DNA from: a virus
Virus record (IMG/VR): IMGVR_UViG_3300032006_000045
Coordinates: 1-32,345 of that record
DNA: 32,345 nt
Direction: 5' to 3' (one strand)
Part shown: piece by piece, positions 1-32,345 of the stretch
Layout of the letters: each line of letters opens with the position of its first letter
Numbering within the stretch: the stretch's first letter is position 1
The notes under the pieces: generated by a model
Told to the model about the DNA's origin: nothing
The model's input: the letters and a program-made list of their open reading frames with translations, nothing else
Databases searched by the model: none
Program-made: the position numbers and the translations under genes

Positions 1-3000
1 GAAGTTCTGCGCCTGAAGAGGCTTCAAGTTCGAAATCCTCCTGGGCGTTTTCTGCTTCGAGAACAGCCAATCTGAGTTCATCCATAAATCCCTGACCCAA
101 ACGTTGAGCCCTTTTTGCGTCCCTCACACGTCTGTCCATTATCGACATCATGAGTCCCTCTGATTCGGATATCCCTGCACCAGCAGTGTCACGTGTCAAT
201 TTACGGATCTTGTCTTGTGCATCCGCCATGTCGAGTTCAGCACGGATCGCTTGCATTACTGAAGACACTTTTCGTTTCGCCGCATTCAACGCCAGTTCAA
301 CTGTCTCTCTGGCTTTGTTAACAAGGTCTGCTCGCTTTTCCTCTATCCCAGCGATAATTCCTGTTACGAATGGCACCCCGACTCGTTTTGCTGTTTCGTC
401 AGAAGGGCTTTTAATCCCGAATGCTTCTTCAACTTTCCCAATCACACGGTTCATTAACCCGACTGTCGCATTAATTAAGTCTCCGTCGGTGTTGAAAATT
501 CCCATTTCTACACCGGTGCCAAGCGCTTCGCCTAAGAACTCTCCTGCTGGACCGAAGTGGGTGACACCCAACTTCTTCATCGCATCGGCTCGGTCTGCTA
601 AAGCGTCACTAGCAGGGTCTGAACCAGTGGCGGTGATAATGTCGAAACTTTCTGGCGACAACTGCAATGAAGCCATTATGTTTCGGAATTCATCCATGTT
701 GACGCCTGTGCCAGCAGCGACACGAGCGATCGCATCTAGATAAGCGTTCAAAGCCGCTTCAGCCTGTTCCATGTCATTAGTAGACCCGAAAATTTCTGCT
801 GCGAATTGGCCAGCCAAGTTAATTTGATCTTCTAATGCTTCGTTAGCCTCATTGGCGGCGTCTGAACCACTAACCAACGAGGTGCCTTGAAGGTTTTGGA
901 ATGCCTCGAACAGGTCCCCTTGCCCTATCTCAAATTCTCTTTGTAAAGAATTGAAGTCAATGGCTTTACCAATGAGCATGTCCCAACGTCGGGTGAATTC
1001 TTTAATGTTTTTGTTGGCTGTTTCGAAACCAGTAGCCATGTCGTCTAACACATCTTGCATCGTCCATTGGGTGTCTTGCATCGTGTCGTTAAGTTTGGCT
1101 TGGTTTTCAGCCATCTTCTGGGTTTCCATGGTGGCTAAACGCAAAGCCTCAGCATGTCTATTCGCAGGGTCGAGCATGCCTTCTAATTCATGTCGTTCAC
1201 GTTCTAAGTATCTTAAATACTTGTTGTAAGCAGCGGCTGTGGCTTCCCACCACTCGGCGCCACTGTGATCAAATTTGGCTAATAAAAACTCACGGGTGCT
1301 GGCGTCTTCCGAGTTCAGAAGCATAAGCATGTCGTGCAAAGTGTTTATTGAACGGCCTGTGTCTTCCGTGAAGTCATCCATCAGGTGGAGAGCCGACATC
1401 AAGTTAGTTTCAACAATTCGACGCATGGTCTCTGTACTGACACCAAATGAGCCTGCCTGTGCTTCAGCCTGTTCCATGGTCGAAGTCCAGATTTTTTCGA
1501 AATCCATACCGCGCCCTCTACGCATCGCATCATCGAGCATTCTGGCAGGGACTTCAAGAGCGTCTCTAAGAGTGTCAGATATGATCAGGTTTTCATCAGT
1601 TATCTTTTCCCCAATCTCTTTGCCGTCCATCCCCAGCAATGATGTCCAATCGATGCCAGGAACACCTTCCTGGTCTGTAAAGTTTTCAATACCCTTAACA
1701 ATCGTCTTAAGGCTACCTTTAGATGACGCTACGACTCGTTCCCCCATAGTTCGTAAAGCACGATCTGTTTGCGCTTCTACGTCTGACCCTTCCAAGAAGG
1801 CTGTTAACGCTTCGTCGAAAGTCACATCTTGACCTTCGAATAAGCGTTCAAACAATGTGAAATCTTTCAACGAAATTTGAAGGTTATTGATAAGACTTTC
1901 AAGTGCTTGCCTGTTCGCTTCGCTATCGCCAGCACCAAAGAACATTTGAAGTAAAGAATCTTCAGCCTGGAGTCGGCCCATGTCGTCGCCCAACTTTTCA
2001 GCGTCCATTATCGCCTGTGCGTAGGTATCAAAGAACGCTTGTACAGTCGGGTCGGCATAACTACTAAGTCCTGCTAATGCATCACCCATTTGGAGCAGGG
2101 GTTTAACTGCTCTACCAGCGACCATTCTGATGTCATCTAATGCCAGCCGAAGTTCAGCCGCTTCTTTAGCAGCAGTTTTAGAACTCTTCCCAAATTTCAT
2201 GACGAAAGCAAGGGCGGTTCCGAGTCCTACGATTAAAGCCCCGATACCAGTTGCGATCATCGCAAGTTTCAATTTAGTCAGAGATATACCTAAAGTCATG
2301 GCCCCCATTTCTGCGGCTTTCATAACCGCTTGGAAACCAATAATCACTACTGCTGTGCCACCAAACGCAGAAGCCAACGTTCCTACGGTTACTGCTAAAG
2401 CAGTAAAAACAGCAAGCGTGGCAGTTGCCCATTTGTTGTCAGCGAAGAACTGAATCAGCCCAGCGGCTTTTTCAACGAAGAAAACAAACACATCGACCAA
2501 AGGCCCCATGCTTTTACCAAGGTCAATCATTGCGTTTTGCAGTTTGGCAAACGCTTCAAGAACCTGTTGTTTTATAGTTTTCTGTACTTTCGCATAACCC
2601 TCTGCGGTGTCACCAGTGGAGTTAGCCAAAGCATTAAAAATGCCTTCGTTCTCTTCCAAGTTCGCACCCGTGATATCCAAAGCACCAGCCAAAGCACGAA
2701 CGTTAGGGAACACATCAGCGAAAGCATCAGCATTCTCTTTCGAAAGATCTCTTAACCGTTTAAGAACCGCTAAAAGACCTTCTTCGTCTGCTTGTCTACG
2801 CAACTCGCCTTCAGCAACACCCATTTCTTTTAGGGCTTTTGTTGCTTGCCTAGAAGGATCCAAAAGCGACTGCATAATCTGCCGCAACTGAATCGCTGAC
2901 GTTCTAGCGTCAGTACCAGTACGAGTCATAGAAGCAATAGCCGCTGCGACTTCATGAAATTCGATTCCCATAGCAGAAGCAACCGGGATTGCTTTACCAA

Positions 3001-3619
3001 TAGCAGGCGCTAAACGGTCGGCTTCGACTTTACCTTCACGTACAGCAGCAACAAGAACATCTGTGGCTGCTGAAGCACCCAAGTTCTCAATACCATAAGC
3101 GTTAATCGCTGAAGTGGCAGCGTCAGCAACCACTTTTGTTTGACCAAGCCCAAGGGCCGCTGCTCTAGCGGCTTGTTCTAAAACGTCGGTTGCCGCAGCA
3201 CCACGCAAACCAGCAGATGAAATGAAGAACATGGCTTCTGCTAATTCTTTAGGGCCTCGACCAGTTTCCCGTGAAACCTCTTGAACAGCATCAGCGAATT
3301 TAGAAACACCCGCAGCAGAAACACCCACCAAAGACTCAATGCGAGTCATGGTCGATTCAAACTCAGAAAAAGATTTAGCCGCGAGACCACCTATCGCTAT
3401 GAGAGGCAACCCTAATTTGTTACGAAGGGCTCTACCCGCACTTTGAGCACGGAAAGCGACAGTGCTTAAATTGCTTGATAAGCCAACCATCCCGTTGTTA
3501 GCAACCGTTGTTGCTTTATTAACACTGCCCATCGATTTAGTGAATGCACCAGCACCTGCCTTAACCCCAGTGGGGTCGAGGACAATGGTTTGTACAAGAG
3601 GTGGTAACTGGACGGCCAT
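1..3619 (-). CDS. Phage tail tape measure protein, TP901-type, partial (C-terminus off the left edge)
   Basis: This reading frame starts at an ATG complementary to 3617-3619 and stays open for about 1206 codons to the left edge. Tape measure proteins set tail length and are threaded inside the tail tube. Residues about 70-300 resemble the TP901 tape measure core: alanine-rich helices, a segment reading FSEFESTMTRIESLVGVSA, then a run of small-residue helices ending near QLRQIMQSLLDP. Residues about 396-473 contain two hydrophobic stretches, typical of the membrane-active part of these proteins. Later residues are long charged helices. The start lies 24 bases after the frameshifted chaperone ends, the usual chaperone-to-tape-measure order. 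Very long length, alanine-rich helices and position all agree. Many plus-strand open frames here are its antisense shadows. Confidence 0.93.
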   Translation of the reverse strand, partial: MAVQLPPLVQTIVLDPTGVKAGAGAFTKSMGSVNKATTVANNGMVGLSSNLSTVAFRAQSAGRALRNKLGLPLIAIGGLAAKSFSEFESTMTRIESLVGVSAAGVSKFADAVQEVSRETGRGPKELAEAMFFISSAGLRGAAATDVLEQAARAAALGLGQTKVVADAATSAINAYGIENLGASAATDVLVAAVREGKVEADRLAPAIGKAIPVASAMGIEFHEVAAAIASMTRTGTDARTSAIQLRQIMQSLLDPSRQATKALKEMGVAEGELRRQADEEGLLAVLKRLRDLSKENADAFADVFPNVRALAGALDITGANLEENEGIFNALANSTGDTAEGYAKVQKTIKQQVLEAFAKLQNAMIDLGKSMGPLVDVFVFFVEKAAGLIQFFADNKWATATLAVFTALAVTVGTLASAFGGTAVVIIGFQAVMKAAEMGAMTLGISLTKLKLAMIATGIGALIVGLGTALAFVMKFGKSSKTAAKEAAELRLALDDIRMVAGRAVKPLLQMGDALAGLSSYADPTVQAFFDTYAQAIMDAEKLGDDMGRLQAEDSLLQMFFGAGDSEANRQALESLINNLQISLKDFTLFERLFEGQDVTFDEALTAFLEGSDVEAQTDRALRTMGERVVASSKGSLKTIVKGIENFTDQEGVPGIDWTSLLGMDGKEIGEKITDENLIISDTLRDALEVPARMLDDAMRRGRGMDFEKIWTSTMEQAEAQAGSFGVSTETMRRIVETNLMSALHLMDDFTEDTGRSINTLHDMLMLLNSEDASTREFLLAKFDHSGAEWWEATAAAYNKYLRYLERERHELEGMLDPANRHAEALRLATMETQKMAENQAKLNDTMQDTQWTMQDVLDDMATGFETANKNIKEFTRRWDMLIGKAIDFNSLQREFEIGQGDLFEAFQNLQGTSLVSGSDAANEANEALEDQINLAGQFAAEIFGSTNDMEQAEAALNAYLDAIARVAAGTGVNMDEFRNIMASLQLSPESFDIITATGSDPASDALADRADAMKKLGVTHFGPAGEFLGEALGTGVEMGIFNTDGDLINATVGLMNRVIGKVEEAFGIKSPSDETAKRVGVPFVTGIIAGIEEKRADLVNKARETVELALNAAKRKVSSVMQAIRAELDMADAQDKIRKLTRDTAGAGISESEGLMMSIMDRRVRDAKRAQRLGQGFMDELRLAVLEAENAQEDFELEASSGAEL

Positions 3620-3643
3620 TACACCATTCTTCTACTGATTTCG

Positions 3644-3886
3644 CTAATCTCCAAACGGGTCATTGGGGTCAAACGTGTCTTTTACTAGTCCACCGCCCAA
3701 TGCGGCAGCAAATCTCTGTACGTCACCGACATCCTTGGTTTTTTTAGTCTTATTGTCCTCAACGGAAACAGCGGCTATGACTTGGGCTGGGCTGGCTTCC
3801 CAGAAGTCTCCGTATCTTTGTCCTGTTTGGCACCAGGCTGCGATGGCTTTTGCCCAGGGGTAATCCCATCCAGATTTAGATTCTCT
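3644..3886 (-). CDS. Tail assembly chaperone, -1 frameshift extension (GT-like)
   Basis: Reading one base back from the frame of the 181-residue chaperone gives an open frame that runs past that gene's stop at 3775-3777 and ends with TAG at 3644-3646. It encodes about 80 residues beginning near RESKSGWDYPWAKAIAAW and ending DTFDPNDPFGD. It has no good start of its own. In siphoviruses the two genes before the tape measure are expressed as a short protein and a longer frameshifted fusion that chaperone tail assembly, so this is very probably the second half. The slip site is not certain. I see no perfect X-XXY-YYZ heptamer in the overlap. Candidates are A-AAA-GAG near 3883-3889 and C-CCT-GGG further on, so the left and right limits of the unique part are approximate. 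Confidence 0.75.
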   Translation of the reverse strand, partial: RESKSGWDYPWAKAIAAWCQTGQRYGDFWEASPAQVIAAVSVEDNKTKKTKDVGDVQRFAAALGGGLVKDTFDPNDPFGD

Positions 3887-4320
3887 TTTAGTTCCTGATT
3901 TAGCATCTCTATCTGCGAGCCCACCCCGATCTCCGCCTCCTTCAGGAGTTGGCTCGCTATCTCGGGGTTTACGCCGTTTGCCATGGCCCAGGCTACTCCG
4001 ATCGCATTGCTATATTCTGGGAGACGCCCATCAATCATGCGAGCCCCAGTCACTTCAATGGGTTCTTTCTCTATCAAAGAAAGAATTCTCCTTAATGTAG
4101 ATACAGGTTTTGATTGCATCTGCTCTTGCCATACCTCTAGACCACCCCATAATTCCTCGATATCAGCGATGATATTGTGGGTGAATTTGATGTAGATGGT
4201 TTCTGTCTTTAGTTCCCCTTCAGGCGTGTACTGGAGTGGCCAGTCACCATCGATGTGAATTACATCGGCTACCTCAACGGGAACACCTTTATTCCTGAGT
4301 ATTTCGGGCGTGTATTCCAT
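3775..4320 (-). CDS. Tail assembly chaperone, short form (G-like)
   Basis: This 181-residue protein has an N-terminal half with IYIKFTHNIIADIEELWGGLE and a helical middle ending in VAWAMANGVNPEIASQLL. Its C-terminal tail from about residue 150 is hydrophilic (proline, lysine, glutamine), as expected for a product terminating just beyond a frameshift site. It lies between the major tail protein and the tape measure gene, the standard chaperone position. Lambda gpG and mycobacteriophage homologs are assumed to hold the tape measure protein in an assembly-ready state; that role is transferred by synteny rather than shown by sequence identity. The upstream ribosome binding site is weak (AGTAAGT). 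A strong hairpin separates it from the major tail gene and may lower its expression relative to that gene. Confidence 0.8.
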   Translation of the reverse strand: MEYTPEILRNKGVPVEVADVIHIDGDWPLQYTPEGELKTETIYIKFTHNIIADIEELWGGLEVWQEQMQSKPVSTLRRILSLIEKEPIEVTGARMIDGRLPEYSNAIGVAWAMANGVNPEIASQLLKEAEIGVGSQIEMLNQELKENLNLDGITPGQKPSQPGAKQDKDTETSGKPAQPKS

Positions 4321-4344
4321 ACTTACTAATGTACCCCAAGCGCG

Positions 4345-4378
4345 AGAGGACGACAGCCCTCGAAGGCTGTCGTCCTCT
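4345..4378 (-). terminator. Strong hairpin after the major tail protein gene
   Basis: A perfect 14-bp inverted repeat (arms 4345-4358 and 4365-4378, starting AGAGGACGACAGCC) encloses a six-base loop. It lies 34 bases after the major tail gene and 25 bases before the chaperone start. It has no U-tract on either strand, so it may act as an attenuator, an RNA processing or stabilising stem, or an imperfect terminator rather than a classical intrinsic terminator. Confidence 0.5.
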
Positions 4379-4412
4379 TAAAATCCCGCTTTTAATTCGG
4401 TTTTTTAGTTAT

Positions 4413-4979
4413 TTAGAGCGATTCTGCTGTTTCAGCGAATGATATTGCTCCGTACCGAACTGGTGTACCGGCAGGCTTAATAGCCTCAGCGGTAAAGTTC
4501 GGAGTGTTGAAGGTGTCAGTAGAACCTGATACCAACGAACCACCAGTCAACTGGGCTTTCTGCAATGTCACCAAAACGGTGGCAAGAGAATCTCCAGATG
4601 TCTGTAGATCGTCGATCAGGAAACCAACCTTGAAGTACGGAAGCGAAGTGTCATCGATAGGCAAAAGTGCTGTCTCTGATGTGCCTGTTCCTGCTGCTGT
4701 GATTGTCTGTCCAAGTAGAACAGCAAGAACATCCATGGAAAGTTCGCTGTATGTACATGAGAAGTTGAGACGGTCAATCTTACCTTTCTTGGCAAGAACA
4801 ACACCGCCGTCGCCTTTCAACTCATTGGTTATAAAGTTTGGCTCCAGGGATACTTCCTGGATACCGGGGACATCGACGGCAGAGCCGAAGGTCGTTGCGT
4901 CACCGCTTGCGTCAGCGGTAATCGTATAGACCTTGCAATCCTTTACGTCGAAGGTAATTGCGCTTGTTGAAGCGGCCAT
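4413..4979 (-). CDS. Major tail protein (tail tube subunit)
   Basis: This 188-residue protein is predicted to polymerise into the tail tube. It is beta-rich with alternating hydrophobic residues, for example the DCKVYTITADASGDATTFG start, SVDVPGIQEVSLEPNFITNE, and a C-terminal FNTPNFTAEAIKPAG segment. Major tail proteins of actinophages commonly have this size and open with a short specification of the type position-value-offset. The start ATG at 4979 follows a clear AAGGAG ribosome binding site, as expected for an abundant virion protein. It is followed by a strong hairpin and then the chaperone pair and tape measure, the canonical siphovirus order. The assignment rests on synteny plus composition; I see no diagnostic catalytic motif because the family has none. 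Confidence 0.75.
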   Translation of the reverse strand: MAASTSAITFDVKDCKVYTITADASGDATTFGSAVDVPGIQEVSLEPNFITNELKGDGGVVLAKKGKIDRLNFSCTYSELSMDVLAVLLGQTITAAGTGTSETALLPIDDTSLPYFKVGFLIDDLQTSGDSLATVLVTLQKAQLTGGSLVSGSTDTFNTPNFTAEAIKPAGTPVRYGAISFAETAESL

Positions 4980-5149
4980 TGTGTAACTCCTTGCGGGATA
5001 GTCGGCCTGTTAGTTATTACTATTCTGTCTCACTGTGTGTAAAGGGTGAGAGAGGGTAAAGGGTGACTATACGTTTAGCCTCTAAACTAAACTAAATAGT
5101 CGCTGATAACGTGGCCCTTAGAAAACCCGATTTGGCCGAAGGATGAGGA
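4980..5149. promoter_or_regulatory. Divergent intergenic region
   Basis: This 170-base gap lies between two genes that point away from each other, so it should carry promoters for both the major tail gene (minus) and the unknown plus-strand island. It holds the MTP ribosome binding site (AAGGAG) and, at the other side, AAGGATGAGGA before the 5150 start. A short direct repeat of CTAAA units lies near 5081-5097, and a TATAGT that could be a minus-strand -10 box lies near 5067-5072. No convincing -35 partner is visible, so exact promoters are not assigned. Confidence 0.35.
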
Positions 5150-5389
5150 ATGGATTTCTCAACAACATTTAGTAACGCAGACAAAAGGTCAATGCTACAA
5201 CGAGCACTTGCTGCTATCGAGAACGAAATTCACGAAGCATCATGGCGTATAGGTATTGACCCCGATGATCTCTCAGTGGACTTTAAAGCAGTCGCTGACG
5301 AGTACGGTAACAAGAACCTGAATGAGGTTGCCTTAGAAGGAACACTCTCAAAGTGGTCTGCCGCTAAAGCAAAACTCGATTCACTGTAA
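5150..5389 (+). CDS. Unknown small protein, first gene of the plus-strand island
   Basis: This 79-residue protein is not recognised. It is predicted to be mostly helical, with an N-terminal helix reading DKRSMLQRALAAIENEIHEA and a short acidic link IDPDDLSVDF before a second helical half. The start ATG follows a good AAGGATGAGGA ribosome binding site, which supports it being translated. It opens a five-gene plus-strand run with short spacings and overlaps. Every other confident gene in the window is on the minus strand. No membrane segment, signal peptide or metal-binding motif is visible. Confidence 0.65.
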   Translation: MDFSTTFSNADKRSMLQRALAAIENEIHEASWRIGIDPDDLSVDFKAVADEYGNKNLNEVALEGTLSKWSAAKAKLDSL

Positions 5390-5401
5390 TAGGCTGTAGA
5401 C

Positions 5402-5611
5402 ATGGCCTTGACCGACGCTCAGAAAACAACCGCCAAAGCGCGGGCTAAAGAGTATTTAGAGTATTGCATTTACACGCTCTGTCTCGCTCTGCCCGAGGCT
5501 CCTGAAGACATTGATAGTTCCTTCGTTATCCCTGTCGATTCAGATCACGCCTTGTATAACGCCTACGACTGTTTAAAGAAGCAGGTCGCCGCTCACGAAG
5601 CATTGGGGTAA
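5402..5611 (+). CDS. Unknown small protein
   Basis: This 69-residue protein is not recognised. It starts 12 bases after the previous stop with only a weak ribosome binding site, so translation may be coupled. The N-terminal half is helical and basic (DAQKTTAKARAKEYLEYC) and there are three cysteines (two in YLEYCIYTLCLALPEAPED). These are not arranged as a recognisable zinc site. The C-terminal half is again helical (LYNAYDCLKKQVAAHEAL). Alternating helices and its position beside another small protein suggest a small structural or adaptor protein, but this is a guess. Confidence 0.6.
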   Translation: MALTDAQKTTAKARAKEYLEYCIYTLCLALPEAPEDIDSSFVIPVDSDHALYNAYDCLKKQVAAHEALG

Positions 5612-5614
5612 CCA

Positions 5615-6229
5615 ATGAAGTTCGATTATAAGGACTCTGCCCCGACACCAACTAAACAACCTGGGACTCTCTTAGGTGCAACATACGACACTGAACCTAC
5701 CGAAGCCCTTAAAGCACTATTCGGAGAAGTTGAAACTAGCAAATACGCGAGACAGTCAGACACCCTCCTTGAAGCAACAAATACTCTTAGAGGTAAATTC
5801 TCAGGAGGACGTTTGACCGATGAAACACTCGCCTCTCTCGGAACGGTATCCGAAGCGGTCAAAGGTGATGCCCCTGACACTGCCAAAACAACCGTAGATG
5901 GGGATGTCCAAGATCGCGTCGCTGTTAAAGGGTATGGGGTTACCCCACCATTAAAATGGAAAGAAGCCCAAGTCGGAAGACGAGAATGGGACAATGAGTT
6001 ACATGATAATGATCCAATCGAATGGATCCCCGAACTTATTGGGCGTGTAGCAAAAACAGGGGGAGTCACAGTTGGTGATCCAGACATGCCTGAAAGCCAC
6101 GACTCTCTTTATTGGGGGTGTATCCGTTTAGGTGGGATTACTCCTATGAACCCCTCCACTACAGAAGCAGGACATGCCGGATATATAAAAGTAGACATGT
6201 CCGCAGAATGGGATGATTTAGGAGAATGA
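5615..6229 (+). CDS. Unknown protein of the plus-strand island
   Basis: This 204-residue protein is not recognised. The first 60 residues are low-complexity and hydrophilic with several threonines and prolines. The middle contains TLLEATNTLRGKFSGGRLTD, and the C-terminal third is tryptophan-rich (PLKWKEAQVGRREWDNELHD, DPIEWIPELIGR, SLYWGCIRLGG). It starts three bases after the preceding stop and its TGA overlaps the next ATG, so it is clearly part of one transcript with its neighbours. The disordered start followed by an aromatic-rich domain could fit a minor virion protein, but nothing in the sequence fixes a role. Confidence 0.65.
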   Translation: MKFDYKDSAPTPTKQPGTLLGATYDTEPTEALKALFGEVETSKYARQSDTLLEATNTLRGKFSGGRLTDETLASLGTVSEAVKGDAPDTAKTTVDGDVQDRVAVKGYGVTPPLKWKEAQVGRREWDNELHDNDPIEWIPELIGRVAKTGGVTVGDPDMPESHDSLYWGCIRLGGITPMNPSTTEAGHAGYIKVDMSAEWDDLGE

Positions 6230-6594
6230 GCACTCGATCTTTTACCGGTTCCGAAGGCAACATTTACGATGCAGCCGCTGATATTGCGTATCTCCAAGGC
6301 GAAGTCGCTTATGTGATGGCAATATTAGGCATGGATTTAGATTCATTTGACTCCACCACAGTTGATGACATCGTAAGCGCCACTCGGGACATGTTCTCTT
6401 TTACATCATTAACGCAAGTATTAAGCCCCATGATCAACAAAGACGGGTCCATAGTTCTGAGAGATAACCCTGATCTACGAGTCGGAAGGGCTTACCATAG
6501 CGCTGCCGAAATAATGCTTAATAACAAGCGCGAAATGCTGCAAGAGGCAGTCCGACGCCACTTCAGACTATTGAAACTAGCGGAGGCAGCATAA
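6226..6594 (+). CDS. Unknown helical protein
   Basis: This 122-residue protein is not recognised. Its ATG overlaps the upstream stop (ATGA) and sits right behind GGAGA, a good ribosome binding site. The N-terminal part has an acidic helix (YDAAADIAYLQGEVAYVMAI) and a DLDSFDSTTVDDIVSATRDM segment. The C-terminal 40 residues form a basic amphipathic helix (KREMLQEAVRRHFRLLKLAE). The stop TAA overlaps the next start (TAATG). The tight overlaps on both sides point to stoichiometric or coupled expression with the upstream unknown and the downstream methyltransferase-like protein. Confidence 0.65.
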   Translation: MSTRSFTGSEGNIYDAAADIAYLQGEVAYVMAILGMDLDSFDSTTVDDIVSATRDMFSFTSLTQVLSPMINKDGSIVLRDNPDLRVGRAYHSAAEIMLNNKREMLQEAVRRHFRLLKLAEAA

Positions 6595-7367
6595 TGGCAA
6601 CTATCAAATACATGCCTTTCGGCGTAACAGATCTTTTTCGTAAGAACATTGTCGCTAAAGCACTTTCTAAAACCGGTTACACCGATATGGAAAACGGTTT
6701 CACTGAAGGTGTCCGTGATGATTTTTACAAGTCAGGTTCCGATTATATAAAAGCACGGAACCCCGACCTTCGCGCTATTGCAGGAGGGCACGACGTTTAC
6801 TTCCATATGTATGAACTTTTAGGGAACAGGCACCCAGAATGGGAAGCCTACTTATGGGTGCACATGGAATTAAGAATCTTGCTCCATAAACTCTTTAACC
6901 CGACAAAGACATTGCTGCATTTCGCTGACCCAAACAAATGGCTTCAAGAGTTAATGGCTGATGGTTCTAAAGAAGTCACGTTTATAAACGGTCTTGATTT
7001 CAACATCATGGAACGTTTTATAGCGAGCAACGACGAGTGGAAAGCAACTAACCCTCAATATAAAGTTATCGACCAATTAGATATCTTCGAAGGCACGAGT
7101 AGCGAGAAATTTGATTACATCGAGACACAAGCAGCGTTACTTTTCGGTGCTGACAGCAAATGGATAACTTCTTTGTGGGACATGGTCGACACAGGCGGTG
7201 TGATGGTTGTCATTAACACCGGGGCAAACAAAGGAATGTACCGGAACACGGTTATGTTGCTACATGAATATGTAGAACCCAATTGGGATTTAAAAGACCT
7301 TCCTAATGCTGAAGTGGTTCACTACCCAATCGACGCTGGCTACACAATTCTTATAAAGACTGCTTAG
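6594..7367 (+). CDS. Class I methyltransferase-fold-like protein, possibly degenerate
   Basis: This 257-residue protein has a C-terminal half with the strand order of a Rossmann-like methyltransferase: KTLLHFAD (residues 105-111), EVTFING (127-133), KVIDQLDIFEG (157-167), KFDYIETQAALLF (172-184), SLWDMVDTGGVMVVINTG (193-210), and a final strand pair near the C-terminus. The FDYIE strand followed by a helix and GGVMVVIN resembles the post-motif region of O-methyltransferases. The glycine-rich S-adenosylmethionine loop normally found after the first strand is missing; the position reads HFADPNKW. It may therefore be a divergent or inactive enzyme. The first 100 residues are helical and unassigned. 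It ends the plus-strand island and overlaps by four bases, tail to tail, with the last oxygenase gene. Confidence 0.55.
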   Translation: MATIKYMPFGVTDLFRKNIVAKALSKTGYTDMENGFTEGVRDDFYKSGSDYIKARNPDLRAIAGGHDVYFHMYELLGNRHPEWEAYLWVHMELRILLHKLFNPTKTLLHFADPNKWLQELMADGSKEVTFINGLDFNIMERFIASNDEWKATNPQYKVIDQLDIFEGTSSEKFDYIETQAALLFGADSKWITSLWDMVDTGGVMVVINTGANKGMYRNTVMLLHEYVEPNWDLKDLPNAEVVHYPIDAGYTILIKTA

Positions 7368-8218
7368 TCTTCTCCGTAGCCCCAACGTTCAGGTTGTTGA
7401 CCTGCCCAGACGTCTCTCATCGCTCGACCTAACGGCTTAGTTAAATAGACGTTGGTTGATCGTCCCAACATTTCTTCCGTGGCTTCTGTCGGGTCAATTA
7501 CATTTTCTCCTACTTCTGGGTTGGGTGTCCCTTGGCAATACCATCCGACATGACTAAACCTTGTGCCACCTTTAACCATCTCGCAAGCATGAGCCCCCAT
7601 GTAATTTGAGGGGAACACAATCAAATCACCTTTGCGTGGTTTGTACCTAATATCGAGATACTTAAACGCTAACCATCCACCCATAAAATTTGTGCCATCG
7701 AGTTGTGACGTGTCATCTACAGAGTCATTAAAGAATGTGATAGTGCTAACCACCGTTCGAGTCGCTATTTGATTTGGCGGATGGGGTGACCCATAGGCGT
7801 AATCAGTACTGGTATCAGCATGAAGCCCGAGAAACGAATCAGGAGGGTAGACGAGAATGTGTCCTCTTATTTTCCACCATACTGACATTGCGGCTATAGA
7901 GAACTGATCAATGTAATCAGTCACACATTTGTCAGTTGTCGTTTCAATGGTTTCTAAAATTTCTTTAATGTCTGGATCAGGGTCGGAGTAGACAAAAGCA
8001 CAATGCCGAGGCATGCACTCTATTCCTTTAGCGTCAAAGAAATATCCGTTTCTGTTTAGGTAACCCTCTTCACCTGTACGTGGGTCTTTCCCTGGCGTGT
8101 ACATTTCAGCCATCTCGGCTTCTGCTTGTTCTAAAGCGAAAGAACGCAAACGATCAAAATCAAGATCAAGAACATTTTTATAAAGAACAACACCGCCACC
8201 TAAATACTCCTTAATCAT
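7364..8218 (-). CDS. 2-oxoglutarate/Fe(II) oxygenase, prolyl-hydroxylase-like (cassette gene 8)
   Basis: This 284-residue protein is predicted to couple decarboxylation of 2-oxoglutarate to oxidation of an unidentified substrate. With the chosen start, the iron ligands are H133 and D135 (in GLHADTSTDY) and H210 (YMGAHACEM), and R220 would bind the 2-oxoglutarate carboxylate. GDLIVFPSNYMGAH is the typical last-strands signature of this superfamily. A longer frame begins at 8233. I prefer the ATG at 8218 because it overlaps the previous stop and follows GTGGGGTC, as in the gene before it, and because the paralogs begin at the equivalent point. A proline-rich insert (residues 142-152) interrupts the core. 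It is the last gene of the leftward operon. Confidence 0.85.
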   Translation of the reverse strand: MIKEYLGGGVVLYKNVLDLDFDRLRSFALEQAEAEMAEMYTPGKDPRTGEEGYLNRNGYFFDAKGIECMPRHCAFVYSDPDPDIKEILETIETTTDKCVTDYIDQFSIAAMSVWWKIRGHILVYPPDSFLGLHADTSTDYAYGSPHPPNQIATRTVVSTITFFNDSVDDTSQLDGTNFMGGWLAFKYLDIRYKPRKGDLIVFPSNYMGAHACEMVKGGTRFSHVGWYCQGTPNPEVGENVIDPTEATEEMLGRSTNVYLTKPLGRAMRDVWAGQQPERWGYGED

Positions 8219-9080
8219 GACCCCACGGCTCACCTGGTCCTCGTTGCAACCAATTCGGATGCTCTTTATCTAACCGCTCCAATGACCAACCGGATGACTC
8301 CATAAAGTCAGTGTCGATTGTGTCGCACCAGGTGAGGGAAGCCTCCGTCTGATGCTCTCTGAAAAAAATCTCTGCTTGGTCAGCATTTGGAGGTATCCGA
8401 AGCGGTTCATTGGAACCTTGGCAATAAAACGTCAAGTAAGACATACGGTGACCTTCATTAACGTATTCAATTTCATGTGCCCCTAAATAATTAGCGGGGA
8501 ACAACAAAATGTCACCAGCCCTGCAAGGGAAATTAAGATTGTCGGCATAAGGAAAAGTCACTCCCCCTCCGTCTGGTGTGTCAACCAAATGCAGGGTTGT
8601 ACTAACCACGTTGTGAGTAGTTAATTCTGACTGCCCAACGATGTCGTCCCATGCAGCGAATGAATATCCGCAATCGTTGTCGTGATGCCCAAAGAGGTGC
8701 CCCATTGGGGCGTCGTAAACAAGCGCATGGCCACGGTTACACCACCAAAGTTGGGAAAGAATCATCGGGTATTTTTCTATGTACTGCAAAAGTGCTGCAT
8801 AACAAACATCTGCGGCTTCTCGCCAAAAGTCATACCAAAATTCCACTTGCGGGATTACTGGTGGAGCATGGACCTGGACTCTGATTGGATCCTGCCCATG
8901 GAACTCGATAGGAGTTCGGGTACCGGTTGCTTTGTTTACAACCTCGTCTCCTTCAACCACATATTGATGCTCCCATTGACCTTTACTAATAACCAACAAC
9001 TCATCAATTATCTCTTCAGGGATTTCCATAGCATTCCGAATGAGAGCAATCCCGTTTTGAAAATGCTCAATCTCAGACAT
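8211..9080 (-). CDS. 2-oxoglutarate/Fe(II) oxygenase, prolyl-hydroxylase-like (cassette gene 7)
   Basis: This 289-residue protein from the ATG at 9080 has iron ligands H132 and D134 in GHHDNDCGY, H202 in YLGAHEIEY, and R212 for 2-oxoglutarate. It is a close paralog of the next gene upstream: both share the MSQ/LSQ-(I/L)WWC-(S/N)RGH segment, HHDND, VVSTTxHL and PANYL. The longer frame from 9170 is rejected because its first 30 residues overlap the upstream gene, match no paralog, and the 9080 ATG aligns with the start of that paralog. The ATG sits directly behind GGGGTGG, within the coding tail of the previous gene, and overlaps its TGA by eight bases. The substrate is unknown. Confidence 0.87.
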   Translation of the reverse strand: MSEIEHFQNGIALIRNAMEIPEEIIDELLVISKGQWEHQYVVEGDEVVNKATGTRTPIEFHGQDPIRVQVHAPPVIPQVEFWYDFWREAADVCYAALLQYIEKYPMILSQLWWCNRGHALVYDAPMGHLFGHHDNDCGYSFAAWDDIVGQSELTTHNVVSTTLHLVDTPDGGGVTFPYADNLNFPCRAGDILLFPANYLGAHEIEYVNEGHRMSYLTFYCQGSNEPLRIPPNADQAEIFFREHQTEASLTWCDTIDTDFMESSGWSLERLDKEHPNWLQRGPGEPWGHD

Positions 9081-9924
9081 GGCCACCCCAATGGTCAGGG
9101 GCGTTTCTGCTTGACATCCACTGTGGGTGACGATGATAAAATGTTTCAAGATCCCACCCTGACGATTCAAGGAAGTCTTCGTGAAGGGTTTTCACCCACG
9201 TGAATGAATTATCTACACGATGTTCACGATCTCTGACTGGGAGAATGTTGCCGCCACCTATTAAATGTGAGCCCTGCCCCCAAAACGTTAGGTATGAGAT
9301 TCTTCTGCTACCTTCTTGGACAGGCGTTATGCCATGAGTGGCTAAATAATTAGCGGGGAAAACTAAAACATCCCCTGCCTTTGTTTCTATCTCTAAATTG
9401 TCTAAGTAAGGAAAGACCATGCTGCCTCCTTCCGAATCACAAAGATGCATCGTGGTGCTTACAACATTCTGTGCAGAAACTTCTGTAAAACCTGCAATTT
9501 TCTCATTCACTGGCCATGCATAACCAACATCATTGTCATGATGGGCTAGTAACCGTGCCCCAGGTTCATAAACCAATGAGTGCCCTCGACTACACCACCA
9601 AATCTGAGACATTAAATGTGGGTAACGCTCAAGATATTTAAGTAAGACACCCCAACAGACATCAGAAGCATACTTCCACCACTCATAATGTTCGTCACTA
9701 GCCTCAGCAGGAGGTTGGTGAACTTGGACACGAACAGGCTTTTCGAGCACCACGTCAATATTGTCAACTATCCCTGTTTGTGTACTGATAAGCAGATCCC
9801 CATCTTTTTCATATTGAGCGTCAAATTCAGCATCCCGTAAATACAACAACTCATCAATGATTGACTGAGGGACATCAATAACGTTCTTATAATGAGAGAC
9901 CCCGTTCCCGTAGTGTTCAACCAT
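9073..9924 (-). CDS. 2-oxoglutarate/Fe(II) oxygenase, prolyl-hydroxylase-like (cassette gene 6)
   Basis: This 283-residue protein has a complete facial triad: H128 and D130 (AHHDNDVGYAW) and H197 (YLATHGITPV), with R208 in the 2-oxoglutarate position. GDVLVFPANYLATHG is the typical double-strand signature. It clearly arose by duplication with its downstream neighbour, with the same motifs in the same order and similar length. The start overlaps the upstream TauD-like gene by eight bases and follows GAAGGG. No signal peptide or membrane segment is seen, so it should act in the cytoplasm on intracellular protein or metabolite substrates. What it oxidises is not shown by the sequence. Confidence 0.88.
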   Translation of the reverse strand: MVEHYGNGVSHYKNVIDVPQSIIDELLYLRDAEFDAQYEKDGDLLISTQTGIVDNIDVVLEKPVRVQVHQPPAEASDEHYEWWKYASDVCWGVLLKYLERYPHLMSQIWWCSRGHSLVYEPGARLLAHHDNDVGYAWPVNEKIAGFTEVSAQNVVSTTMHLCDSEGGSMVFPYLDNLEIETKAGDVLVFPANYLATHGITPVQEGSRRISYLTFWGQGSHLIGGGNILPVRDREHRVDNSFTWVKTLHEDFLESSGWDLETFYHRHPQWMSSRNAPDHWGGHV

Positions 9925-10969
9925 GATATGAATGCCCTTCAGGAACTATGTACTGCTGATCTCGTGGGGGTAAAGTTTGGACAGCATATTGGTTCCCCCC
10001 GTGATACTTAATGTGATCAAAAACAAGTTCGCCTAAATCGAACCCAGCGCCCCACGCTGTTTGCAAACGGTAGGCGTCGTAAATAACAAGATCTCCTTGT
10101 TCCCAATCCCACCACTGTTGGTTATCAGGATTGACAACATAATCGAACACCCATTTAAAAAATTCCATAGGTTCAATACATTCTTCCTCAAACTCGAACG
10201 GGAGTTGAGGGTTGCCGAGGTTGGTCCCCGTGGAATGTAAAACAGGGTAAGAGCCATACCAATGCAATTCAATCACACGGTGAGGATATTGAGTGACCCC
10301 ATCTGGCATATAAGAGACTTGAGTTTCTTTTTTGTATGCTTTCTCCAAAGGATTAACCCATGAAGATGGAAGAGCCTTAAATGCTTCAGACATATCAACA
10401 AACCCCAACCCACCTGCGCGTTTCGAAGCGGTGAAGGTATGCATATGAATGGCATTTGTTCTCACTAAATGCTGTTTATAGGCATCATCCATGTTCCAGA
10501 AAATCATTGTTTGCCGTGACGCTTGTTCTTGCCCTGGGTAAAGAACATCTTCTTCGCCGGGTGGTTTCCCACCTGTCCCCACACCCTTAGTCATTTGTTC
10601 GAACCGTGTGGCAAAGTTTTCGTTTCTACGGATGAATGAACCACTCAATGTGTATTCATCTATACCGGCTCTTTCCACAGGCGTAGTCTCAGTTAGATCC
10701 CCACGGTCTAGTTCTTCGAGGTCATACATCGGTTCACCAAAACGTCGGTCGGCTGTAAGAAAGGCTTCTGTTGTGGCTTTACCCCGTGACCAATCCTCTA
10801 ACGGCTTCTCAGATATAGAAAGTGCTTGGGTTATGTCTGCAAAGTCTTGGACTGTCAGATTCAGACCCCTGAACGCCAAAACTCCTTCTTTGAATAGGAG
10901 CGCTCTGAATTCATCCGCACCATCAAGAATGTCTTCCACTCGGAGATACGAAAAGTTTTGGATCTTCAT
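9917..10969 (-). CDS. TauD/TfdA-like protein lacking the iron ligands (cassette gene 5)
   Basis: This 350-residue protein aligns along its length with the next gene upstream, which has an intact TauD-like site. Shared landmarks are the N-terminal GVLAFRGLNLT strand, RAGGLGFVDMSEAFKALP (the usual G-x-F-x-DM-x-x-AY-x-x-LP stretch), and WEQGDLVIYDAYRL. The iron-binding residues are lost: the HxD/E position reads WNMD (N159, D161), the distal histidine is T304, and the arginine that binds 2-oxoglutarate is not conserved. It may be a pseudoenzyme subunit, a regulator, or a protein that binds the substrate without catalysis. The frame is intact, overlaps its neighbours by 4 and 8 bases, and has a GGAG ribosome binding site, so it is not decaying. 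Confidence 0.8.
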   Translation of the reverse strand: MKIQNFSYLRVEDILDGADEFRALLFKEGVLAFRGLNLTVQDFADITQALSISEKPLEDWSRGKATTEAFLTADRRFGEPMYDLEELDRGDLTETTPVERAGIDEYTLSGSFIRRNENFATRFEQMTKGVGTGGKPPGEEDVLYPGQEQASRQTMIFWNMDDAYKQHLVRTNAIHMHTFTASKRAGGLGFVDMSEAFKALPSSWVNPLEKAYKKETQVSYMPDGVTQYPHRVIELHWYGSYPVLHSTGTNLGNPQLPFEFEEECIEPMEFFKWVFDYVVNPDNQQWWDWEQGDLVIYDAYRLQTAWGAGFDLGELVFDHIKYHGGNQYAVQTLPPRDQQYIVPEGHSYHG

Positions 10970-12030
10970 ATGAACTCCGCAACTGGGCGCTTCCCGTGTG
11001 GATCCCCCGTGAAGCCTTTCCCGAAGTAATACCGTCCTCTTAGAAGCCTCTCATTTTTATTAAACCCACCTTCGACTGCGTGCATTAAAGAAAATATGTC
11101 TAGAGCCAACAAATCCCCCTCGTCCCATTGCAGCCAAAACTGATTTGTTTCAGTTTCTATGTATTCATATAACCATGTTTTGAAATCAAGAAGAAGTCGG
11201 GGATCACACTCTTCTTCTAAGAATTGTTGCCCCCCATTGGAATAAACATCGAAATCAGTTTTATAAGCCGTCCCATAAGTTCCTCCCCATGTGTTAATTT
11301 TCGGCATTTCTGACTCTAAACGCCACATCTCTTTAGGGCGTTCACCATGATCCTCTGGGGGGAAAGGTGTCACCGAACGAATCACATATCGCCCCGTGAC
11401 AGGATGTTCCATTGCCAATGGTTTAGGATCCACCACTATCGCATCAGATGTTTCAGGAACCGGGATCCAAAACGGTTCCCCTTGGGCAACTGTTCTGTAA
11501 GCCTGACTACGAAACCAGTCGATGTCCACTGGCATAAACCCTGGGACACTTACAGTTTGCACCCTGTGGGAAAACTCGCGTAAACGATCAGGCATCCTGT
11601 CATAAATCAACCCGCCGTCAATGAAACCAGTCCTACCAACTCCTCTTTTTTTAGGGAACTTGTCCATCGACCACAACCCGTGCACGGGTGGATTTAACAT
11701 CTCATTGTTTTCATAGTGCCACGGATTCATTTTGAGAGAGTCATGAGGGTCGATTCCAGCAGAACCTCGTGACTCTAGAAGAGCATCTTTCAATGAGGTT
11801 TTACCCATGTCTTCCATGACTTTGAACATGTGGTTGTAAGTAACTTCATATCGTGAAACATGATCATTAGGCGAAACCAAACCAAAGACGTCAGCCACAA
11901 CATCTTTTTCTTCTTCGGTAGCATTCAACTTCGGGAAAAGCACAAGAGGGTGCTGATTAAGTATGCCTTCAAAATCTTCAGGGTATTTAGTGAGATCATC
12001 AAGTGTCACGTTGTCTAGAACACGGATCAT
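10966..12030 (-). CDS. TauD/TfdA-like 2-oxoglutarate/Fe(II) dioxygenase (cassette gene 4)
   Basis: This 354-residue protein carries the TauD-like triad with a glutamate variant: H105 and E107 in NPWHYENNE, and H317 in SLMHAVEGG. R328, R331 or R333 is the candidate 2-oxoglutarate carboxylate ligand. WDEGDLLALDIFSLMHA matches the family's GDLv-x-D-x-x-x-x-x-H signature, and GRTGFIDGGLIYDRMP matches the central conserved strand and helix. TauD family members oxidise small molecules such as sulfonates, carnitine or phenoxyacetates, and some act on amino acids or peptidyl substrates. Here the substrate is unknown. The start overlaps the upstream stop as TAATG, preceded by CAGGAG, which indicates coupled translation with the DUF6065-like gene. 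Confidence 0.87.
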   Translation of the reverse strand: MIRVLDNVTLDDLTKYPEDFEGILNQHPLVLFPKLNATEEEKDVVADVFGLVSPNDHVSRYEVTYNHMFKVMEDMGKTSLKDALLESRGSAGIDPHDSLKMNPWHYENNEMLNPPVHGLWSMDKFPKKRGVGRTGFIDGGLIYDRMPDRLREFSHRVQTVSVPGFMPVDIDWFRSQAYRTVAQGEPFWIPVPETSDAIVVDPKPLAMEHPVTGRYVIRSVTPFPPEDHGERPKEMWRLESEMPKINTWGGTYGTAYKTDFDVYSNGGQQFLEEECDPRLLLDFKTWLYEYIETETNQFWLQWDEGDLLALDIFSLMHAVEGGFNKNERLLRGRYYFGKGFTGDPHGKRPVAEFI

Positions 12031-12749
12031 TATGGCTCCTGAAGCGTTGGGTGCCCCTCATGTTTGGGGCCTATCTGCTCGCCTTTTTCGTTTAGGCCAG
12101 TTCTGACACTCCCCATCCATGACCATGGCTGTTCTCTCATTTTAGCCGTTTTAGCATTCCCATACGATTGGCGGGAGGCCATCAATTGATCGTCATCCCA
12201 AATGTTCTTAACATCTAATTCCACATTGCACTGAAAATCATCTTCAACGATCTGGAAAAACATAAACGGCATACCCTCAGGGAAGACAACTTCTTTACCA
12301 GGAGTGGTCATCATCCAATTCATGTTCACTTCATCTGGCCACCAACCAGGAACCATCGCAGTTAAAGGAACGGCGCCATCAATAAAATAATTAGGAGGGC
12401 CTGATAGCAGAACACTGTGCCCTGGTGGTGTGTTTATAGCCCACCCGACAGTGAAAGACATGATGCTAATAATGCTCGGAACAACAACATCGCGTTCGTA
12501 CTCGTGGCCGTTCTCTAACGTGTGTGTGATCTTTTCACCGCTTAAGACTTTGGGGACCGTGTTCCCTCCATCCCATTTGACTACTACATCTTGTTGAAGT
12601 CTCAACTCCCAACCATTGACATTGGCGGCGGTTAAGGGCAGACACTTGTAGGCATGTTTTTTATATGTCGCGTCCATCCACTCTCGTCGTGGGCGACATT
12701 GAGTTATTTGGGGAGGGTTCTGGTGGGTTCGGGTCAGTGTTGCTTTCAT
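12030..12749 (-). CDS. DUF6065-like protein (cassette gene 3)
   Basis: This 239-residue protein matches my memory of the DUF6065 pattern: LPLTAANVNGWEL (residues 38-49), a short stretch with VKWDGG, then VGWAINTPPGHSVLLSGPPN (101-120), DGAVPLTAMVPGWWPD, NMNWMMTTPGKEVVFPEGMPF (142-162). DUF6065 proteins have no established biochemical activity that I know of. The gene is embedded between two oxygenase genes with ATGA and TAATG overlaps, so it probably acts with them, perhaps in substrate recognition or as a partner protein; that is inference. No catalytic triad, membrane segment or signal peptide is visible. Confidence 0.7.
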   Translation of the reverse strand: MKATLTRTHQNPPQITQCRPRREWMDATYKKHAYKCLPLTAANVNGWELRLQQDVVVKWDGGNTVPKVLSGEKITHTLENGHEYERDVVVPSIISIMSFTVGWAINTPPGHSVLLSGPPNYFIDGAVPLTAMVPGWWPDEVNMNWMMTTPGKEVVFPEGMPFMFFQIVEDDFQCNVELDVKNIWDDDQLMASRQSYGNAKTAKMREQPWSWMGSVRTGLNEKGEQIGPKHEGHPTLQEP

Positions 12750-13471
12750 GAACTCGCTGACTGTACCTGTCCAGTTGCGTCTTCGATGCCTATTTGGGTT
12801 TCAAGAGTCAGGTTGTCTGAGCGGTGATTTAAATCGTTGTAGTCATACATCACCACTAAGGAATATTTGGTGCCTGTCTCGATCGGCAAAGATTGGTGGA
12901 CGTAAGGGTAATTCGATGGGAAGACAACCATGTCCCCTGCATGTGGCGTGAATTTTATGTCTTGGTAAGGGAACACCAATTCGCCGCCTGTGTAGTCTTC
13001 GCCGCAGGTGTTGAAGAAAGCCACGACAGAAGTTGTGCAGGTGTATGAGAACCCGCAATCAGGGTGAACTTGGAAATGTTGGCCTTCTTTGTATCTAACG
13101 AAATTAGGCGCTTCGAAGTATTCCAAAGTCCCAAGATTTAGGTTTTCGCAATAATGTTCCACGCAAGCATGAACTGGTCCCATAACTTCGTCGTAGATTT
13201 CTCGAGCGTCGGCGAACTCTTCAGGAGGGTTCGTGAACTGTTCAAACTTAATCCCTTTAGTGCCACCGTATTTGAAGTCAGAGCAGTCCCTGTAATCCAG
13301 CATCTCCTCCACGAAACCAACTCTGGCATTGTTCCATCTGAAAAACGGGTCGTCTTCAGTCAAGATCGCTTCTAACCGCTGTGGGTATGTTTGATTACTT
13401 GGGAAAAGGTTCTTGTAAAGGGTTATACAAGCACCTGGTTGCCCTATTTGATAAGCCTCAATGTCTTTCAT
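12746..13471 (-). CDS. 2-oxoglutarate/Fe(II) oxygenase, prolyl-hydroxylase-like (cassette gene 2)
   Basis: This 241-residue protein from the ATG at 13471 has H136 and D138 (FQVHPDCGFSY) and H192 (PYVHQSLP), with K202 where the 2-oxoglutarate-binding basic residue sits. Lysine here is typical of true prolyl-4-hydroxylases. GGELVFPYQDIKFTPHAGDMVVFPSNY is the usual core, and it runs longer than the paralogs' loops. A 16-residue longer frame from 13519 exists, but the 13471 ATG overlaps the previous TGA and follows AGGAGGGGAAG, the best ribosome binding site in the cassette. The N-terminal segment has six conserved-looking aromatic residues and two cysteine clusters. It is predicted to be cytoplasmic. 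Confidence 0.87.
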   Translation of the reverse strand: MKDIEAYQIGQPGACITLYKNLFPSNQTYPQRLEAILTEDDPFFRWNNARVGFVEEMLDYRDCSDFKYGGTKGIKFEQFTNPPEEFADAREIYDEVMGPVHACVEHYCENLNLGTLEYFEAPNFVRYKEGQHFQVHPDCGFSYTCTTSVVAFFNTCGEDYTGGELVFPYQDIKFTPHAGDMVVFPSNYPYVHQSLPIETGTKYSLVVMYDYNDLNHRSDNLTLETQIGIEDATGQVQSASS

Positions 13472-14097
13472 TCTTCCCCTCCTAATTGGGTGATTGTGTA
13501 GAAAGATGGTGTCGTCCATCTAACACCATCAGTAACAGGGCGAACCCCATGCAAATAGTGGATGTCCCCTGGGTGGGCTACAGCCATTCCTTCTTCGATT
13601 GGTAAAACCATCCCATGCTCGGGATAATAAAAAGCGCCGCCTTCGAAATCTTCATTCCAATAGATAATCGAATTTATGTCGTAAGTGGGAAACGGGTTAG
13701 GGGTGCCATCATTCAACTGTTTGTCGGCATGCGGCAATTGCTCATTCCCTGGTAGCCAACGGACAAGCACCGGCGGTCGTTTATGAACTGCGAGATTGAA
13801 CTTATCTTCAATAGCGAACTGCATTTTTAAAATGTATTTATCAATCAACTTGAAAATCTCAGGGTTGATCTCTTCAAGAATTGAAGCGCTACACATGCGA
13901 TCCCACCAGTAAGAAGCATCGTAAATGCATTCACCATCTTCGTTGTATTCGGTCTCCCGTGGGTTATCCCATTCGTTGATCGTAGGTAAAAACCTTTGGA
14001 TGATTCTGAGATCGACAGGGTCTACGAAATCATAGAGAACAAGAATGTTGTCAGATGAGTCCCCAAAATGGCCGGGTTCTATCAGGGATTCTTCCAT
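13468..14097 (-). CDS. 2-oxoglutarate/Fe(II) oxygenase, prolyl-hydroxylase-like (cassette gene 1)
   Basis: This 209-residue protein is the first oxygenase after the proline-rich repeat gene. H123 and D125 (QLPHADKQL) and H183 (YLHGVRPV) form the metal site, and R193 (DGVRWTTPSFYT) the 2-oxoglutarate site. The double strand reads YDINSIIYWNEDFEGGAFYYPEHG, a typical prolyl-4-hydroxylase core, with the GDIHYLHGVRPV signature near the C-terminus. It is shorter than most of its neighbours, which is close to the minimal size for this fold. Its start lies 20 bases after the repeat gene's stop, and its TGA overlaps the next start. The close linkage with the repeat protein makes that protein the best candidate substrate. 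Confidence 0.87.
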   Translation of the reverse strand: MEESLIEPGHFGDSSDNILVLYDFVDPVDLRIIQRFLPTINEWDNPRETEYNEDGECIYDASYWWDRMCSASILEEINPEIFKLIDKYILKMQFAIEDKFNLAVHKRPPVLVRWLPGNEQLPHADKQLNDGTPNPFPTYDINSIIYWNEDFEGGAFYYPEHGMVLPIEEGMAVAHPGDIHYLHGVRPVTDGVRWTTPSFYTITQLGGEE

Positions 14098-14117
14098 ATG
14101 GCCAAGTGTACACCTGG

Positions 14118-14561
14118 TTACTCTTCTTCAGTATCCTTTTCTTCCATCGCATACCCAGGATCCTGATAATGGATAAAGGACGGTGGGAAGTGAGGAGGGA
14201 AAAATGGTGGGAAAAATGGTGGGAAATGAGGTGGGAAAAACGGCGGGAAAAATGGCGGGAAGTGAGGAGGGAAAAACGGCGGAAAGAACGGTGGGAAAAA
14301 CGGCGGGAAAAACGGTGGGAAGAACGGACTGTAATATGTGTAGTCCATTGAATGCCCCAACAACTTGATATCCCCAGCAGTATCTACCTGACTAGCGACC
14401 GTGTTTTCAAGGCCGCTGTTGTCGGTATTGGTTGTGCTTTTAGTACCTACAACCATCCCAGCAGAAACGATTTGGGAGTCAGCGTTAGTGGTTGTCTGTC
14501 CAACAATGTTGGGGATCTCGTCTTTACGTGGGAGATCTTGTTCTGAACCTGACTGCGCCAT
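14118..14561 (-). CDS. PASTA-like domain protein with PFFP/PHFP repeats
   Basis: This 147-residue protein has two parts. Residues 15-77 resemble a PASTA domain: EIPNIVGQTTTNADSQIVSA, then GMVVGT, and ASQVDTAG followed by a final strand. PASTA domains of actinobacterial kinases and penicillin-binding proteins bind peptidoglycan. Residues 79-126 are twelve tandem tetrapeptides of the form P-(F/H)-F-P, with histidine in the sixth, ninth and twelfth units, then an acidic tail. No signal peptide is seen. It lies between fibre genes and the oxygenase run, so it is most likely a small virion protein that touches the host cell wall, and a possible hydroxylation target. I know of comparable FFPP-rich proteins in uncultured marine phages, but not of their role. 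Confidence 0.8.
   Translation of the reverse strand: MAQSGSEQDLPRKDEIPNIVGQTTTNADSQIVSAGMVVGTKSTTNTDNSGLENTVASQVDTAGDIKLLGHSMDYTYYSPFFPPFFPPFFPPFFPPFFPPHFPPFFPPFFPPHFPPFFPPFFPPHFPPSFIHYQDPGYAMEEKDTEEE
14184..14327. repeat. 12-bp tandem repeat coding PFFP/PHFP units
   Basis: Twelve near-perfect 12-bp units encode the P-x-F-P tetrapeptides of the PASTA-like protein. Units with histidine recur about every third unit at the right end, giving a higher-order 36-bp period. Base differences between units are mostly synonymous (GG/CG pairs), which suggests an old, selectively kept array rather than a fresh slippage product. The repeat has no spacers. Confidence 0.9.
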
Positions 14562-14583
14562 ATCTCTATCCTACCTTTTCTTA

Positions 14584-17460
14584 CTAGTCGTCCAAGTCAC
14601 CTGTCACAAGCCACTCATCTGTGGCGATTTTTGTGATTGTGCAAGACGAATATTGGGCTCGCAATTTGAGCCCCGGAGTTGAACGTAGAGTCACACCAGA
14701 CCCTGCCACTATTGTCGCTTGGGCGCTACCTACTTGCGCGACCTGTACAGAATCCCCAACAGCGAAAGGAACACTGCTGTTAGGTGGAACTGTTATTGAT
14801 TGAGCGGAACCGTTGCTGGTAGTAACCAACTTGCCTCGGTCCCCGATCACCAGGGTGTACGCAGTTCCCGTCTGAGCATTCAGATCGAGGCTGTAACGAA
14901 CGTTACCTGTGACGTCAAAACCGTCGGCATCAAGGACTGCTGTTTCTGTTCCACCAACGTCAAACCGGATTTTGTCCTCATCTGAGGATTCCTCAACTTG
15001 AACCTTGGTGTCATTATCAGCGTCTTTAATGATTGTTGCATCGACCGTGCTTAAACCAGTATCGACATAAGCAGTGGTCGCCACTTTCGTGGAGTTGTCA
15101 TCAGCCGATTGTGTTGTAGCAGTAATTCCGTCTGCGAGGACGACAGTTGCTGCGAGTGAATTCTTCGACAATTGGATGACACCGTCAATGTAAACACTCT
15201 TGCCAGTGGCGAGAGCGATGTGTTCTGAAGATGTCCAAGCGTCAGTTGAGTCAACCCAGTTGAAGGTTTTATCGCTTGCGCCCTTCAGGGTGATTCCACC
15301 GCCGTCAGCAGTGGTGTCACTCGGAGAAGCGACAGCGCCGAGTTCAATGTTCTTGTCATCAACTGTGATGGTTGTTGAACTGATCTCAGTCGTCGTTCCG
15401 TTAACCGTGAGGTTCCCTGAAATGGTGACAGTGCCATCAGCGGCTATTGTCATTCTTTCTGAACCGGCAGTGTCAAAACGAATAATGTCTTCGTCTGAGG
15501 ATTCTTCTAACTGGATCTTGGTGTCGCCATCAGCGTCATCTATTGATGTGATTGCGGCAGAGGCTGTGGTGGCTTGAGTATCCGTATATGCGGTCGTTGC
15601 CACTTTCGTAGAGTTGTCGCTAGCAGATTGTGTGGTTGCTGCGACGCCATCTGCGAGAACAACCGTGGCTGCTAGAGAAGTGCTCGTCAAAAGGCTTGTG
15701 CCTCCTACGAGTATCCCCATGCTAGAAGCAAGGTTGATACCTGATTGCATCACGTCAGCGATTGTTGAGTCAGTTCCGTTTATCGAAACGCTCATACGGA
15801 TTGTTCCGTCTTCGCCACCTGCTGCTGGATCTGAAACAAGACCCGTAATCATTCCGTAGATGTTGTCTGAGCCGCCGTCGTCTTCACCCATGAATTGGAT
15901 TTGTCCGAGCAGATCGTTAGCAGCCTGACTTCCACTGTTTCTTTCTAAGTAAAGAAACGGCCCAGCACTAGCACCACTATCAGTAGTGAGAATGTTTATT
16001 GCACTTCCGAAAGCACCAGTAATTCCTGTTGCAGCGAACTGGCTGCTAGTGAATGAATACTTGTCGCTGCCAGCAAGATTTACTTTCATAACGTCATCTG
16101 CACTCCAATAAAGTTTGGAATCAGAATCAGTGTCATAAACCTCAGTGATTTTTAGATCTATAGCACCATCACCAGCATCGTCGTAGGTCGCCGTAGCGCC
16201 GCTGTGAGAGCCGTTGGTGGCTAATTGGGCCCCAACTATGTCTTCAACGTTCTCCGTGACGAGAGCAAGGTCTATGGCGCCGTCACCGGCATCGTCGTAT
16301 GTGGCTGTAATACCAGTGTGTGATCCGTTTGTTGCTAATTGTGCTCCTGCGATATCTTGCACATTTTCTGAAACGAGAGCCAAATCGACGGCTCCGTCAC
16401 CTGCATCATCGTAAGTAGCGGTGATTCCTGTGTGAGACCCATTAGTCGCTAATTGCGCCCCTGCGACATCTTGCGCCGCTTCAGTAAAATCAGTTACTGC
16501 TGAAGCAGCGATAGCGATAGTCGTGTCAGAAGCAGCGGTTAAACGCCCATAAGTATCAACCGTGAAAGTAGGCACAGCCGAAGCGCTACCGTAAGAAGCG
16601 CCTGTCACAGCCGTTGCCGCTAAATCAATATCGTCTGCGTTAACAACTATTCGTGCAGAACTAGCAGTCCCAACGTTGATTGTGTTACCACTGCTTGCGA
16701 GACCCGTACCGGGAGTGATCGCCTGGGTACCTGTGAATTGTGTGAATGCAATATCGTTAGTACCCACAGTGTGTGGATCACTTGTGGATGTTACAACAAA
16801 GCCTTGACCACCATTGGTGCTACCAGAGAGAACATAAACTGATTCGCCAGGGATAATCTCGGCTCCAGCGCTACCATCAAAGTCAACTGCACGAGTTAAT
16901 ACCCATGCGGCTGAACCGGAAGCGCCTTGAGCGGTTACATCATAAATACCGTTGTTAGCGGCAGTGGATTCGTCTTGGACAAGAATTCGATCGCCTGTGC
17001 TGGCGTTAGTGCCATCTACTTGTAAACGAACGTTTGAATCTGAGGTGAGTGTTGCTCCTACACCTGATGTCCCATTGCTGTAAGTCGGGGAGTTGGGGAG
17101 TGCGGCAGCGGTGCCCAACTTCACGGCTTCATGCCAGTGAACGACTTTCTCAGGGGATCCCCATTTAACACCACCACTTTGAGCGCTATCAGCGATAAGA
17201 ACTTGTCCATTCGAGCCAACGGCGACTCGGTCGACAGAGTTATCGGCGGTTCCTAAAATAAGGTCACCTTTAGCATCAACGAGGGCAGTGTCAATTGCAC
17301 CTAACCCGCCGTATCCAAGTGACGTCCAGACAGTGCTACCGTCACCGATCTTATACTTCCTAGTGTCCGACTCGATAGCGAACTCACCGTCGCTCAATGT
17401 CGGATTGTTAGATGTCCAGTTGGATGCTGTGTCCCTTCTGAACTGAATTTTTGCTGCCAT
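14584..17460 (-). CDS. Large tail fibre / structural protein
   Basis: This 958-residue protein begins with MAAKIQFRRDTASNW and a KIGDGSTVWTSLGYGG segment, a common N-terminal cap on phage fibre proteins that attaches them to the virion. The rest is serine/threonine/alanine-rich beta-structure with three 38-residue tandem repeats near residues 322-436, and two copies of a segment beginning LAATVVLADG that is followed by EESSDED. A GNLTVNGTTT...TVDDKNIELG module near residues 660-750 is shared with the smaller fibre gene at 17971. These features fit a trimeric receptor-binding or side fibre. The start follows AGGAG. The gene precedes the PASTA-like repeat protein by 22 bases. No enzymatic domain is seen. 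Confidence 0.8.
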   Translation of the reverse strand: MAAKIQFRRDTASNWTSNNPTLSDGEFAIESDTRKYKIGDGSTVWTSLGYGGLGAIDTALVDAKGDLILGTADNSVDRVAVGSNGQVLIADSAQSGGVKWGSPEKVVHWHEAVKLGTAAALPNSPTYSNGTSGVGATLTSDSNVRLQVDGTNASTGDRILVQDESTAANNGIYDVTAQGASGSAAWVLTRAVDFDGSAGAEIIPGESVYVLSGSTNGGQGFVVTSTSDPHTVGTNDIAFTQFTGTQAITPGTGLASSGNTINVGTASSARIVVNADDIDLAATAVTGASYGSASAVPTFTVDTYGRLTAASDTTIAIAASAVTDFTEAAQDVAGAQLATNGSHTGITATYDDAGDGAVDLALVSENVQDIAGAQLATNGSHTGITATYDDAGDGAIDLALVTENVEDIVGAQLATNGSHSGATATYDDAGDGAIDLKITEVYDTDSDSKLYWSADDVMKVNLAGSDKYSFTSSQFAATGITGAFGSAINILTTDSGASAGPFLYLERNSGSQAANDLLGQIQFMGEDDGGSDNIYGMITGLVSDPAAGGEDGTIRMSVSINGTDSTIADVMQSGINLASSMGILVGGTSLLTSTSLAATVVLADGVAATTQSASDNSTKVATTAYTDTQATTASAAITSIDDADGDTKIQLEESSDEDIIRFDTAGSERMTIAADGTVTISGNLTVNGTTTEISSTTITVDDKNIELGAVASPSDTTADGGGITLKGASDKTFNWVDSTDAWTSSEHIALATGKSVYIDGVIQLSKNSLAATVVLADGITATTQSADDNSTKVATTAYVDTGLSTVDATIIKDADNDTKVQVEESSDEDKIRFDVGGTETAVLDADGFDVTGNVRYSLDLNAQTGTAYTLVIGDRGKLVTTSNGSAQSITVPPNSSVPFAVGDSVQVAQVGSAQATIVAGSGVTLRSTPGLKLRAQYSSCTITKIATDEWLVTGDLDD
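16153..16494. repeat. Three tandem 114-bp repeats inside the large fibre gene
   Basis: Units at about 16153-16266, 16267-16380 and 16381-16494 encode 38-residue blocks ending in the QLATNGSHTGITATYDDAGD type sequence. Amino acids are nearly identical while codons differ, so the copies have diverged under protein-level selection. Such repeats lengthen fibre shafts and provide recombination sites. Confidence 0.85.
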
Positions 17461-17469
17461 TTTGTTCTC

Positions 17470-17904
17470 CTAGAGTGACGCGCCGTTAGCGCCACCATCT
17501 GCTGATATTAGATAATGAACCGAGTCTGAAGCATTCCCACCATCAGCGCTAGTCGTCGATGGGATATTGCTTTCGTTCCAAGTGCTATCTGCTCTGAAAT
17601 ACAGAGACTTGTTTGTTGTGTCCACTGCTAAAGCACCATCAGCCAAAGTGTCGGTTGGTGCACCTGAAGTGGTGAGAGTAATAAGACCAGCAGCACCCTC
17701 GAAAGTATCATCAGTTTTCAGGGCGTTTGCCGCTGAACGATACAAAGTGACATCACCGGCACCAGAGCCGGATCCCCAAGTCAACTTGCCACCAGCATCA
17801 ACTGCGATTCTGGCATTGGAGTCGCCAGAAACGAAAACGTCTATCGCTGTCGATGCAGCGGATGCAAATGTCTGAGCGGTTATCCGCTCTACAAACTTGG
17901 GCAT
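17470..17904 (-). CDS. Small structural / fibre-associated protein
   Basis: This 144-residue protein is rich in alanine, serine, threonine and aspartate, with ITAQTFASAASTAIDVFVSG at the start and LADGALAVDTTNKSLYFRAD in the middle. The latter is of the same type as the attachment-like motif seen in phage fibre proteins (a D-T-x-x-K-x-x-Y-x-R-x-x-x-x-W pattern). The C-terminus is glycine/asparagine rich. It lies between two fibre genes, nine bases before the large fibre start. It is probably a fibre tip, connector or head-decoration protein. I do not recognise a specific family. Confidence 0.6.
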   Translation of the reverse strand: MPKFVERITAQTFASAASTAIDVFVSGDSNARIAVDAGGKLTWGSGSGAGDVTLYRSAANALKTDDTFEGAAGLITLTTSGAPTDTLADGALAVDTTNKSLYFRADSTWNESNIPSTTSADGGNASDSVHYLISADGGANGASL

Positions 17905-17970
17905 AGCCTCAACTATTCCTCTTTTTAATTGGCCCCTGTCCTACCCCGCAAGGTAGTTATGGGGAATGGA

Positions 17971-19110
17971 CTAACCGATAACCACCACTTTATATGCGCC
18001 GGATGCCGGAGCCGATGCGAATGAAACTGTCACCTGGCTGGTGGAGTTCCGTGTCACATTGGCAAAAACTGTGTCGTTAGTGGATGCGTCGTAAACCTCA
18101 ACCATGACATCCATGGTTGACCTGTTATGTGTTATAGCGAACGATGTAGAAGAACCGTCACCGATAGTTGCAGTGACTTTTTCCATGATGCCAAGGTTTG
18201 CCCTGGCATCTCCAGCAGTAGAGGCTCCAGTACCACCATGGGCTACCGCAATGTCGGTTGCAGCCCATGTGCCTGAGGCGATAGTGCCGACCGAAGTAAG
18301 TGATGAGGTCGTGACACCAGTCCCAAGCGTAGTTGCACTCAGAACCGAAGTATTATTGATCTTAAATTCTTTACCCGCAGCAGCATTAACATGCTCGGAA
18401 AAATCCCATGAATCAGAATCGTTTTCCCACAGGATGGTTTTATCAGTGGCACCTTTCAGGGTGATACCGCCGCCATCAGCGGTGATATCAGTTGGGGAGC
18501 CGATAGAACCAAGTTCGAGGTTCTTGTCGTCAACTGTGAGAGTGGTGGAGTTGACCGTTGTGGTTGTGCCGTTAACAGTCAGGTTCCCCGTGACAGTCAG
18601 GTGTTGTCCGATTGTTACATCATCAGGGAGACCGATAACAAGGGTTCCTGATCCATCCGTATAGGTAACCGATACTTCGTCTGCTGTTCCCGAGATAAGG
18701 GCCCCAGCAACATCCTCTACGGCTTCTTGAAAATCTGTAACTTGAGTATTTGGAATCGCTATGTTGACATCAGCGGCAGCGGTTAAACGACCTTGAGCGT
18801 CAACCGTATAAGTCGGGACTGCGGTCGCACTGCCATAAGAGTTAGCGGTAACCGAAGTATCCGCAATATTTATCGTAACGTCTCCCTGGACCCCACCTCC
18901 CGAGAGTCCCGTGCCCGCCGTGACAGATTCGATATCGCCTTCAGCGAGGTTTATCCATGAACTCCCATTGTAAAAATTGAGGGTATTGTTCGTGGTGTTG
19001 TAGTACATCTGCCCAGTGACAGGCGTGCTAGGAGCGCTAGCAAGATTCTCTATCCGAGGCTTGATTAGTTGATTTTGATTTAGGTCAAGATTGACCAAAT
19101 ACTTCGGCAT
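17971..19110 (-). CDS. Tail fibre / structural protein, paralog of the large fibre
   Basis: This 379-residue protein starts with a MPKYLVNLDLNQNQL cap and APSTPVTGQMYYNTTNNTLNFYNGSSW, the usual fibre N-terminal motif. It shares two blocks with the 958-residue fibre: a TVDAQGRLTAAAD region and the module from GNLTVNGTTT through ADGGGITLKGATDK. The C-terminal part (SFAITHNRSTMDVMVEVYDA... VTVSFASAPASGAYKVVVIG) has the beta-sandwich pattern seen at fibre tips that bind receptors. The start follows AGGAG. It probably forms a second fibre or a short adsorption spike. Its specificity cannot be read from the sequence. Confidence 0.75.
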   Translation of the reverse strand: MPKYLVNLDLNQNQLIKPRIENLASAPSTPVTGQMYYNTTNNTLNFYNGSSWINLAEGDIESVTAGTGLSGGGVQGDVTINIADTSVTANSYGSATAVPTYTVDAQGRLTAAADVNIAIPNTQVTDFQEAVEDVAGALISGTADEVSVTYTDGSGTLVIGLPDDVTIGQHLTVTGNLTVNGTTTTVNSTTLTVDDKNLELGSIGSPTDITADGGGITLKGATDKTILWENDSDSWDFSEHVNAAAGKEFKINNTSVLSATTLGTGVTTSSLTSVGTIASGTWAATDIAVAHGGTGASTAGDARANLGIMEKVTATIGDGSSTSFAITHNRSTMDVMVEVYDASTNDTVFANVTRNSTSQVTVSFASAPASGAYKVVVIG

Positions 19111-19148
19111 CTAGGCTCCTAGTAAGCGTATAAAAAAACGATTCTCTA

Positions 19149-19739
19149 CTAAGAAAGATACGCCTTTCCGCCGAACGATTGTGCGAAGGTAATCGTTAGT
19201 GCATCTGCACTTGTGTACGTCACGTCTCCGTAGCAGACATTATCGGACGTATCGACCACAAAAACACTGGGTCTAAACCCAAGATTATGGGTTACCGACC
19301 AACTAGTAGAGGGTGTCTCCTGCGTATGTGTATAGGATGTCTGGCCAGCAATAGAAGTCGCAACATAAGCCTGTGTTGCGTAATTGTAAGAAGTGATCGG
19401 AGTGGTGGCAGGTGTGATATCCGCTAAATCCAAAGTCCCTGCAATGGAATTTTCTGGCACAGCAATGTTGTATTTATTCTGTCCAGCGCCATCAATGTTC
19501 TCAGTTACTTCATAAGTAACGCCCGTTGGTTGAGTAGTTGAGTCGTCAGTAGCAGTAAGTGAAACACTGAAAGTTCCCGCTCCATTCAAAGTGCCCGTAA
19601 CAAAAGTTGGAGCAACAATTTGATCATTAGAAGAATCAGTCATTGTCGTTGAAGCAAGGAACGTAACATTGCCAGTGGCAGGAGTTGAGTTATCTGCCTG
19701 TAAATAGGTACCGGTTACGGTGATCGTTGTAAAAGCCAT
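19149..19739 (-). CDS. Structural / adsorption protein with fibre-type C-terminus
   Basis: This 196-residue protein has a beta-rich N-terminal half (TTITVTGTYLQADNSTPATG, then GTFSVSLTATDDSTTQ) that looks like an immunoglobulin-like or carboxypeptidase-regulatory-like sandwich. The C-terminal 45 residues (TSWSVTHNLGFRPSVFVVDT...ITFAQSFGGKAYLS) match the H-N-L-G-x-x-P-x-V-x-V-x-D pattern found at the ends of phage tail and fibre proteins. The ATG overlaps the previous stop as TAATG, so it is co-translated with the tail terminator-like gene. It is probably a tail-tip or fibre protein. Confidence 0.65.
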   Translation of the reverse strand: MAFTTITVTGTYLQADNSTPATGNVTFLASTTMTDSSNDQIVAPTFVTGTLNGAGTFSVSLTATDDSTTQPTGVTYEVTENIDGAGQNKYNIAVPENSIAGTLDLADITPATTPITSYNYATQAYVATSIAGQTSYTHTQETPSTSWSVTHNLGFRPSVFVVDTSDNVCYGDVTYTSADALTITFAQSFGGKAYLS

Positions 19740-20125
19740 TAGTTTGTGTGTGTAACGTCGAGGGATAAGGAATGGTGACAGATGTCTATTTCAGGTTGCA
19801 CATCTCTGACCACATCCACAACCCTGCACTGAAAAATATTTTTATCAGCGCCAGTCAAAGTCGCTGAATCAAGAGCAGCCAACAAAGACTCAACCAAGGT
19901 CACATCTTCAGACTCGTGAGATTGCCATAAGTCAACTTGCATTTCTTGTGTCCGTGCAAGGACACTCCCATCACCTTGGAGAACGGGCCCCCTACCTAAA
20001 TCTGAGGCAAGAGTGACAAACGGCAGCGCTGTCGAGTCGGGGGCGATATCTCTGAACACACCAGTAATGCCGGAAATACTTGCACTTGTTATTGCAGTTC
20101 TTACTGCTGCTCCAACGCTGGCCAT
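19739..20125 (-). CDS. Tail terminator / tail completion protein
   Basis: This 128-residue protein resembles the DUF3168 / gp17-like tail completion family: a short N-terminal helix (VGAAVRTAITSA), then FRDIAPDSTALPFVTLASDLGRG, QEMQVDLWQSHESEDVTLVESLLAAL, and FQCRVVDVVRDVQPEIDICHHSLSLDVTH at the end. Such proteins cap the tail end and join it to the head. Both flanks overlap neighbouring genes by one base (TAATG), the pattern of a connector operon. Synteny with the neck protein, stopper and connector on its right supports the call. Confidence 0.7.
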   Translation of the reverse strand: MASVGAAVRTAITSASISGITGVFRDIAPDSTALPFVTLASDLGRGPVLQGDGSVLARTQEMQVDLWQSHESEDVTLVESLLAALDSATLTGADKNIFQCRVVDVVRDVQPEIDICHHSLSLDVTHTN

Positions 20126-20724
20126 TATCTACCTGCCCTTACTTCACGACCTATTGTCGCATAAGTCTTCTTTGGCATCTGCGTTCTTAGTTTCGCAGCC
20201 ATTGCACGCTCCCCTGCCAAAAAGAAACGAGCAGTTATCGACCTGATCATGGTTAGGTTTTGAGGGTTACGTCTTTGCTCACGCCAATGCGGACGAGGTG
20301 GGACTTGAGCGCCTTGCGGAGTCATGTAACCCCGTTCCAAACGCAGTGCCGCTTCGTGCCGTGTGAAAATATGCACGACAGTTTTACCAAAACCTTTAAC
20401 AAACCGCCCTGTTGCCACTGACCGTCCTGGGCGCACAGCGACAGAAAATTCAACGCTGTCTCTTAACTCCCCTTCCTGCATCGCTGGAGGGGCTGGCGGA
20501 ACCGATGCTCGTACTTCTCCCTTGGTCGGGTGAATATATTTTTTACCTGTGCCCGCTTTGCTGTAACCAATTTGAATAACGGTTTTGTATTTTTGGCCAA
20601 TATGAGCACCCGCTTTAGGTAACGCTAAACCACCCCCGTTGTAAACGTTAATGGCATTAGCCAGAATGGCATCTCCTAGATTCCGATGCCGTTTCGTGTA
20701 ATTCCCGACTATCCCCGCTGTCAT
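20125..20724 (-). CDS. HK97 gp10-like neck / minor tail protein
   Basis: This 199-residue basic protein has features of HK97 gp10-type neck proteins: a central region with PAMQEGELRDSVEFSVAV, RFVKGFGKTVVHIFTRHEAALRLERGYMT, and PPRPHWREQRRNPQ. These proteins assemble at the head-tail joint. The C-terminal half is arginine-rich and helical. It overlaps the stopper gene by four bases (ATGA) and the terminator-like gene by one base. No other motif is visible. Position and composition carry the call more than identity. Confidence 0.7.
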   Translation of the reverse strand: MTAGIVGNYTKRHRNLGDAILANAINVYNGGGLALPKAGAHIGQKYKTVIQIGYSKAGTGKKYIHPTKGEVRASVPPAPPAMQEGELRDSVEFSVAVRPGRSVATGRFVKGFGKTVVHIFTRHEAALRLERGYMTPQGAQVPPRPHWREQRRNPQNLTMIRSITARFFLAGERAMAAKLRTQMPKKTYATIGREVRAGR

Positions 20725-21044
20725 GTCCTAGCCCCTAGTAAAAAGACTCTGTAATGCGACGGGGTGAATTGGATCCCTGTGATGTCATAAGTGCCATTTA
20801 GAAGAGTGTTTAAACCTGAAACCACAATCTGATCGGCGTCTGTAATGGTCGCGGATGTTGGCACCCAAGCAATGGCTTCAGCCTGACTAGAGGCTTGACC
20901 CTCGATACCCACATCTTCGGTGTTACGAACCATGACACGGCCCTGAATAGTTGTGTCACTATTGGAATATGTGACTTGCCCTTCTGCGTTTACCGAAGCA
21001 GTGCTTCTACTCCGAATTGTCAGAGTGTGAGATGCCCCACGCAT
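20721..21044 (-). CDS. Head-tail joining protein / stopper (SPP1 gp16-like)
   Basis: This 107-residue protein is beta-rich: HTLTIRSRSTASVNAEGQVTY, then TIQGRVMVRNTEDVG, a VPTSATITDADQIVVSGL segment, and a short C-terminal strand pair (YDITGIQFTPSHYRVFLLG). This is the size and layout of head-closure proteins that gate DNA exit, an assignment made by position between the connector and the neck protein. Overlaps of one base (TAATG) and four bases (ATGA) with its neighbours place it in the connector operon. Confidence 0.7.
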   Translation of the reverse strand: MRGASHTLTIRSRSTASVNAEGQVTYSNSDTTIQGRVMVRNTEDVGIEGQASSQAEAIAWVPTSATITDADQIVVSGLNTLLNGTYDITGIQFTPSHYRVFLLGART

Positions 21045-21604
21045 TAGTAAACCCCTCTGCGCCTATACCTCCGCACCCAACGGAGATCTTCCTCAGAAAA
21101 ACCTGAGGCTCCATTATTTGCAAATGTCATGTCCACGCCCTCAGCCTTAAGGCGTTGCATGCCTTGGGCATCAGCAAGAATTTGCGACATCTCCCGAGCG
21201 GTAACCCTGAGCATTAGGGCTTCTAGTTGTTGTTGCTCACTTGCACCCATACCTGCTGTGTAAGTGATGAGAGCGCTGGTTCCTTGTGTCGTCGCAAAAA
21301 TGCCGTCAATCCCCCACGTGTAAATATCGAAGTCAGTAAGAGTTTGAGTCGTTTCAGATCCGAGGTCACCTATCTTTAAAGAAGTCACCGAAATAACCGG
21401 GTATTCCTTTAAAAATATTTGATGTTGGTTTCTCTGAAGGATGTGTGCTTCATCAGTGACAGTCGTACCAGTTAAAGATCTGTTGAGTATCCCTGACAAC
21501 TCACGCTCTAATGCGCCAATCATCGAGTTAGCGGCGGCTTGCTCTCCCGTAGTGAACGTCTTGTTCATGTAAGTGGCAAGATCTTGATAAGTGATGATGG
21601 CCAT
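21044..21604 (-). CDS. Head-tail connector (adaptor) protein, gp6/gp15-like
   Basis: This 186-residue protein has the mixed helix and beta layout of connector proteins. A helical N-terminus (ITYQDLATYMNKTFTTGEQA; AANSMIGALERELSGILNRS) is followed by IFLKEYPVISVTSLKIGD and ALITYTAGM, which is the usual E-Y-P-V-x-S-V-x-x-L stretch, and then helices carrying QQQLEALMLRVTAREMSQIL. It should dock on the portal. The C-terminus is a basic tail (RWVRRYRRRGVY). It is the first gene of the four-gene connector run. The 35-base gap to the WhiB gene on its right leaves room for a separate transcript start. Confidence 0.75.
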   Translation of the reverse strand: MAIITYQDLATYMNKTFTTGEQAAANSMIGALERELSGILNRSLTGTTVTDEAHILQRNQHQIFLKEYPVISVTSLKIGDLGSETTQTLTDFDIYTWGIDGIFATTQGTSALITYTAGMGASEQQQLEALMLRVTAREMSQILADAQGMQRLKAEGVDMTFANNGASGFSEEDLRWVRRYRRRGVY

Positions 21605-21639
21605 GTTGCTAGCCTACGCTTTCTTTGGGCACTAGTCGA

Positions 21640-21969
21640 TTAGGCTTCGCCTGCTTCAAGGATTCTTTTCGCCCTAAGTATCAATAAACGCTCCCTTGTG
21701 CTCTTCCCTCCCCAAATCCCATAACGCTCATTATTCTCTAAGGCGTACCTTAAACAATCATCAACTACTGGGCATGTGGAACACATAGCCTTAGCCGCTT
21801 TAAGCGATTCTGTATCCCCTGGCGATGGGAAAAATATTGACGGGTCTTCACAAGTTCTACAAGAAGCGTCTTTCTGATATTGAGGTCGCTCGATTGCAAG
21901 TATGCGATCAGAATTATCCCAGCCAGCCGATTCGACTCTGGGCATTGAGTAATCATCGCCCCAAGCCAT
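21640..21969 (-). CDS. WhiB-family iron-sulfur transcription regulator
   Basis: This 109-residue protein carries the family hallmarks: cysteines at 37 or 40, 63, 66 and 72 (C-x2-C-x5-C at KAMCSTCPVVDDC) for a 4Fe-4S cluster, an EDPSIFFP segment before them, and GIWGG at 84-88 followed by basic residues. WhiB proteins bind the sigma factor region 4 and occur almost only in Actinobacteria and their phages, which is why this window points to an actinobacterial host. Phage WhiB homologs such as WhiBTM4 can inhibit host WhiB function. It sits between the lysin and the connector genes, an unusual spot for a regulator. Confidence 0.93.
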   Translation of the reverse strand: MAWGDDYSMPRVESAGWDNSDRILAIERPQYQKDASCRTCEDPSIFFPSPGDTESLKAAKAMCSTCPVVDDCLRYALENNERYGIWGGKSTRERLLILRAKRILEAGEA

Positions 21970-22043
21970 ACTTCTATTTTGGCATGACTGTTTTCGTGTA
22001 AACGGCTAGTCAAATAGCGATTCTTGTACCTTTGTACGCGCTG
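21970..22043 (-). promoter_or_regulatory. Intergenic region upstream of whiB, possible weak promoter
   Basis: This 74-base gap separates the lysin stop from the WhiB start. TTGACT on the minus strand (complement of 22008-22013) is a candidate -35 box, but no good -10 box lies at the usual distance. GTAC-AAAG-GTAC forms a small inverted repeat nearby. I propose a promoter only tentatively. Confidence 0.2.
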
Positions 22044-22952
22044 TTACTGGGTAACTAGTTTTTTTGCCCAACAATGCTTAGAAGGATTCCAATGCTGTGG
22101 ACCAGAGGTGTAAAAAAGCCAACTGGCGACGCCCGTGTTCGCCTCTAAATCAAAGATGTCAAAACCTTCAAAACCGGCGAGAGAGCGGCGAAGATTCCAG
22201 TACTTATGCAAGTGCTGAAAGGCACCTTTGGCATGCGCCCAAGAAACCGCCGAGTTGTATGTATCTGTTGGCTTGGCGCTACTTTCACATGCCGCGACAG
22301 CCAAAGCCCAATCCCAGTCTTCTTCTAGAAAGTACCACTGAACATATTGCTCCAGAGTTGGCGGATCTTCGTAGTGCATATTCATGTCTAATGCGGCTTC
22401 TTTGTCAGGGTTGTCGATCATCCATTGCCATTGGCGATCATTCATCCATAAACGAGTGGCCTTTTCTTCTCCACCAATTGCCGCAACATGTGCTTTCCGA
22501 GTCACCGGACCATAAACCCCATCAACCCAACGCATCCCTAAATCCATTTGGAGTTCGACGATGTGAGATCCTTTTTCCATTTGGTAATACTTACGCCTCA
22601 GATTTTCAGGTAAAGGATCCTCGTGTTCAACAACTTCAAAATGGGGGGCCTCAGCCTTAAAGACTTGTTTCGGTTGTTCTGGCTCAGGAACAGTTGTGGT
22701 TGGCGGCACCGTAGTTGTAGTTGTGGTCGTCGTCGGTGAAACCCAATCCCAATACAACTCAGTTGGTATCTCAACAGGAGTAGCGGGGACTACGCCGCCT
22801 CCATAATAACCCCTGAATGATTCGTCGAAATTACTATCAGCCACGGCAACGTTGTCTTCTAGCGACAACTCTTCATAAACGGCTGCAACAACAATTGAAA
22901 TCGTTACTAGTGCAACCAAACGGAACGAAAATCCTCTAAATATTTCTTTCAT
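22044..22952 (-). CDS. Membrane-anchored cell-wall lysin (peptidoglycan-binding plus transglycosylase-like)
   Basis: This 302-residue protein starts with a short basic stretch and a hydrophobic segment at residues 11-26, a signal peptide or signal anchor. A threonine/proline-rich linker follows (residues 73-90, an eight-threonine run and a three-threonine run), then a peptidoglycan-binding-like segment (YQMEKGSHIVELQMDLGMRW, GVYGPVTRKA, residues 123-155). The C-terminal domain (about 205-300) resembles lytic transglycosylases or lysozymes, with WALAVAACESSAKP providing the candidate catalytic glutamate E223, then KGAFQHLHKYW. It could lyse the host at the end of infection or act at entry from the virion. 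The start overlaps the HNH gene by four bases. Confidence 0.8.
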   Translation of the reverse strand: MKEIFRGFSFRLVALVTISIVVAAVYEELSLEDNVAVADSNFDESFRGYYGGGVVPATPVEIPTELYWDWVSPTTTTTTTTVPPTTTVPEPEQPKQVFKAEAPHFEVVEHEDPLPENLRRKYYQMEKGSHIVELQMDLGMRWVDGVYGPVTRKAHVAAIGGEEKATRLWMNDRQWQWMIDNPDKEAALDMNMHYEDPPTLEQYVQWYFLEEDWDWALAVAACESSAKPTDTYNSAVSWAHAKGAFQHLHKYWNLRRSLAGFEGFDIFDLEANTGVASWLFYTSGPQHWNPSKHCWAKKLVTQ

Positions 22953-23308
22953 GGATCAAACAACCCCCTCTTAGGTTTAAGTCTTGCTGTAAGGCCGAGG
23001 CTTGTGGCATCAGCCGGATTTAAATGTTTCCAATCGTGGTGGGCTCTGCAAAGAACCTGGCAATTGTCAGGATCTAACCAATCCCCGCCACGACCCCTCC
23101 CGATGATTTCATCTACATCTAGAGGACCCCAACACTCTACATCGGGGACTAGATGTTTTGCAACACATTTGTACGCATCTCTTTCAAGAACTTCTTCTCT
23201 CACGTTCTTGCGTGCTGATAACTCGGCTTTGCGTCTAGCGCTGGCCCAGTTAAGTGGTTTTTTCCTCTTCAACGGAGTGTTGCGTCGTAGAGGTTCCCCT
23301 CTTTTCAA
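22949..23308 (-). CDS. HNH endonuclease
   Basis: This 119-residue protein has a basic N-terminus (KRGEPLRRNTPLKRKKPLNW), a helix with REEVLERDAYKC, and the HNH core VDEIIGRGRGGDWLDPDNCQVLCRAHHDWKH, with cysteines C48, C59, C83 and C87-like positions that could bind zinc. In the HNH fold the DEIIGRGRGG, N and HH residues form the metal site. The start is TTG at 23308, chosen because AGGAG lies seven bases before it and no ATG is available. HNH proteins near terminase genes help genome packaging, but no terminase is near here, so homing or another role is possible. Confidence 0.8.
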   Translation of the reverse strand: MKRGEPLRRNTPLKRKKPLNWASARRKAELSARKNVREEVLERDAYKCVAKHLVPDVECWGPLDVDEIIGRGRGGDWLDPDNCQVLCRAHHDWKHLNPADATSLGLTARLKPKRGLFDP

Positions 23309-23323
23309 AGATAGACTCCTGGT

Positions 23324-23470
23324 GTGGGCATCATTATCTTCCTCTCTATCGGAGTAGCAGCATTTTTACTACTTTTAATTGCAGCAATCCATTACTACCA
23401 GTTCCGATGTTGGATTGAAAAAGCGGAACAAGCCGCTAAAGAAGACCCTTTAGAAGAGTCTCTTATGTGA
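23324..23470 (+). CDS. Possible 48-residue membrane protein (holin-like candidate)
   Basis: A short plus-strand frame from GTG at 23324 encodes VGIIIFLSIGVAAFLLLLIA and then a charged tail with EKAEQAAKEDPLEES. One transmembrane segment plus a charged C-terminus fits a small membrane protein, and the neighbouring lysin makes a holin or spanin-like role thinkable. The evidence is weak: GTG start, poor ribosome binding site, opposite strand to its neighbours, and a 21-base overlap with the end of the gene at 23450. No minus-strand gene fills this 141-base gap, which is the main argument for it. Confidence 0.4.
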   Translation: MGIIIFLSIGVAAFLLLLIAAIHYYQFRCWIEKAEQAAKEDPLEESLM

Positions 23471-23695
23471 GGCTGCTGGCATCTGTTGTTTTTCAACAGG
23501 CCGCACCACCTTTGCCTCCATATCAGGCATACCCGCAGATTCAATCGGCAATATGCCGTGCTTGCGGGCAATTTCTGGATCTATACGTTCGCCTTTACGG
23601 GCGACAAGAACCTTTGTTCCATATTCAGATGTTTCAAAGAGATCACGATCAAGAACAACCGTCTTCCGCGACTCTTTAGTGTCATTAAGTTCCAT
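23450..23695 (-). CDS. Unknown small protein after the capsid gene
   Basis: This 81-residue protein is not recognised. It contains a V-L-V-A-R-K-G-E-R-I-D pattern (GTKVLVARKGERIDPEIARK) followed by a helical stretch and a glutamine/basic tail. Small proteins with a value-x-x-G-x-x-hydrophobic-D-P-E-x-A motif often lie directly behind capsid genes in actinophages and may help shape the head or connector. It follows the major capsid gene and its strong terminator, so its transcription may depend on readthrough or on a promoter between them that I cannot see. Confidence 0.65.
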   Translation of the reverse strand: MELNDTKESRKTVVLDRDLFETSEYGTKVLVARKGERIDPEIARKHGILPIESAGMPDMEAKVVRPVEKQQMPAASHKRLF

Positions 23696-23720
23696 AATCT
23701 TTAAACGTACCAGAAAATAG

Positions 23721-23748
23721 AGAAGACCGGGCCGAAGCCCGGTCTTCT
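23721..23748 (-). terminator. Intrinsic terminator behind the major capsid gene
   Basis: A 12-bp stem (AGAAGACCGGGC paired with its complement) closes a four-base loop that reads TTCG on the minus strand, an exceptionally stable tetraloop. The following minus-strand bases are U-rich (CTCTATTTTCT). It lies 36 bases after the capsid gene stop and just upstream of the 81-residue gene, so it should end or attenuate capsid transcripts. Confidence 0.85.
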
Positions 23749-23783
23749 TAACCCCCTATTGCTAAGGGTTATGTGGGTGCTGG

Positions 23784-25058
23784 CTAGATGCCTGTCACCG
23801 TGCAGAATGACTCTGGGCGCTTCACTGCAAGAGCGATGCGCTCTTCGGCAAGAATTGCAATTGCATTCCTTACGAAGAAGTCACTGTGGTTTTCAGATAC
23901 CCGGATGTTGCCCTCCATGCGATCATAGAGAGTTGCACCAATTCCGAAGGAGCCCATTAGAGCGGTACCTTCAGTGATTGCTGCGGTCTCAACGACCGGA
24001 AGACGCCAGAGGCGAGATTCTGAACCAAGAGCAACAGAAGCAGCCATCATGTGACGGTTGTCTCCATCTTTCTCAAGTTCAATACCCTCAAGGTCATTCG
24101 GGTGGACGATGATGCCAGTTGCCTCGTAGTAAGCGAGAGCAATCTTGGTGATCGCCTTACGCATCGCGTCGATGCGTGTGTCCGAGCCCAATGCTTGGGT
24201 GTTAATGCCAGATGTCTGGGTGATACCCGTGAGGTTGGTTCCGGTTCCGTCACCATTAAGGATTTGATCATCCTCGGTAAGACGAAGGCCATAAAGCAAC
24301 TCGTTGTCAATGATGCCACGCATTGCTGGCTCATCAGCAAGCACGTTACGGTGTGCAACTTCGTAGTGACCGATGTTGCGAACCGGTGCCTGCGCTCCAG
24401 CGATGGTTAGCGTTGACTGTGGGTAAGTAGTAAATGTCTCAGGAGATCCTGAACGCTCTGCTGTTGTTGCAGAGTTGTTCGTGAATCCTGTTACACGGAA
24501 ATATTCAACCAAGTTGGTTGAGGTTTGCTGTACGTTGAACAGATCACGTACACGCATGGCACGATGTGCCCTTTCAACAATTGCGTCACGCTGTGGCGTT
24601 CCGAATTGTGAAGGAGTACCGGAAGGAAGCGTGGTGTACACGTCTTTCCGTTGCCACATTCCGCCAAGGTCGCCCTTGACTGCGAATGGGACGTGCATGG
24701 TGTAGCCATTCTGTCCACCAGCAAGATATTTGAATTCATCAGAGTCGACGAAAGACTGACCGACAGAAGTAATTTCACTTACTTCTTTAACTTCGGCGTG
24801 AACCTCTGGCTCTTCGGAAGAAGCAGAAGCCCAGTCCTGCATTTCCTTTTGGCCTTCTAAGGCTTCAATCTGCTCGCGCAGATCACGTGCCTTAGCGAGA
24901 TTGGCGCGAAAGCCTTCGATGTGCTTTGCTTCGACCTGAATGTCAGGTCCGCCCTCTTCGCGATTTGCTTCTGCGTGATTAACGATTGCATCGTTTTCAG
25001 ACAGAGTGTCGCGGAGAGCAGATTTTAGTTCCCTCAAAGAGGAATCTGTAACTGCCAT
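23784..25058 (-). CDS. Major capsid protein, HK97 fold
   Basis: This 424-residue protein has an N-terminal helical region (residues 1-75, acidic and coiled-coil-like, including RANLAKARDLREQIEALEGQ) that resembles the scaffold-like delta domain. The HK97-fold core then follows from about residue 100: DSDEFKYLAGG, RAMRVRDLFNVQQTS, VEYFRVTGFTNNSA, HYEVAHRNVLADEPAMRGII and LLYGLRLTEDDQILNGDGTG, the last being a common capsid signature. The C-terminal part contains DRMEGNIRVSENHSDFFVRN. The protease upstream probably removes the N-terminal part during maturation. The start has a GAGGT ribosome binding site inside an inverted repeat. Confidence 0.92.
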   Translation of the reverse strand: MAVTDSSLRELKSALRDTLSENDAIVNHAEANREEGGPDIQVEAKHIEGFRANLAKARDLREQIEALEGQKEMQDWASASSEEPEVHAEVKEVSEITSVGQSFVDSDEFKYLAGGQNGYTMHVPFAVKGDLGGMWQRKDVYTTLPSGTPSQFGTPQRDAIVERAHRAMRVRDLFNVQQTSTNLVEYFRVTGFTNNSATTAERSGSPETFTTYPQSTLTIAGAQAPVRNIGHYEVAHRNVLADEPAMRGIIDNELLYGLRLTEDDQILNGDGTGTNLTGITQTSGINTQALGSDTRIDAMRKAITKIALAYYEATGIIVHPNDLEGIELEKDGDNRHMMAASVALGSESRLWRLPVVETAAITEGTALMGSFGIGATLYDRMEGNIRVSENHSDFFVRNAIAILAEERIALAVKRPESFCTVTGI

Positions 25059-25065
25059 ATTGGTC

Positions 25066-25104
25066 TACCTCGTGTTAGTAAAGTGGATAAATGTACACGA
25101 GGTA
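25066..25104 (-). promoter_or_regulatory. Inverted repeat covering the capsid ribosome binding site
   Basis: Perfect 10-base arms (TACCTCGTGT at 25066-25075 and ACACGAGGTA at 25095-25104) flank a 19-base loop. In the capsid mRNA the arm nearer the gene contains GAGGT, the capsid ribosome binding site, eight bases before the ATG. Folding would hide it, which suggests translational control or an RNA-binding operator. A 10-bp arm pair with a loop this size is unlikely by chance in such a short region. Confidence 0.65.
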
Positions 25105-25173
25105 AGCACCCCGCTTTACTTATGGTGGCACGGTTGTGCGTGTAAATGTTGAAGGGTCTACCGAAGGGGCAAA

Positions 25174-25542
25174 CTATTCGATGTCATCAGGGGGATCAAA
25201 AGGCTCTTCATCATCGAACTCAGGTAACATTTGTGCGGGATCAAAGACTGTTTGGCCAGCGTAAGTCACTCTGCTCGGCCAACTGAGTTTCCTTAGTTGA
25301 TTAGAGATACTTTGTAAGGACGCTGCCGCTATTTGAGGAGGCACAGTACCTAAATCAACATGGTTAGGTTCTGAAGGATCATCTAATGACAGAACGATTG
25401 TTATTACAGGGAAATGTTTTGCTTGTGGGATGTCGTCGTCGAATGCAAAATTTGCGTTTACTTGCTCAAGCCCCGCCTCATACGGAGTAGTACTTACCTC
25501 GGAAGATGGCTTCTCCCCTGGAGATTGGGATGAGTTCGACAT
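25174..25542 (-). CDS. Small acidic protein upstream of the capsid gene
   Basis: This 122-residue protein is not recognised. It is acidic throughout, with a beta-like centre (HFPVITIVLSLDDPSEPNHV, then DLGTVPPQIAAASLQSIS) and an aspartate/glutamate/proline-rich tail (MLPEFDDEEPFDPPDDIE). It overlaps the 3-prime end of the metallophosphoesterase gene by 65 bases, an unusually long overlap, but no later in-frame start is available. Its place between the metallophosphoesterase and the capsid gene is often taken by small assembly proteins in actinophages. Confidence 0.55.
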   Translation of the reverse strand: MSNSSQSPGEKPSSEVSTTPYEAGLEQVNANFAFDDDIPQAKHFPVITIVLSLDDPSEPNHVDLGTVPPQIAAASLQSISNQLRKLSWPSRVTYAGQTVFDPAQMLPEFDDEEPFDPPDDIE

Positions 25543-26635
25543 TGAAATTCCCGTTACCTTCCTCGTATGTGACTACGGCCATACCCTGTTGCCAGTCTTC
25601 CACTGCATTAACCGGTCTGCCATGAGGGTCGGTTGACCCCTTAGTAGAGGGTACCGCCCCATCGATCCGACACAAACAACCTGGAGAAGCGGCGAGACTT
25701 CTTTTAGCCCCCTCATAAGTGCGTCGAGTCTTATGTTGAAGTTCGATCCTGTGTATATGCCCGTGGATAACACTCGTTCTCTCATCATCCACAACTGCCT
25801 TAACAGTCGAACCTCGGCTTCGAGTTATGTGCCCATGGATGCAGGCAAGGTTCTGATTCACCCAATAAATACCCGCTGGGTATCCGCCCACATATTCGAC
25901 ATTCAAATGATCTTCGTTAAGCCTTAATAGAAATGGCACTGACATGACAGGCCAGTCTTCGGGTTCTTCGGCTCGTTTTAAGTGGAGTGCGGCAGCCGTG
26001 TTTGCGGTAACAGATTTTTGTAACCGTCGATCATGGTTACCTTCCAACAAAACTATGTGAGCATCAGGAGCATTTGCTCTCTGTTCACACAAGAACTTGT
26101 GACCTCGATCAATCCCTGCCTGGGATGTCTTGGCGAAAGCGGGTTCCATCTCAAACTTTCCGAACTCGGCGAAGTCTAAGAAGTCCCCAAGGTTAACAAC
26201 TGTGTCAGCCCCCACATCTCTAAGGATCTTAAGGGCGATTGCCATGGCCTCCTCGTCGTGGAAGGCATCCATTTCACCGTCGTCATACATTCGGTACCCA
26301 ATTTGAGGGTCAGGCATAATCACAGCAGTTTTATATTTGGTGTCCTTTGCGGGTTGCTGATTCTTAGGAAGGTGTTTTATAGTTACCGGCGCTGCTTGTT
26401 GGACTACTGGCCAATCAGGGCCATTCGCCCAAGCGGGATTGATTACTACAGAAACGCCACCCAAATCATGGATCTCTGCCTCGCCTTCCTCGTTCTTCGT
26501 CAGACCCTGCCACTCGGAAATTCGAACCTTTTCAACAGTCCCTATTTCCTCGGGCTCTATCCCAGATCTTTCAAGGAGATCGGCGATTTTACCTAAACGG
26601 GATTTGGCGAGTTCTTCTTTAAAAGGTTCAGCCAT
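25478..26635 (-). CDS. Metallophosphoesterase (calcineurin-like, MRE11-type fold)
   Basis: This 385-residue protein has the full motif set for a two-metal phosphoesterase: D109 in MPDPQIGY, D151 in NLGDFLDF, N200-H201-D202 in LEGNHDRR, H267/H269 in CIHGHITR and H291/H293 in VIHGHIHRIEL. The first 100 residues are a separate, mostly helical region (HTH-like helices at KIADLLERSGIEPEEIG). Actinophages often carry such a protein in their structural module. Its function is unproven: it may cleave nucleic acids, phosphate esters or cyclic nucleotides. Its stop region overlaps the downstream small gene, and its ATG immediately follows the stop of the small HTH gene. Confidence 0.88.
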   Translation of the reverse strand: MAEPFKEELAKSRLGKIADLLERSGIEPEEIGTVEKVRISEWQGLTKNEEGEAEIHDLGGVSVVINPAWANGPDWPVVQQAAPVTIKHLPKNQQPAKDTKYKTAVIMPDPQIGYRMYDDGEMDAFHDEEAMAIALKILRDVGADTVVNLGDFLDFAEFGKFEMEPAFAKTSQAGIDRGHKFLCEQRANAPDAHIVLLEGNHDRRLQKSVTANTAAALHLKRAEEPEDWPVMSVPFLLRLNEDHLNVEYVGGYPAGIYWVNQNLACIHGHITRSRGSTVKAVVDDERTSVIHGHIHRIELQHKTRRTYEGAKRSLAASPGCLCRIDGAVPSTKGSTDPHGRPVNAVEDWQQGMAVVTYEEGNGNFNVELIPISRGEAIFRGKYYSV

Positions 26636-26878
26636 TTACCGTCTTTTCTTTTGGTGCATTAACTTTCCTTGACGGTAATTTCTAACAGCGCCAGCAGAAC
26701 ATTTATAGCCATTGGCGGTTAAGACGTCAGAGACAGCAACATGGGGAATGTCCTTATCCTCCAAAGCGGCAACTACAGATGCCTTATCGTCTTTAGACAT
26801 GGATTCTAAGATTGATTCCAAAAGATACGTTTGAGAGTGGCCCTCTCGGGCTTTCATCTCCGCATATAAATCAGGCAT
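26636..26878 (-). CDS. Small putative helix-turn-helix protein
   Basis: This 80-residue protein has a helical N-terminus (AEMKAREGHSQTYLLESILE) and a C-terminal half with HVAVSDVLTANGYKCSAGAVRNYRQGK, which resembles a helix-turn-helix of the kind that recognises DNA, followed by a basic lysine/arginine tail. The end lies one base before the metallophosphoesterase start, and the two are surely co-transcribed. The N-terminus of the neighbour also looks helical, so a two-part DNA-binding unit is possible. The start follows GGGAG. Confidence 0.55.
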   Translation of the reverse strand: MPDLYAEMKAREGHSQTYLLESILESMSKDDKASVVAALEDKDIPHVAVSDVLTANGYKCSAGAVRNYRQGKLMHQKKRR

Positions 26879-26931
26879 ATATTAAGGCTCCCGAGCGCTT
26901 GCACTCCACCAACCTTATTTTAACCCATAAA

Positions 26932-26949
26932 GTCACCCTGTTGGGTGAC
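26932..26949 (-). terminator. Short stem between protease and small HTH genes
   Basis: GTCACCC (26932-26938) pairs with GGGTGAC (26943-26949) around a four-base loop. On the minus strand it is followed by TTTAT, a weak U-tract. It lies 17 bases after the protease stop, so it may be a weak terminator. Confidence 0.45.
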
Positions 26950-26965
26950 CCCACGAGCATCTACA

Positions 26966-28525
26966 TCATTCTCCTAAATCGGAGTATGTAACCAGATCTT
27001 GGAATTCGCGTAATTCAGCCAAATCAAGGTCGCCTAATACACTGTTAGGTGCTTTAACTTCTTCTGATTCTTCTGAAATTTCTTCAGTGATGGCTTCAGA
27101 GTCTGCTTTTTCAGCATCTTCTTCTTCCGCTGCTTCTTCCTCAGCCGCTGGCTTTTTGGCCGCTGGCTTTTTGGCTGGTTTGTCAGAGTTACCTGCTGGG
27201 GTTCCTTCAACTTCCATTTCTGCTGGAGTGTTGGTTCCACCATGGGAGAGGTTTTCTACAACCTCGGGTGAATCTTCGCCTGCGCCTTCTGCTCTCTCAG
27301 CCGAATCTGGTTCGGTGTTTGAGAAGCCTGCGGTGTCCCCTGCTTTCTCTTCAAGATCGCCGAGGCGTTCTGAAAGAGTATTCAAGGCAGCGATTGCATC
27401 ATCTAATACTGACTGGACAGACACTGAGGCGGCGTCTTCGGCGACGAACTCAGCGTCAGTTGTTTCTGTGATTTCGGCGTCGTTAGCCATTGTGTCCTCC
27501 AAATTGGACTTGATTTCAAATAATTCGGCACCCTTTTCTATAAGAGTATCGATTTCTTCGTGAAAAGAATCAGGAAGGTTTTCCTTCATCTCCATAACTG
27601 CGTCTATGTACTCATCAGCCTTAAGTTCCGGCGGTGTTCTACCGTCGTCCCTGTAATGGCGTGCGATGTGGTTATAAACGCCTTTCCTGTCTGAACCTCT
27701 CAACTTTGTGCCATTACGGGCACCATTGAGAAGACCAAAAGTATTCTGAAGGGCTGACAGAGCCGCTGGCCCTGGCCTCCCGTCACTCCCAACAAAGTGA
27801 TGAACAAACGTATAATTCGTCTTCATCGCTGGATCTTCACCATCTATATGGAAGGCAAAGATCTTTGAGAAATATGCTTTATCGGCAGGCGAACGCATGT
27901 TCCTGTATGCAGTTTTGTCATACCAGCCTTCGTCCCTGATCCCAGTTTTATGACTGCGGATCGGGCCTTTTGTGTCCTCGAATTCATCTTCAGTTGTGTT
28001 TAAAAGAACGGATTCGTCTTTAACGCTGACGGTCTTAGTGCCAGGGGCGGCACCAAAAAGTACGGGTGAATATTCATACCATTCGAGTCGTTTGATATGG
28101 CGAATACCATCGTCACCTTTCATTTCGGAGCCCCCCTCAGGGACCGAATAGCCAATTGACCATTCTTGTTCACCGCCAAAAAACTTGATGTCTTCATATG
28201 CGTCTCTGCCACGGGTTGTGTTCAGATTAAATTGCATCTTTACCAAAACACCACCAGCATCTTGTGCTCGTAAGTGCTCAGGGAGGCGGTCATCACCTGG
28301 AGACAATTCTTCTGCTTTAACCGTTCGTGCGACAGGCACGGTTGTGTCGTGAGACCAAACACCTTTAGGTACCCGTTTCTGGAGAGTGTCCTCATAAGCG
28401 CCAGGGACAATGACGTCTTTGACATTGTCAACAATATTTGTAACAGAAACAACTGCTTCGACGATACCTTCGGCATCGTTTACCGCTTTTGCTTCTACGG
28501 TGGCTTGTTTGGATTCCAGTTCCAC
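26966..28525 (-). CDS. Prohead protease fused to a scaffold-like acidic tail
   Basis: This 519-residue protein starts with a prohead serine protease (family S78) domain: H59 in WSHDTTVPVAR and S123 in EWSIGYSVPE are the expected catalytic residues, within IVPGAYEDTLQ and related strands. A second domain (about residues 190-340) contains GRPGPAALSALQNTFGLLNG and YNHIARHYRDDG, a region often seen behind this protease. The last third is acidic and low complexity with an A-K-K-P-A-A-K-K-P-A-A-E-E-E-A-A-E-E-E run (near residue 455), typical of scaffolding. One protein probably acts as scaffold and protease and digests itself away. The start is GTG at 28525 behind AGGAGG. Confidence 0.88.
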   Translation of the reverse strand: MELESKQATVEAKAVNDAEGIVEAVVSVTNIVDNVKDVIVPGAYEDTLQKRVPKGVWSHDTTVPVARTVKAEELSPGDDRLPEHLRAQDAGGVLVKMQFNLNTTRGRDAYEDIKFFGGEQEWSIGYSVPEGGSEMKGDDGIRHIKRLEWYEYSPVLFGAAPGTKTVSVKDESVLLNTTEDEFEDTKGPIRSHKTGIRDEGWYDKTAYRNMRSPADKAYFSKIFAFHIDGEDPAMKTNYTFVHHFVGSDGRPGPAALSALQNTFGLLNGARNGTKLRGSDRKGVYNHIARHYRDDGRTPPELKADEYIDAVMEMKENLPDSFHEEIDTLIEKGAELFEIKSNLEDTMANDAEITETTDAEFVAEDAASVSVQSVLDDAIAALNTLSERLGDLEEKAGDTAGFSNTEPDSAERAEGAGEDSPEVVENLSHGGTNTPAEMEVEGTPAGNSDKPAKKPAAKKPAAEEEAAEEEDAEKADSEAITEEISEESEEVKAPNSVLGDLDLAELREFQDLVTYSDLGE

Positions 28526-28598
28526 GGGGCCTCCTAAGGCGAATTCTTACCCTAGGTTATGCCCTCTAGACGGAAACGTGGCGGAGCGTTCAGGAAGA

Positions 28599-30905
28599 CT
28601 ATACGGTGAACACCGCTTCAAGTGCCTCAGAGTCCCTTAAATTTGCTATTTCAGCCCTATCAAGACCAAATTGTAAAAGCCCTTGTTCAGACGGGTTATT
28701 GGTAAAAATCATTGTGCAGCGACAATTTGCCGTTTCTTTTATCGAGGCAGTTTGTGCTCCTGGGTGCATCATTAAATAACCCGCGACGGAAAACGGCTGC
28801 TCAATAGGTACTGCCTGACCATCGGCGTGGGTATGTGTTGCCCTTACTTTTTCATCTTGTTGAGACAACCAAACCTTGTAACTGAACCCTTCTTTGAGCG
28901 CATGAATCATCTGCCCCTGATTAACACCAAATGCAACAATGTTCGACGCTGCTATGCGGGCCCTGTTCTTCATTGCCTTGGCATATACATCTTCTATTTC
29001 TGTTGCAATGTCATCTACGGACCTGCCTAGTGCGAGTCCTTCGTTTATTTTTTGTTCAAGTTGCTTTCTCGTTGTCCTGTTTATTTCTTCGACATGTGTT
29101 AATCCGGCTATCACACCCGCTGCAACTAATTCTTCATCAGGGTCAATTTGCTTACCGGTAATTAAAGCGACCTCATTGCCACCGTCAATAATGGTGGCCA
29201 TTAAAAAGGTTTTCGCATCCGCAATTAATTGTCTGTCCCATTTAGGAACATCCAAGATGTCATTAACGGAAATGGAAATGCCTTTGTTGACCTTTTCTCG
29301 AACCTTCTTTGATTTCCACTTCTCCAGAACAACACGTTTTTGTCTTTGGAAATAAGCACCAAGTTGCAAAGCAATTGATTCACTCAAGCGCACCATTTGC
29401 TGATCTCTGCGACCACGAATCTCATTCGCGGCCTTTTCGTCGATAAAAGTCTCCCCCGAGGGGAAGCCCCAAAGACTATCTAAAGGGGTGGACTCCTTAC
29501 CCTCCGACTTCTCTTCGACCGCACCATTAAGAGAAGCCGCTTCAGGAACCACCTCTGCTGGTTCAACTGGCGGATTCACCATCGGGGCATGCGGCATTAA
29601 TAGCCCTGGTTGAGATGCATCGGGAGGTGTGAATTCTTGAGAAGGTGTTTCACCGTCAGCGACTGCTTGCCCAATAGGCATTAAGTTCGCTTGGATCCAC
29701 ATTAAGTCGGCTCCAACAGGTTCCCTTCCTGTCTTTTGCCTGTACTCATCTATTGAGATAGCACCGAATTTAAGTTCTTCAAGATGGTACGCCGCTCGTT
29801 CACGTTCATCTCTGGAAAGAATTGCGACATCATCGAGATTGAACTTGACTGTCAATTCATCCGACCCATCCAAACGGTCGAAAGCACGTTCGATAAGCAT
29901 CAGATGAGGAAGCATGGTCTCACGCCAAAACACTTCAAGTTCAGTGTCGGCATTTGCGAATGTTCGCTCGCTAGCATTACCAATAACTGATTCAGGAACA
30001 CCAAACGCCATAAGGATTTCTTCTTTGGCTAGTTGCTTTGTCTCTGTGTATTGAGCGTCACGTTGTCCTATCGAAGTGTCAATCCACTTAGCCTGTTCGG
30101 CTTCCATGATTGTCATCCGCCCAGCACCGCCAAGAGCAGAACCGGTATTCCCTAGGAACCGTCGGCGTATCTCTTCTGCCGAATCGTCATCTAGTTCACC
30201 TTGCACCATGAGGATGCCACCTGGGCGTCCGTCATTAACCATAAAGTTGCGATTGTAAATTCGTGAGTAATAGTCAATATCTATTGCTAAACCGCAGGCT
30301 TCAAGAGGAGACTGCCCTCTATAAGGGTCTGTTGGGTGAGGGATTCTGACCCAAACCACATCTTCTGGTTTAACAATGCGTTCTTTGGTGTTCGGGACTT
30401 GAACTGAATAACCCGAAACAAACTTTTTAGGATCTGGAATGGGGAACGTCCAATTGGGAGGAAGCAAATACAAACCAACAACGTTATCTAAGCGGTCTTT
30501 AACAATTTCAATAAACGCTCCTCTTTTGGAAAGAAGAACTTGTGAGGAAAGTTGGAACCTGAAGTTGTAAGCGTCGTGATGAGGGTTTGCCTTACGGTTC
30601 AGAATAGGGAGCAGCGGATTTGCTACTGCGTCATTTTCTTCATCTAATACTTCGACTGGCAACCGGGCAGCGTTGGACGCTATTGCATACACACTTTTGT
30701 AAACCCAGGTAACACGATCGTTGCCTTCGCTTACAGCGCGATCAACATCCCAATCATCTTTGTACGCTTTTTTCTTACCACCTTCAATCGGGTTGAGACG
30801 AGCCATATTTTCGTTGTAGTAGAAGGCTTTTCCACCTAAAGATATGTTTCGTTCCCACCCCTCTCTGTTGTGGCCAGTGAAATTTAAACCATCAAGAAAT
30901 CCCAT
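28599..30905 (-). CDS. Portal protein fused to a MuF-like domain
   Basis: This 768-residue protein begins with a portal domain: WVYKSVYAIASNAARLPVEV, an LPPNWTFPIPDPKKFVSGYS stretch, the loop MVNDGRPGGILMVQGELDD, and MAFGVPESVIGNASERTFANADTELEVFW. A linker rich in proline and glutamate (residues about 405-480) leads to a second domain ending in SQQDEKVRATHTHADGQ, an HPG segment, and KETANCRCTMIF, which matches the C-terminus of Mu F-type minor head proteins. The portal forms the dodecameric DNA gate; the MuF part often contributes to head assembly and can be ejected. Fusions of the two are known, but unusual. Confidence 0.9.
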   Translation of the reverse strand: MGFLDGLNFTGHNREGWERNISLGGKAFYYNENMARLNPIEGGKKKAYKDDWDVDRAVSEGNDRVTWVYKSVYAIASNAARLPVEVLDEENDAVANPLLPILNRKANPHHDAYNFRFQLSSQVLLSKRGAFIEIVKDRLDNVVGLYLLPPNWTFPIPDPKKFVSGYSVQVPNTKERIVKPEDVVWVRIPHPTDPYRGQSPLEACGLAIDIDYYSRIYNRNFMVNDGRPGGILMVQGELDDDSAEEIRRRFLGNTGSALGGAGRMTIMEAEQAKWIDTSIGQRDAQYTETKQLAKEEILMAFGVPESVIGNASERTFANADTELEVFWRETMLPHLMLIERAFDRLDGSDELTVKFNLDDVAILSRDERERAAYHLEELKFGAISIDEYRQKTGREPVGADLMWIQANLMPIGQAVADGETPSQEFTPPDASQPGLLMPHAPMVNPPVEPAEVVPEAASLNGAVEEKSEGKESTPLDSLWGFPSGETFIDEKAANEIRGRRDQQMVRLSESIALQLGAYFQRQKRVVLEKWKSKKVREKVNKGISISVNDILDVPKWDRQLIADAKTFLMATIIDGGNEVALITGKQIDPDEELVAAGVIAGLTHVEEINRTTRKQLEQKINEGLALGRSVDDIATEIEDVYAKAMKNRARIAASNIVAFGVNQGQMIHALKEGFSYKVWLSQQDEKVRATHTHADGQAVPIEQPFSVAGYLMMHPGAQTASIKETANCRCTMIFTNNPSEQGLLQFGLDRAEIANLRDSEALEAVFTV

Positions 30906-30906
30906 A

Positions 30907-31143
30907 TCAGCCCTCGTAGCCCATTAGAAGTGAAATACCAATTAGCACACCAGCGGCTGCCCCGAGTCCCCAAGAGACCCCGATTGTGAATCCGCACATA
31001 ATTGCGGCTGATGCACCCGAGGTTAAAGCCACGGTAGCGATTTTTTCCTTTATGTTCAGTGCCCCTATCAGCACTACACCAATTGTTGCGACCATACTCA
31101 ACCCCGCCCAGGTTATTAACGCTGGGATATTAGACATGCCCAT
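30907..31143 (-). CDS. Small membrane protein, holin-like candidate
   Basis: This 78-residue protein is almost entirely hydrophobic, with three probable transmembrane segments: residues 8-27 (ITWAGLSMVATIGVVLIGAL), 36-53 (IATVALTSGASAAIMCGF) and 55-74 (IGVSWGLGAAAGVLIGISLL). The C-terminus is short and acidic. It starts behind AGGAGG and its stop lies one base before the portal ATG, so the pair is co-translated. Small multi-span proteins of this kind often act as holins, but here the gene is far from the lysin and next to the portal, so this is a guess. A role in membrane-linked head assembly is also possible. Confidence 0.65.
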   Translation of the reverse strand: MGMSNIPALITWAGLSMVATIGVVLIGALNIKEKIATVALTSGASAAIMCGFTIGVSWGLGAAAGVLIGISLLMGYEG

Positions 31144-31182
31144 AGCCTACGCCTCCTAGACCCTTTGGGGTGATAGGTACAT

Positions 31183-31857
31183 CTACCATCCCGGAAATAA
31201 GCCCATCTGTTTACCATCGGCCCGATGATCAAACGCCCCATCCATCAATTCCGCAACTAGGTACCGAACTAATTCAGGATCATCTAACGATCTGTTCGCT
31301 AAAACAGAAATTGAATTAAACGCCCCGATGGCAGCGCTGAAAACCATTTTCAAAAATTGGGGGTCTCCTTTTATTGGGATCCACCGAAAAGTGCTTGCTG
31401 ACCCACTGAATATTGAAGCGAAGTCTTCTGACCAGTCAGTATCAGAAATGTAGCCCCTCACCACTTTCCCTTGCGGGGGGGGATTACCGAATATGGCTCC
31501 ATCTATGTATGAGATGCCGTGAGCCTCTGCATACATTTCTAAATCTCGTTTCCGTTCGGGAGGTTTGGTGTTCGCGTCACAATAAATCCCTCGGAAACCA
31601 GCCTCACCCACCCGATCCAAAGTTTCTATTGACCAATTAGGGTTCCCATAATCAACGCCAACGCAAAGAATGTATTTTGTTTGCCTAGCCATTTCTTCCA
31701 GAGTGACAACATCCCGGAAGTCATACTTGTCGGCTCGTTGTTTCGTTCTTTCTGACCGCCCTTGGCTAGCCCAAATGATTTCATGGAAGTTGTCTTGTGC
31801 GGCACGGGCAATCCCAGTTCCCATTTCGCCGGGTGAAATTAAACCTATTACTGTCAT
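31183..31857 (-). CDS. 6-phosphogluconate-dehydrogenase-like NAD(P)-binding protein (auxiliary metabolic gene)
   Basis: This 224-residue protein begins with MTVIGLISPGEMGTGIARAA, a Rossmann glycine loop and the usual G-x-M-G motif of 6PGDH/3-hydroxyisobutyrate dehydrogenase-like enzymes. YIDGAIFGNPP (117-127) corresponds to the conserved Y-x-D-A-x-x-x-G substrate loop, and K170 in FLKMVFSAAIGAFNS to the catalytic lysine. The C-terminal domain is about 60-80 residues shorter than in typical 290-residue members. It could act on a short hydroxyacid or be a binding protein. Its ATG overlaps the stop of the small gene upstream (ATGA), so it is part of the structural operon, which is odd for a metabolic enzyme. 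Confidence 0.75.
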   Translation of the reverse strand: MTVIGLISPGEMGTGIARAAQDNFHEIIWASQGRSERTKQRADKYDFRDVVTLEEMARQTKYILCVGVDYGNPNWSIETLDRVGEAGFRGIYCDANTKPPERKRDLEMYAEAHGISYIDGAIFGNPPPQGKVVRGYISDTDWSEDFASIFSGSASTFRWIPIKGDPQFLKMVFSAAIGAFNSISVLANRSLDDPELVRYLVAELMDGAFDHRADGKQMGLFPGW

Positions 31858-32093
31858 CTGAAATCAACTTCCTCCTCTTCGTTAAACCTATCGGGGTCAT
31901 GCACATATTTAGGGGGATTCGTCCCTCCTTCTGCTAAATAATATGGCTCTCTCCCCATATCCATCATGAGTTTCTCTGGGCACGGGTAAACAATCCACCA
32001 TTTTTTCCCATCCAGCGGACCTCCTTCAAAAATTGCATTACGAGCATTTTTTCGATGGTCACTTTCCTGTTTTTTCTTGCCTCTTTTGGCCAT
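31854..32093 (-). CDS. Unknown small basic/acidic protein
   Basis: This 79-residue protein is not recognised. It starts with a lysine-rich stretch (AKRGKKKQESDHRKNARNAI), then FEGGPLDGKKWWIVYPCPEK, a loop containing GGTNPPKYVHDPD, and an acidic end (FNEEEEVDF). The F-x-G-G-P-L-D-G phrase recurs in many small uncharacterised phage proteins of actinobacteria. No zinc site is seen, only one cysteine. The start follows AAAGGAAG, a strong ribosome binding site. It is co-translated with the dehydrogenase gene that overlaps its stop. Confidence 0.6.
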   Translation of the reverse strand: MAKRGKKKQESDHRKNARNAIFEGGPLDGKKWWIVYPCPEKLMMDMGREPYYLAEGGTNPPKYVHDPDRFNEEEEVDFR

Positions 32094-32153
32094 TTGACTT
32101 CCTTTTTACTAGTGACACAATGGGGTCAATCCGTCTAGAGCACGGGGAGGTGG

Positions 32154-32345
32154 TCATCCAGAGTCGCCGTCGGCACTAAACCGGCGGCGATTCGCCCTCT
32201 CAAGCCTCCATCGTTCACGAGGAGTTAAACCACCCCAAATACCAAACTCCATTGGTGCTTCCATCGCGTATTTCAAACATTCTTTACAGACAGGACATAC
32301 TTTACAAACGTCTTTTGCCGCTTTTGTCTGTTCAGGTTCTCGCCG
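32154..32345 (-). CDS. WhiB-family regulator, partial (N-terminus off the right edge)
   Basis: Sixty-three codons are visible from the right edge to a TGA at 32154. They contain AAKDVCKVCPVCKECLKYAM, which holds the WhiB C-x2-C-x5-C pattern plus an extra cysteine between the last two, followed by FGIWGGLTPRER, the family's GIWGG and basic helix. The first cluster cysteine must lie in the missing N-terminus. Two WhiB proteins in one phage may control different stages or bind different host sigma factors. The C-terminal tail is arginine-rich, in contrast to the first copy. Confidence 0.85.
   Translation of the reverse strand, partial: RREPEQTKAAKDVCKVCPVCKECLKYAMEAPMEFGIWGGLTPRERWRLERANRRRFSADGDSG

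Follow-up and report, generated by a model that had tools for sequence, protein, structure and literature searches.

Why would a phage carry a run of 2-oxoglutarate/Fe(II) (2OG-Fe(II)) oxygenase relatives in its tail module, and what would these enzymes act on? The question is raised by a 32,345-base IMG/VR virus record (IMGVR_UViG_3300032006_000045), which we analysed over its whole length and refer to as the window. It comes from a siphovirus-like phage. PHROG/Pfam-type searches located portal, protease, capsid, head-tail connector, tail-fibre and major tail protein genes in the window, along with the oxygenase cassette.

Layout of the cassette

A sequence-only reading of the window had described a set of eight genes at 7364-14097. 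All eight open reading frames (ORFs) are on the minus strand, and they encode seven 2OG/Fe(II) oxygenase relatives and one DUF6065 protein, as that reading had it. The minus-strand reading order is g8 (class O1), g7 (class O2), g6 (DUF6065), g5, g4, g3, g2 and g1. The gene for an XFPP-repeat protein, g9, lies outside this interval, directly upstream of the cassette. The features of the region are as follows.

14584..17460, minus strand: g10, 958-aa tail fibre with an Mtd_N N terminus, directly upstream of the XFPP gene (Pfam Mtd_N, 5e-12; PHROG tail fibre, 3e-30)
14118..14561, minus strand: g9, XFPP-repeat protein with a PASTA-like N terminus and 12 tandem X-F-P-P units, the proposed substrate (sequence; PASTA at 19 bits, sub-cut-off)
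14176..14327, minus strand: XFPP-coding repeat array with a 12-base unit (TRF; codon table)
13468..14097, minus strand: g8 (class O1), 2OG-Fe(II) oxygenase (PHROG 61, 5.5e-11; HAD...H...R intact)
12746..13519, minus strand: g7 (class O2), 2OG-Fe(II) oxygenase, probable start at ~13471 (Pfam, 6.6e-11; HPD...H...K intact)
12030..12749, minus strand: g6, DUF6065 (PF19541) protein (Pfam, 7e-40)
10966..12030, minus strand: g5, TauD-like oxygenase with ligands kept (Pfam TauD, 1.9e-14; motif check)
9917..10969, minus strand: g4, TauD-like protein with metal ligands lost (Pfam TauD, 5.7e-13; motif check)
9073..9924, minus strand: g3, 2OG-Fe(II) oxygenase, a paralogue of g2 (45% identical) (Pfam, 3e-8; ligands intact)
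8211..9170, minus strand: g2, 2OG-Fe(II) oxygenase, probable ATG at ~9080 (Pfam, 7.5e-4, sub-cut-off; PHROG 61, 1.4e-6; ligands intact)
7364..8233, minus strand: g1, 2OG-Fe(II) oxygenase, probable ATG at ~8218 (Pfam, 1.2e-8; ligands intact)
6594..7367, plus strand: convergent gene with a class I O-methyltransferase-like fold (predicted model, Foldseek; homologues in 48 of 82 module loci)

About 20 bases separate g9 from g8, and about 22 separate g10 from g9. On the minus strand, the interval from the upstream fibre genes to the first cassette gene holds no terminator-like site. The overlaps of 1 to 8 bases described earlier for the eight genes hold with the inner starts of g1, g2 and g7 given above; with the first possible starts they do not, and overlaps reach 98 bases. 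Judged by gene spacing, the cassette is likely to be one expression unit.

Enzymes and associated proteins

The PF13640-type (2OG-FeII_Oxy_3) gathering score was passed by g1, g3 and g7. Proteins g2 (20.8 bits) and g8 (20.7 bits) fall under the Pfam cut-off of 27; both match PHROG 61 (2OG oxygenase) and keep all ligands. These five had been read as prolyl-hydroxylase-like with HxD...H...R/K residues, and the ligands are indeed intact in each. The TauD/TfdA (PF02668) gathering score of 27 was passed by g5 (54.7 bits) and g4 (49.8 bits). The earlier distinction between one intact and one ligand-less TauD-like protein was correct, since g5 keeps WHYEN...SLMHA...R, and g4 has WNMD and no distal His. 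Because its predicted metal ligands are lost, g4 is classed as TauD-like by fold family only and is not counted as an active enzyme. Single linkage drew a frame at 31183-31857 into the oxygenase cluster; this frame has a Rossmann-like sequence and was ruled out as an oxygenase.

Among the relatives of the module, HxD/E...H plus R/K is complete in 129 of 145 non-redundant PF13640-type enzymes. One recurrent oxygenase paralogue has lost its catalytic residues, as g4 has. These losses would fit a structural role, in which the oxygenase-fold proteins serve as virion or scaffold parts that bind the XFPP repeat without catalysis. However, those 129 enzymes keep the four catalytic positions, as does every one of the five PF13640-type proteins in the window, and we consider a structural role very unlikely.

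The nearest solved relative of the O1 (g8) profile is prolyl 3-hydroxylase 1 (8k0e, 1.9e-6). That of the O2 (g7) profile is a Bacillus prolyl 4-hydroxylase (3itq/5hv0, 3.2e-6), followed by LH3. The g2/g3 profile matched PiuC and prolyl 4-hydroxylase weakly. O1 is the best-conserved enzyme of the module. The O1 and O2 matches are remote; they support protein hydroxylation as the probable activity and leave the modified residue unfixed.

The g6 protein scores 137.4 bits against PF19541, which has a gathering score of 26.6. In the module, DUF6065 is a single-copy core gene between the oxygenases, and the protein is rich in beta structure, with invariant residues that include many Trp and His (alignment; model pLDDT, 79). 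Its best PDB matches are dUTPases, but with a TM score of only about 0.4 they are too weak to indicate dUTPase kinship or activity. No mention of DUF6065 was found in the papers searched. From the invariant Trp-rich sequence we would guess, with low confidence, that DUF6065 binds or presents the XFPP repeat.

The model of the convergent gene at 6594-7367 has a pLDDT of 86, and its best Foldseek matches are O-methyltransferases (E, 1e-9; TM, 0.45 to 0.55). The gene had no Pfam match, and the glycine-rich SAM-binding motif I was not seen by eye in the homologue alignment. Therefore, we name it methyltransferase-fold only. It is a possible further member of the module.

Conservation of the module and the likely host

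A profile scan identified 126 viral contigs that encode a DUF6065 relative. Around the DUF6065 homologues of 82 viral contigs we found the recurring order O1-O2-DUF6065-(TauD)-several more oxygenases-methyltransferase-fold gene. These loci have a median of five PF13640-type genes and one TauD gene, at least five oxygenases in 59 cases and zero in none, in counts that include near-duplicate loci and some wrong TauD labels. The TauD counts are slightly high because some thioredoxin-fold (GSHPx-like) proteins, among them ones in L014 and L016, were included in the first-pass labels. Contigs in which DUF6065 is just 65% identical have five PF13640-type and two TauD-like genes around a single DUF6065 gene.

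The places relative to DUF6065 are fixed, with O1 orthologues at -2 and O2 orthologues at -1, and g1 orthologues keep their downstream position in 21 loci. That the orthologous groups hold their places argues for specialised steps and against random accumulation, and an ordered module in tens of diverged contigs excludes chance. The sequence-only reading had proposed a joint system, for which the same gene order should be sought in other uncultured actinophages and against which scattered single homologues would count. In dozens of diverged viral contigs we found the genes together and in the same order, the opposite of a scattered pattern, and a joint system is supported.

Several oxygenases together with a methyltransferase-fold gene also resemble natural-product tailoring, and the module could be a biosynthetic cluster for a released small molecule or modified peptide. 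However, peptide synthetase, adenylation and radical-SAM families were absent among the recurrent neighbours scanned, and the sole conserved repetitive partner is a fibre-type protein. We regard a biosynthetic cluster as highly improbable.

The capsid and portal of the phage are nearest to those of Gordonia and Brevibacterium phages. WhiB, an actinobacterial regulator, is encoded in 16 of 36 module-bearing records, with two copies in the nearest relative. These relatives and the WhiB genes bear out the earlier guess of an actinophage, and we take an uncultured actinobacterium from an aquatic habitat to be the most likely host. DUF6065 itself was of no help in assigning a host. In one genome each for 84,980 species, the phage-clade DUF6065 turned up in no more than two contigs. 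Both are phage-like MAG contigs that carry the whole phage module, and they are labelled Gammaproteobacteria and Verrucomicrobiales. Because these contigs are probably misbinned, WhiB was taken for the host inference instead.

In a metabolic role, the enzymes would alter host nitrogen signalling or the level of 2-oxoglutarate, which is what has been put forward for the oxygenases of marine T4-like cyanophages (PMC3037559). That proposal rests on cyanobacterial NtcA, whereas the hosts here look actinobacterial, and a bulk effect on 2OG would not predict ordered orthologues tied to a fibre repeat. Such a role seems to us scarcely probable.

The XFPP repeat and its linkage to the enzymes

We collected 1745 repeats from 137 distinct proteins by a search that imposed F-P-P and left only X free to vary. 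X was F in 1047 repeats, H in 413, Y in 267, W in 15 and another residue in 3; thus, it was F, H, Y or W in 1742 of 1745. The Pro codons of the repeat vary synonymously while FPP is unchanged, and therefore the XFPP rule acts on the protein. Some XFPP proteins carry Peptidase_S74 (3.6e-11; present in the relative L082), fn3 or PASTA (above cut-off in L128) domains, which point to virion fibres. The g9 protein qualifies as a tail-fibre protein by its place beside the fibre g10 and by the fibre-type domains in its relatives, its own PASTA match being below the cut-off.

Of the 40 DUF6065 loci with 4.5 kb or more of upstream sequence, 37 have an XFPP ORF. This ORF lies at a median of 318 bases from the nearest oxygenase, whose best match is in every case class O1 or O2. 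The linkage was also found from the other side. A scan for XFPP DNA, blind to the enzymes, gave an oxygenase in 87 of 120 stretches and at least three in 50 (3.1 per 10 kb). A control scan for collagen-like repeats gave an oxygenase in 11 of 120 stretches and at least three in one (0.13 per 10 kb). The oxygenase rate beside XFPP DNA is 24 times that of this control, which was not environment-matched. When whole records were searched for the first 80 XFPP loci, an oxygenase was found in 71 records. The XFPP records L111 and L171 (37-38 kb) had no PF13640 match; both may be fragments.

Because the collagen-like control was unmatched for environment, we added a capsid-matched comparison, which covered 28 records with the capsid of this phage and a length of 15 kb or more. 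XFPP, above-cut-off DUF6065 and module-type oxygenases occurred in the same 4 of 28 records. Six other long capsid-sharing records (58-105 kb) had zero to two oxygenases and lacked the repeat. The independent events in this comparison are few, because two of the four records, G114 and G043, are nearly the same phage.

We also considered whether TauD acts on the His of HFPP. In the clade of the window, loci with H have TauD beside DUF6065, and loci without H lack TauD. This link failed in an independent set, in which H-positive records carried TauD in 7 of 19 cases and H-negative records in 7 of 46. The association is probably a lineage effect.

The oxygenases may modify another target, such as the large fibre g10, a different protein of the virion, or a glycan or peptide on the host surface, with the XFPP gene a mere neighbour in the fibre locus. 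Fibre genes and enzymes simply adjoin, and a sister phage without XFPP, G124, has two 2OG oxygenases, a DUF6065-like gene and a tryptophan halogenase beside a His/Asn/Pro-rich fibre. However, in G124, too, the fibre beside the oxygenases is repetitive and unusual. The XFPP gene and the cluster were gained or lost together in the capsid-matched phages, their linkage was found from either side, and the large fibre g10 has no FPP motif. We therefore judge another target to be unlikely. Virion proteins, glycans and host peptides had all been put forward as targets, and the adjacent XFPP fibre favours a virion protein.

We suggest that the XFPP protein is probably the substrate of at least one cassette enzyme. 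In this scenario, the XFPP gene and the oxygenases would be made together late in infection. O1 (g8) and O2 (g7) would hydroxylate prolines in the X-F-P-P repeats of the tail-fibre protein g9, and the remaining oxygenases would act at further positions or on the products of earlier steps. DUF6065, at a guess, would present the repeat. The tail fibre would become rich in hydroxyproline and stiff and/or adhesive, or would acquire a site to which further groups could be attached.

This substrate model rests on the gene order, the conserved catalytic residues, the strict repeat rule, the repeat-enzyme linkage and the fibre-type domains. Beyond these, we infer that the repeat is the substrate, what DUF6065, TauD and the methyltransferase-fold protein do, where oxidation occurs and how the phage benefits. 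Several points stand against the model. The linkage could arise simply because repeat and enzymes both sit in the tail module, with no enzyme-substrate relation between them. The need for five to eleven enzymes per four-residue repeat is unaccounted for. L111 and L171 are without a PF13640 match, and catalytic residues are lost in g4 and in the recurrent paralogue.

A more tentative idea is a new kind of phage system, a multi-enzyme line. The XFPP fibre might be heavily oxidised at several residues per repeat, perhaps in dihydroxyproline- or hydroxyhistidine-like form, and partly methylated, yielding an adhesive or glycosylation-ready tail. DUF6065 might bind and present the repeat, and in sister phages other repetitive fibres might receive a different chemistry, that of tryptophan halogenase being one example. 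We hold this to be possible but doubtful.

Comparison with known systems

The 2OG oxygenases of aquatic phages are usually filed as auxiliary metabolic genes (AMGs), and their purpose is unsettled. The pairing of XFPP and oxygenases offers a concrete substrate and would explain the abundance of such enzymes in aquatic phages. If true, the fibres with which phages of abundant uncultured Actinobacteria contact their receptors are modified post-translationally by the phages themselves, which bears on host range and on the reading of AMG counts. It would also provide an enzyme and repeat set for hydroxyproline-rich materials made in bacteria.

No match to DUF6065, TauD or g9 was found in 50,697 phage records, where low-complexity filtering could hide the repeat. 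Remote matches only were found there for g8 and g7, mostly in cyanophages. The pairing of an XFPP repeat, DUF6065 and ordered enzymes is absent from these records and from the papers searched. The kind is not wholly new, because oxygenase-rich cyanophages and a viral prolyl 4-hydroxylase are already known. Cyanophage S-SCSM1 has 24 2OG-Fe(II) oxygenase genes (PMC9602691) and S-CREM1 has ten (PMC9964418). Sullivan et al. (2010, PMC3037559) linked the oxygenases of T4-like cyanophages to 2OG and to nitrogen signalling. These marine phages resemble ours in having several PF13640-type oxygenases each, some near tail-fibre genes, and in ACG-2014f near a collagen-like repeat protein. They differ in that the XFPP repeat and the ordered O1-O2-DUF6065 unit are absent in the two stretches examined, and in that the published roles are metabolic.

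The chlorella virus PBCV-1 encodes a prolyl 4-hydroxylase (Eriksson et al. 1999, cited in PMC9301287). The presumed substrates of this virus-encoded prolyl-4-hydroxylase-type oxygenase are viral proteins rich in proline. PBCV-1, a virus of eukaryotes, has just one such enzyme, whereas the phages described here have five to eleven clustered oxygenases, an XFPP fibre and DUF6065. The viral use of prolyl hydroxylase has been termed cryptic in a virome paper (PMC9301287). The DUF6065 (PF19541) family, to which g6 matches, is also present in Caulobacter vibrioides, which served as a control; the phage clade differs in sitting single-copy between oxygenases.

A further parallel is with the animal collagen hydroxylases (P3H1, P4H, LH3) and with hydroxyproline-rich proteins, among them extensins and mussel foot proteins. 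There the repeats are GXY or SPPPP, whereas the proposed target here is an XFPP tetrapeptide on a phage virion protein, with no ER and no known glycosylation step. The systems are alike in that the solved structures closest to O1 and O2 are those of P3H1, P4H and LH3, and in that multiple prolyl/lysyl oxygenases would act on a short, tandem, Pro-rich repeat.

A different enzyme set beside a fibre, and the module in MAG contigs

A phage with a capsid related to the window's, G124, carries another enzyme set beside another fibre.

L427 (stretch G124:22000-35000), 3747-11564: enzyme set and fibre

This set differs from the window's and adjoins a fibre rich in His, Asn, Pro, and Gly. It contains a 2OG oxygenase, a tryptophan halogenase (Pfam, 8e-98), a weak DUF6065-like gene, and a second 2OG oxygenase, plus other genes. 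We suggest that fibre-modification chemistries are swappable between phages. The whole DUF6065 module, as in the window, is present in two contigs, L345 and L346, binned as Gammaproteobacteria and Verrucomicrobiales MAGs, which are probably misbinned phage contigs.

XFPP-repeat proteins

Around the window's clade (locus L015 and the DUF6065 loci), a histidine in the XFPP repeat co-occurs with a TauD gene after DUF6065. A general pairing of the two was not upheld in other records beyond this clade. Separately, some XFPP proteins contain or end in a Hint-like sequence of the self-splicing type; the Hint_2 match of the L179 protein is weak (8e-4).

L179:3040-5559, XFPP protein with Hint-like sequence
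L138:6071-7393, XFPP protein with Hint-like sequence

Other window genes

31183-31857, minus: Rossmann-like protein (GLISPGEMGTG...), adjoining the portal gene
5150-7367, plus: four to five genes in a small block that converges with the cassette
25478-26635, minus: metallophosphoesterase (PHROG, 7e-89), with capsid and protease genes on either side

The first resembles an NAD(P)-binding dehydrogenase, and its portal-side location is unusual. The plus-strand block, which includes a methyltransferase-like fold, is kept in diverged relatives.

Additional module families

A glutathione-peroxidase-like, thioredoxin-fold family (PF00255, 2.6e-12), absent from the window, occurs in 46 of the 82 module loci. 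One peroxidase-like protein and long TauD-like proteins of this same module have a common C-terminal motif, RHAGHxWHYPD, possibly a small shared domain.

L046:13512-14174, peroxidase-like (PF00255)
L020:7834-8658, peroxidase-like (PF00255)
L018:10624-12294, motif-bearing
L028:10720-12294, motif-bearing
L014:3112-4023, motif-bearing

In the DUF6065 loci, one recurrent oxygenase paralogue, always placed at the same point downstream, no longer has its iron ligands (it shows YD..D or FD..N instead). In this it resembles a pseudo-enzyme partner.

Follow-up and report, generated by a model that had tools for sequence, protein, structure and literature searches.

In this work, an array of Phe- and Pro-rich tetrapeptides in a small viral protein was observed to be associated, in both directions and independently of the domain that carries it, with two 2OG-Fe(II) oxygenases encoded beside it (OxyA and OxyB). 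We hypothesize that OxyA and OxyB have the array as their dedicated substrate and that, once modified, it forms a rod at the tail tip, a reading to which we give a probability of about 0.65; the modification, the modified residue, the location in the virion and the contact with the host are all inferred. The window, i.e., the whole stretch of DNA analyzed, is 32,345 bases long and makes up a virus record in which portal and HK97-type capsid genes are also encoded. The array gene and its upstream neighbour are placed as follows.

14584 to 17460, minus strand: tail-fibre gene with an Mtd_N domain, immediately upstream of the array gene
14118 to 14561, minus strand: PASTA-(xFPP)12 protein, 147 aa, ATG start; candidate substrate and putative tail-tip rod
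14325 to 14531, minus strand: PASTA domain, residues 11–79 by fold, Pfam match at residues 15–62
14181 to 14324, minus strand: [F/H]FPP array, 12 units, residues 80–127

An earlier note on this DNA had described a small protein that joins a PASTA-like domain to twelve proline-rich tetrapeptides and lies 20 bases before the first prolyl-hydroxylase-like gene. Both statements are accurate. The open reading frame runs from 14561 to 14118 on the minus strand, its 12 contiguous perfect units comprise nine FFPP and three HFPP with Pro at 24 of the 48 residues, and the gap from its stop to the OxyA ATG (14097) is exactly 20 bases. On the other side, 22 bases separate the tail-fibre stop from the start of the array gene. 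The PFFP/PHFP of the earlier note is the same repeat in another register, and across relatives it is best written xFPP, where x is F, H, Y, or W. Tandem Repeats Finder reported a period of 12 bases at 14197–14327, and the longest run in 20,000 residue shuffles of the protein was two units. No family in Pfam, PHROG, or NCBIfam covers the array.

The repeat is maintained at the protein level. By comparing 140 non-redundant arrays (2,098 units), position 1 was found to be F in 1170, H in 481, Y in 400, W in 24, L in 16, and another residue in 7, so that F/H/Y/W account for 2,075 units (99%). F at position 2 was a condition of the search, so its constancy there is built in; nothing of the kind was imposed at position 1. 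Furthermore, 42% of the F/P codons differ between adjacent units, which rules out an origin of the array as a slippage artefact. The restricted position 1 together with this codon change therefore shows that purifying selection acts on the aromatic-Phe-Pro-Pro motif of the protein.

Downstream of the array gene, three genes form the conserved core and are followed by five accessory oxygenase genes.

13468 to 14097, minus strand: OxyA, 2OG-Fe(II) oxygenase, nearest to prolyl 3-/4-hydroxylases
12746 to 13519, minus strand: OxyB, second 2OG-Fe(II) oxygenase
12030 to 12749, minus strand: DUF6065 protein, third member of the conserved core, with a predicted dUTPase-like (beta-clip) fold
10966 to 12030, minus strand: TauD-family 2OG oxygenase, accessory
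9917 to 10969, minus strand: TauD-family 2OG oxygenase, accessory
9073 to 9924, minus strand: PF13640 2OG oxygenase, accessory
8211 to 9170, minus strand: PF13640-like 2OG oxygenase, accessory, alone below the Pfam cut-off
7364 to 8233, minus strand: PF13640 2OG oxygenase, accessory

The residues H123, D125, H183, and R193 of OxyA, which correspond to the HxD...H triad and the basic 2OG ligand, are invariant in 107/107 sequences. Among PDB sequences, the OxyA profile matched prolyl 3-hydroxylase 1 with E 2.6e-6 and the prolyl 4-hydroxylase of Bacillus with E 5.5e-4. The window protein itself reached 20.7 bits against PF13640 (cut-off 27) and E 5.5e-11 against PHROG 61, and the L182 homologue exceeds the PF13640 cut-off with 33.4 bits. 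The closest sequence kin of OxyA are prolyl 3- and 4-hydroxylases, but its residue specificity is not readable from sequence. OxyB exceeds the PF13640 cut-off (43.5 bits), has its HxD at position 152, and conserves the HxD, H208, and K218 in 30 sequences; its nearest relatives are PKHD-type hydroxylases and lysyl hydroxylase LH3. The core of the DUF6065 model (mean pLDDT 81.6) aligned with dUTPases in VIA-align with Z about 10 and rmsd 2.7–6.9 over 115–133 residues. Such a predicted fold does not give the function of DUF6065. Among cellular copies, one in Sinorhizobium (L395) lies after an autotransporter with a polyproline stretch, but the Niveispirillum copy has no neighbour of this kind, and the cellular neighbours therefore give no clue to DUF6065 function.

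The association itself was measured from the repeat outward. A scan for the (xFPP)5 DNA pattern, made with no reference to oxygenases, found at least 120 stretches in viral contigs, whereas genome contigs representing 84,980 species yielded only 7. Two of these 7 (L116 and L117) have the oxygenase cassette and, we infer, look like phage contigs in metagenome bins. The 49 pattern loci with at least 5 kb downstream fell into 39 clusters at 80% nucleotide identity, of which 32 contained OxyA, 33 OxyB, 31 DUF6065, and 35 any 2OG oxygenase. The same profiles found no OxyA, OxyB, or DUF6065 in 83 random viral loci, where any 2OG oxygenase occurred in two. In 52 (Pro-Thr)n loci there were no OxyA and no DUF6065 and four OxyB-like proteins, and in 45 collagen-like (GPP)n loci all three were absent. 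Fisher tests for OxyA gave values below 1e-15 in each control comparison, with the reservation that the clusters are partly related by descent and not fully independent. A general association with proline-rich or collagen-like repeats was ruled out by the OxyA counts in the (PT)n and (GPP)n loci (0/52 and 0/45).

In the reverse direction, the best 80 of 334 OxyA relatives yielded 37 loci with 3.5 kb upstream, and the rule is limited to those. An array of at least four units was present within the locus in 34 of these 37 close relatives, and in the remaining three (L091, L092, and L093) it lies a little beyond the limits of the locus, still on that contig. Among generic, more distant 2OG oxygenase phage records, five of them from cultured cyanophages, 0/8 had the array. 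Six array loci have no nearby oxygenase; PF13640 genes are found elsewhere on the contig in four of them, and no such gene in L238 and L240. The co-occurrence of the repeat with these oxygenases in related phages, whose absence was one of the two refuting conditions set by the earlier note, is strong both ways (32/39 forward and 37/37 reverse), and the idea that the array is a natural candidate substrate is well supported by genome context, with no modification shown.

The OxyB-like proteins of the (Pro-Thr)n loci (84–110 bits) lie within 6 kb of the repeat in 4/52 phage loci, at L462 6092–6724, L478 5001–5603, L437 2737–3339, and L524 5935–6615, those of L462 and L478 being close to it. Other proline-rich phage repeats may have oxygenases of their own.

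Relatives of the array protein are encoded on 35 viral contigs and have roughly 9–32 repeat units. In nearly all of them a relative of the tail fibre is found upstream and relatives of OxyA, OxyB, and DUF6065 downstream, sometimes with other genes between. These intervening genes encode glutathione-peroxidase-like proteins in five of ten relatives examined (glutathione-peroxidase/redoxin-like, at L006 7158–8105, L011 6613–7542, L013 6537–7574, L022 5832–6782, and L027 8042–9037). A carbamoyltransferase is part of the cassette in seven loci (e.g., L028 4203–5672), a possible further decoration step.

The domain on which the array is mounted is not constant. Carriers include fibronectin III proteins and a central-tail-fibre-J-like protein (the array ends the J-like protein in L048), and some have a Hint/intein-like domain after the array. 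The end of the array is at most five residues from the C-terminus in 79 of 157 distinct carriers, most often as xFK. Arrays that mix FFP and FFPP, with Hint/intein-like sequences after them, make up a second lineage (L179, L182, L201, L205, L223, L224, and L127), in several loci of which OxyA, OxyB, and DUF6065 are present in divergent form; its Hint domain could release the array end. Along the OxyA tree (106 proteins), mount and strand, taken together as one label, shift repeatedly while the array stays, with 19 changes over seven labels. Well supported branches force at least six changes for the PASTA-same-strand label, and in one clade OxyA is on the opposite strand. The labels (PASTA, fibronectin III-like, other, plus strand) were assigned partly by motif and from rows that are partly incomplete, and are approximate. 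Since the mount varies while the repeat and OxyA stay, what is linked to OxyA is the repeat rather than PASTA. Placement in the tail module holds, with the array gene following the Mtd_N fibre gene and arrays occurring in tail-fibre proteins of relatives as well. Both the gene order, with the array after the tail fibre, and the terminal place of the array in J-like proteins point to display at the tail tip, presence in the virion being inferred.

The earlier PASTA assignment was upheld by the family profile and the predicted fold, so that the other refuting condition of the earlier note, no similarity to PASTA in a profile search, was not fulfilled either. The window protein alone is a near miss against PASTA (PF03793), with 19.0 bits under the Pfam cut-off of 23.2. 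The domain was matched by 20 of 22 aligned relatives (best 39.0 bits, E 7.8e-10), and 6/7 relatives listed individually exceed the cut-off. An AlphaFold2 model made from the family alignment has pLDDT of about 87–95 over residues 11–80, and PASTA domains (PknB, StkP, PBP1, PrkC, and PonA2) account for each of its 15 highest-ranked PDB matches, the best Foldseek match having E 1.2e-3 and a TM normalized to the target of 0.73. At the level of family and predicted fold, the assignment holds. The fold and profile are like those of PASTA in PknB, PrkC, and the penicillin-binding proteins; however, the phage protein has a single PASTA followed by the array, with no kinase or penicillin-binding protein, and in relatives its PASTA is replaced by other domains. 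Contact with the wall by way of PASTA, itself putative here, cannot be the general function, because PASTA is one of several interchangeable mounts.

A motif-specific, two-way, and mount-independent association is most simply accounted for if OxyA and OxyB act on the array as their substrate. It is also possible, though unlikely, that the oxygenases act on the long tail fibre, a glycan, or DNA, and that the array gene is a mere neighbour in a shared host-recognition island. In the PASTA group the relative of the tail fibre is indeed the next gene upstream, neighbouring genes of a tail module may stay together without any enzyme–substrate relation between their products, and cyanophage 2OG oxygenases have been regarded as candidates for DNA repair or for drawing on 2OG, not for tail-protein modification (PMC2984593, PMC3037559), DNA repair being the proposal of one of these papers (PMC2984593). 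However, OxyA tracks the array across changes of mount and a strand flip, and is absent from random, (PT)n, and (GPP)n phage loci. Neither the array nor OxyA accompanies the distant homologues (L377–L393) of the structural gene nearby, at 17971–19110. Moreover, the generic cyanophage oxygenases mostly adjoin polymerase, recombination, and other non-fibre genes, with no arrays.

A reading in which the array acts, without modification, as a proline-rich spacer or stalk and the oxygenases serve phage metabolism or an oxygen-dependent regulatory step appears very improbable. Proline-rich linkers without oxygenases do exist in many phages, as in the (PT)n loci, but a spacer should tolerate substitutions, whereas position 1 remains F/H/Y/W despite wide synonymous change, and the enzyme association is specific to the xFPP motif. 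Slighter still is the support for the idea that the TauD-family enzymes modify the position-1 His, so that array composition and enzyme complement co-evolve; this would extend the substrate reading rather than replace it. TauD-family genes were found in 56 of 67 loci with His-bearing arrays and in 2 of 45 with Tyr-type arrays, but the signal is weaker at an equal flank of 6.5 kb (11/18 vs 3/27), and only two to five independent contrasts exist on the tree, none of them significant. Shared ancestry may explain the pattern, and the His–TauD coupling, not being independent of it, was rejected as evidence.

In the mechanism that we propose for the array as an OxyA/OxyB substrate, OxyA would be the core modifier, most likely by prolyl hydroxylation, OxyB would act as a second modifier, and DUF6065 would be a regular partner with an unknown role. 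Modification would make a Phe/Pro-rich chain more polar, and hydroxylated prolines could favour an extended polyproline-type rod. Oxidation may in this way render the very hydrophobic array soluble and stiff, and the extended rod, mounted on whatever domain is available (in this case PASTA), would make contact with the host from the end of the tail fibre. The earlier idea of an extended rod was only weakly addressed by structure prediction. AlphaFold2 modelled the array without regular secondary structure (pLDDT about 52–65) and gave no confident rod, leaving an extended helix neither demonstrated nor ruled out. The wider proposal, in which the two oxygenases and DUF6065 are the core of a widespread, mount-independent host-contact device, unseen in cultured phages, that yields an oxidized rigid rod at the tail tip, may equally well prove right or wrong.

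Comparable systems are known. Collagen, plant extensins, and mussel foot protein 1 contain short proline repeats, some of them with aromatic residues, which are modified by 2OG oxygenases to give a stiff or adhesive rod. The phage array works like these by analogy only, without sequence relation and with no modification shown, and collagen-like (GPP)n phage loci lack OxyA, unlike the xFPP loci. OxyA resembles collagen prolyl 3-hydroxylase 1 and Bacillus prolyl 4-hydroxylase in profile and with the HxD...H...R intact, but it is a small stand-alone phage enzyme of inferred activity, with xFPP and not Gly-X-Y as its candidate substrate. Giant viruses encode collagens together with a lysyl hydroxylase, i.e., a repeat substrate and its 2OG hydroxylase; however, these are viruses of eukaryotes, and lysine in Gly-X-Y repeats is a different substrate. 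The cyanophage 2OG-Fe(II) oxygenases (phrog_61 and relatives) belong to the same superfamily as OxyA, but their eight records lack the xFPP array and have recombination and polymerase genes among the neighbours. One divergent OxyA reaches them at low identity.

Against cultured phages, the array protein gave one match (E 9) and DUF6065 none, and the matches of OxyA were limited to three single-cell marine virus records that share about 33% identity with it. As the BLAST low-complexity filter hides the array, it is the flanking proteins that underlie the statement that cultured phages lack it. A literature search on the motif, DUF6065, and phage prolyl hydroxylation did not find this system, most subscription papers and bioRxiv being outside its scope. 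The parts come from known superfamilies; the combination, the motif, and the setting were not found in the literature searched.

As for the host, the window contains a WhiB gene (21640–21969, E 1.2e-21), which is regarded as an actinophage indicator (PMC10202952). WhiB genes are also present on the contigs of 10 of 22 relatives. This suggests actinobacterial hosts for many, perhaps not all, carriers. In the structural region of the window, 31183–31857 encodes an NAD-binding dehydrogenase-like protein (F420/6-phosphogluconate dehydrogenase type, weak match), relatives of which occur near the oxygenases in L007, L022, and L029.

The xFPP motif is simple enough to interest makers of biomaterials. 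If the substrate reading is true, it would mean that phages have a protein-hydroxylation system that acts on a virion protein, that a group of phage 2OG oxygenases has a protein substrate, and that DUF6065 is assigned to a pathway. It also suggests that, in these aquatic phages, the assembly of infectious particles could be limited by how much oxygen and iron is supplied.
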